DNA from: Owenia fusiformis
Taxonomy: Eukaryota; Annelida; Polychaeta; Sabellida; Oweniidae
Direction of reading: 5' to 3'
NCBI GenBank assembly: GCA_903813345.2
Contig: CAIIXF020000010.1
Coordinates: forward strand, 16,255,181 to 16,319,180
Length of the DNA: 64,000 bases
In this document: piece by piece, positions 1 to 64,000 of the stretch
Numbering within the stretch: the stretch's first letter is position 1
How the letters are laid out: every line of letters starts with the position of its first letter
Notes under the pieces: model-generated
Database searches by the model: none
Seen by the model: only the letters and a program-made list of their open reading frames with translations
What the model was told of the DNA's origin: nothing
Position numbers and translations under genes: made by a program

Positions 1-828
1 TATCTGATTTTAAGAACAGCCGCTCACATGTTGTGAAATAAACATTATTATTTTCATGTTATACTATATACTGTGTCCTGATTGGCTGGAATATGATAAT
101 CATGTCTAGCTTTATGGGAATATTATTTTCTAATCGAATTTCATAAATGGATTATTAAATAGCAACATTTTGTTTTTTAAATGACAGCCATTGTAGACCT
201 GCGACGAGGTGAACGACACATTATATCTTTAATGGAGACATTTCAGTATGTACATATTTAAAGGAAATTGAACCTGAACAGTAAATGGGACAAATGGGGC
301 AATCACATCCGTCGATAATAGCAGGATAACGTTTATAAGTAAGTTATTTCTATGGCTAGAAGACGGAGAGTTGCCACAATGATGGTGTTTTGTTCCCGAC
401 CCGTGGGGCAGGTCGTTACAGTTCATTTTCGCCTAAGTTATTCTATTTCCGCTATTCCCGGGGATTTTCGACCAATCTGAGGGTATCACAGTAAAAACAT
501 CCAATTTTCACATACACTTTAATTTCGCAATCACTGTACACTTTGCGAAAACGCGAAAATTAGAGGCAGGAAAAATAAAAGTGTTATACAGTATATCGAC
601 AATTACATTGACCTTTTCGGTGACAATAGCATTTACATTTCCGTTATTAAGTTAGTGTAGCTCACGATACCCATAGTCAGACAAACTCTATTATCGTTAC
701 CATAATTGGCTAATTTCAAGGCTTTTGTAGTATTTGACAACTTGACTGATTCCTTCCTATGTTAGAAGCAGGATAAGTAGTTAAGTGCCGTGAAATTGAT
801 TGAATTCGTCAATCTTCCCAAATTCCAC
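1..828. other. AT-rich spacer, nothing recognised
   Basis: No ORF with coding character, no tandem array and no clear inverted repeat seen. The only ORF of note (229-426, minus) has no recognisable motif. Confidence 0.5.
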
Positions 829-3682
829 GGTGAGCAACCATACCGCACCGGGGATCGACCCCGGTGCGTTACACTTAAATTGTAACGCTCCGGAGTGATA
901 AGGAACGAAGAACTCCTATGTACCATTCAAAGTACAATATATTAAGGAATGATCCAGATCGATTAGATCAGTGATAACTAGCCTATATAATGCAAACAAG
1001 ATGTAAAAGCACAAGCAACATTAAAATATTTTGATGTTTTTTATTATTTTTATGAAATATACAGAGTATTCCTAGATTGTGCGAGAATATATCTTATCAA
1101 CATGATCCTTATGGTTGCATGCAAAATTGTGTCAGTTTAGGAGTTAAATGGTGGTCAGTTTTATGAGATATCACTAAATCTAGTTGTAACGCACCGGTCA
1201 TATTAGGCCAATATTTGGAAACGCACCGGTGCTTTATTCATTTGTTAATATTCCCCTATATTATAGGTCATACTGATAACATAAGAACAATAATATTTCC
1301 AGATGTTCGGTATCGTACCTCTAGATCCCCCCCTGGATGATGTACTGGTAGGTGGAAACACTTCGAATACGACGCCACCATATATTCAAATCTATAAATT
1401 TTAAAATGAGAATGGGAAAGGGTATATCTATGGAACTAGGGGCAAGACGGATTTTTTGACACACCCATTCACAAATGCATTGAGTGTAGTTCTACCCTAC
1501 GAAACAATAACGCTTTCAATCGATTGGTACTGATGTTCAAAGTATACAATATTTTATTCATTTGGAAATGTACGGTTTAGTTTTTACGTTGATAATTGTG
1601 AAATAATTTTATAACATTTGCTGCAGGGTATAAGAACGGATACACACGAAATGTTATCAAAGTCACTGGTCAGTATCAAGATGCGGTAGCGGCCGTTACC
1701 TTCTCATCTAAGATGGCGGATGGTAAATGTCGATTTCGATATATTTTGTTTTCATCGAATTAAACTACTTTATAGTTGACGTAATGCTTTGATATTTGAA
1801 CTTGATAAATCTGAGATATCATGGAAACTTATGAGTATGACCATTTATTCTTAAATCATACGTGGACGCCATAATTCAACTGTATGTTACACCGCTTAAG
1901 GGAAGGTAAATGGAAGTGAATTTTGCAAAATCAAACTTCAGTTACCTTCCCTTAAGCGGTGTAACATATAATTGAATTATGGCGCCCGTGTATGATTTAA
2001 GAATAAATGGTCATACTCCAAAGTTTCCATGATAAGGCTTATCAAGTTCAAATATCAAAGCATTGCGTCAATTATACGTAGTTTAATTTGATGAAAACAA
2101 AAAATATCGAAATCGACATTTTTCGTCCGCCATCTTAGATAAGAAGGTAACGGTCGTTACCGCATCTTGATTCTGACCAGTGAAAGTGTCATATCTTTAT
2201 CGCCTGTAGTATGTATTACCGTATTTTGCAAACTATCACATTTCGTACTTTGATTTTTTATGCATTTGTGTATTCTATAGGGTTACCCTCTCCCATCCAA
2301 AACCAATCCTAAATCACATGGGCCTTTAGATTCTCTTAATCTATACATCATCATACAGCTTTTTTAATAATGCACTTATGGGCTAAATATTGGAACGAGT
2401 GATCGTTGGAACCATATGTTTTGTCGTCACTATCATCCTAATTTGCTGGATTTATGGCTTCTATTTGTACATTGGGTTTAAAGAGAGGGACAAATAATAA
2501 CATTATTATTCGTATCATTAAGAGCTTAAAAAAGAGCGTAAAAGCTGCTGAGCTTAATCAAAGTTGTTTTAATAAGTCATGAATTGATTGAGCTTTCCTA
2601 TGATATTATAACACATGGAGGTGCGCCATCTAGGATTGGTGACTGACAGGGGACGGTCATTATGAAATACCTTGTTATGTGAAATGTACTTCCAGAGTGA
2701 GGGTTTGCTTCTAAAGCTAACAACCATACCTGTACGTCATGTTTGAGGTGGAACTAGGGAATAACACCTCACAACCTCCAGGAAAAGAAGCTACGATATG
2801 TTATTCATTGGGAATTTGTCTTTCGCGAGGAGTCTTAGTTGCATAATGAATTCGGTGCAAAAACTGTGTCTTTTGAGACACAATATGACATTTGGTAGCA
2901 GTTTCATAGCACTTTCAATTTCAATGTCATAATCAGTGTGTGATTGTTCAAACAATGTTTTTCTAATTTTTGGCTTTTTTTCTTTTCTTTGGTGCATTTT
3001 TCCTAGCACTTCTGATAGCCTTTGTATTAGCATTGATTGGTGTCTTAAGTGATTTATCGTTAGTTGTGGCTTTTGTACAACCAGCGTCGCTTGTAGTGAC
3101 GGTAGGTGCAATTTTCAGGCGTTTCTTGTATCTTGAATGCCCAGTTTGCAGTCCAGAACTTCTCTGTCGTTTCCTGTAAAAATAGAACCGGTGCGTTTCT
3201 AAATTGTCGTAGATTTGTGTCGGTGCGTTACCCCATCAATTTTGGAAGGTACATTTCATGAAAATAAATGACGCTTATACAATGTTCGAATTGTAAGATA
3301 TTGAAGAGTAGTATGTTTATAAATATATCTATATTGAGTAAAAAAAATCTGTGGTTGTTCCAATCATTTCTTTGACAAGAAATACAACATTTTAGACGAG
3401 CCTTTAACTTTCCTTCGAATTTTTCAAGGTGCATTTACATTTCGTTCACATAATACCGATATGTTACAGCTTTGTGGAATTTTAATAAGGTACCCTGATA
3501 TATCGTGTTTAGAATGGAATGTGTTAAAAGATATTCACTCACCTCTGGTTTCCACTATTATTTGTTTCCTCCGGAGGAAACATATTTCCGTCCGCCATTT
3601 TAAAAGGACGGTGCGTTACCAACGCTCCGGGGAAAAGTGTAACGCACCGGGGTCGATCCCCGGTGCGGTATGGTTGCTCACC
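829..3682. mobile_element. 2.85-kb DNA transposon-like element with 46-bp perfect TIRs
   Basis: Termini are a perfect 46-bp inverted pair: GGTGAGCAACCATACCGCAC... at 829-874 and its complement at 3637-3682. Each end contains its own short palindrome (CACCGGGGATCGACCCCGGTG-like). The motif GTAACGCACCGG recurs subterminally on both strands near 1188, 3187, 3224 and 3610. No transposase was recognised. The 106-residue minus-strand ORF at 2791-3111 has no motif I know. No convincing target-site duplication. Probably non-autonomous. Confidence 0.75.
1652..2190. repeat. Foldback nested in the 829-3682 element
   Basis: Two arms of about 250 bases, roughly 1652-1905 and 1936-2190, are near-complementary. 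They share ATGCGGTARCGGYCGTTACC, AAGATGGCGGA-type sequence and GTTACACCGCTTAAGGGAAG, with a loop of about 30 bases. No ORF. Confidence 0.8.
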
Positions 3683-3689
3683 GCGAATT

Positions 3690-4215
3690 CCTTTCCCCAT
3701 AGGCCCCAGCAAATAAAATCTGAACCAAATCCGTCCATAGGTATATTTGAGTTATCAAAGACTACGTTTTTCTCCGAGAATGGAAGCCATTTTGAAATCC
3801 AGAGGTAAACATATGACTGTCCGAAATCTGTGTTGCGATGCTTTTCCTCCTTTGAACAAATTCAATCCACTGGAATTTGATTACATTTTTTTTAAAATGG
3901 CGGCCATATCAAAATTCAGCGGCCATCTCGAAAATCTCGTCTTGAGTAAAGCTCCCCTGTCCCTATGCATCAGCATATAAGATTTGAACAAAATCTGTCG
4001 ACTATTATTTGGTTTATCAAAGATTACATTTTTGTAATCGGCAATTCTGAATTGAGTGGGCATTCTGAAAATTCCTTTGCGAGCAAAGGTCCTTCACTCA
4101 TAAAACCTATAAAATTTGAATGAAATCTGTCAACCGGTATTTGAGTTATCGTCCGGACAGACGGACGGGCGGACGGATGGCTTTTCTATATACCACTCGA
4201 ACTTCGTTCGGTGGG
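3690..4215. repeat. Diverged tandem repeat ending in GGACGGACGG-type block
   Basis: About three degenerate units of the pattern ATAAAATCTGAAC..AATCYGTC..TATTTGAGTTATC, near 3715, 3975 and 4105, with intervening 'AAAATGGC' stretches. The last runs into GTCCGGACAGACGGACGGGC at 4151-4170. It resembles an interspersed family of marine invertebrate genomes, from memory only. Confidence 0.5.
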
Positions 4216-7200
4216 ATAATAATTGCTGTTGCTCATGTGACACTACTCAGGGTACCATTAAGCCTTCGTTGACGCAACAGTTTTCAACAACAAATGGGGC
4301 CCTCAACCTTGTAGTGTATGTTGATCACAAAAACTGCTATAATTTCTTGATGCAAATATATCCGGTGGGCCAACGTTATTCACATGCATTAAATTCATGT
4401 TAATTAATGTTCCATTCTACTAAAGTGGACGATAACTTAGACTATAAACAAGAAGAGGCGAAGATGTATATAAGCAATACGTGTGGACGTGATACATTTC
4501 AGCTACTGGAAACAGTAAAACAACATTACGTTTTTTAAATAGCCCTGCCAAACAATAAACTGTATTACGTGGGAACTCAGGACATATGTTTAACAAGGAG
4601 CATATTAATTAATGGTTGTTTTTTACAATTACTTTAATACCAATGGTTGTAACTAATGTTCTGTCTTGTTAAAGCCTCATACTAGTACATACAGACAATG
4701 ACAATGTAAAAAACAATTGGAAATCGCGGGAATCATGTTGCTAAAGTAGGGGGGGGGGGGGTCCTGAAGCCCATGTTAAATATTAATCAATCATTGGGTT
4801 TTTACCACTTTACCATTTATTAATTTGATGATACAACCTGTTGAAATATAACCATTTTCCAATCAAAAAGGCTCTATTGGATGCTAGAAGCTAGAATTGT
4901 GTTGTGAGCAGCAAAACATTACGTCCCCGTATCATTAATCAATGGCTGAACCTCATTACCTTTTTATGATTTTAGAAAGCTTCAAGAACATGATGCCTTT
5001 GGCTATATTGCAAAAAATAATCATAATGTCAAACTCACCTCATTTTTAAGTTAACAATTTGTTCATTTAATGTCATAATGTTAACCAACGTGATCCACAA
5101 TCAAGTAAGCTCATCAAGGCATAATTTGACAATCCTTACTAAGTTGAATACGGCATTTCATTCTAAATGTATAATACAGGTTGGACCAAACTAATTGCAT
5201 ACTTAACAATTGATATCTCTTTAACAAATACAGTCTCTCTTCACCACCAGCCATCAATCATGATCAATCAACAACAATAAAACCGTAACACCATAAGATA
5301 TTCAAAATACAATAACCAAGATACATTTCTGTTATTTATTCATTGAGTTCCATTATCTGGCTACACATTCTTTAACTCCTGGATTGTGATTAATTGAAGG
5401 CAAAATCTCTCTAATAGACAAGCGTACATGCATAGAATAAGCCAAACCTTAATACATTCTACATTCAAGTCGGCACAATAATATAACGTAATGGTATTTA
5501 ATTATCGAGACCTTTTTGTCAATATTTGATTTGACAAATAATGCCCATTGTCAAATGATATTACTAGCAGCATAAAGTTATGTTTTAGTGTATTTAGTAC
5601 TATCATGTGAATTCACTGGCTCTAGTTCAGTAGAGATACAGATACAAGTAATCACCAAGATTGAATAGCAATTTGACGTCGGAAATTAAGATTCCTTGCG
5701 ATGCTTATGATGTCATATCTGTCAAAATAAGTTACAATTACTACCACGCGACGGTCTACATGTTTTCTATAATTTACCATGGGAAAACGTTTATGTAATT
5801 ACCTTCAGGTACCTGTTGCAGCATATCGAGGTGAAAACAGTTTATCCAGCTAGTGTGTTAAAGACAAATGCGCTCTTCAAACACAAATCAATAATTTAAG
5901 GTGGTTATTTATAAATCGCTGGTCAATATGAGGATAAAATGAAGGAGTTACCGTATTTTTGAAAGATGTTGATAAGAATAGACGATTTTGAACTTTACCG
6001 TTTCACCCTATTCTTTGCCCCTTCTCATGGAAGTTTGAATTTGAAATTCGGACCAAATTAAGGTTAAATTACGTTAGAGCGCAATATATTTAAGAGATTT
6101 CCAATATGGCGATACCTTGTGTGCATTTGATGATGATGCACTGATCCTTAAAGCGATTAATCAAGGGCTTGCATTTGACTAATTAAAAAAATACATGTAT
6201 TATAGTTATTATATAAACAGAGAATCCAAAACAGACCCCTAAGCACACCTACATCTATTTATTCAGTGTCAACGTTGTTATGTTATTTTATGTTTGGAAA
6301 TACATCACATGCAATGACAAATAAAAGGTTCGCTAAGGTTATGGAGTTGGCAAATCATGTGTTGAACATAACAGAGGTTCCAAAACAGACCCCTGAGACA
6401 CGGCGACATCTATTCTAAAATGATGTTAGATGTTAGTAACAGGGTCATGATTAAAATATACATCATTCATCATCACTTTCATCACGTATTTACCTCAACC
6501 ATACCTAACCAAATTATTGTTACGACTATTGATCATATGAACTAGGTCAAACGCTGCTTTGATGTCGAGAAAAATTGAAGAATCTAAAATTCTCCATGAT
6601 TTTAAGTTAAATCTTTATGCACGTAGATTATCCAGCTGTCAATTTCAAGCACTGTCTTTTGTATTTTGGAATCCATTTTCTATCATTTTTTCTCCTCTCC
6701 CTTGTCCCCTTGTCCTTTTATTCAGATACTCAATCTTTTGACTGAGCTATTTATTTTTTACTTGCTAGGCTTGTTTTTTAGCAAAATCTATGCTAGTGTT
6801 TTTTAGTCCATCAACTTTTGGTTGGTTTACATCTTGCACAATACCAAAAATGTTGCTTCTTGGTGTTAAAGTTGTTGTCATGTCTCATCATTTAATGTCA
6901 CACATTTTCTAGAAAAGACAAACAGCTCCGATTTTATTTAAAAGAATGCTTCCGTTTAAATGTTAACTGGCAAAAAATGTAGACCTTTGAAGGCTATACT
7001 TCTCTTGAAAGAAAATAAGAACTAAGAGGTCACGTACAACTGACTTCCTGGGCATTCATGATTTTGCTATTTTCCTTAATATATTTCCTTCGATAAGACT
7101 ACAATGGGTGTTATATTTGATCATATAACTCATATATGACTAATCGTAGCATTTCATGATAGCTGAAGTGTCTTCATATTGAAGGGGCGAGGCTAAATAT

Positions 7201-7584
7201 TGTCCATTCTGATCCTCGTACCATCTTTCTGTTTCACATGAAACATCACAGGACTGAGAAGACTTGAGATGCCATGGTTTATTATGGTGAATATTGTCAG
7301 ACATTGATAATATTGACAATGGTAATGTCCTGAGCAAGCTAGCTTTTCGGTTTAACCACCATCAATCTCCTCATATATCTTTCTTATCGTCAGTTGGTGA
7401 ACGAACAAGAACATGTGCAACTGTGATTTGATTATGATTAAGTAATATCACATCAGTCACGGACAATTAGTGAAATACATCGAACCAGTAACATCGGTAA
7501 ATAAATTTGATTAATGTTACGTTATCAAGAATTAAACCAAATACAATTTATCTTATAAAAAGGGGATATTGATAAGTATACAAA
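4216..7584. other. AT-rich spacer with minor repeats
   Basis: A 12-base G run lies near 4749. Two degenerate direct copies of CCAAAACAGACCCCT occur near 6227 and 6380, each followed by CATCTATT. No gene-like ORF or splice-framed exon recognised. Confidence 0.5.
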
Positions 7585-7586
7585 TA

Positions 7587-8679
7587 CGAGGGGTGATCCA
7601 AAAGTCTTGGACGCCCCGCTCTAACTTTGCTATCTTTTAATATTTCAACATGAAACTTTCAGATAATAAAGATCAACATCTTAACAACTTTATGTATAAG
7701 TTTCAACAGAAAATAATATATTTTAGCTACTTTTCTACATATCTTTTAATACCGGGTCCCTGCCACCCGGAACGGTATATAAATATAGCAAATCACGTCA
7801 CAACTGTTATAATATCGCAAATACTTTAGGTGCAGGTGCACAACCTAACACCAGCCATGATATGAGAGAATTTTTGATTTTCAATCTGAGTGTCATCTGC
7901 CATCATCATCTTCACATATTAAGACCTACTTTTCAACATATTTTCCACGAATTTGAACACATTTTTCATAACACTTTACCAATGAATGGAAGACATTCAT
8001 GAAACCGTCATTGCTTATGTGATACAAATGCTGCTGGAATGCTACTCTAAACCTCATTCAATGAGTAAAAAACATTTTCTTTCAACCATCCTTTCAACTT
8101 AAAGAAAAGGAAGAAAATTACATGGAGCCATAGATAGACTGTATCGTGCATATGGTAGCTGCTCAAGGTCAATAATAGTGAAAATATCTTGTAGTATTCT
8201 TTGTTCCACTTTGATATCTTTCGTGTTCTGCATTTCAGCAGCTATCTTGCAGCAAAAATGATACCAGAATGAGGGTTGCTTGTCTGATGGCATTTTCTTA
8301 GAATTTGACATGTGCGGCCATTGTCATATGTGACATTATAATTAAAACACAATTAATTGGTTGCCTAGTAACAAAGGAAGTAAACTAAGATGGTTTAACA
8401 TTCAAAATTCAAAGAAATATAGTGGTCAAGACTTGGAAAACAAGTGAAATGGCGGTAACATTTAAGGCTGAAAGTTGCCATGTGCGAATACCGTTCCGGG
8501 TGGCAGGGTCTCTGTATTAAAAACTATCTAGAAAACTATACAAAATATATCATTTCTCCATGAAATGAATACACAAAGTAGTTAGGTTGTTGGTCGTTAT
8601 TATTGGAAAGTTTAAAGTAATTTTATCAAAAACCAACAAAAATAGAGCAGGGCGTCCAAGACTTTTGGATCACCCCTCG
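7587..8679 (-). mobile_element. Degenerate mariner-like transposon with long TIRs
   Basis: Flanked by TA (7585-7586 and 8680-8681). Ends are inverted: CGAGGGGTGATCCAAAAGTC at the left, with its complement at the right. Similarity of the ends extends about 200 bases inward, including CTGCCACCCGGAACGGTAT on both sides. On the minus strand, 8311-8099 ends in ARYSLSMAPCNFLPFL, which matches the last catalytic block of mariner transposases (APCDFxLFP) with the Asp replaced by Asn. The following bases continue as a recognisable mariner C-terminus with stops. The N-terminal part is lost, so it is inactive. Confidence 0.85.
8099..8311 (-). pseudogene. Mariner transposase remnant
   Basis: Seventy-residue fragment covering only the end of the catalytic domain. 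The third acidic residue of the DD(D/E) triad position is Asn, and reading frames downstream are interrupted by stops. Lies between the long TIRs of the 7587-8679 element. Confidence 0.7.
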
Positions 8680-8681
8680 TA

Positions 8682-9195
8682 TTCTCAGGAATTGTCCTTT
8701 TTTCCATATAGCTTTGAAATCTCGTTAAAGTCTGAGATTTTTTGAGGTCTGCGTTTTTAATCATTAAAAACTAACATTTTCCTCTATTTGATGGCATTTT
8801 CGAATTCTGTGTGTAATTTTCTATCAAAACAACTTTGATTTGCACCGTTATTAACCTTTATTCAAATTCTATAATGATTTTCTAGTTGTCTAAAAAAGGT
8901 CGGGCTAAATCCCCATTGACACAATGTTGAAAACCCTATAAAAGTTAATTTACTCTTACAAGGATCACAATAGTCTAAAGATTTAAAAAAACTGAATATT
9001 TGACTTAGAAAAATATCAATAAATTCATGTTAGCTGTAAATTACTTTTAGAACTTTAGAATTTCTGAAATTAAAACTTTGACAAACCAAACAAAACAACA
9101 ATTTTTTAAGTCATTTCAATAGCTCCAAAAGCAACAAACATGTAGGAGTTCTCAGAATCGAAGCAGTACATACCATCATGTGATTGTCTAAGACA
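8682..9195. other. AT-rich spacer, nothing recognised
   Basis: No ORF, array or inverted repeat of note up to the start of the large tandem unit. Confidence 0.5.
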
Positions 9196-9679
9196 CTCAA
9201 ATCTTTAATATCTGGTTTGATGTGTCGTTTATTCGGATGTAAATCAGTGTTCTATCAATAATCAGTGAAATATATAGTAAATGTAATTAATTTCAATCAC
9301 CCTGGAGATGCATTGGAAAGTTTAACCAGGGGAGTATTTTACGTTCTCTGAACTGCTTTACTTGTAGTGATTTATTGAGTCGTATCATGATTCACTTCTA
9401 CAATAAATAAAAACAAAGAGGGGTTACATCGCCCTTAAGAAATGAACTGACAATGTGAACATATTGTACTCATCGAAAATCACCATTTACACCCATTATA
9501 TCAAATCCGTTATCCTTAAGCTACCTTTAATGTTGTAGATATGCGCACATATGACATACACCTGTGTTAGAGAAATTATAACTTTATGCGAAAACTATTA
9601 AATCAGTGTGGGTGACATAATGTTATTTTCAGACAAAATCAATTTCATTTCCCAGTATTAATTGAGCGATCGAATAGTT

Positions 9680-10137
9680 CAAGGAGGATTGGCTCCCAGG
9701 ATCGCAACTCGATATTATGGAATTTAAGCTAGCATATAAAATCGAAAAAGCCAACCTATACGCATGACGAATCGCCTATATAAATGCATCGCTTAAATAT
9801 TTTCCATATTTTCCTAATTTCAAAAAATGAAAACGTCAAAATGTAGTTGTTTTCTGAAATTATAGCCAAAAATGAAAACGTCAAAATGTAGTTGTTTTCT
9901 GAAATTATAGCCAAAAATGAAAACGTCAAAATGTAGTTGTTTTCTGAAATTATAGCTTACTAGACATGTAGAAATTCAAAATAAACAGTCCAAAAGACTC
10001 AACCAATATCGAACATTCTAACATTCAAATGTTAAAGTGAACAAAATGGCGGTTATTTGGATTCCAATTTTGTAATCACGACATGCCCATATATGCCAAA
10101 AATATCAATGTTGCACTCTGGGAGCCAATCCTCCTTG
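9680..10137. mobile_element. MITE-like element holding the 45-bp minisatellite
   Basis: TIRs CAAGGAGGATTGGCTCCCAG at 9680-9699 and the complement at 10118-10137. Copy B has it at about 17303-19440, interrupted by a foldback. Copy C keeps only parts. Confidence 0.75.
9822..9956. repeat. 45-bp minisatellite, three units (copy A)
   Basis: Unit contains AAAATGAAAACGTCAAAATG followed by TAGTTGTTTTCTGAAATTAT. Unit length is a multiple of three, which is why short repeated-peptide ORFs appear. Not considered coding. Confidence 0.9.
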
Positions 10138-11433
10138 GAATGTGTCATGAGGTTTGTGGTATCGCACTGATCGTATAAATTGCCTTTCCTGGTTTAGACG
10201 CATGGTACGGATGAGGGCCAGTGGATAATCAAGTATAAGAAAATATTCGCTTTTCACACTCAAACCTCACATCTTAACTCTAGTATAGTTGCTAAAGAGC
10301 GAAATTAAAGCCCAAGCTAAGGTGCTCTTCTCATTTTCCCTTTGCGGATGGTCGTGAGAAGTTGATCTTGTGAAGATTAGTGTTGATCTACCTGACAACG
10401 TAAATGTTACAGGTACAAAGATTTACAATCTAATGCTTCCCGTGTCTGAGCTGATAATATAGACAATGGAATGGATTTAATTTCGAAGTTCGAAGATTAG
10501 AGCTGATGTATGTTTCCTCCTCAGCAATTTTTTTCCATGCCATGCCATTTTTTCCTTTTTATGTCACCAAATTTTCACAACTTCCAATAACTTAACTGGC
10601 TTCAATGTCTTTCAAAATCATCTACAAGTTCAGAAGTTCAAATCTAACTTTAGATTTCAGATTTGACCTTCAGTGACAATCTCTAGGTAAAAAAATGTTA
10701 AAAGGTATTTTGGAAGTTGCTTCAAATCGAATAATTTTTTTAATCATTTACACGTTCTCAGAAGTTTAAAGATAACTTAAGATTTCAGGCCTTCAAAGAC
10801 ATTCTCAAGGTTAATTAAAGTCAAAAAGCATTTTGGAACTTGCTTCAAATTGACAATAGACATCATATATTATTATATCACTATCTAGCTAACAACTGTT
10901 AACAACAAAACCAGGTCACATGTCATGGGATATCTGGCGGTATTCAATGGCCATGCTAATCAGATGAGACAACTGTTGAATGTCTAGCGATATCCCTCGT
11001 ACCCTTGAAATTAGTTTTCGCTCAGTACAAGTCAAAATGGCAGACGAGAAAGATTTACACAAATTTCTGACGAAGAAAAGCTAAAATCAATTGAATGTGT
11101 ACACACAAGTACAGAAAAATCATCTGAATAATGATTAAAATTCTTGTTGATTGGATGGAGGAAACAGGGAACGATATGGTATTCGAATGCCATAGAATCA
11201 ATAGACTGTGATATGATATAACAAATATTTCACTCTACTTTCGGTGAATACCTGTGACACCTTCACAAAGCAATATTCCACTAGCCCTCTGGGATTCGTG
11301 GAATAACACCTGTAAAAGATGCACATGTATTCACCTCAGGAGAGTGGGATATTTGTTCAATATCCTGTCTTCAGGTGAGTCTATTTGTAAATCGAAGGTA
11401 ACTTTTCGAAAAAGCATGATAACACTCATTAAT

Positions 11434-11662
11434 GCTGCGTTTTTTGAATTGCCCGCGGCAGTGGTGCATTACGTAATAGGTAATGAGATTTCCCCATAGG
11501 TATCAAGAAAAAGAACAAAAAGTCCCGTGCGCAAATTACATGAAAACGTGTGAGAATGTAATTTGCAACGCATGGCTCATCGTTCTTTTTCTTGATACCT
11601 AGGGGGGAATACTTATTACATATTATGCAATGCACTCGCCAGCGGGTAGTTCAAAAACGCAA
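11434..11662. mobile_element. Hairpin MITE
   Basis: Inverted ends GCTGCGTTTTTTGAATTGCC and GTTCAAAAACGCAAC. The arms include GGTATCAAGAAAAAGAAC and its complement. The same element is at about 21014-21240 in copy B. Confidence 0.7.
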
Positions 11663-11867
11663 CCTCAATCACTGCCTCTATCCTATTGTATGCCGCTATG
11701 TTTTATCAGTGTAAAGTATATTATTAGCTGCAATTCATGATCAGTTCCTCACCCTATGTTTGACAGATTTTACATTGGACAATGCAAAAATGTACACTTA
11801 TTATATAGATCGATATTATTTTCCACTTACCTAGCCAACCGTTCAAAGTATCCTATTGTTTTTTATA

Positions 11868-12318
11868 CGGAGTGACCCAAAAGATGCAACCCATTAATTT
11901 TAGAATACCTCTTGTATGAAAAGAAGGTTCAATGGAGCAAATTCGTTCATGAAGTATTTACCACATTCGCATTAACGATCATTTCATCATTTTGACAAAT
12001 AAAGTGTTTAAATAGAATATATCATTGATAGAATTCACGAAAGCAAATTGCATAAATGTCTCAAAAAGGTCAGTGGCGAAGAGAGAAATCCCAAATTCAG
12101 ATAAATTACTTTTGACCATAGATATTTATAAAATGAGGTATTTTTGATAAATAATTGAAATGCAGGTCCCAGTTGAGGTACATATATGTAGGTAGGTAAA
12201 TGCTGCTTGTTATGTTTTCAAATTCTATTTTTCGAACGTTGTTACACAGTAGATTATTTATAAGTACACCTCTGTTTGCTCCACTTAAAATATTGTAGGA
12301 GGCATTTTGGTCACCCTG
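11868..12318. mobile_element. Mariner-type MITE, 451 bp, TA target
   Basis: Ends CGGAGTGACCCAAAAG and, as complement of the right end, CAGGGTGACCAAAATG, flanked by TA on both sides. No transposase. Copy B has it at 21445-21895. Confidence 0.7.
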
Positions 12319-12576
12319 TATGTATTGAAAGGTGTCCTATTGCAGCTGTTCACATCCATATGTTTATGACACATACATACATATCACACATTTAAAAATA
12401 GTAATCACAAAGAAGCTGATATTTTTAAAGAACATTGTACTTTAAAGGTTGTGTATCACTGGTGATCCGCTCGATTACGCTGGTTACCGAAACGGTTCGT
12501 TTCGGTAACAAAATGGCAGAACGTCGAAGGTACAATTTTTCTCTTTCCCTTATTTCTGCGTTGTAGGCGGAATCCC

Positions 12577-12860
12577 CACGACATTTTTTTCACACAAACG
12601 TGTATCAGGATCATATGTTTTAGAAAATGTACATGTTTGCGAATCAATAGCCCAGAAGACAACAGAATCGTCGAATTAATTCCTCACTTAAGTTACATAA
12701 ACGGTATGGGTTAAAAGTGCAAATCTTATCTGTTTTTCGAAATTCCGTTTATTTAACTTAAGTGAGGAATTAAATCGACGATTCTGTTGTCTTCTGAACT
12801 GAATTTGTTCGCAAATATGTACATCATACTGATACACGTTTGTGATAAAAATGTCGTGGG
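12577..12860. repeat. Inverted-repeat element
   Basis: Arms of about 120 bases (12577-12702 and 12745-12860) share AACTTAAGTGAGGAATTAAAT-like sequence, CTGTTGTCTTCTG and ACACGTTTGTG. Repeated in copy B near 22160-22440. A single-arm relative lies at about 32400-32620. Confidence 0.7.
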
Positions 12861-13620
12861 AAGTTTTAAAGGTTACAATGACCCCTTCTTTCAGCAATTT
12901 CCAACGTTTTCTAAGTCCTTGTATACATCCTTTAATTCTCTGTTATGGCTGTGGGTGGAAACTGGAACGTATAATCAAGGTTTGAATCAGAGAAGGCCGG
13001 ATATTGAATGAAGCAGATAAATAGGATGAGACAAAGACCACGGATTATGAATTGGCTTGATAATACCGTCATAAAAAGGTTACTGGCGCGCTATAAATCC
13101 TCGTTCAATGGGTACTACATAACATCTTTATATTTTAGTAGTTTTACATAAACTCTTGTTTTCCTGTATCTTCGGATGCAGTGTATGATTTACAGAACCA
13201 TTTATTAAATTGTGACAGCTAAGTTCAATAAACATACAAATGAACTTAATTCTTTCTAAGAATTATTGCCACTATGAGAGTTGTTCAACAAAATTATCTT
13301 CTCATTTTAATATGGTAATAAGTTAATCAAGCTGAAATTTTTCTTGGAACATTTGTATTGGTATTTATTGCACGGCCCTCGTATTCTTGAAATAAAAGTC
13401 AAAACTCAGTTGTTTCGAATTAAAAGAGGTATGATATTTAATTCAGAAATAATAAATTACTTGAAGTCGTCATTGTCACTTCATTGAAGATGTATTCGTA
13501 TATTCTATCGAGACATTATACGTCTAGCTTCAAAACAGTTCTGCAACTAAGTCAATGTTTTTCTTATTGCAATCTTTTTAAACAATACATCCAATGTACT
13601 TGGTATATTGCATCCTGATT

Positions 13621-16458
13621 CACGGGTTGTATCCAAAGCCCCGTTATAATTGAGAGATCGCGAGCAAGTTCCCGCTGAAATCACGAGCAAAGTCCTTTTT
13701 ATTTAATTCATCTGGAAATATGGACCAAAAAGGTAAGAATACGCATTACTGTTCTTTGATACTTTAGGTATACTTTCAGAACAGGTATATCTTCACAAAC
13801 AATGACATGAAAGATAACTATTTTTACTGGCATGGAAGAAACGGGCGTCAATATGCACGTTTGCATAATTTACTGTTAACATATTACTTTTATGGTTAAA
13901 ATAGAGACAAGAACTACGATATACATACCTCATTATGAATATTGGACCAACATTGTATGTATTGATAAGTTTGTTTTCAAAAACATCCACTGTGGGGGGT
14001 GAAATACATCATTGAAGGTGTGCCAGTGGCCCCGCTGAAATTATGAGGAAGCCCCGCTGAAAACATGAGGAGGTCCCGCTGAAAACAGGAGCAGTTATCA
14101 CGAGTACCCGCTTCGATCACGAGGAAAGCTCATTACTATTACATAAAATATTGAGGTTCTTCAAATAAACGTGCACGAAAGACCAAGTTAAGTACTTCTA
14201 ATAATTACTGTATATATACTGTTTCATTCTAGGGCCAGGTTTCTAATGTTTCCATTCCAACTTCAAGCCACCAATGATTTCGTCAAACATTTTATAGAGT
14301 TGCATCCATATCAAAATGTATAGGAGAAAGGTGGATATTATTTCAAGAATGAACTTAATTGAAGCCTGAGGTTCAGGGTAATGAGTCTTGTATTAAACAA
14401 AGACACCCCATGTTGCAAGAAGATGAAATTTAGAGAGAAAGGAGAACCACAAAGTCTCCATGATAATTCAGGTTCTACTTTTATAATTTAACAATAACAT
14501 TTAACAATAACATTCAAGTTTTTGTTTTTAAATATTTATTAAAATAATGATGATTTGTATTCCATACCTGATAATTTTCAGGGACATATCAACCGGGAAT
14601 ATATTCCATATCCGGGCAAATATTTTTCGTATGTCCCGCTCAAACGAGGATCCGGGACATATAAATCGTATGTCCTGCATAAGCCATTTTCCTGGACATA
14701 TTGTTACGCGGTAAACACGATTCAAATATATGTCATATTCCACAATGAATATGGCATATTCACTTGTGGAGTATGATAGATTCACCTGCGGTATATGGCA
14801 TACTCACCCGCGGTGTAAGGCATATTCTGCAAGTGAGTATGACATATTCTGCGAGCATGGGGTATTTACTGAAATCAATGTATCACATATTCAATACGGA
14901 ATATGCCATACTCACCTGCAGAATACGCCATATACCACAGCTGAATATGGCATATACACCCGTATCACAAATACCACGCAACCATGAATATATGCCATAT
15001 TCCGCGTAACACATACGATGTTACGCGGAGTATGGCATACATTTATGGTTTCGTGGTATTTGTGATACGTGTATACAGTATATGCCATACTCACCTGCAG
15101 TTTATGGCATATTCCGCAGGTGAGTATGCGATATTCCGCCGTGAATATGCGATACATTGATTTCAGTGAATACCTGATAGTCACCTGCAGAATATGTCAT
15201 ACTCACTTGCCGAATATGTCATATACCGCAGGTGAAAATGACACAATGATTACCCGTTTGTTCAATCAATGCAATTGACAATTGCGTACTTCTGTATCGT
15301 GTTCTCATTGCATAGTGGGTATGCAATATACTGCAGCTGAATCTGTCATACACCGCAAGTGAATATGCCATATTTATTGCACAATATGACACATATTTGC
15401 ATCATGTTTTCCTCGTAACACGTGCGTTTAACATAACCTACGATTAATTGTTAATGATGAAATTATTTGATTATTATTATTTCGGACTCATAATCGGATG
15501 ATGTACTCCTTTGTTACTTACATCTAGCAGTTGATCCATAAATTGCCTTTTCAAATGTGTGCGCCATTGGTGCTGAATCCTCTAAGGTAGTAATATACTG
15601 AACTACAGTATAATGTAACTTCAGTGAAATATAAATATATATTGCATACAAAGAAGAACGAGTTATTTGAAACTTGTCAAAAGTCGTGGAATGGATTTAA
15701 ATCTTCTCTTGGTAAATTTCTCGATGGAGTCAGGTCGAAATACATTAAGTGAAATGGTTTTATTGGAATCATGCTTGTAGCCAGCTTTTGGTAAGGGGGG
15801 GGGGGTTGCTCGAACCGATAATAACAATGACAATGATATATGATATAGATGTGCTCTGTAGAGTATCAATAATTAATATATTTATTACGTTGGCTACAGT
15901 CGTGGCAGATTTGCAAAGTCAAATCGGTCTTCACTCCATTTTAGAGAGCCACTTGCTCCTGATTTCAGCGGGACCTCCTCATGTTTTCAGCGGGGCCTCC
16001 TCATGTTTTTAGCGGGATCTTTAGTTTATTGCTCATGGTAGAAGCGGGGCATCAAGGGATATGCTAAAATTGAAATATATAATTTTTTGTGAAACTTTAG
16101 GAAGTGAAACTCACAATACCTTCATTTCATATTACTATGACCATTTCAACTGAAGGGCAATGACCTTCTTCAGCTATAAAATATAGAAATATATAGATAA
16201 AGATTCAAGATGATACATTCTCTCTCCAATTATCGAATAACAAAACTCAGAACATCAGCTCGTGATCCTTTTTTGCAGAAGTTGCTTTTTAGTATCAATA
16301 CCATGTAATAATTGAGTAAAATTAAATGAAAACGCTTTTTATAACATACAATTTAAGTAAACAAAAGATAACCCTTCTTTTCTTTTAATTGCTCGCGATT
16401 TCAGCGGGTATTTGCTCGCGACTTCTAAATCATAGCGGGGCTTTAGATACTACCCGTG
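13621..16458. mobile_element. 2.84-kb TIR element, TSD TGATT
   Basis: Target duplication TGATT at 13616-13620 and 16459-16463. The empty site (CATCCTGATTGTTCAGG) is present in copy B near 26003. Ends: CACGGGTTGTATCCAAAGCC at the left and, as complement, CACGGGTAGTATCTAAAGCC at the right. Subterminal blocks of CCCGCTGAAA...GAGGA recur at 14030-14110 and inverted at 15965-16020. No transposase recognised. CAC termini with a 5-bp duplication are compatible with the Transib superfamily, but that is a weak inference. Confidence 0.85.
14704..15418. repeat. Palindromic array of TATGCCATATTC / CACCTGC motifs
   Basis: Outer inverted ends TTACGCGGTAAACACGAT and, as complement of the right end, TTACGAGGAAAACATGAT. 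Inside, short units pairing GGCATATTC or GGCATACTC with CACCTGCGG or its complement GCAGGTGAGTATG recur more than ten times. A second, nested palindrome is centred near 15013. Overlapping ORFs on both strands here are by-products of the repeat. Confidence 0.8.
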
Positions 16459-17361
16459 TGATTGTTCAGGTAAAACGCCTACCTAATCTGAATGTCACTT
16501 TAATGGTCAAATGTTTCACAAACATTGTAAACATATAGATTCGAATATACTGTTAGTTCATACATTACTTCGATGACATGATTGTATCTGACAGTGATGG
16601 TAATGAAACTGAAAGTCAAGGATAAGTAATAATCAGGATCAATAAATGGGTATTGAATTTAGGTTGATAGACATGCATTAGATGAGGCTTAAAGGCCTTA
16701 AAGCTCTGGATAGGTTATACGAGAAAGCAAGTCCTATTTCATTATAGTCCATTTGTCACTCCTATACATCCAATAGTGAACCTAGAAATTGTTAAAAGTA
16801 CGATGTTTTATGGTCGATATTCTCAAATCTTTAATATCTGGTTTGATGTGTAGTTTATTCGGATGTAAATCAGTGTTCCATCAATTATAAGTGCAATATA
16901 GTAAATGCAATTAATTTTATCACCCTTGAGATGTATTGGAAAATTTAATCGGGGGAATATTTTACGTTCTCTGAACTGCTTTACTTGTAGTGATTTATTG
17001 AGTCGTATCATGATTTACTTCTACAATAAATAAAAACAAAGAGGGGTTACATCGCCCTTAAGAAATGAACTGACAATGTGAACATATTGTACTCATCGAA
17101 AATCACCATTTACACCCATTATATCAAATCCGTTATCCTTAAGCTACCTTTAATGTTGTAGATATGCGCACATATGACATACACCTGTGTTAGAGAAATT
17201 ATAACTTTATGCAAAAACTATTAAATCAGTATGGGTGACATAATGTTATTTTCAGACAAAATCAATTTCATTTCCCAGGATTAATTGAGCAATCGAATAT
17301 TTCAAGGAGGATTGGCTCCCAGGATCGCAACTCGATATTATGGAACTTAGGCTAGCATATA

Positions 17362-18984
17362 CACCTGGGTATAGTCTGTCACGTGACTTCATGGATGACG
17401 TGTGCGCGAGTGATTCGCATTTTCTTTCGCTTGAGGTTTGTAATCACACTTTTTACATGTTTTAAGATTTTGTATCTCTGTGAAACTTGTCCCGTACCAT
17501 CAATGTCTGAAGACGATCTAATTCACCAAATATCTCATCCAAGCGTGTCCCGGTTAAAGAGAAATTCGCACTTTTGTGTCTCGCAAAATGACGTGTGCGC
17601 GAGTAAATCGAATTTTACGAAGGATGGGTGCGCGAGTCTTAAATATTTTTATTCACTTGAGACAATTCTGCAAGCTAAGGCAGAATACAACTCACGTGAC
17701 ATTTGTTTTTGTCATCTTAAAGTAGTATGTTAAAGAATAGTTTGCTATTTTGTAGATGTTTCATGTATGGCACATACATGCCTACGTTTAATGACAATAA
17801 ATGTTTTGAAATAGCTTGTAGGGCTGTCCGGCATTGCAGGTGAATTAAAATTTGAACCAAAAATTGAATTAAATTTTTGGCGGTCTCATAAAACCGGCAG
17901 CATATTCATTTATTGACATCCCATACAAGGGGGGGGGTCAGAGTTGTTATGTGGTTACTCGGCATCCGCCACGATCAGAACCATGTAAGGAATAGTAAGG
18001 GGAAGCCCATGATACCAAGTAATATCAAATAATTATAGGAGCTTCTAACTTCTTCCGCATCCCCACCCTTGGTATACGCAGCTGACGAAATGGACCGGTA
18101 TGGGTCAAAAGCTGGACCTGTACGGGTGAACTTTGGGGGTACTTAAAATCATTCGGAGGGATCATATATTTCAACTTAGATACGAAGAAGTCAATATTGA
18201 GCAAGTTATAGCTGTTTTAAATTCAAATAAAACCGTTAACCCGTACCGGTCAAGCTTTTGACCCGTACCCGTAGGGTGGGGATGCGGAAGAAGTTAGAAG
18301 CTCCTATAATTATTTGATATTACTTGGTATCATGGGCTTCCCCTTACTATTCCTTACATGGTTCTGATCGTGGCGGATGCCGAGTAACCACATAACAACT
18401 CTGACCCCCCCCCCCCTTGTATGGGATGTCAATAAATGAATATGCTGCCGGTTTTATGAGACCGCCAAAAATTTAATTCAATTTTTGGTTCAAATTTTAA
18501 TTCACCTGCAATGCCGGACAGCCCTACAAGCTATTTCAAAACATTTATTGTCATTAAACGTAGACATGTATGTGCCATACATAAAACATCTACAAAATAG
18601 CAAACTATTCTTTAACATACTACTTTAAGATGACAAAAACAAATGTCACGTGAGTTGTATTCTGCCTTAGCTTGCAGAATTGTCTCAAGTGAATAAAAAT
18701 ATTTTAGACTCGCGCACCCATCCTTCGTAAAATTCGATTTACTCGCGCACACGTCATTTTGCGAGACACAAAAGTGCGAATTTCTCTTTAACCGGGACAC
18801 GCTTGGATGAGATATTTGGTGAATTAGATCGTCTTCAGACATAGATGGTACGGGACAAGTTTCACAGAGATACAAAATCTTAAAACATGTAAAAAGTGTG
18901 ATTACAAACCTCAAGCGAAAGAAAATGCGAATCACTCGCGCACACGTCATCCATGAAGTCACGTGACAGACTATACCCAGGGTG
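17362..18984. mobile_element. 1.62-kb foldback element, arms about 710 bp, TSD ATATA
   Basis: Left arm 17362-18070 and right arm about 18276-18984 are near-perfect complements, loop about 205 bases. Starts CACCTGGGTATAGTCTGTCA, ends with the complement. TSD ATATA at 17357-17361 and 18985-18989. The empty site AGCATATAAAATCG is in copy A near 9731. An identical ORF of 116 codons or more lies in each arm on opposite strands, without recognisable motifs. Confidence 0.9.
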
Positions 18985-19068
18985 ATATAAAATCGAAACG
19001 CCAACCTATACGCATGACGAATCGCCTATATAAATACATCGCTTAAATAGTTTCCGTATTTTCCTAAT

Positions 19069-19252
19069 TTCAAAAAATGAAAACGTCAAAATGTAGTTGT
19101 TTTCTGAAATTATAGCCAAAAATGAAAACGTCAAAATGTAGTTGTCTTCTGAAATTATAGCCAAAAATGAAAACGTCAAAATGTAGTTGTTTTCTGAAAT
19201 TATAGCCAAAAATGAAAACGTCAAAATGTAGTTGTTTTCTGAAATTATAGCC
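19069..19252. repeat. 45-bp minisatellite, four units (copy B)
   Basis: Same unit as at 9822-9956 with one extra unit. One unit has TCTTCT in place of TTTTCT. Confidence 0.9.
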
Positions 19253-22200
19253 GACTAGACATGTAGAAATTCAAAATAAACAGTCCAAAGGACTCAACCA
19301 ATATCTCGATCATTCTATAGTAGCATTCAAATGTTAAAGTGAACAAAATGGCGGATATTTGGATTCCAATTTTGTAATCACGACATGCCCATATATGCCA
19401 AAAAATATCGATGTTGCACTCTGGGAGCCAATCCTCCTTGGAATGTATCATGAGGTTTGTGGTATCGCACTGATCGTATAAATTGCCTTTCCTGGTTTAG
19501 ACGCATGGTACGGATGAGGGCCATTGGACAATCAAGAATACGAAAATATTAGTTTTTCACACTCAAACCTCACATCTCAACTCTAGTATATTGAAGCACT
19601 GTAGTTACTAAAGAGCTAAATTAAAGCCAAAGTTAATGTGCTCTTGTCATTTTCCCTTTGCGGTTGGTCGTGAGAAGTTGATCTACCTGCCAACGTAAAT
19701 GTTACAGGTTCAAAGATTTACCATATAATGCTTCCCGCGTGTCTGAGCTGATAATATACTAGACAATGGAATGGATTTCATTAATCACTTTCGAAGATTA
19801 GAGCTGATGTATGTTTCCTCCTTAGCAAACTTTTGTTTTCCACACCATGGCATTTTTTCCTTTTTATGTCACCATCAAGGTGGCATATTGTTATGGTCTC
19901 AAACTTTTTTCTAGACGGTTGCCGTAACAAATTTCTTGTAACAACTTCCAATAACTCAACAAATACTGTTTAGACTGGCTTCAATGTCTTTCAAAATCAT
20001 CTACAAGTTCTCAGAAGTTCAAATCTAACTTTAGATTTCAGATTTGACCTTCAGTGACCTTCTCAAGATAAAGTTGCTTCAAATTGACTAATTTTTTTAG
20101 TCATTTACACGTTCTCGGGAAGTTTAAAGATAACTTAAGATTTTAGGCCTTCAAAGACATTCTCAAGATAATAAAAGTCAAAAAGGCTTTTTGGAACTTG
20201 CTTCAAATTGACCAATTTTTAAAAATCGGACTTTTGAGATTTGACCTTCATCTGTTACAATTGATTCACTTTTGTAACCATTTACAGGTGGTGGCATTTT
20301 ATCATGTTAATGCCATGGTCACGTTGATCTACAAAATGCAAGGAAGATACTTGAATATGTCATTGCTGGATGTGTACATTATGCATCCACCCAAATTGTG
20401 CTTTTTTAATCCCCAAAAATGTTCAAAACAAGAGACATCATAAATTATTATAACATTATCTAGCTAGCAACTGTATGATTGATCAAAACCGGGTCGCATG
20501 TCATGGGATATCTGGCTGTATTCAATGGCCATGCTAATCAGATAAGACAACTGTTAAATGTCTAGCGATATCCCTCGTACCCTTGAAATTAGTTTTCGCT
20601 CAGTACAAGTCAAAATGGCAGACGAGAAAAATTTACACAAATTTCTGACGAAGAAAAGCTAAAATCAATTGAATGTGTACACACAAGTACAGAAAAATCA
20701 TCTGAATAATGATTAAAATTCTTGTTGATTGGATGGAGGAAACAGGGAACGATATGGTATTCGAATGCCATAGAATCAATAGACTGTGATATGATATAAC
20801 AAATATTTCACTCTACTTTCGGTGAATACCTGTGACACCTTCACAAAGCAATATTCCACTAGCCCTCTGGGATTCGTGGAATAACACCTGTAAAAGATGC
20901 ACATGCATTCACCTCAGGAGAGTGGGATATTTGTTCAATATCCTGTCTTCAGGTGAGTCTATTTGTAAATCGAAGGTAACTTTTCGAAAAAGCATGATAA
21001 CACTCATTAATGCTGCGTTTTTGAATTGCCCGCGGCAGTGGTGCATTACGTAATAGGTAATGAGATTTCCCCCTAGGTATCAAGAAAAAGAACAAAAAGT
21101 CCCGTGCGCAAATTACATGAAAACGTGTGAGAATGTAATTTGCAACGCATGGCTCATCGTTCTTTTTCTTGATACCTAGGGGAGAATACTTATTACATAT
21201 TATGCAATGCACTCGCCAGCGGGTAGTTCAAAAACGCAACCTCAATCACTGCCTCTATCCTATTGTATGCCGCTATGTTTTATCAGTGTAAAGTATATTA
21301 TTAGCTGCAATTCATGATCAGTTCCTCACCCTATGTTTGACAGATTTTACATTGGACAATGCAAAAATGTGCACTTATTATATAGATCGATATTATTTTC
21401 CACTTACCTAGCCAACCGTTCAAAGTATCCTATTGTTTTTTATACGGAGTGACCCAAAAGATGCAACCCATTAATTTTAGAATACCTCTTGTATGAAAAG
21501 AAGGTTCAATGGAGCAAATTCGTTCATGAAGTATTTACCACATTCGCATTAACGATCATTTCATCATTTGGACAAATAAAGTGTTTAAATAGAATATATC
21601 ATTGATAGAATTCACGAAAGCAAATTGCATAAATGTCTCAAAAAGGTCAGTGGCGAAGAGAGAAATCCCAAATTCAGATAAATTACTTTTGACCATAGAT
21701 ATTTATAAAATGAGGTATTTTTGATAAATAATTGAAATGCAGGTCCCAGTTGAGGTACATATATGTAGGTAGGTAAATGCTGCTTGTTATGTTTTCAAAT
21801 TCTATTTTTCGAACGTTGTTACACAGTAGATTATTTATAAGTACACCTCTGTTTGCTCCACTTAAAATATTGTAGGAGGCATTTTGGTCACCCTGTATGT
21901 ATTGAAAGGTGTCCTATTGCAGCTGTTCACATCCATATGTTTATGACACATACATTTCAAGGACATATCACACATTTGAAAATAGTAAGCACAAAGAAGC
22001 TTATATTTTTAAAGAACATTGTACTTTAAAGGTTGTGTATCACTGGTGATCCGCTCGATTACGCTGGTTACCGAAACGGTTCGTTTCGGTAACAAAATGG
22101 CAGAACGTCGAAGGTACAATTTTTCTCTTTCCCTTATTTCTGCGTTGTAGGCGGAATCCCCACGACATTTCACACAAACGTGTATCAGGATCATATGTTT

Positions 22201-22873
22201 TAGAAAATGTACATGTTTGCGAATCAATAGCCCAGAAGATAACAGAATCGTCGAATTAATTCCTCACTTAAGTTACATAAACGGTATGGGTTAAAAGTGC
22301 AAATCTTATCTGTTTTTCGAAATTCCGTTTATTTAACTTAAGTGAGGAATTAAATCGACGATCCTGTTGTCTTCTGAACTGAATTTGTTCGCAAATATGT
22401 ACATCATACTGATACACGTTTGTGATAAAAATGTCGTGGGAAGTTTTAAAGGTTACAATGACCCCTTCTTTCAGCAATTTCCAACGTTTTCTAAGTCCTT
22501 GTATACATCCTTTAATTCTCTGTTATGGCTGTGGGTGGAAACTGGAACGTATAATCAAGGTTTGAATCAGAGAAGGCCGGATATTGAATGAAGCAGATAA
22601 ATAGGATGAGACAAAGACCACGGATTATGAATTGGCTTGATAATACCGTCATAAAAAGGTTACTGGCGCGCTATAAATCCTCGTTCAATGGGTACTACAT
22701 AACATCTTTATATTTTAGTAGTTTTACATACACTCTTGTTTTCCTGTATCTTCGGATGCAGTGTATGATTTACAGAACCATTTATTAAATTGTGACAGCT
22801 AAGTTCAATAAACATACAAATGAACTTAATTCTTTCTAAAAATTATTGCCACTATGAGAGTTGTTCAACAAAT

Positions 22874-25671
22874 CGTCGCATGAGAATAACTTTGTACTAT
22901 CTCACATTTTTACGGAACTGAGAAATCAAGGTTTGAAAGTTTAGAGGTCTGTATCTTACTTAGTATATCTTATATGAAATATCATACCTTGAAACAATTT
23001 ACAAGATCCTTTTTTAAAACTATGGAAATGGAGTTGATACAATTTCCCACCGGAATAACAGCTTATTTCTAATTTCAAATTGTCATATCTGATATCAACT
23101 GTTTCAACCAATCAACTCTCTGCGAATTGGTCATGTGACTTGCAAAACTTGGAGTTATAACAATCTTATATTAAAACAAAGTATGCCAATATGCGTGTTA
23201 TTGTATCTAGAATGAAAAATAATGTTTTGCTTTGTAAAAAAATCTTCAAAAACCAAAGAATATTATTTAATAAAATAAAGAAAATTCAATTTATAAAACT
23301 TTAAAATCAATTTCTCAAATAAGTACAATTATTTCTTAATTTTGGAATCTCAGGACACCCTTCAAAAAGAATTTATTGCCTTTGAAACTAAGGCAGAAGT
23401 ACAATGCATTGAAACCAATGATGCCAATACGGTCCCCCACATATTTCCCTCGGTATAAACCCTGTAGCCTAAACCTCCCAGCACATTACAATGTAGCCCC
23501 TAAGGGCCGGTCCGCTGGTTATTATCAGGTTATTTTTGATACAGACCAGTTGATTTTTCACTGGGTATAGGAGAATAACATTGCAACTGGTCCGTAATTC
23601 CATTTAGACCAGCAGGTTTCAGATCCTTAGGGCCTAAGACATAACCAATTTTTATTACATGCACATGGAAGAAATTTGAAAATAGAAAAATAATTTCTAA
23701 TTCATTTTAGATTAATGAAAGTGATGAAACCTCGATTTAGGTAATCACATTTTGTTCGTTGGGATGCAGCTATCATTATCCATTCATTTTCTGTTGTTTG
23801 CTACTCTGTGGAGTACAATTGGGAATTGAAGCAATTGTAGAATTGGAGACGAAGAGTGGCTCTTTGTAAAGAAATTGAACCAATTTGTTACTTTTCCAAA
23901 ATAAAATGTAGATGATCTAAAAACAATGATCCCAAAAATGCAAAAGAAAGGACAAATCTGAAAAACATACTAGTAATAAAATAACTAAAAAGATCCCAGA
24001 TGTTCAGTGAAAAGCGCAAAGTAAATCATAGATGAAGAGAAAATAAAATAAGTGTTTTAAGGGACTATACTAACATAAAGATAACTCCTTATTGATATAG
24101 TGTATGGTCAGTAAAAGTTAAAGCTAGTTTAAATAGATTTAGCTTTTTTCCACAAACTATAAAACATCATTTTGAAAGAGATTTCAATAGTATACAGACA
24201 GCGATTGCCTTTGAGCAATGTAGTGCAAAATATGACAGTTACTATTTGTTTTGATTACTATATCTAGTATATAACCTATCATTATGCACTCTATTTGAAG
24301 AAACAAATAAGTAGTCTTTCATTTTCAACATTTAATGATGACAGCTTCGTGTATGCATTTCTATTGCATTTGGCCATTCAAACCCCTATAAGACCTGGTA
24401 GCAGGGAAGGGTACTTTTGACTGCTCACATGATCTAATTAACTGGTCATTTGTACTTTTCATCTTCCCTGGTAGCAAGGATTTAGGTTTTCGAGGAAATT
24501 AGTAATTCCATTTCATATCATGTGGCCATGAATAATCCAATGGGCATCCATAATACAAAGAGTTGCTGGAATTACACCACAAAATCCGCTAAAACGTTTT
24601 ATTGGAAGACGCTTTACAAAATCGCCATTCTGATTACACCAACATTTCTAAAGCGTCTTAGGAATTATATTTTGGAATTACACCTGTTTTTTCTAAAACG
24701 CCTTTCGTGCACTTTTAACGATGTAGTTATGGATAATATCCAGCATACATGTATGTGTACATCTCCTGTATTCTTTTTGCATCTAAGACAAAACTGATCT
24801 TCCATAATTTGATTAAAAATGCATGACATTGCATAATTTTTATTTATCTTTTATTAATTATGAGAAAACATAAAAAAAAGAAATTGATTTCGATGTGACC
24901 TTGCGACCAACATCCATTTTTCAATTTAGATATAACCAGATAGCAGCATGAAATGATTTCTTATTTCGTTTAGGGCAAATGTTAAAAACTAGTAAAAACC
25001 TGGCTAAGGCGTCTTACAAAACCCGATCGGTATTACACTGCACACTTAAAGCGCCTAACGACTTATGCCGTTTACTAGTGACAAGGGTTCTTGGAGTTTT
25101 AGAAAAGCGCTTTTGTAAAACCGCAATCGTGAATACACCTAATTCTTAAACCTGGTTAAAACCGAAGAAGCTTTTGTAAAACGCCATGTGTAATTCCAGC
25201 AAGTAATTGAGGGAATATAATTTGAATATGCATGGGATTACACATACTGTATCATTTTATTTTTTTGATCTACTTGTAATAGTTCTAAAACTAAAACATG
25301 AAAGGCCAGGCATGCAAACTGGCATGGTATTGTGTTACAAAACATTATTTCATTCTAGATACAATAACATGCATATTGGCATACTTCGTTTTAGTATAAG
25401 ATTGTTATAACTCCAAGTTTTGCAAGTCACATGACCAGTTCTTAGAGAGTTGATTGGTTGAAACAGTTGATATCAGATATGACAATTTGAAATTAGAAAT
25501 AAGCTGTTTGTCTGGAGATGGTACAATTTCACACTGAATTCTAGCTTAATGAGAGGAAATTGAGATGGGGCATGTATCTGAGATGAAAGCCTGTGTTTCA
25601 AATAGTAAAATTCCATGTCTATCTCAATTTTTTGAAAATGGCAGTTAGTACAAAGTTATTCTCACGCGACG
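22874..25671. mobile_element. 2.8-kb TIR element, TSD AAAT
   Basis: TSD AAAT at 22870-22873 and 25672-25675. The empty site CAACAAATACTAA is in copy C near 28589. Ends CGTCGCATGAGAATAACTTT and complement CGTCGCGTGAGAATAACTTT. The inverted similarity continues, with gaps, to about 23220 and 25350. No transposase found, and interior ORFs lack motifs. Confidence 0.85.
24563..25202. mobile_element. MITE nested in the 22874-25671 element
   Basis: Inverted ends TTGCTGGAATTACAC and GTGTAATTCCAGCAA. The interior repeats a loose AAAACGCTTTTGTAAAACC..ATTACACC motif on both sides (24590-24720 and 25005-25190). Confidence 0.7.
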
Positions 25672-26909
25672 AAATACTAAAGCAAATCTTCTCATTTTAA
25701 TATGGTAATAAGTTAATCAAGCTGAAATTTTTCTTGGAACATTTGTATTGGTATTTATTGCACGGCCCTCGTATTCTTGAAATAAAAGTCAAAACTCAGT
25801 TGTTTCGAATTAAAAGAGGTATGATATTTAATTCAGAAATAATAAATTACTTGAAGTCGTCATTGTCACTTCATTGAAGATGTATTCGTATATTCTATCG
25901 AGACATTATATGTCTAGCTTCAAAACAGTTCTGCAACTAAGTCAATGTTTTTCTTATTGCAATCTTTTTAAACAATACATCCAATGTACTTGGTATATTG
26001 CATCCTGATTGTTCAGGTAAAACGCCTACCTAATCTGAATGTCACTTTAATGGTCAAATGTTTCACAAACATTGTAAACATATAGATTCGAATATACTGT
26101 TAGTTCATACATTACTTCGATGACATGATTGTATCTGACAGTGATGGTAATGAAACTGAAAGTCAAGGATAAGTAATAATCAGGATCAATAAATGGGTAT
26201 TGAATTTAGGTTGATAAACATGCATTAGATGAGGCTTAAAGGCCTTAAAGCTCTGGATAGGTTATACGAGAAAGCAAGTCCTATTTCATTATAGTCCATT
26301 TGTCACTCCTATACATCCAATAGTGAACCTAGAAATTGTTAAAAGTACGATGTTTTATGGTCGATATTCTCAAATCTTTAATATCTGGTTTGATGTGTAG
26401 TTTATTCGGATGTAAATCAGTGTTCCATCAATTATAAGTGCAATATAGTAAATGCAATTAATTTTATCACCCTTGAGATGTATTGGAAAATTTAATCGGG
26501 GGAATATTTTACGTTCTCTGAACTGCTTTACTTGTAGTGATTTATTGAGTCGTATCATGATTTACTTCTACAATAAATAAAAACAAAGAGGGGTTACATC
26601 GCCCTTAAGAAATGAACTGACAATGTGAACATATTGTACTCATCGAAAATCACCATTTACACCCATTATATCAAATCCGTTATCCTTAAGCTACCTTTAA
26701 TGTTGTAGATATGCGCACATATGACATACACCTGTGTTAGAGAAATTATAACTTTATGCAAAAACTATTAAATCAGTGTGGGTGACATAATGTTATTTTC
26801 AGACAAAATCAATTTCATTTCCCAGGATTAATTGAGCAATCGAATATTTCAAGGAGGATTGTCTCCCAGGATCGCAACTCGATATTATGGAACTTAGGCT
26901 AGCATATAC

Positions 26910-27985
26910 ACCCTGGGTATAGTCTGTCACGTGACTTCATTGATGACGTGTGCGCGAGTGATTCGCATTTTCTTTCGCTTGAGGTTTGTAATCACACTTT
27001 TTACATGTTTTAAGATTTTGTATCTCTGTGAAACTTGTCCCGTACCATCAATGTCTGAAGACGATCTAATTCACCAAATATCTCATCCAAGCGTGTCCCG
27101 GTTAAAGAGAAATTCGCACTTTTGTGTCTCGCAAAATGACGTGTGCGCGAGTAAATCGAATTTTACGAAGGATGGGTGCGCGAGTCTTAAATATTTTTAT
27201 TCACTTGAGACAATTCTGCAAGCTAAGGCAGAATACAACTCACGTGACATTTGTTTTTGTCATCTTAAAGTAGTATGTTAAAGAATAGTTTGCTATTTTG
27301 TAGATGTTTCATGTATGGCACATACATGTCTACGTTTAATGACAATAAATGTTTTGAAATAGCTTGTAGGGCTGTCCGGCATTGCAGGTGAATTAAAATT
27401 TGAACCAAAAATTGAATTAAATTTTTGGCGGTCTCATAAAACCGGCAGCATATTCATTTATTGACATCCCATACAAGGGGGGGGGGTCAGAGTTGTTATG
27501 TGGTTACTCGGCATCCGCCACGATCAGAACCATGTAAGGAATAGTAAGGGGAAGCCCATGATACCAAGTAATATCAAATAATTATAGGAGCTTCTAACTT
27601 CTTCCGCATCCATCGATATTGGTTGAGTCTTTTGGACTGTTTATTTTGAATTTCTACATGTCTAGTCGGCTATAATTTCAGAAAACAACTACATTTTGAC
27701 GTTTTCATTTTTGGCTATAATTTCAGAAAACAACTACATTTTGACGTTTTCATTTTTGGCTATAATTTCAGAAGACAACTACATTTTGACGTTTTCATTT
27801 TTGGCTATAATTTCAGAAAACAACTACATTTTGACGTTTTCATTTTTTGAAATTAGGAAAATACGGAAAATATTTAAGCGATGTATTTATATAGGCGATT
27901 CGTCATGCGTATAGGTTGGCGTTTCGATTTTATATCACCCTGGGTATAGTCTGTCACGTGACTTCATGGATGACGTGTGCGCAAA
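26910..27985. mobile_element. Rearranged foldback in copy C
   Basis: The left arm of the 17362-18984 family (26910-27613) joins an inverted stretch of the neighbouring unit (27614-27940, including four minisatellite units in reverse) and then a short second element end, CACCCTGGGTATAGTCTGTC, at about 27938. Consistent with an inversion between foldback copies or arms. Confidence 0.8.
27673..27850. repeat. 45-bp minisatellite, four units, inverted (copy C)
   Basis: Reverse complement of the arrays at 9822 and 19069. Confidence 0.9.
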
Positions 27986-29001
27986 CAATAGAAGTTTAAA
28001 GGTCTTTTAAAAAGATGAAAGTGCTTTTCAGCTCCTTTTCAAAGCCTCACCACATTATAAATATATAATATATCATTGATATGTACTATCCTACTTGGAT
28101 GGATGATCAGCTTTCATTCCATGTAGGTAAAACAGAAATTGATAAATATTGACGGAGTTGGGGCCGGAGTTGGAAAGGTTACAATGACCCCTTATTTCAG
28201 TAATTTTCAACGTCTAAGTCCCTGTACATCCTTTAATTCTCTGTTATGGCTGTGGGTGGAAACTGGAACGTATAATCAAGGTTTGAATCATAGAAGGCCG
28301 GATATTGAATGAAGCAGATAAATAGGATGAAACAAAGACCACGGATTATGAATTGGCTTGATAATATCGTCATAAAAAGGTTATTCGCGTGCTATAAATC
28401 CTCGTTCAATGGGTACTACATAACATCTTTATATTTTAGTAGTTTTACATAAACTCTTGTTTTCCTGTATCTTCGGATGCAGTGTATGATTTACAGAACC
28501 ATTTCTTAAATTATATGACAGCTAAGTTCAATAAACATACAAATGAACTTAATCTTTCTAAGAATTATTGCCAATATGAGAGTTGTTCAACAAATACTAA
28601 TACAAATCTTCTCATTTTAATATGGTAATAAGTTAATCAAGCTGAAATTTTTCTTGGAACATTTGTATTGGTATTTATTGCACGGCCCTCGTATTCTTGA
28701 AATAAAAGTCAAAACTGAATGTTGTTTCGAATTAAAAGAGGTTTGATATTTAATTCAGAAATCATAAATTACTTGAAGTCGTCATTGTCACTTCCTTGAA
28801 GATGTATTCGTATATTTTATCGAGACATTATATGTCTAGCTTCAAAACATTTCTGCACTTAGTCAATGTTTTTCTTATTGCAATCTTTTTTAAACAATAA
28901 TACATCCAATGTACTTGGTATATTGCGTCTGATTGTCCAGGTAAAACGCCTAGCTAAATGTGAATGTCACTTTAATGGTCAAATGTTTTACAAATATTGC
29001 A

Positions 29002-29188
29002 GGCCCGTAGCCAGGGCGACCCCCGTGGCCAAAATTCTTTCAAAATCATGCAGTTTTTCACCATTTTGAGCACTTCTCAAGTGATTTTAGCCATAATTGG
29101 GCCAAAATTGTCAAATGTGAACCCCCTCTGGAATTTTTTGAAAACTGACCCCCCCCCCCCCCCCCTTAGCGAATCCTGGCTACTGGCC
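29002..29188. mobile_element. Short TIR element GGCCCGTAGCCAGG
   Basis: Ends GGCCCGTAGCCAGG and CCTGGCTACTGGCC, with a C-run of about 16 bases inside. Against copies A and B (ACATTGTAAAC near 16520 and 26070) it shows a TTG duplication. Degenerate relatives at 53014-53190 and about 53500-53610. Confidence 0.7.
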
Positions 29189-29409
29189 TTGTAAATATAT
29201 AGATTCGAATATACTGTTAGTTCATACATTACTGCGATGACATGATTGTATCTGACAGTGATAGTAATGAAACTGAAAGTCAAGGATAAGTAATAATCAG
29301 GATCAATAAATGGAAATTGAATTAAGGTTGATAAACATGCATTAGGTGAGGCTTGAAGGCCTTGAAGCTCTGGATAGGTTATACGAGAAAGCAAGTACTA
29401 TTTCATTAT

Positions 29410-31251
29410 GGCCAGAGCGCCCATAGCCCCACAGCCCCATGCCCCCATATGCATAGACATGTCGCAAAACGGTGGCGCATTTGTATTTTAAGGGTATCGC
29501 GTGAATGTAACTTTGATTCCCCGGATTATAAGATAATATTCTAATTATATAGTTATATATCATTTTAAAGCTGTTTCGATAAAGTTTTTAGATCAACTAC
29601 ACTCCGTTCACGATTCTTGCGCGTTCTTTTTTATACTCTATACTCAATAATGTATAATATATCAATGTTTTGTCACGGAAATATTTTCACGATGATGTGA
29701 GAAAGAATAAGTTTCATTAGGTGTTACCGAGTATATGATGAATAAATTTTCCACCAGAGATGATTGCCTGTTCAATATGCTAACTGCTTTTCGAAAAATA
29801 AATCATGACGTTCTGTAGATTAAGTAAGTCCAACTTTTTCTTGAAAAATGGTCGCCATTTTCGCCATTTTCTTGCTTTGGGATGTACCCTGGACAGTTGA
29901 AAATGGTAAACATTAATACTCCCAATCTGTCTCTTCAAACTGTAAAGTACATAGTATAACTACATGTATTAGTGTTTCTGTGCGTTTAAGAAAAATTTAA
30001 ATACTCCAAATAGAGGAGTTTCTCGCAAATTCTCGTTTTTTATGTGATTTTAAGAGATTTGCAACTTTTATTTCTTTTTAATAGCATATTTGAATTCAGT
30101 GAAAAGTTTTCTCCAATAATAGCTTTGATTTACACAGTTATGTCATTTAAATCATTTTCTGCTGCAACGGAGTAGGAATGCTTCATTTCTATGTTTTAGT
30201 TTGTTTTTTATTAAATCTTGCCATTTTTATGAATGTTGTTTTACATTTTTGCTCCAGAAGTAATGAAGCAATTTTAGTAATATCACACGTAAAATACTTG
30301 CAAGTATGACATTTTATTTTGACAATCACGTAGCCAAATATGATGGACATTTTGAAAAATGCCGTCAGTCAGTTGTGTTAGTACAATGGGATTGCCGGTT
30401 ATCTAGTTATACGCCGTGCATTATATTATATAACATATTTTCCGCTCATTGGTGCTCTTAACGACATGATTCATGAGAACTGTGAAAAAACAATCAATTA
30501 CTCCGTGAAAACATCAGATGCTCCGCCATGACTAGAGATGTAATAAAAAAACTCCACTAACTTGCGCGTTAACTAAAACTGATTGGCATTTGACGAGGTC
30601 GGGCTCCTGTATTGAAAGGGATAACTGCCAATCTCCCTAATGCCTTAGGGATTAGATAGAAATCGAATTTTAAGGATACTGATAGAGTGTTAATGACGTC
30701 CAAAAGGTAACTGACAAAAACAATAACTTTAGAGAGGGCGTCTACGGTCCTCAATTAACCTCGTATGGTTTTGAACGAAAGAACGCTTCTAACTTACACT
30801 GACAAAAATTCACAAAATCCAAACTAAATTACAATTAAAAGATCGATCAACTGCAGCACGAAGTATATATTGCATGGAGCTGATCCCCGGGCAGGGAGTA
30901 CAGTGGGTCGAGTGAGGTTCATTAGATCTGAAGGGAATCATGTATCAATATATGCTGACAATAAGAAGATCCATTTGATTACATCAATGAAGCATACATC
31001 ATACTTTCATATTATTTCAGTCATCAAACGCATCTAAAGTTGTTTACCATCTTATTAAGAGTTATGAGAACTTAATTTTATGTGTGACATTTAAGTTTAT
31101 TCATCAGTATTTTACTATCATGTTCATTATAAATAACGTACTTTATTTATTGCATCTCATTTTCAAAATGTCCTTGCCATTTTCGACTGCATGATAATAT
31201 TGTTAATGGTGAAAAAAAATCGAAGTAATAATAATTACGATATTTACGATA
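29410..31251. other. AT-rich spacer, nothing recognised
   Basis: No gene-like exon. The minus ORF at 30569-30754 has no motif I can place. Confidence 0.5.
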
Positions 31252-31412
31252 TTCACGAGTGTAACTAACGGCTGTCGGCTACCGTATTAACCTACTCATT
31301 TAATTATGAATAGTACCTGCCACTATTCCATTCATATTTAAATAAGTTGGTCATAAAATAGCATGCTAATCCGGTAGCCGACAGCCGAGAGTTACTACAA
31401 TCGTGAATACAA
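31252..31412. mobile_element. Hairpin MITE
   Basis: Arms CGGCTGTCGGCTACCG (about 31269-31284) and complement (about 31372-31387), with further pairing outside. About 90-base loop. Confidence 0.65.
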
Positions 31413-34145
31413 GTTTGTCGTTCAAGCAATTACCACATATGGTATTTCATATAACTGTTTTTAATATTTTGGCCCTATCAATATTTCATTTCATTATACC
31501 CCATCCACAACGACAAGACACGGTGATTAATATTGCACTATACCAAGCATGCCCAAAATTTCAGATGTTGGCACTAGTGTTTGCTCTTGCATCAAAGTTG
31601 AAAGAATTAGTCTTAGATTGATGAAAAGATGTATGTGGCGCCCGCCAGATGCACGCCCATCAGCGCAAGGTGTTAACAATAGATAGCGCCGACGAAATGC
31701 GATGGAATAGGCAAAGGAGTCTTGCATCGATCTATTGACGCTCGCCCTTTCTTATTCCATATACCCATACCTTTAGCAGTAATGTTTTGGGAAAGTGAGA
31801 GCTCGATGCAAGACTAGGGGCAAAACCCGAATCTCTGAAAACATACCGGGTTTGGAACATTGGTTTTGTGAAATACCTAAATATTAATCACAAATGTATC
31901 GCTATGTTTATATCAGTTCATTTTATGATATGGGTTGTTTGACATTGTTTCAGTCGTTTATAAAGCCTTACCGTTCCACGGGTTGGTGAGGAAACCTCAT
32001 TGGAATATACAATCATCTCAGTAAATCTATTTAGTCGAACCTCATCAGTTCTCATATCAAGAGGTTCCATCTTTTATCCAATAGTCACACAATCCCTGTG
32101 TTTTATTCCAGACGGGGTGAAGAATGACACTGGTTTTGTCAACATGCACAAGAATAAGGAAAGCCCCAGAGCTTAAGAGATAACAGACCATGGGCGTAGC
32201 GCCTATTACGCAAAATACGCACAGGCGTTCCAAATGAATTTGAAAAAAAATCAAAAATGTGTTAAAATGCTCTGATTTATTTGCGAATTCATTGATGCTC
32301 CCTACCATATCTGTATTTTTCCATTGTAAACATTTAAAGTTGATAAAAACGCTTAGATTCCATCAAATAACGTCCTTGAAAAAAGATTTCCCGGGGAGAA
32401 TACCGTACGTAACTTAAGCGAGGTATTAAATTGACGAATCTGTTGTCTTCTTCTATTTGTTCGCAAACATGTACATTTTCTTAAACATATGATACTGACA
32501 CACGTTTGTAAAAAAAACTTCGTGAGAATTCTCCCCACAACGTGGGAAATAAGGAAAAATAAAAATCATAGGTTCCGACTTTTTGTTACTGAAACGGCGC
32601 GTAATCGAGTGGATTGCCAGTGACTTTAAAGCTCTGTAACTTTAGTATTCGTAAACTGAACACTTAGCGTACAAAAAAGTTAGACAATTCAATTTTCTAT
32701 ATTTTTGGTGAATCTTTTACTGGATAGATATCCTGGAGCAACTATCGTATAATATAAGTCGTCCATCTTGGCGCATGTTTCTGTGAGAAAGCGCGTCTAT
32801 GAAAATTTAAAAATACTATGAAAAATATTTTTAGATTCCTTGGTTTTAATATTTCACAAAAGGCTAGTCAAGAGACTGGACATAGATGAATTAGAACATT
32901 TAATTTCATCGGCTAGATTATAAATTCTATCATTAAATTTAATGGCGTCTGGTCAGTTTAGTTTCATCAAATTTCTCTGGTACTCCCTGGCACCCTGTTT
33001 AAATATTTGTATAAAATTGTTCATTTTCTCGTCCTTTTTCAAGACGGTTGATTTTGGGTCAAATATGAATCAAAATGCAGTTTCAGATAACTGCAATATC
33101 ATATAAACATATTGGTCCCATCACTCTCTGATTTCGAATCCGTTCACTTTTATAAGACACAATCTCAATTATGAACAAAAACACCCCCAGGGAGTCCGAT
33201 AACACAATGCTGTTTCTAGGGGGTTTCTAGGCATGTGATTATGCGGCCGAGTGTTTATATTTGCTTAAAGTGTCAGGTGAACTGGCCTTGTTATCATAAC
33301 AGAGAGCTCTTTACTTTCTTGTGTCAACTGTAACTGAAGTGATTCTATTCTTATGTACAATTAATGAATTGATATAATTAAGTGAATATTATGTTAACGT
33401 CTATGACAAGGAACGTTACACAATAACGCTATTTCTATAGTGTTTCTCTGCAAGGTGGTTGCTACTACTCTTGTTTAGAATGGATTCCTTTTCCAATTTT
33501 GTTTATATTTTAATTCTTAGAATACACTTTTCCAGGCAAAACCGTGTGTCATAAAGATCAATTTGAGAGTCTCGAGAAGGTAAAAATAAAAGCTGCGTTA
33601 CCTCCTTTCCTGGCCCGTTCAAATTACTAGCAATTCAGTGAACAGGAAAATCGCGTATTGCATATGAATGTTTGTCTGTGACTTAAAAAGTTAATCGTCG
33701 TTCAATAAAATACACCATTGGCAAACTATGACTCGACTATTTACTTCTATATTTTATTCACTGGTACTCTATCCACTGTTGTATGTTTATTTAAATATCT
33801 TATCAAAACTCTAGTTCAGTTTGACCGTGGTTTAAATTGGTCAATAATGTAAGGATCGTTTCTATGAGCACAAGGATTAATCTCTCTATAACGGAGTCAC
33901 AATACAATATTGATCACTTTAGTTGCACTTAGTCAGCAACAGTTTTGCCAAGTCATTGTTAACTTAGTTCCATAACGACTAGAACATACCGACCAGTTTA
34001 AAGCTACCTGGAAATTGAAAATATATGTTTTGTAAGGTTGTCATGTGCATTTAAACGCATACGGTCATTTTAAAAGTTAAAAAAAGTCCAAATTTCATTT
34101 TTGCTCACATAATTTGTAAACAGTAGAGGATTAATCACAAACAGG
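31413..34145. other. Spacer upstream of the GST fusion
   Basis: Contains the single-arm repeat relative at about 32400-32620. No clear core promoter. A 5' untranslated exon could lie here but cannot be identified by eye. Confidence 0.45.
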
Positions 34146-34248
34146 ATGGGTTGTGGTGGATCTAAGTCGACAGAGGTGAAGGAGATTAAACAAAATGGAA
34201 ATGTGCAAGAGAGTAAGCAGAAAGAAGAAGCAAAAATATCAAAACAAG
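34146..34248 (+). CDS. Exon 1: acylation-type leader of the GST fusion
   Basis: Encodes 34 residues starting MGCGGSKSTEVKEIKQ and ending just before the first GST module, with a phase-1 donor (CAAG/GTTCGT). Gly2, Ser6 and Lys7 fit the N-myristoyltransferase pattern MGxxxSK, and Cys3 next to Gly2 is a typical palmitoylation position. The rest is rich in Lys, Glu and Gln with no hydrophobic stretch, so it is not a secretory signal peptide. The ATG is chosen because it opens this pattern and joins in frame to exon 2. The acylation itself is inferred. Confidence 0.82.
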
Positions 34249-37200
34249 GTTCGTTTAGTTTTTTGTTTTTGTACATTTGTTTTTGTGTGTTGTATTATTT
34301 AGTACGGCAAGACGTATCTTACCTTAGGTCAAGGTCACAATGAAAGTTCAACTCACCCTGTGTATTGTTGTTTAATAATCCGATTGAGAAGGTGCACTAC
34401 AAGAATAGGATAAATCACTATATAAATATACTAGAACATTTGGGTGTACACCTTTTGGTAATGCCTGTGTCACATTTGCTCCGATTCAGTGTTTTGTTCA
34501 AAATTGTATTCAGTTTGGAACGAAAAACTCAATCGGCCGGGCGCTGGCCGATGAGTCGCAGCAAATGTCCAGGACCAATGGTCGTAGATTTGTGAAAAGT
34601 ATTGAATGTTATCTTGTTGATTTAAAATGTAATCCTTAAATACCTAAAATGATTTTACTTTTCAGATCCTATACCAAAAGGTCCTTATAAACTAACTTAT
34701 TTCGATGGTCAGGGTAGGGCAGAACTGACCCGGGTGATCTTTGCATCACAAGATATTAAGTTCGAAGATATTAGAGTAAATTTCAAAGACTGGCCTGATA
34801 TGAAACCAAGTAAGTTTAAGAAGTAGTTCTGCTATAGACTTGTGTCAAACACACTTTTTCGATATGAAAATAAACTTACTACTGTCATAAAGGAAATATA
34901 TCCAATTTATTTGCTTTATCCAATGCCATTTAGAAACAAATTATTGACATATAGATAGTATTTCATATCCCAATGAAAATTCAGTAATTTTCTTCTTGAT
35001 GAATGCCCATCGGCATTTTTTAAAAGTCTTAAAAGTGGGCACCATTATATAGGATAATCTTGGATATTTAAAACAGTGATAGAATTTAGAAATATATCAT
35101 TCTGTCTAGTATAGTTAGAATTCGCGTAACCAATACACACTATGTATGTTCCGATGGTATGGTTCTTTAAATTCTTACATTTACTCTCTCGTAGCGACCC
35201 CTATGGGAATGTTACCCATATTGGAAGTGGAAGGAACAAAAATATGCGAGAGCCAGACCATTGCACGCACAGCTGCACATATAGCAGGTAAAAATATTCA
35301 TTGCACGCACAGCTGCACATATAGCAGGTAAAAATATTCATTGCACGTACAGCTGCACATATAGCAGGTAAACGTTTTATTCGTAGCATACAGATGTACA
35401 TGTATATATAGCAAGCAAACATCCCATGTTTACGCATAGTACGCACTGCTACACATAACAAGATAATATTTCGTTTTCTAGTCGTTGTATTTACATATGC
35501 ACGTACATGTATAACGATTTTGTTTTCCCCATTGCACCTAATGTTACACATGTAAAAGATAAACATCTCGATGTATAAATTTTATGTTTCGATGAATTAT
35601 ATTTTTGTTTCTTAAACAAGGTATTGCCGGTGAAACCGATCTAGAAAGAGCACAAGCGGATATGATCGTGGATAACTACTCTGACATGCTCAATACCATG
35701 TTAAAATGGATGGTCGCAAAGGATCCCAGTGAAAAGGTGTGTTTGTATTTTGACCCACTGATAAAATCCAATATACGTTTCTTTATGTGGCGTACAACAT
35801 GCGCGTAACTGTATTATTGTAACTCTCTGTATTAGTAAATAGATATAAGACAAAAAACTACTATTTAAAGACATCATGCTCACATTTGAATATTATCTTA
35901 CGAGAATAGAATACTAGTACTATATTGAATTCAAATTTCTTTTGAATGAAATTTGATTGTAATACCTAACTTTTACTGATTTAGGAAGAATGTCAAAAAC
36001 GTGTAAAAGAGACTATCCCTGTGGGTTTAGCAAATATTGAGAAGATCCTGGTGAACAATGGGGGTGTTGGATTCATAGTTGGAAGCAAGGTATGATATGT
36101 GAATTATAAACAGAGATTACCTACTGGAAGGGATTGAATATGGGTTTTATCCCAAGGGACAATACTATATGATATTTCACAGACAGTATGATATTTCAGG
36201 ATTGTCTCTTGGATACTATATATCACATATTCACGTGTAAACATTTAGTGTATTTTTGAATGTTGATTAATTTTAATGGACTTTATGGCTGATATTGTTT
36301 TGATATCAATAGGATGAATATGATATCCCATGGCTTTCTCCATGGGCTTTCAATATTGAATGCCTATGCTTTTTCGAACTATCATTTTATCCACTCGTGG
36401 ATATCTCCCATCTTCATTCGAATTGAATAATATGGATGATTTGATGAGAATATATTTTGGATATTTACTCATTTCACGATTATCAATGTCTTCATATTAA
36501 TTCAGGTGATTACAATTTCAGTTGACATGGGCAGATATCGCATGCATGCTTCTCATGGATGATTGGGTAGCTGGGGGATTTTACACAACGGAATGGCCTA
36601 CGCTCGCCAGACATGCTCAACGCATCCGGGAAATACCAGCCATTGCAAAATGGATACTGGGGCGACCAAAAATGACACCACCAACGACGGGGACACCATC
36701 GCGAGAAGTGACACCTTCACCCGATGTAATACCACCTACAGAAGTGACACAGCAACAAGGTAATCTCGCGAGATCTTAACGCACGTTTGATCACAAATAA
36801 CATGGAGGTGAACGTAACCTTAAAAATGGTCTCTTGTTGATAAATCAAATGTTAGCAGTTTAGTTTTAAAATTCTTTTTTCTGTGTATGAATGAAATGTT
36901 CCTTTACTTGGTGTTATGATCTTGAATGGTGATAATGGAACTTCAATAGTAGGCTAGACATTGTTTCTTTTCACAATGGATTATAGTTTGGGATAGTTGG
37001 TATTGGTATACACTTTTTTTCTTGCTAGGTTCTGTCACAATTTTTGGTCCATATCATTTGGCAGTTGTGCGTACATATTTACTTATATAATTATTGCTCT
37101 AGTATCAATGTAAGTAAAGAAAATACATGGATGACAGACTGATTGATTGTCAGTATGTGTTTTGATATGCCTTGTATTTTATGACAAAACTTATATGTGA

Positions 37201-40200
37201 ATATGCGATATTATTTTAGCTTCTGAATCTGTAACTACGGAAGATATCCCTGAAGGTCCGTATAAACTGACGTACTTCAACCTCCGGGGTAGAGCAGAAT
37301 TGACCCGGATGATCTTTGCCTCCAAGGGTATAGAATACGAGGACATTCGAGTTGAGTTTAAAGATTGGCCTGAAGTGAAACCAAGTAAGAGAGTTAATTA
37401 TATATAACCATTTTAAACGGGATGAACATAAATTGCGCGTTATGTTGAATTAAGATTCAAAACAATGTGTACCATCTTACGTAAAACGGGTTTTTGAACG
37501 ATATAAATCACCTCAGACGCGAGTTCTTCGAACAACCAACGACAACAAACTACCAGGCTCAATTAGTAAAAAACTTGGAAACGGGAACAGTTATTGCTCA
37601 ATGATAACCTTGTGGAACCGTCTTCTAAGAGACCATAAGGAAACGAACAGCTTCTCACTTTTAAAAACAACAACTAAATGATCACCTCACTAAAAACATC
37701 GAACCTACAATTTCAACCTCCTATTTATGCCTTGGTCACATTAGCTCCAATTTTCACTACGGCATCCGGCCGATTGAGTATTTTGTCCAAAATTGAATAC
37801 AATATTGAACAAAACACTCAATCGGCCGGGCGCCGGCCGATGGATCGGGGAAAATGTGACCCAGGCATAACAGCACCTTGATAGAAAAGAAGAAACAGTA
37901 CTAAATAAGATAAGAGTAAATCGATATTTTAAATCCGATCTTTTTTACCATAATTTCTCTTTCATTAACGATCCATATTGTGACTGTGGAGATCGAGAGA
38001 CAGCACAACATGAAGTCTTGTCCTGCCCTCTGAGAGAAACAAAAAATGCGCTAGCGTTGGTTAAACGTAAACTCAACTTAGATGTAACTAAATACAAAAC
38101 ATTAAAAAACAAGACAAATTTCCTACATTTTGGCGACAAGGATCTGACAAATGAAAACAATTTCAAATTTTTTAAGGCAGTTTTAAATTTCATTAAACAC
38201 AATTAATTAAACATATGCGATAACAATAATTCAAATTCAGGGCACTAATGGGGGTATAGAGAGGTAGAAAAACAGAGTGTATTTAAACTTTATTTTTTTA
38301 TACTAACTATGGCTAAATGTAATTATATTGTAATTTAGATTCACTTAAAGCGGCAGAAGAAATGCCCTTTCTGGGGCGATTCTCCGTAATTAAGATGTAA
38401 AATTTATGATTTTTATGAAATAAAGAGTTTTTTTTTTTAATTGAACTTTTCAAGAAAATGATGAATTACTTGTAGAAAACATGTTTATACTTTTGCAACA
38501 AATATACCATTAATTGATTCCTATTTAACTTTTTTGAATAGCAACCCCACGGGGATATTTACCGTTACTTGAAGTCGGGGGCGTCACTATTTGCGAGAGT
38601 CAGACAGTTGCACGCACTGCTGCACATATAGCAGGTAAACATATTTATAATGCTACAGCTGCACATATAACAGGTAAACATATTTATAATGCGCATAGCT
38701 GTACATATAATAGGTAAATATATTGATTTTACTCATAACATACACATCTGCATTCGACACATACATTTATGATAGATTCAGGAGATGGATGTACGAACAA
38801 ATTGTCAATACTTATATACGATTCCACGTTAAAGTTTCCATATCTACATATTCACCCATTTTGCCCATTCGTTTCAGGAATCGCTGGTGAAACAGAACTG
38901 GAAAGAGCGCAAGCGGATATGATCATTGACTGCTACAGTGATATTTTCGACAGTGTTGTAAACGTATTTTTTGAAAAAGATCTAACTACAAGGGTACGTC
39001 TGGATTTTGTGCAATCAGCAACGAAATGTTCTTAAATATATACGTTTTGATTTAAGTGGAGCAACTTCAGAGTATTAATAAAATGGATATCGTAAAAATG
39101 GATATGAAACCTGAAATTAAGTTTTACATGCTTTGTGCCAGGGTCTCAGTGAATTTTCAGGTCACTTTTTGATTGCACTTAATTTTTATACACATTTAGT
39201 TTACATTGATAGGGAGGCAGGCATCGGGTTAAAAAAGCACAATTTCTTTTATTCATAGAAAACATCTACGTCATGTTTTTTATGCGTGTAGCATGTTTGC
39301 TTTTTAGAATGAACTTATAGCAAAACTTAAGACTCAGACACCAGAGGGCCTTAAAAATCTCGAAAAGATCCTCGTGGATAATGATGGAGGCGATGGATTC
39401 ATAGTAGGAAGCAAGGTACAATATTTATTTATGTATTTTTAATAGCATGTTTTGTATCTCAGCTTATATACAATAAAACTCAAAAATTTATCTTTATTAA
39501 GCGAATTAAAAAGTTAACCTTTCAACTTGAGCACTCCTGTGTAAGATGAACACCTCTGTAACGTGAACACCTCGACATATCGCCTTTTGATTCATTCATT
39601 TGGCTTTTAAGTCAGTTCCACCTCTAAAATATGAACACCCCAAAAATTAATTAAAACGTTGCAAATACATTATATACGTACAATACATTACACTATTTGC
39701 CTTTTTATGTATTTTACTTCAGTTGACTTGGGCAGATATAGCATGCATGTTCATATTGGATATCCTCCATAAAATGATGCCGGAAGCTGGTGTTGATTTG
39801 GATATGTCTGCACTATGTCCTCAACTAACGAGTCATTCTGGACGTATATGCGGAATACCCGCCATCGCGAAATGGATAGATGAACGGCCGGCAGAGGAAC
39901 CTCGGAAGTTACCCATCCTACAAGGTAGTTAAATATTTTCATCTAATATTGTCTACTTGACTTATTTGAAATTGAACATTGTAAATGAGATATAGGGTCA
40001 GGGATCTCAGGTGACTCGAATCCATGACCTCTAATACCAACGACATCTTCGACTACCACGACTATGAAGGGTTTAAAATTAGCATTCAATTAAAATAGAT
40101 TTAGTGTCTTGACAAATCATCTCAAATCTAGTGAAGCACCAGAATAATTTAAAAAATATACTCTTACAAAAATTAACTTGTCGTTCTGGACCAATCAACC

Positions 40201-43200
40201 GATAGCAACCCCGGTGGCAACCACTCCAACTCAAATGTCGCAAACATGCATCACAGTGGTACCTTTGCACGCACACGTTTTAGACAATCAACTTCTATTT
40301 CTCCATTTCAGCTCCCATTCCTAAAGGTCCGTATAAACTGACGTACTTCAACCTCCGGGGTAGAGCAGAATTGACCCGGATGATCTTTGCCTCCAAGGGT
40401 ATAGAATACGAGGACATTCGAGTTGAGTTTAAAGATTGGCCTGAAGTGAAACCAAGTAAGAGAGTTAATTATATATAACCATTTTAAACGGGATGAACAT
40501 AAATTGCGCGTTATGTTGAATTAAGATTCAAAACAATGTGTACCATCTTACGTAAAACGGGTTTTTGAACGATATAAATCACCTCAGACGCGAGTTCTTC
40601 GAACAACCAACGACAACAAACTACCAGGCTCAATTAGTAAAAAACTTGGAAACGGGAACAGTTATTGCTCAATGATAACCTTGTGGAACCGTCTTCCAAG
40701 AGACCATAAGGAAACGAACAGCTTCTCACTTTAAAAAAAACAACTAAATGATCACCTCACTAAAAACATCGAACCTACAATTTCAACCTCCTATTTATGC
40801 CTTGGTCACATTAGCTCCAATTTTCACTACGGCATCCGGCCGATTGAGTATTTTGTTCAAAATTGAATACAATATTGAACAAAACACTCAATCGGCCGGG
40901 CGCCGGCCGATGGATCGGGGAAAATGTGACCCAGGCATAACAGCACCTTGATAGAAAAGAAGAAACAGTACTAAATAAGATATACTCAAGGGGCGAGGAG
41001 GGAAATTCTCAATAAATGGTGTATAGTTGGTTTGGCAGTATTTTCAGTTAGGGGAGAGTCTTTGATGAAATTTCCACCTAGGTGATAGCTTCGCAGAGTG
41101 GTAGGAAGTTCTTTTTTTTGAGGAGTTAGTCCCCCACCCCCCAAAAACACCCAACCCTGGGGAAAAAATTGTTCACACTAAATAACCTTAGATATTTTGA
41201 TGTTTGTAAGTGACATACATAGATATTATATATATGAATAATTTGCAGTATTATTGATGCTGATTACTCCTAAGGAATTTGAATATCAGTACAAAGTGTG
41301 TACCCCAGGGGGCAAATTCGTGACTCATTTTCTTACTGTTTTGATTCTAACTTTTCAATTAGACACTGTAAGAGGTTGAAAAAATTCATGTGAAGTGCCT
41401 AATAGCAGGGTTAGTACCCCTGAAAGTTGCAAAGCCATGGAAGAAGTAGGAGCTGAGAAAAAAATTGTTGATTTTTCGAAAAATTTGACATTTTTGACAA
41501 CTGGATTTTGTGTAGGACTATAGCTGACCCCTATAGTTTCTAGATCCATCCCTCTATGATGATATTTATGGTTTCATAGTGTGGAATAAAGATGTAAAAC
41601 ATAATTTAGATGGGTTTTAAGGAAGTTAAAGGTTTTAAACAAGTCCAAAATTTGAAAAATTGTAAATATAAGGTTTCAAATTTACGAATTCCAGGTATAG
41701 CCATGGCTGACCCCTATAGTTTCTAGATCCATCCATCTTTGATGATATTTATGCTTTCATAGTGTGAAACTAAGATGTAAAACATAAATTAGATGGGTTT
41801 TAAGGAAGTTATAGGTTTTAAACAAGTCCAAAATTCGAAAAATTGTAAATGTAAGGTTTCAAATTTACGAATTCCAGCTATAGCCATGGCTGACCCCTAT
41901 AGTTTCTAGATCCATCCCTCTTTGATGATATTTATGGTTTTGTAGTATGGAACTAAAGATGTAAAACATAATTTAGATGGGTTTTAAGGAAGTTAATGAT
42001 TTAAAACAAGTCCAAACTTTGAAAAATTGTAAATATAAGGTTTCAAATTTACGAATTTTAGGTATAGCCATGGATGACCCTTATGGCTTTTTCATCAATA
42101 CTTCTATGATGAAACATATACTTTTAGAGTGTGAGACTAAGATGTAAAACATACTGAAGATGAATTTAAAGGAAGTTTAAGAATTTTAACAAGTGCAATA
42201 TTTGAAAAATTGAGAAATATCAGGTCTCAAAGGAGCACGGAAAGTATCGCAACAGATTTCAGACAGTCATATGTTGGATTTTGTCTGTTTTCTGAGGATT
42301 TAAGCAGGTGCATATGATAGGCCATTGCATTACCTACGGGAAAAGAACTCTTAGAGATGATAAAATAGTTTGGAATTTGAGACAGCGAAGGTGAAAACAA
42401 TCCACCCACATGTTTTTTGGGAAATGTCCTGATTTTCAACCCCGTTCACCCCTGGTTTTTCAATTTTTGTTGCATCAATATGTTGCGTTTTGAGACATAG
42501 TTAACCATTAAAAGGATAAATTTCTTTTAGATAAAGCGGAAAACAATATTTTCCTGTTATTTTCCCATAGGGAAAACTCATGTGATCCATTGCTTTCAGC
42601 TTAATTTTGGTCACCCATATTTGATATCTTTAAAATCTCTGATGGAATGTATTTTTCATTTAAAGGGGTTAACTGTATGTAAAAACACATATATTTATAC
42701 ATATACACATATATATTTATGCATGTGGGTGGGTTGTTTGCACCTTCTCTGTCTCAAAATAGAAATTATTTTATCATCTCTATGGGTGCTTTTCCTGGAG
42801 GAAATGCATTGGCCTAACATATGCACCTCCTCAAATCCTCAGAAAATAGCCAAAATCCAACATATGATTGCTGAAATCTGTTGCGATACTTTCAGTCCTC
42901 CTTTACGATTTCAGGTATAGCCCTGGATGTCCCTCTTTTTGAATGTATGACTTAGCTTAGAAATTAGATGTTGAAAATATTGTGGTCAGGTTTGATCTAT
43001 GTTACATGTATTGTTACATGTGAATCCCCCAGTAAGTGTAACTGCTCCTAGGGATATCGTATACAGTGTAGTAATTGATTGATTAAATGGATTATAACTA
43101 ATTGATTATTATTTGATGATATTTATTATGTGATATAGCATTTTTACTTTTTCAGATCAACATGTTCAATGTAATGTTCTGCATTATCAAAATACATAAA

Positions 43201-46200
43201 GACATGGTTAATTAAAAGAAACATGTTTTCTCTATATTTTGTTATGCCCATACTGTAATTAAGCAATGATCATCTCCTAATACAAAATGTTGTTATGAAT
43301 TATCAAATTATAATCACTACACTCCCAATAAAAAAATTTGTCATCAGGCAACAGTAATTATTTGGGAAAATAAGGATTATGAGGATCATACCCCCCCCCC
43401 CGGGCCTAGAAACTTCCGTTAGTGCAATGATATAAGGAACTCTAAAGGTAAAAGGGTCTTGTCACATTAAAATCTTCATGTAGATCAAAAAAGTATATAC
43501 ATGTATGGTGAAATGATCAATATGTTTCAAACAAACAGACATTGTAGAAAATGTTTACATACTGACTGATAGTCACAAAATTATAATATCAGTGTCATTT
43601 GATGCAAATTACTGCAGTCCCACATGTTCTGCTGAATGTAAAACAGAGTGAATAATTTTAAAATCAGCCTCTTCAGGAGTGGAATTTAACAGGAGATTTC
43701 AGTTATCATTTTCACAGATATTTGAGTTCTCTCCAATAGTTCCACTTAAAACAATCTTGACATTTGGCACACTTTTAGAATGCTGCTTTATTGAATTTCT
43801 TTGTAATCTTTGAAAGTTGGTCTTATATTACTTGGACAAAGGTATTCATATTTTTAGGTAATGGTGTAATTTCTTCTATGGATTAAAGTTCAATAGGGGA
43901 AGCATCCATTCTTCGCATTCTTTCAGAATCCTTTACTGATGGAGACAACTAGCTAGGAGTCTAATATGAAATCTATTCTTTGGGCTCCTTTACTAGATTT
44001 GATGGAGTAGTCAAATATAGCTTTCCAAAACTTTCCAAATTTCAACATATAAGTTAATCTTCATTTTCCCTTTGTCATAGCCATTGCATCAATCATGAAA
44101 CTTTTATCAATTTGTGGTATGGTTTCATCGATCTCCATTTGAAACCCCTTTTTAAGTTCTGATTTTACAGGATAAGATAGATGATCATTGTCAAATGAAC
44201 TGTTTGTATCCATATAAGATCATAGTTTACTCACACATTTCTAGGCAAGGTGTGTCCAATTCCAGCCAATTCAATATTCCATATAACTGCATTCAAATTT
44301 ACTACTCTCATAAACCCAAGGTCAATTTTAGATTCTAGAGAAATTAATGAAACTAATGATCATAGGGAATAGCATGCCAAGTGCTTGTATTTGAATTTAT
44401 GTGGATTACTCATTTGGTAGACACCTTTATCAAATGTTAAAGTGTTGTTGATTTTCAAGTTGTACAAGCACAGTGTCATGGGTGCTTTCTTTTCCTGACA
44501 TAGTATAACATTGTGGTAAAAATTATCAAATGCACCTAGTACAGTAGTTCTAGTTCATCATCTTGTATAAATGATATATCAGCAGTGAAACCTGTATATC
44601 CCAACATCTGACTATTGTGAACACATACCAATCATCCCAACACCTGACTTATCTGAAAACCAACCAATCTGAACACTTTTCTCCAGTTCAATTTTTCCTT
44701 CCTCCCATTGACTCCTATGTTTAAAAATTGAAATCTGAACACCTCTTAATTTGAACAGTGAACACTCATATTTGAAAAATCAACCTGTTTAACTTGAACT
44801 TTTTTTTACCAAATATCACATATTTCTTACAAAATTGCTAAAATATTGTCAGTTTAACACTGAATTGTTATGATATCAAAACTTTTGAATTGGATTTTGG
44901 AATGCTATTAAGCTTTTTGGATGGTCAGTATAAATATTATTAATATTTATTAATATTTTTCATTGAGAATGCATTCATATTTCTTCAAAATCCAGAATAT
45001 TGCAGATGTAAAAACCTCAAAATTCAAACACTTCTAATTTGAACGCTTTTAGCTGGTCCAAATACTATATCTAGTAGCATTCAGATTAGAAAGATTTTAC
45101 TGTAGTTCATGACTTTTCACTCCATCTATATGCAGCAGACTAACTGCTGCAACAGGTATATATTCTACACCTGGTCTCTAAGCCATGATATCACAGTTGT
45201 TACCATTATGCTCATAACCTTCAATTATCAGGGCTCATTCAAGGCTGTACCTGAATAACGTGAATTTGAGACCAATTTTCGGGATCAATTTTTCTTGCAC
45301 TTGTTTAAAACCTTGAACTTCCTTCAAACTCATCCTATGCATCTTTTACATTTTAGTAAAATACTCTAAAAATATATATCTCATCACTGAGGTATAGATG
45401 TAAAAAAACATAAGGGTCATCTTTGGCTATACCTGAAATTCATAAATTTGAAAACATACATTTACAATTCTTCAAATTTTTGACTTGTTTAAAACCTTAA
45501 ACTTTCTTAAAATTCATTTTGGGTATGTTAAATCTTAGTCCCACACTCTAAAACTGTATATTTAATCATAGAGGTATGGATGTAAAAACCATAAGGGTCA
45601 GCCATGGCTATACCTGAAATTCGTAAATTTAAAACCTTATATTTACAATTTTTCAAATTTTGAACTTGTTTAAAACCTTAAACTTCCTTAAAACCCATCT
45701 AAATTGTGTTTTACATATTAGTTCCATACAGCAATACCATAAGTATCACCATAGAGGGATGGATCTAGAAACTATAGGGGTCTGCCATGGCTCTACCTGG
45801 AATTCGTAAATTTGAAACCTTATATTTACAATTTTTCAAATTTTGGACTTGCTTAAAACCTTAAACTTCCTTAAAACCCATCTTAATTATGTTTTACATC
45901 TTAGTTCCACACTATAAAACCATATATATCATCATAGAGGGATGGATCCAGGAACTATAGGGGTCAGCTATAGTCATACACAAAATCCAGCTGTCAAAAA
46001 TGTCAATTTTTTCGAAAAATCAACAATTTTTTTCTCAGCTCCTACCTCTTCCATGGCTTTGCATCTTTCAGGGTTACTAACCCTGCTATTGGGCACTTCA
46101 CATGAATTTTTTCAACCTCTTACAGTGTCTAGTTGAAAAGTTAGAATCAAAATAGTAAGAAAATGGGTCACAAATTTGCCCTCTGGGGTACACACTTTGT

Positions 46201-49200
46201 ACTAATATTCAATTTTTTTAGGAGTAATCAGCATCAATTATACTGCAAATGATTCATATATATAATATCTATGTATGTCACTTACAAACATCAAAATATC
46301 TAAGGTTATTAAGTGTGAACAATTTTTTTCCCCGGGGTGGGGTGTTTTTGTGGGGTAGGGGGCTAACTCTTCAAAAAAAGAACTTCCTACCACTCTGTGA
46401 AGCTATCACCTAGGTGGAAATTTCATCCAAGACTCTTCCCCAACTGAAAATTCTGCCAAACCAACTATACTCCATTTATTGAGAATTTCCCTCCTCGCCC
46501 CTAGAGTAATAAGAGTAAATCGATATTTTAAATCCGATTTTTTTTTACCATAATTTCTCTTTCATTAACGATCCATATTGTGACTGTGGAGATCGAGAGA
46601 CAGCACAACATGAAGTCTTGTCCTGCCCTCTGAGAGAAACAAAAAATGCGCTAGCGTTGGTTAAACGTAAACTCAACTTAGATGTAACTAAATACAAAAC
46701 ATTAAAAAACAAGACAAATTTCCTACATTTTGGCGACAAGGATCTGACAAATGAAAACAATTTCAAATTTTTTAAGGCAGTTTTAAATTTCATTAAACAC
46801 AATTAATTAAACATGCATGCGATAACAATAATTCAAATTCAGGGCACTAATGGGGGTATAGAGAGGTAGAAAAACAGAGTGTATTTAAACTTTATTTTTT
46901 ATACTAACTATGGCTAAATGTAATTATATTGTAATTTAGATTCACTTAAAGCGGCAGAAGAAATGCCCTTTCTGGGCGATTCTCCGTAATTAAGATGTAA
47001 AATTTATGATTTTTATGAAATAAAGAGTTTTTTTTTAATTGAACTTTTCAAGAAAATGATGAATTACTTGTAGAAAACATGTTTATACTTTTGCAACAAA
47101 TATACCATTAATTGATTCCTATTTAACTTTTTTGAATAGCAACCCCACGAGGATATTTACCGTTGCTTGAAGCGGAAGGCGTCACTATTTGCGAGAGTCA
47201 GACAATTGCACGCACTGCTGCACACATAGCAGGTAAACATATTTATAATGCGCACAGCTGCACATATAACAAGTAAACGTATTTATAATGCTACAGCTGC
47301 ACAAATAACAAGTAAACATATTTATAATGCTACAGCTGCAAATATAACAGGTAAACATATTTATAATGCTACAGCTGCACATATAACAGGTAAACATATT
47401 TATAATGCGCACAGCTGTCCATATAACAGGTAAACATATTTATAATGCTACAGCTGCACATATAACAGGTAAACATATATATAATGCGCACAGCTGTCCA
47501 TATAACAGGTAAATATGTCGATTTTACTCTTAACATACACATCTGGATTCTACACATACATTTATGGTAGATTCAGTAGATGGATGTACTAACAAATTGT
47601 CAATACTTATATACGACTCCACGTCGTCATATTTATAATGCTACAGCTGCACATATAACAGGTAAACATATTTATAATGCGCACAGCTGTACATATAATA
47701 GGTAAATATATTGATTTTACTCATAACATACACATCTGCATTCGACACATACATTTATGATAGATTCAGGAGATGGATGTACGAACAAATTGTCAATACT
47801 TATATACGATTCCACGTTAAAGTTTCCATATCTACAGTATTCACCCATTTTGCCCATTCGTTTCAGGAATTGCTGGTGAAACAGAACTGGAAAGAGCGCA
47901 AGCAGATATGATCATTGACTGCTACACTGATATTTTCGACAGTGTTGTAAACGTATTTTTTGAAAAAGATCTAACTACAAGGGTACGTCTGGATTTTGTG
48001 CAATCAGCAACGAAATGTTCTTAAATATATACGTTTTGATTTAAGTGGAGCAACTTCAGAGTATTAATAAAATGGATATCGTAAAAATGGATATGAAACC
48101 TGAAATTAAGTTTTACATGCTTTGTGCCAGGGTCTCAGTGAATTTTCAGGTCACTTTTTAATTGCACTTAATTTTTATACACATTTAGTTTACATTGATA
48201 GGGAGGCAGGCATCGGGTTAAAAAGCACAATTTCTTTTATTCATAGAAAACATCTACGTCATGTTCTTGATGCGTGTAGCATGTTTGCTTTTTAGAATGA
48301 ACTTATAGCAAAACTTAAGACTCAGACACCAGAGGGCCTTAAAAATCTCGAAAAGATCCTCGTGGATAATGATGGAGGCGATGGATTCATAGTAGGAAGC
48401 AAGGTACAATATTTATTTATGTATTTTTAATAGCATGTTTTGTATCTCAGCTTATATACAATAAAACTCAAAAATTTATCTTTATTAAGCGAATTAAAAA
48501 GTTAACCTTTCAACTTGAGCACTCCTGTGTAAGATGAACACCTCTGTAACGTGAACACCTCGACATATCGCCTTTTGATTCATTCATTTGGCTTTTAAGT
48601 CAATTCCACCTCTAAAATATGAACACCCCAAAAATTAATTAAACCGTTGCAAATACATTATATACGTACAATACATTACACTATTTGCCTTTTTATGTAT
48701 TTTACTTCAGTTGACTTGGGCAGATATAGCATGCATGTTCATATTGGATATCCTCCATAAAATGATGCCGGAAGCCGGTGTTGATTTGGATATGTCTGCA
48801 CTATGTCCTCAACTAATGAGTCATTCTGGACGTATATGTGGAATACCCGCCATCGCGAAATGGATAGATGAACGACCGGCAGAGGAACCTCGGAAGTTAC
48901 CCATCCTACAAGGTAGTTAAATATTTTCATCTAATATTGTCTACTTGACTTATTTGAAATTGAACATTGTAAATGAGATATAGGGTCAGGGATCTCAGGT
49001 GACTCGAATCCATGACCTCTTATACCAACGACATCTTCGACGCTTCCTGGTCAACTCAACCCCAAGTCAACTCAACCCAAGTCAACTCAACCCTTAGTCA
49101 AGTCGACTCCAAGTCAATTCGACCCTTAGTCAAGTCGACCCTAAGTCATCTCGACCCTTAGTCAACTCGACCCCAAGTCATCTCAACCCTTGGTCAACTC

Positions 49201-52200
49201 AACCCTTAGTCGAGTCGACCCAAATGATTTTACTTGTTTTAAGTAGATTAAAATACAATATAATCCAATTGTTTGTGCAGTTTGATTTGAAATCAAACTT
49301 CAAAGAAAAAAAACATTTCTGTCACCTATACGATCAAAACGAAGATTTAAACTGGATCATAAAATCCCAATCTGTTTGTTTATGACACCTGACATATGAG
49401 TAAGATAATGGAAAATAGAAAAACATAAATCCCATTGTTTGTTCAGTCTTGTTTTAAAATCTTACTTCAAAAAAATAAACATTTCTATCGCCTGTAGATC
49501 AGAAGGAAGATTTGAACCGGATCATATTGTTTATTATTATTATCAAAATATAAAATCATTCAATACAAAGTAATGGATGGATGTTGGCACAATGCACATG
49601 TTGCATAAGTTACCTGTTGTCAAAAATACTGTTGCAACAATTTCGGTATAACAGAAAAGTGTATAGATAATTTTTTTATTTCAGAGAGATTAAACAAGCT
49701 CAAATATTAAGGGGTGAAATATATGTATAGCATCGTGAATAGTCCTATTAAGATTAATCAAATATTATTTTGTTATTTATAAAAATTAAAAATGCGTTAA
49801 GCACAAACTTCAATAGTTGATAATTTTATTTTGGAAAATTAGCATTTTAGTCCCTCATTCTTTCAAAATTCATCAATATCATACCATGAAAATAGTATAT
49901 CTATTTGTTTTTTATGGTGGGGTCGAGTTGACTAAGGGTTGAGATGACCAAGGGTTGAGATGACTTGGGGTCGAGTTGACTAAGGGTCGAGATGACTTGG
50001 GGTCCACTTGACTAAGGGTCGACTTGACTTGGGGTCGACTTGACTAAGGGTTGAGTTGACTTGGGGTTGAGTTGAGCAGTTAAATCTTCGACTACCACGA
50101 CTATGAAGGGTTTTAAATTAGCATTCAATTAAAATAGATTTAGTGTCTTGACAAATCATCTCAAATCTAGTGAAGCACCAGAATAATTTAAAAAATATAC
50201 TCTTACAAAAATTAACTTGTCGTTCTGGACCAATCAACCGATAGCAACCCCGGTGGCAACCACTCCAACTCAAATGTCGCAAACATGCATCACAGTGGTA
50301 CCTTTGCACGCACACGTTTTACACAATCAACTTCTATTTCTCCATTTCAGCTCCCATTCCTAAAGGTCCGTATAAACTGACCTACTTTGATATCCGAGGA
50401 AGAGCAGAATTGACCCGGATGATCTTTGCCTCCAAGGATATTGAATTCGAAGACATCCGAGTTGACTTTAAAGATTGGCCTGATATGAAACCAAGTAAGG
50501 ACCTCAGAACGCAGTTGAAATCACTTTCTATAATTTACTTATAGTCATGTTACGGTAAAAACTGTTACAATATCATCTCAAAAATGGTTAATTGGTTCTG
50601 TTACAATTATTTGTTATAAAAACACACAAATTTTTCTATAGCCCTTAAACTTTTAAGTACAAGACTCACTAGTTACATCCATACTCACAAGTTACATACA
50701 TTTTCTTTTCAGCAACGCCTAATGGAGTGTTACCGTTATTGGAAGTGGAAGGTGCAACTATATGCGAGAGCCAGACCATTGCACGCACAGCTGCACATAT
50801 AGCAGGTAAACATATTTTTGCAAACACAGTAGCAGGTAAGCATATTTATTGCACGCAATTTGCATGTATAGTATCTAAACATATTTATTACACGCACAGC
50901 TGCACGTGTAGTAGCTAAACATATTTATTACACGCATAGCTACACGTATAGTAGCTAAACATATTTATTGCACGCACAGTTGTCCACTCGTTTAGCAGAT
51001 GAAAATCTCTTATGTACTCGTTGATCGTACAACTGCCCATATAGCAAGTAAACGTGTTGTACACATCCTATTTTATTAACATAGGTATAAGATAAACCTT
51101 AAAATAATTGCTCCACAAATGTACCATGTTTTATTCGCACTACATTGTACATTCGTTAGGTATCGCCGGTACAACAGAAGAGGAAAGGGGTCAAGCAGAT
51201 ATGTGTGTGGACTGTTACTGTGATGCAATAAACCATGCTGCTAATTGGTTGAAAAATAAAGACGACGAGGAAAAGGTTAGAAAAAAATTCCTTAAAATAA
51301 TTCATTTTTCAGTACTCTACGCACAGAGTCTAGTAGCGAAGTCAACGATTGAGGGCATTTTTCAGTAAATACCCCAAAGAAAACATTCGATAATGAGTTA
51401 GTTTACAATTAACTTTTCAGCACTTGCTTGTACTTTACTTACTTATAAGTATTTTTCTGAATCTAAAATTCAATTCAATAATAATATAAAATAAAATAGA
51501 TCTACGATATAGATATAACCGTAAAAGGTGTTGTCCAATGTCATTCCTATTTTGGCTATCATAAGTTTCAAAATGTAAAATTTACTGTGTTTATTTTTAT
51601 TACAGGGGCCTGAACTATTAAAAAATCTAACAGAGACACAACTTCCCACTGGTTTAGAGAACCTCCAAAAGATTTTAGTTGCGAATGGAGGCGATGGATT
51701 CATAGTTGGCAACGAGGTAATACACTTCTTCTTGAGATACATTGCCCAGAGACATTTAACATCCCGACCCCCCCCCCCCATCCCCACCCCCTTTAGATCA
51801 TATTTTTTCTATTTGTGTTTGGAGCTGATTTTTCTCTCAAATACAACATTGCAAGGTCCATAATGTATGACCAAAGAATCTTTAAAATCGCCAAACATAA
51901 GCAAACTTTTATACGTGATCCAAATGGGAGTTTGAATGCCAAATATTGAGAGGGGAGTGTACATTATTTGAATATCATGGTTGTTTTGGTTAGGTTGATG
52001 TTTAACATAATTGTTTTGGTTTGGTTGATGTTTAACATAGTTGTTTTGGTTTGGTTGATGTTTAATGTTTTGGTTTGGTTGATGTTTAACATGGTTGTTT
52101 TGGTTTGGTTGATGTTTAACATAATTGTTTTGGTTTGGTTGATGTTTAACATAGTTGTTTTGGTTTGGTTGATGTTTAATGTTTTGGTTTGGTTGATGTT

Positions 52201-52590
52201 TAACATGGTTGTTTTGGTTTGGTTGATGTTTAACATGGTTGTTTTGGTTTGGTTGATGTTGAACCTTCATGCTAATGTCCTTGTCAGATTTAATGAGAGA
52301 TCATCCATTGCATTGTTTAATCATATCAGTTATCATAGATGGACACACTTACTAGTTACCACATTTGACAAACTAATCCTTTATTTTATCTATTTTAGCT
52401 AACGTGGGCAGATCTTGCGTGTTTGACGCTAATGGAAGAAATACCAAGTATGTTGAAGAGAGGCGGTGTCTCTGATGCTTTTGATTGTGAAAAGTACACT
52501 GAACTGTCAACTCATGCTGAACGTATCCGGGAAATCCCAGCTATATCCAATTGGATACAGAAACGACCGCAATCTGCCAGACCAGCATAA
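34146..52590 (+). CDS. Four-module sigma-class GST fusion with N-myristoylation leader (21 exons)
   Basis: Joined exons: 34146-34248, 34666-34809, 35195-35287, 35621-35736, 35985-36089, 36522-36759, 37220-37384, 38542-38634, 38878-38993, 39308-39415, 39723-39924, 40312-40455, 47140-47232, 47867-47982, 48296-48403, 48711-48912, 50351-50494, 50713-50805, 51160-51275, 51606-51716, 52399-52590. Every junction is AG/GT, phases agree throughout, and the total is 2802 nt (933 residues plus TAA). Residues 1-34 are a charged leader beginning MGCGGSK. Modules lie near 40-236, 279-486, 500-707 and 721-933. Each has an N-terminal thioredoxin-like half (LTYF, GRAELTR, DWP, cis-Pro LP) and a helical C-terminal half with an LTWAD N-capping motif. 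Candidate catalytic tyrosines are 46, 285, 506 and 727. Sigma GSTs conjugate or isomerise substrates with glutathione and are normally about 200-residue dimers, so four in one chain is unusual. The leader suggests membrane anchoring (inference). A 5' non-coding exon may lie upstream. Confidence 0.9.
34462..34575. mobile_element. Small hairpin element in intron 1
   Basis: Contains TGCCTGTGTCACATTTGCTC, then ACTCAATCGGCCGGGCGC. Same family as the elements in introns 7 and 12, but more diverged. Confidence 0.6.
34666..36759 (+). CDS. GST module 1 (exons 2-6) with Pro/Thr-rich linker
   Basis: Exons 34666-34809, 35195-35287, 35621-35736, 35985-36089 and 36522-36759. Residues 35-82 give the first beta-alpha-beta part (LTYFDGQGRAELTR, DWPDMKP). 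Residues 83-113 give the cis-Pro segment (GMLPILEVEG) and the helix-3 segment (ESQTIARTAA). Residues 114-266 give the helical domain, including LTWADIAC. Compared with modules 2-4, the segment after LTWADIAC is shorter, so the helix 6-7 loop is reduced. The last exon continues past GRPK into about 27 residues of Pro/Thr-rich linker (TPPTTGTPSREVTPSPDV...), not present between the other modules. It is the most diverged module but keeps the candidate catalytic Tyr46. Confidence 0.88.
35261..35370 (+). repeat. Exon-end/splice-donor minisatellite after exon 3
   Basis: Exact 40-bp units at 35261-35300 and 35301-35340, and a third partial unit from 35341. Each unit copies the last 27 bases of exon 3 plus its donor (ATAGCAGGTAAA). 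Donors at 35287, 35327 and 35367. Using the second or third would add 40 or 80 nt and shift the frame. Confidence 0.9.
37220..39924 (+). CDS. GST module 2 (exons 7-11)
   Basis: Exons 37220-37384, 38542-38634, 38878-38993, 39308-39415 and 39723-39924. Starts with a unique 12-residue lead-in (ASESVTTEDIPE), then GPYKLTYFNLRGRAELTRMIF with candidate catalytic Tyr285. The cis-Pro segment is GYLPLLEVGG, helix 3 begins ESQTVARTAA, and the C-terminal half includes ERAQADM and LTWADIACMF. It ends in a short linker (AEEPRKLPILQ). Apart from the lead-in it differs from module 3 at about five residues, and the introns are also near-identical. Intron 7 carries a LINE remnant split by a small hairpin element. 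Confidence 0.9.
37480..37725 (+). pseudogene. LINE reverse-transcriptase remnant, part 1 (intron 7)
   Basis: Encodes RYKSPQTRVLRTTNDNKLPG, then MITLWNRLLRDHKETNSFSL, typical of the segment after the reverse transcriptase domain of non-LTR elements. Broken by a frameshift and by the hairpin element that follows. Confidence 0.65.
37727..37870. mobile_element. Small hairpin element in intron 7
   Basis: Inverted ends of the pattern GCCTTGGTCACATTAGCTCC / GGGGAAAATGTGACCCAGGC, with an inner palindrome around CGGCCGATTGAGT and ACTCAATCGGCCG. It splits the LINE remnant. Confidence 0.7.
37871..38440 (+). pseudogene. LINE remnant, part 2, with C-terminal zinc knuckle
   Basis: From about 37887 reads EETVLNKIRVNRYFKSDLFY, then NDPYCDCGDRETAQHEVLSC. 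The C-x-C-x7-H-x4-C pattern is the usual C-terminal knuckle of several non-LTR clades. Open to a stop at about 38206, followed by a 3' region ending in AATAAAGAG and a T run. Clade not assigned. Confidence 0.7.
38604..38725 (+). repeat. Splice-donor minisatellite after exon 8
   Basis: About three units of 37-39 bp, each with GCTGCACATATA.CAGGTAAAC-like sequence. The true donor is after 38634 and decoys follow near 38672 and 38712. Confidence 0.85.
40312..48912 (+). CDS. GST module 3 (exons 12-16), recent duplicate of module 2
   Basis: Exons 40312-40455, 47140-47232, 47867-47982, 48296-48403 and 48711-48912. The lead-in is APIPK, as in module 4, and the rest copies module 2 (candidate catalytic Tyr506). 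Differences from module 2 seen by eye: Val-Gly to Ala-Glu in the LPLLE segment, Val to Ile before ART, Ser to Thr in CYSDI, and Thr to Met after CPQL. Intron 12 is about 6.7 kb because a 5.5-kb foldback element landed in it. Splice sites and frame are intact, so the module looks functional. Confidence 0.9.
40540..40980. pseudogene. Duplicated LINE remnant and hairpin element in intron 12
   Basis: Copy of 37469-37910 with a handful of substitutions, including the hairpin element (about 40797-40940). The rest of the LINE continues at 46509 after a foldback insertion. Confidence 0.75.
40983..46508. mobile_element. 5.5-kb foldback element with internal ~180-bp repeats, TSD ATA
   Basis: Ends TACTCAAGGGGCGAGGAGGG and complement TACTCTAGGGGCGAGGAGGG. 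TSD ATA at 40980-40982 and 46509-46511. The empty site AATAAGATAAGAG is in intron 7 near 37905. Arms are about 1.25 kb (40983-42240 and 45245-46508). Each ends inward in about four tandem units of about 180 bases containing CCCCTATAGTTTCTAGATCC. The 3-kb centre shows no transposase. Homologous short ORFs occur in both arms (minus 41355-41549, plus 45942-46136). Confidence 0.88.
46509..47050 (+). pseudogene. LINE remnant continuing after the foldback (intron 12)
   Basis: Copy of 37906-38450, with the same knuckle, stop and T run. Short indels only. Confidence 0.75.
47203..47705 (+). repeat. Expanded splice-donor minisatellite after exon 13
   Basis: About eight units of 37-39 bp from 47203 to 47515 and two more at about 47627-47705, separated by a partial copy of the following intron. 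Each unit has the GCTGCACATATAACAGGTAA pattern. Module 2 has only about three units, so this array grew after the duplication. Confidence 0.88.
49042..50083. mobile_element. 1.04-kb element with terminal 16-bp repeat arrays, TSD ATCTTCGAC
   Basis: TSD of nine bases at 49033-49041 and 50084-50092. The empty site is in intron 11 near 40041. Both ends are arrays of GTCAACTCGACCCTTA-like units, about 49050-49215 forward and 49918-50076 inverted. The centre is AT-rich without an ORF. Confidence 0.85.
50351..52590 (+). CDS. GST module 4 (exons 17-21) and C-terminus
   Basis: Exons 50351-50494, 50713-50805, 51160-51275, 51606-51716 and 52399-52590. Begins APIPKGPYKLTYFDIRGRAEL with candidate catalytic Tyr727, then GVLPLLEVEG and ESQTIARTAA. 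The helical half has EERGQADMCVDCYCD, DGFIVGNE and LTWADLACLTLMEE, and ends WIQKRPQSARPA followed by TAA. It is clearly related to but distinct from modules 2/3, and its last exon is closer to ordinary sigma GST length than that of module 1. Confidence 0.9.
50780..50985 (+). repeat. Degenerate splice-donor minisatellite after exon 18
   Basis: Five or six units of 30-40 bp derived from GCACGCACAGCTGCACATAT plus AGCAGGTAAACATATTTATT. Several decoy donors are mutated to AGCTAAACA or ATCTAAACA. Confidence 0.8.
51975..52262. repeat. 30-bp minisatellite in intron 20
   Basis: Units of GTTTTGGTTTGGTTGATGTT plus TAACATGGTT or TAACATAATT, with 18-bp short variants, about ten in all. It is open on both strands because the unit lengths are multiples of three. 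It ends about 140 bases before exon 21. Confidence 0.9.
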
Positions 52591-54567
52591 GGTTGTGCCT
52601 AAATGGTGGTGAACGTTAAAAGTGTCAGGATTAAGACGACCATGATGACACTGATGGTCATTCTATATGGTACCTTATTCCTGAACCAGCTCAAAATCCG
52701 TCCAACACAGTATTTACATACACAGCGTGTGATTTCATAGATATTTGTAGCAATGTTATATTAAATGAAATGCGCTCTGAAAACAACAATGACTGTGATA
52801 ATGTACATATAGACATAGAGAGAACAATAAGTGTAAATGACTCAGGATAGATTGGATCTAATATTTGACCATTTATTTGGACAAGTAATTTAGTTTTTCT
52901 TTGGACATTTTCCTTCCTCAACTTAAGATCTCCTCTCAATGAGTCCTCACCATTCAATGTAATCCAAACTGTGAGATTACATCATTATTAAAGAGACAAT
53001 GAAATCTTGTTCAGACCCATAGCTAGCCCCTCTGGCCAAAAATTATTTCAAAACCATGCAGTTTCCACCATTCTGAATACTTCGAGTGATTTTGGCCATC
53101 TTTGAGCCAAAGTTGTCAAAAGTGAACCTCCCTGGATTTTTTTAAAAAGTGAGCCTCTTGGCAAATCCTTGCTATAGGCCTGCTGGTCATACTCGTTTCT
53201 CAGTTTGATTTTCAATCATGAAAATATCATACCATGGGAATCCAAGATGCCTGCTGGTATCCTTTGGAGGAATTCAACAACTCAGTATTCGATTCATCCT
53301 TTGAGTCAATCATTTATTTTTCAATTTTGTATCTTGTTTTGTGTGATATATTTTGATAAAATAAAATAAGTATACATTACCGAGAAAGGTCTTTTGCTTC
53401 ATTGGTAATACTGTCATTCTCTACATGGTTATAGGGTTGGGAGAATTTGGTTTAATCAATGGACCAATGAAAATTTGTCCCACTTGAAGAAATGCATTGC
53501 GGGAGATATTGATGTTAATGGCCATGTTTTCGTCTGGGTTGATTTGGCAACAGAATTTTTTGGAAAAGTGACCCCCCCCCCTTGGAAAATTCTGGCTACG
53601 GGCCTGAAGACATTAATATTCGATATATTGTCAATGTTAACTTTTATTTATATTGAAAAATTAAATTAAAATCAAGAAAAATGAAAATACACCGACTTAG
53701 GCAAGGCTAATTAAATCAAAACCGGGGTCACAACATTGTGATTCAAACATTCACAGGCTTTGATTTGCTATTCAATAAAAACGCTCGGTTGCCAAACTTA
53801 TAGAGGGGAGTGTAGCCGAATACGGACACTGTTCGCCAATGAAATGATAAAGGGATTATTGAGAGTCTGTGTATGATTTTATTTTTGTAGACGAAAAATT
53901 ATTTAATTGAATGTTTATGCCATAGTTAACGGTTAAATGTTCATTTAAATGTTTTATGCAGTTACATCTTAACTAGATATTTCATGTCATGATTGAATGT
54001 TCAGTTTTATTCAGATTCGTAAATGAAGTATTTTTGGCCTTATGCCCTTTAACTGTATTAATCACAACTATAGTGCAGTCACGCGTATTACTTATTAGTA
54101 CTGAACGTAACCCGATTAATTATTTCAATGCGCCGCGAAAATTATGAAAATAGCTTATTTTCTATTATATTGACCGCTCTGGACATATCATTATTAGTTG
54201 TTTTCACTCATATATACACTTACTATATAGCAGCCGATTGCCCTTTTCATTTCTTTGAGACGCAATTTAAATTTCATATCAGCATTATATACAACAACGT
54301 TCAAAATGTTTTTCTCTATATATTGCGATGTTTTTCTTTCCCGATGGAGCTTGAATATTGTGCCAAACACGTACTTGTGTACAGCCTTGCTTTGTGACTA
54401 CTGTTATCATTTGCAAGAGCTCATTTTTGAGTCCATTGCGTTTCCTCGATCAAAATGTAAACTTTAAAATGGGGCTAATCAATTAAAATACATTTACATT
54501 ATGTTAACTCAAGCAAATAATCATAACAACTACAATATTTTTAAGCAGTTCTGACACCTAAGCAATG
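52591..54567. other. 3' flank and spacer
   Basis: Holds the likely 3' UTR and two degenerate GGCCCGTAGCCAGG-type elements (53014-53190 and about 53500-53610). No further exon recognised. Confidence 0.5.
52987..53365 (+). promoter_or_regulatory. Candidate polyadenylation signals for the GST fusion
   Basis: ATTAAA occurs at 52987-52992 and AATAAA at 53360-53365, roughly 400 and 770 bases after the stop codon. Either could end the transcript. Hexamers are frequent in AT-rich DNA, so this is weak. Confidence 0.3.
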
Positions 54568-54660
54568 TAGCCTCGTGGCGTAGAGACTAGAGACTAATCT
54601 TGATCGAACAACGTGGGATACGGAGGTCCTGTGTTCGAGCCGCAGGTACGGAGAATTTTT
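54568..54660 (+). mobile_element. tRNA-derived SINE head
   Basis: A-box-like TAGCCTCGTGGCGTAGAGAC and B-box-like TGTTCGAGCC near 54630. It is not a functional tRNA, since no convincing acceptor pairing is seen. Confidence 0.55.
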
Positions 54661-54721
54661 GATTATTGCACTACCGGACACCTTGTATAATTATTACATT
54701 TTTGAGCAATGTTGACACCTG

Positions 54722-55075
54722 AGCAGTGTAGCCTAGGTGGTTAGTGACTGTGGTCGTGCGCACCGAGGGATACAAGGTCCCGCGTTCGAGCCTCGGGTAC
54801 GGCGTCCTTGATAATAGTTCTACAGGACACTCGGTCCGAAGGTCCAACCTCCGACCCTTGGCATGGGCCGGTTCTCTGACTGCTCTTGTCGGAGACAGAT
54901 TGTGAGACTGTGGTTGGTTCCTCCACTGATGGGCTATAGTAGACGCCGGGAGTCATACAGTATGGTAGTGAGCCCCCACCAAGGGCAGTAGTGGAACGAC
55001 GCGAATCGGTCCCAGTATGGTTGCCTTGCAACTGAAGAGACTCGAGGAAATCATGCCATTCACGGTGACCCAGAA
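54722..55075 (+). mobile_element. tRNA-derived SINE with body
   Basis: A-box-like TAGCCTAGGTGGTTAGTGAC and B-box-like GCGTTCGAGCCTC near 54782, followed by about 280 bases of GC-richer body (contains CATGGGCCGGTTCTCTGACT) ending near an AAAAGAC stretch. Related to the shorter head just upstream. Confidence 0.6.
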
Positions 55076-55616
55076 AAGACTTTTTCTTCTTTAACTTATT
55101 TTGTTATAGCAATTAAAACTAAAATAAATTGACTACAACGATGGGCACTTATTTATATTGTGTAACTCGTTTAAAACAAGAAAGACGAAAGCCCTCGAGT
55201 TCAAGCAATGTTTGAGCAATGTGTATTTTGGCGATCTCATCCCCCCTGACTGAAAGCTGGCATGCCTCTGCATGGTGTTCATGTCCCTCTACACTTTTCA
55301 TAGACTTTGTATTAGAGTTGTAAGGAGGCTTTAAGGTAACAAAAAAGAATGGAGGTTTATTTTTGATGTACATGTATGTACATATTGATTCTCATCCACC
55401 GAGATTTAGGATGCGCGAACTTACTGCGCAATAGTCGATGAAGTACTACCGGTAAACAAGTACAATGAAAAATACAAAAAGAATTAAGGTCAGGGTGCAT
55501 GATTGGAAAGCATGTTTTGATAAAGTGTATAAAAAAACAAGAAAATTCAGTAATAAAATTAAGAAAATTTTCAGAATTTTTTTTCACTGAAATTTCTCTC
55601 AAGACTTTTCTAGGCA

Positions 55617-55876
55617 CATACACCCCCCTCCATAAGTTTGGCAACCTTGGCTCTCCCATTGAACTACGTGTTTAACCCTCTTTATGTTCAAATTTTTATA
55701 TACTTAACCGGCGATGAAACAACTTATAATATTGATGGAAACGTAAATTGACTCTATTTCATGTCATGATTGAATGACATGAAGTAAATAAAAATTAAGG
55801 TAAAGAGGCTTTAACACGTAGTACAATGGGGGGAGCTAAGGTTGCCAAACTTATGGAGGGGGGTGTACGTGCACTA
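55617..55876. repeat. Small inverted repeat
   Basis: Arms about 55617-55690 and 55802-55876 share CCCTCCATAAGTTTGGCAAC and its complement. Loop about 110 bases. Confidence 0.7.
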
Positions 55877-55890
55877 TTTGGTGTATATTT

Positions 55891-56362
55891 AAGGTATGAG
55901 TACCGTAATCCAACACCAAATTCGAAAATTCATAACAATACTTTGCACATATGGCGTTCGTGACCAACTATAAAACGCTTACCCCCCATAGTGTTATATA
56001 TCAAAATGTACCTGTTCATATAGGGGTTCGATTGATCTACATCAAATTATAGGGAGTCAGGTTACTTTTTGAGATATCAGCGTTCATTTATTGTGACTCG
56101 CGTTTGCTACCACTTCCTCAATTCTCATATGATGGGCAAACGCGTAGTAAACATGCTCACGTCGGAACTATTTTTGACCTACATCGCTATTTCGTAATTC
56201 AAATGAAAGTTGAACTCCTCCTCTTTATTTTGATACCAAATAGTGGCATACTAGGTACCCTAGAAGCCAACTATGGCGTTATTTAGAACAATACCACGAG
56301 TTTTTAAATGGACTATATAGGGGTCATACCTTTTGGCGGATGGATATGGAACCTCATACCTC
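55891..56362. mobile_element. 470-bp repeat element, copy 1
   Basis: Begins AAGGTATGAGTACCGTAATC and ends GGAACCTCATACCTC, giving imperfect short inverted ends. Abuts copy 2 head to tail. Confidence 0.75.
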
Positions 56363-56837
56363 AAGGTATGAGTACCGTAATCCAACACCAAATTCGAAAA
56401 TTCATAACAATACTTTGCACATATGGCGTTCGTGACCAACTATAAAACGCTTACCCCCCATAGTGTTATATATCAAAATGTACCTGTTCATATAGGGGTT
56501 CGATTGATCTACATCAAATTATAGGGAGTCGGGTTACTTTTTGAGATATCAGCGTCCATTTATTGTGACTCGCGTTTGCTACCACTTCCTCAATTCTGAT
56601 ATGATGGGCAAACGCGTAATAAACATGCTCACGTCGGAACTATTTTTGACCTACATCGCTATTTTCGTAATTCAAATGAAAGTTGAACTCCTCCTCTTTA
56701 TTTTGATACCAAATAGTGGCATACTAGGTACCCTAGAAGCCAACTATGGCGTTATTTAGAACAAAACCACAAGTTTTTAAATGGACTATATAGGGGTCAT
56801 ACCTTTTGGCGGATGGATATGGAACCTCATACCTTAA
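56363..56837. mobile_element. 470-bp repeat element, copy 2
   Basis: Nearly identical to copy 1. It contains a 72-codon ORF shared with copy 3 but shortened in copy 1, with no recognisable motif. Confidence 0.75.
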
Positions 56838-57622
56838 TGTGTTATGACATCACACTGATTTTTGTCTCTGCAACTTTTTTTGGCAGAAAATATCATTTCT
56901 AGTTCAAAAATGCATAAAAACGTCGGAACTGGCTGAATATGTGAAAAATTTATCCATTTAGGCTAGAAAGGGTTAATTTGCCCTACCCCAAATACGTCTA
57001 AATATGCTGGTCTAACTTTGCCACTGTGACGTCACAAATCTAACCTGATTATCTCTGAGTTTATTGAAGAAAATGATACGTCTGACAAACAGCTTTCATT
57101 CCCTATATGGCACACCTTCTACTAAGAGTTGCATCATTGACTAAATCTAAGACAAAGGGCCTGTGTCCCGAGGATTTTGACTGAAATTTGGCCATTTTCG
57201 CCCAAATCTAACTAAATTGCAGTTTCCCTCACACCTGTATTTTGAAATAAATATTGCTACAATGTAGCAATTTGAAAATCACACATGCTTACTGTTTCTG
57301 TCGACCTGACACGTGTATCTAGCCTGTAAAAATGAAAAATCGCTACATTGTAGCAATTTCACTGAGATATGGGCCCTGAAAATCATGTAATTTTAGCAAA
57401 AAATGAAGAAATAACCTGCAATTTTGACGGAATTTCAGAGGGCTTTCTTTCATTCCAGACCCTCCACGGGCCTCTTATGACCATTCTTATACTCACAGAA
57501 TGGTTGAAAGTGATTTCAAATCATTGTTTGCCCTACGCAGAACGAAAAAATCGATTCTGTTCTCAAAATCTGCTAGAATATTGGTCTCTGGCCAACTAGC
57601 AGACAATTTTAGGCCTCATATT

Positions 57623-58097
57623 AAGGTATGAGTACCGTAATCCAACACCAAATTCGAAAATTCATAACAATACTTTGCACATATGGCGTTCGTGACCAAC
57701 TATAAAACGCTTACCCCCCATAGTGTTATATATCAAAATGTACCTGTTCATATAGGGGTTCGATTGATCTACATCAAATTATAGGGAGTCAGGTTACTTT
57801 TTGAGATATCAGCGTCCATTTATTGTGACTCGCGTTTGCTACCACTTCCTCAATTCTGATATGATGGGCAAACGCGTAATAAACATGCTCACGTCGGAAC
57901 TATTTTTGACCTACATCGCTATTTTCGTAATTCAAATGAAAGTTGAACCCCTCCTCTTTATTTTGATACCAAATAGTGGCATACTAGGTACCCTAGAAGC
58001 CAACTATGGCGTTATTTAGAACAAAACCACAAGTTTTTAAATGGACTATATAGGGGTCATACCTTTTGGCGGATGGATATGGAACCTCATACCTCAA
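57623..58097. mobile_element. 470-bp repeat element, copy 3
   Basis: Nearly identical to copy 2, separated from it by about 785 bases of unrelated sequence. Confidence 0.75.
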
Positions 58098-60357
58098 TAT
58101 TGATTCTCGTCTACCGAGAGCTTACACGAGAGCAGGATTTAGAATGCGCGAATTGACTGCGCAATAGTCATTGAAGGACTACCTTAAACCCCAAGAGGGG
58201 GAGAAACCCCAGGGTTCAAAGATGACATACGCTTATAATGTAAATCTGTATTGAGATGACATCGTCGCTGATTAGTTTAGCGAGTCGATCGTTGATTGGT
58301 TTAAAACTAGGTCAATTTGAAAACTTTGAAAACCAAGATGGAGGGTAAGTAAAAAGTTATGTACAAGAAAGAATGGGTTTATATCTGTATTTTGATATCA
58401 AATTTGAGGACATATGTGGTATATGTTGGAAGTTATATTGCAAAAGTAAGGTCACCCCAAAAGTGGGCGGGGCAAAAAATTGAAATTTTAAATATTTTTT
58501 TCTTCAACAATATGCAAGTTGAGAAGTCGGTATTCCATATGTGTATTACCTGTATATAGAAGTATTACCATGAATTTTTCCATGGCTCTTAGATAAAGCA
58601 ATTAAGAAATATATACATTATCATAAAATATTTTGGCCATATGACAACATATTTTGGTGTATTTGGGAGGTAAAATGTCAATTGTTGGCACAAAAAAAGC
58701 ATTAAAAGTAGATTTAAATCCACTCTGAATCTTTCCCATGAACTAATACAACATTAAAACATGTAAAAACTATTCAAATATGGAGAAATTATTTTTTCAC
58801 TTACCCCTAGTCAAAATTGGGGTGGGGGTACCTAAGAAGTGAAATTTCATATTTGTCCACTACATATATTTTCCTATATTTTTGATATGTTGCTACATAT
58901 ATATCAATTCACCAATTAAACCATGTTTCAAAACTATTGCAATTTGTCAGATGTGAAATCACCAATTGACTGGCTTAATAGTCCCTGATCTGATTTTCCT
59001 AAGAGCTCTAGATAGGAGTTTGTTGTCCGGAAGCCTTGTTCATAAAGCCAGCGTAGGACTAAACGTCAACGTATCGTATTGCGGAAACTTATTTTTGGTA
59101 TTCATAAGGCAAACGTAACTTTACGATGAAAGTCCTGCGGATCTTACAAACTATTTACGTCAAGTATTTTCACCGTGTAACTTTACCACTGTGACCAAGT
59201 GTTAATAGTGGAGATTGTCCCGGACTTGTTTTTTCAAACGATTTAGACGGGTTTTTCGAAAACTTGAGAGGTAGGTTGATAAAGGTCCATGTGCAGTATC
59301 AAGACAACTTAAACATAAAAATGGACCGCGTGGAGTTTTCAACTTAAAAGTATTTCCATACAATCCCCCTCCCCTTCAGTGCAGGAGAAACGTTCATATG
59401 ATTAAGATTGGAAAAACGAGATATTTTTTAAATGAGAAAAATATTTTGGAAAAACTGAAGAGATGGGTTACTAAACCAATATCTATCGGTTTAATCCAAA
59501 TGCCATTTTTATTAGTTGAAAAAAAAACATATATTGTTCTATGTAAAACGAAGGAAGTGTGATCTACAATACTCCTTGTCAAAAATAAACTCCAAATTGT
59601 TCACGAAACAATACGTGGTCCTTAATTATTTAGTATTAATTTTCTGACATTCAGAGACAACTGAATAAATGTTTCTGGTCAAGTTTGCTTAAGAAATGCT
59701 ACAGCGGAGCTTTCTTTAATACTAAACGTGTATGCTAGAATTATACATCCAGCCCATAGATTTGATGTGCTTCACCAGTTCACACAGATTCTACGTTCAC
59801 GTTTTCCCGTACAATAGTCACTGCGGCAGCATTATGTACAAATATGAAAAAACGAACTTCACAACAAAAATGTATTTGTGTAGGATAAGTAACTAATGGT
59901 CTCGAATAACGTATTTTAGCCTAACGTCTTACAATGTATGAATCTACGTATCATTTACGGCACTGACGGATAGCGCTTTGCGAAACCTCTGTTCTGTAGT
60001 TTTTTTTGATTTATTCTTAAATGTCCCAATTGTTTTACACGCAGATCATTTTCTAGCTGTTCGAAGCCTGTTTCTGTCACATACAGATTATCTCAAATCA
60101 GACGCGTGGTAAGGCCCTAGATGACTTGCGACGTTTGGGTAGGTGTTAGACATCCGCTCGGCACCTGTAAACATGAGAACAACTAATTCGTCAACTATGT
60201 TTAATCTATTATGGCATTGAGATGGCTAACCTTGTGAGTTAATGAATCGTGGATCACAAAGATTGGAGGCTGTGCAAGCTCTTCTTAAAAATTAAAGGGG
60301 ACATTAAAATACCCCAAGCACAATTATTCTCGGATTCAACGATGTGTATTATCCTAC
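58098..60357. other. Spacer; may hide 3' exons of the minus-strand gene
   Basis: 58098-58190 resembles 55383-55455 (GCGCGAA..ACTGCGCAATAGTC). No splice-framed exon in phase with 60509-60358 could be identified. Confidence 0.4.
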
Positions 60358-63300
60358 CATAGTGGGGGTAATTTCCGGATCGTATGTTAGGAATCTCGGC
60401 TTTCCTGTCGGGGTCCTCTCTAAAATTTCTGTCTAGCTCAGCACGTTTGTGATTTCCAACCATAATCTTTCCAAAGTTTTCGTTCAGCTCACGACCACTC
60501 ATGGTTCCCCTAAAACATAATGACGATTATGGAAATATATTCGAGCGGCTGTTTTCCAATGATATGAAATTCATCTTTCATGTCTACTATTTGGGCACTT
60601 TTATGACAGTACGATCATGAATGTGATGCAAACTATGCATCTCAACTTAGATAAGCTGAAATCGGAGGTTTATCGAAAACGAAATAATTTTGTCCACCAT
60701 CTTGAATGATTTAACTGCAGTTAGAGTCATCCAGCTGTGGAACAGTGCATATGCGTATCTACGGTTTTTTATTTTCTTATAACTGTTACTGCTATGAAAC
60801 TGATTATAAAAAAACAGAAAATGTTAATCTCACATTATTAAAGTGATAATATTGTTATCAATATATTGTTTAATTCACATACAAAACACAATCTATTATA
60901 TCATGAGCTTTCAACAGATGATTATATCCTCTTTGAAGGAGGGACGATTCTTAACTACATTCGGCAGATCAAATTCCGGTTACATACAGCATAGATTACT
61001 CGGCTCTGGTCCTTTTAATTACCTTTCAAGTTGTGATTTTGAATACGAGTGAGGTGTCTGCCCAGTTGCAAGAATCTCAAACAATTTTCCCGCCATTTTA
61101 TCAGCCTCGCTTTCAGGAAGGTTATGCTCTTGTCGTACAGCCATCCATCCCATTGTCCTCTCCTTCAGCTCGTCTCGTATTTCAGCAACAACACCGGGTG
61201 GACAGTTTTTCAAATGCGTTTGAAAAATAATAAGTTGTGCCTTTACACCCTCTTTAACCTGTTTGGTGAAAGAAATGGAAAATAATTAGGCCAACCAAAC
61301 GCCAAATCGCAACATAACTTATGGGTGGGGGGAGAAGATGCTGTCACACGACTTTGATATGTGGGCCTACATTAGTATTGGAGGTACCTCAAATAAGTTA
61401 CCTCAATAGTTATTTGAGTTACCTCAAATAACTCTCTAGATATAGAGAGAAATACCAAATACGCTGGCTAGATTTATCAAGAGATATGTATAAAATGAAA
61501 TTAGTATTAATTGCAAAAGTGAATCAACTTCACTGATATAGCCCTCTAACCTCAACACTTACCGCACGAAAGTCTTTAAAGCCTTGATCAGGAAGATGTG
61601 CACCTGAACGAGGGACTTTCTTTTTCTTAGACTTTCCACTGATATCTTTTGCCTCCGTAGTTTTCCCATTGATTTCCCTTGCCTCCAACTCCTCTATGGC
61701 CGTTACAACATTAGCATACACATCATATGCCATCTGTTTGCTCGCTGTAAATCAATTTAAAATTGCATCTACGAACTGGATCATAAAAATAGCAATATGG
61801 TAATATTACATGATTTATCATCGTTTTGTTGGAAATACTTTAGTATCTGCATGTACAAATACCTTGTAAAGACCTATGCATCTGCAAAGTGGTTTGCTGC
61901 TGTCCTCTGATGTAGGGGTTACCTGCATCAGCGTATCTCATATGTTCATCTTCATAGTAGCCAGAGTTTGCTGGGTTCCCGGTCCCCTGGCCACTAAAAA
62001 CGCCCGTTACTTTATCTTTCGCATAATTTGCCATTTGGACACTTTTCTGATATAATGTTTTCTCTTCAATGGGCACATCACTGTTAGAGAAGTTTCTTCC
62101 TCCATGTGTTAATTGTGTGGTGTGTCCGTGAACACCCGTGCTGTGGTGATCATAGCCGTGCGCCCCTGTGGTAGAGCGTGTCTCTGGACCACTGTGTCCA
62201 TGTGTTCGCCTCGAAGGTTGTGTTTCATAGCTGTCTGTTTCCATATCTTCATCTTGGTGCTCACTTTGAGGGTATTTCACTGGTGATCTGACAAAAGAAA
62301 ATGGTGTAATTATTATGAGTCCACATTAATATGAAGACAACTTGTTGATAAAGATGACCAGGACTAAAGTCCCAAAAAACCCTCACGAAACATTCTCAAT
62401 GCATATTAAAATGGAACAAGATTTGGCGAAGCATTTCATAGGTTTAGCATCGGGTAAAGAAAAAACTAATTTCTGAAAAGTGGGACTTTAGATTGCCAAT
62501 GCACGATGAATAATGAAAATAAATAGCCATAAGACATAAGTCTAAGATCATCCATTGGATGTTATTTCTAATCCAAAAATGATGGTGACTGCAAAAAAAG
62601 TATGGCAGAATTGTAGATTATTATGCACCTCATTAAAATACTCAAATCTGATTGGTTCTTAGTTGCTTGTAATTTGGCAATACTCTGCTCTTTTATGAAA
62701 ACTGCCGGATATTTTTTAATATCCGACCCTTTCGAGAAAAAGGGTCGGATATTTTTTTCAATGTTTTTGCAACATTCCCACTTCAGAGTTTTATTTCTTA
62801 ATAACTGGAGTACTACTTAGAGCTTACATCTGAAACTGGCGGAAAATAGAAGAAAAAAATGCACTTAATCAATCACAATTACCCTTATCATTCAAAAGTT
62901 ACATATAATTCTGCAAGAACGTCTCGAATAAATAAAAATTAAATTCCCGGAGCAAATATTTTCGTCCAGCGTAGCGAATAAACTGGCCGGAAGTCGTCTG
63001 AGTTTTGAAAGAAAAATAAATAAATGTCAAAATAATGTCAACTAAACGACAGTTTAAGCCTGTACTCCAGTAAGTACTCCACTTAACTTTGATCGGGAGG
63101 TGCATAATAAAACAAATACTGGATGATCAGGAGCTGGATATGGCCAGAATACCTATCCTCGAAAAAATATTGGGCTCGGCTGCCGCCTCGCCCAATATTT
63201 TTTCTCGAATAGGTATTCTGCCATATCCAGCTCCTGATCATCCAGTATTTGTTTATTATCATGGACAGAAGATGGGGATTTTATATAAGTATAATTATAT

Positions 63301-63554
63301 GGGAGGGTCTAGAGACATAGCTCGGGATGGAAACAGTGATAATAAAGAACCAACCTTTCACGTTCACGTCTTTCTAATTTTCCTTCTGCCTTTTCTATGC
63401 AGCGATAAGTCTTTGGATGCCTTGGAAAATCGTACGTTTGCTTCATTTGGTTCAATGCACGAAGCCAGGTTGACAAACTCGACGCATACACTTTGGGTTG
63501 AGAATCTATTCTATCCTTTAGGATCCCTAACTTGTCATCGAAATCTTTAATGCT
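60358..63554 (-). CDS. Unrecognised multi-exon gene, internal exons only
   Basis: Read 5' to 3' on the minus strand, five exons: 63554-63355, 62287-61863, 61744-61563, 61258-61023, 60509-60358. Each has AG acceptor and GT donor and all four junction phases agree (2/1, 1/2, 0/0, 2/1), giving 398 codons without a stop. Exon 1 is helical and charged (SIKDFDDKLGILKDRID, then YDFPRHPKTYRCIEKAEGK). Exon 2 is low-complexity, rich in His, Gly, Thr and Ser (GAHGYDHHSTGVHGHTTQ), then YAKDKVTGVFSGQGTGN. Exon 3 has MAYDVYANVVTAIEELEARE and a KSKKKK cluster. Exon 4 has ERTMGWMAVRQEHNLPESEA. Exon 5 has SGRELNENFGKIMVGNHKRAEL. I recognise no family. The first exon opens at an acceptor, so the start lies beyond 64000 or in an unseen exon. 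The 3' end was not found. Confidence 0.75.
62698..62762. repeat. Short hairpin in an intron
   Basis: AATATCCGACCCTTT and AAAGGGTCGGATATT pair around TCGAGA, within the intron between the first two minus-strand exons. Confidence 0.75.
63104..63258. repeat. Near-perfect long hairpin in an intron
   Basis: Arms of about 68 bases (63104-63173 and 63187-63258) pair almost perfectly, starting AAATACTGGATGATCAGGAG and meeting at GGGCTCGGCTGCCGCCTCGCCC. It lies about 100 bases downstream of the donor of exon 63554-63355. Confidence 0.85.
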
Positions 63555-63679
63555 CTAAAATATCAGATAAAGGGCATGTAATATAAATCAACAAGGCATT
63601 AACATGCAAAAGGTAACCACTTGACATTAATTACAGACGCCGAACTCCGAACGACAACCCAAAAATTGGAAACCATTGT

Positions 63680-63865
63680 TAGGCGGTAAACACGATACAA
63701 ATATATGTCATATTCCGCAACGAATATGGCATAACAGGTATATTCACTTGCGGTGTGTGACAGATTCACCTGCGGTATATGGCATACTCACTAACCAATG
63801 AGAACGTGATAAGGAAGTAAGCAATTGTCAATTGCATCGATTGAACGAACAGGTAAAAGTTTATA
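63680..63865. repeat. Second copy of the TATGCCATATTC palindromic family
   Basis: Runs GGCGGTAAACACGATACAAA through GCGGTATATGGCATACTCAC to CAATTGTCAATTGCATCGAT. It matches 14704-14805 and, inverted, 15254-15418. Only one half-element is present. Confidence 0.75.
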
Positions 63866-64000
63866 AATTATTGAAATGATTACTGAATCAACAGTACAGT
63901 GCATTGAATATATCAACTAATGTAGAAGTATCACTCAGTAATGTCACGTGATAAACTCACTTAATAAATCAAGGATTCATATATTACCAGATGCACTAAC

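Follow-up and report, generated by a model that had tools for sequence, protein, structure and literature searches.

Four fused sigma-class glutathione S-transferase modules predicted in one Owenia fusiformis gene, with a candidate acylated leader and a recently duplicated third module

Does a tandem run of glutathione S-transferase (GST) exons in the annelid Owenia fusiformis encode one protein or four? The run lies in the window, by which we mean the whole stretch of 64,000 nt that was analysed (C10:16255181-16319180); the genome searched comprises 498,259,871 bases in 525 contigs. Three above-cut-off matches to the erythrocruorin linker C-terminal family, which is not known outside annelids, point to an annelid source; a search for mollusc haemocyanin returned no match, a negative without evidential weight. 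Our preferred reading, to which we give a probability of about 0.62, is that the locus specifies a single chain of ~104 kDa, in which an acylated leader precedes four sigma-class GST modules, and that this membrane-held chain grew by duplication of an exon cassette.

As the first-pass annotation had claimed, 21 exons on the + strand (34146-52590) join in one frame of 2802 nt to give 933 codons with a single terminal stop. All 20 introns are GT-AG, and incoming exon phases of 1,1,1,0,0 recur in every module, the joint before each a exon being phase 1. The predicted product consists of a 34-residue leader (MGCGGSK...) and four complete GST modules of sigma type, each spread over five exons. Exon 1 (34146-34248, +), which ends in phase 1, would encode the leader, MGCGGSKSTEVKEIKQNGNVQESKQKEEAKISKQ; it was recognised by its frame, GT donor, motif, composition and ATG context. 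Frame and Pfam stretches delimit module 1 (34666-36759, +; exons 1a 34666-34809, 1b 35195-35287, 1c 35621-35736, 1d 35985-36089 and 1e 36522-36759), module 2 (37220-39924, +; 2a 37220-37384, 2b 38542-38634, 2c 38878-38993, 2d 39308-39415 and 2e 39723-39924) and module 4 (50351-52590, +; 4a 50351-50494, 4b 50713-50805, 4c 51160-51275, 4d 51606-51716 and 4e 52399-52590, the last with the only stop of the gene, a TAA). Module 3 (40312-48912, +; 3a 40312-40455, 3b 47140-47232, 3c 47867-47982, 3d 48296-48403 and 3e 48711-48912) was placed by frame and by comparison with modules 2 and 4. With lengths of 696, 684 and 663 nt, each divisible by 3, modules 1, 2 and 3 are whole cassettes. Linkers of 44, 18 and 18 residues join modules 1-2, 2-3 and 3-4, the long one being carried by exon 1e. 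This first linker (36672-36759) abounds in Pro, Thr and Ser and includes several Ser/Thr-Pro pairs; the other two differ.

In one Pfam scan, the 933-residue product gave four GST_N stretches (PF02798; whole-protein E 1.7e-36) and four GST_C_3 stretches (PF14497; whole-protein E 1.1e-63), and all nine families at E <= 0.1 were GST families. Both domains and an N-terminal catalytic Tyr, the marks of the sigma class, are present in all four modules, as are the LTYF and LTWAD motifs that had been reported earlier. Module 4, the one module searched against solved structures, matched haematopoietic prostaglandin D synthases (HPGDS; sigma class) most closely (E 5e-34), and its top matches were HPGDS and other sigma GSTs; among the best 60 of 115 solved chains, each matched over one stretch only. 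When the window was searched by tblastn for further GST pieces, none of the 88 hits fell outside 34.0-52.7 kb. A GST_N profile search of the whole genome (E <= 0.001) returned eight places, none within the window, because the domain is split there between exons a and b. Six other open reading frames of the window had no Pfam match above cut-off; scores for zf-UBR and Sec20 were weak and below it.

The fusion is well supported by more than the open frame, namely by start and stop signals that single-module genes of this genome carry and the window modules lack. Genome searches with modules 1 and 2 produced 47 and 46 scored matches, with 14 exon-a matches outside the window; the starts and last exons of all 14 relatives were read, and their single-module status is judged from these two ends of each gene. 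In 14/14 exon-a relatives an in-frame Met precedes the first aromatic residue of the motif (Y/F) by 3-6 residues, and a stop follows 3-4 residues past the closing RP in 14/14 last exons. Within the window, each a exon is preceded by an AG acceptor and by no Met (0/4; Fisher versus relatives 3e-4), while exons 1e, 2e and 3e reach a GT donor with the frame still open, so that only one of four modules, through 4e, has a stop. Separate starts and ends for each module, which the first-pass annotation had itself named as the opposing case, are disfavoured by the Met missing from 4/4 modules and the stop missing from 3/4. Its claim of four full sigma-like modules in one chain is well supported by the frame, the Pfam stretches, the HPGDS matches and this contrast with the relatives. 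As a separate observation, a single-module GST gene on C6 (about C6:40240599-40240931) has the start of its last exon tandemly repeated, in 72-bp steps, ahead of the true last exon.

The introns between modules were searched for signals of independent transcripts. Candidate ATG exons in phase 1 with a donor score >= 1.6 numbered 0, 0 and 1 in introns 1e-2a, 2e-3a and 3e-4a, and the sole candidate sits within an inserted inverted-repeat element. At a laxer donor threshold of -0.4 the counts rise to 1, 1 and 2, and these cannot be dismissed, since the true-looking donors 2d and 3d score -0.32 and this threshold is needed to admit both. Translation continued through the donors of 1e, 2e and 3e terminates after at most 7, 2 and 2 residues, so that early-ending transcripts would give tidy proteins. 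Polyadenylation hexamers number 0, 1 and 5 in intermodule introns of 460, 387 and 1438 bp, compared with 2.5 per kb window-wide; they are not in surplus, with the third intron at most slightly enriched.

Whether the chain begins with an acylated leader depends on exon 1. Its ATG lies in favourable surroundings (A at -3, G at +4) and is preceded by an in-frame stop with no Met between, and its frame occurs once in the genome. Against a pool of 977 chance ATG-to-donor frames taken from the window and fetched loci, exon 1 itself included, an MG...[ST] start occurs in 8/977, and one that also has Cys at position 3 or 4 in 2/977. Only 3 of 458 frames of at least 20 residues contain no F, L, W or Y; exon 1 is among them, and a second belongs to the true reading frame of exon 1e. 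The donor of exon 1 is weak: a generic donor matrix gives it 1.67, and 2.01 marks the 95th percentile for every GT across the window. The frame starts with the Met-Gly that N-myristoylation calls for, and Ser at position 6 is favoured for this modification. According to passages in PMC7373427 and PMC4200515, an N-terminal Gly is needed for myristoylation but is not predictive of it. The myristoylation/palmitoylation-type start proposed earlier therefore stands in part: exon 1 carries the motif and resembles coding sequence but has a weak donor. We infer that the leader, if exon 1 is used, fits a dual-acylation site.

Modules 1, 2 and 4 are old and have been maintained as proteins under purifying selection. 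They share 60-65% protein identity with one another, dN/dS (NG86) among them ranges from 0.16 to 0.32 where dS is 1 or more, and blastn matches among them are mainly exonic, apart from exon b flanks and one intronic repeat. Because dN/dS between such old modules is low and the matches fall mainly on exons, the array is not a product of chance. In a tree with genome relatives, the four window modules form one clade (support 99/99), with single-module genes on C9 and C6 (one and two, respectively) placed as sisters at 85/92, below the star level of the tool. Of the 14 relatives, 10 entered the tree (C5_2, C12_2 and the C4 and C1 pair left out), and its entries C9b, C12_1, C3, C11 and C4 each lacked one or two exons.

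Module 3 was copied recently from module 2 and is still nearly identical to it, which the first-pass annotation had missed. Their introns show 13 differences in 2145 compared bases (0.6%), a count that excludes intron b-c, both insertions and 25 gap columns, and linkers 2-3 and 3-4 are identical (18/18 residues). Exon 3a and the intron preceding it match 4a up to a block of ~19 bp common to 2a and 4a, and beyond the block match 2a. Since exon 3a is thus a hybrid of 4a and 2a, the present four-module gene probably arose from a three-module one by an unequal crossover in which exons 2a and 4a recombined. Two insertions are private to the newer copy. A foldback-like inverted-repeat element of ~5.5 kb (40983-46508; 974-nt arms, 90% complementary; placed by its junctions) lies in the first intron of module 3 and is missing from module 2. 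An inverted-repeat element of ~1 kb (49047-50079; 146-nt arms, 95% complementary; likewise placed by its junctions) lies between modules 3 and 4, is flanked by a 9-bp direct repeat and is missing from the copy between modules 2 and 3. The introns hold further repeats. An open frame in intron a of modules 2 (37871-38203) and 3 (46519-46803) contains a CDCGDRETAQHEVLSCP stretch, reminiscent of a retrotransposon end, with a sub-threshold Pfam match. An 88-bp repeat with a AATCGGCCGGGCGC core occurs at 34481-34568, 37770-37857 and 40840-40927, in introns of modules 1, 2 and 3, the later copies being 82-83% alike to the first.

Exon b departs from this pattern. Between exons 2b and 3b, 8 of 93 positions differ, compared with 0.6% in the introns (Fisher 9e-7), and exons 1b and 4b agree at 25/30 third positions, compared with 80/175 in the other exons of that pair (1e-4). 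Exon b ends with their donors are tandemly repeated in the following intron in 4/4 modules, as ~40-bp repeats at 35259-35372, 38613-38724, 47217-47513 and 50830-50979 (modules 1 to 4). In module 1, the unit copies the exon b end with its donor, and splicing from one of the later copies would lengthen the exon by 40 or 80 bp, with loss of frame. The anomaly is perhaps due to gene conversion in the region of exon b, with selection on module 3 as the alternative reading. The C-domain exons have diverged very rapidly. Immediately before exon 4e lies another tandem repeat, of 30 bp in ~10 copies (51976-52264). Elsewhere in the window, 55891-58100 holds three near-identical copies (97-100%) of 300- and 178-bp stretches at spacings of about 472 and 1260 bp, and nearly the same open frame appears in three copies and both orientations (17356-17730, +; 18615-19025, -; 26898-27278, +), probably a mobile element.

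Compared with human HPGDS, all four modules keep Tyr8, Arg14, Trp39, Lys43, Pro52, Ser64, Asp93 and Asp97. Gln63 is replaced by Glu in 4/4, so the sigma-class Gln-Ser pair reads Glu-Ser; Lys50 and Asp96 are likewise lost in 4/4 (the Asp96 position holding S, S, T and C). Module 1 has Gln for Arg12, and modules 2 and 3 have Val for Trp104. A passage in PMC4976375 holds the Gln, for S-crystallin, to be essential for glutathione binding and catalysis. Glu at this position is shared by 3/3 nearest single-module relatives, and the change therefore predates the fusion; as the site varies among sigma genes of the genome, Glu-Ser lowers the claim to catalysis rather than to class membership. With Tyr8 kept and the Gln replaced throughout, catalysis by the modules is plausible, not certain. 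We take Asp93, Asp96 and Asp97 to be the metal site of prostaglandin D synthase; Asp96 being replaced in every module, synthesis of PGD2 is not supported. Glutathione-dependent handling of hydrophobic compounds at a membrane would in our view be the most likely role.

Taken as a single gene, the locus would produce one ~104-kDa chain with a short hydrophilic leader and four sigma-class modules on linkers. Gly2 would probably carry myristate and Cys3 palmitate, and these lipids would tether the modules to the inner side of a membrane. Each module may bind glutathione and handle lipid-derived or other electrophilic or hydrophobic compounds, and each would pair with another of the same or a neighbouring chain. 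Growth probably proceeded by internal duplication of the phase-1/phase-1 five-exon cassette, the latest step, from three modules to four, being the putative unequal crossover inside exon a. Pairing within one chain is possible; even-numbered internal pairing, however, was probably not the old design of the gene. A pre-assembled double dimer, as envisaged in the first-pass annotation, is unlikely to have been the original arrangement, because the step from three modules to four was probably very recent, and in a three-module ancestor one module would have been left without a partner in its own chain.

Several other explanations have to be weighed against the single chain. Four adjacent single-module genes with independent starts and ends would have precedent here, since tandem single-module sigma genes occur in this genome (three starts and three ends on C5, for example); yet with Met absent from all four modules and present in every relative, three modules open into a donor, and polyadenylation hexamers in little or no excess, we regard this arrangement as highly improbable. 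It is also very unlikely that module 3 is an assembly artefact, the other haplotype inserted in tandem. The intron difference of 13/2145 does lie within a two-haplotype range, but the junction falls, as recombination predicts, in the ~19-bp block, which is too short for the usual assembly overlap, both insertions are private to module 3, and a 602-base stretch of module 2 has no further copy outside the window.

Other readings accept the fusion and differ in what is made from it. The true first coding exon might lie elsewhere, leaving the four modules without an acylated leader: nine candidates with a donor >= 1.6 occur within 10 kb upstream, one beginning MGCLTLF, and two short frames <= 3 kb upstream of exon 1 have better donors than its weak one. 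Exon 1 is nonetheless the nearest candidate, 417 bp from 1a, and has the coding-like composition, the ATG context and the acylation motif, which makes a different first exon rather improbable. We think it similarly improbable that the protein is a non-catalytic, structural or ligand-holding one in the manner of S-crystallin. The Glu at a position described as essential (in the passage of PMC4976375 cited above) and the rapid C-domain divergence would fit such a role, but Tyr8 and Arg14 are kept in all modules, the alignment with HPGDS shows no long insertion after the fourth helix, and the nearest single-module relatives share the Glu. Less readily set aside, though still unlikely, is a fused array that mostly yields shorter proteins of one to four modules by splicing. 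The phase at the end of exon 1 recurs at the end of all e exons, which lets exon 1 be spliced to any a exon and lets modules be skipped; all eight combinations of modules 1-3 ahead of module 4 stay in frame (252 to 933 aa). Such compatibility is, however, expected from internal duplication anyway. More tentatively, the locus could be a membrane-anchored array whose module number is still changing, the four-module allele being so young that three-module ones may persist in the population, with exon b shared between modules by conversion, diverging substrate-binding C domains and products of one to four modules, a composite that we consider doubtful. The single acylated chain remains the reading we prefer.

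If made, this chain departs from the sigma-GST plan of one module per chain and two chains per dimer, provides a natural linked GST array on a membrane, and records a datable gain of a whole enzyme module through one crossover inside a coding exon. Pairing of GST modules within one chain also becomes testable, because the older form had an odd module number. Multi-module sigma GSTs may well exist in annotated proteomes. An exact-phrase search of open-access papers found none on a sigma-class GST with myristoylation, although such a search cannot show absence of description. A candidate precedent for several modules, the phrase "two GST domains" in PMC11313178, was set aside, since in the passage concerned it means something else.

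The closest known relatives of the array are the single-module genes on C9 and C6, nearest both by tree and by the Glu in exon b; unlike the array, they have their own Met in exon a, their own stop and no leader exon. BAALC begins with a similar MGCGGS dual-acylation start but has no GST module, whereas the Pfam scan of the array (E <= 0.1) gives GST families only. Drosophila GSTS1 (PDB 1m0u) is, like the array, a sigma GST with an added N-terminal stretch. Parts of PMC2999413 link the insect sigma GST with such an extension to flight muscle structure; it has one module, and in the Hessian fly the extension is described there as hydrophobic/acidic, not of acylation type. Cephalopod S-crystallins differ from the array in being separate single-module genes for lens proteins, which have a long alpha4-alpha5 loop; the HPGDS alignment shows no long insertion in the array. 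They share with it descent from sigma GSTs and multiplication of genes, as a passage in PMC4976375 relates. Sigma GSTs and HPGDS of known structure (PDB 3ee2 and others) have the fold families, the catalytic Tyr and most glutathione-site residues in common with the array and differ from it at Gln63, Lys50 and Asp96, changed in all four modules; they are single-module dimers of ~200 residues, whereas the predicted chain described here would carry four modules.
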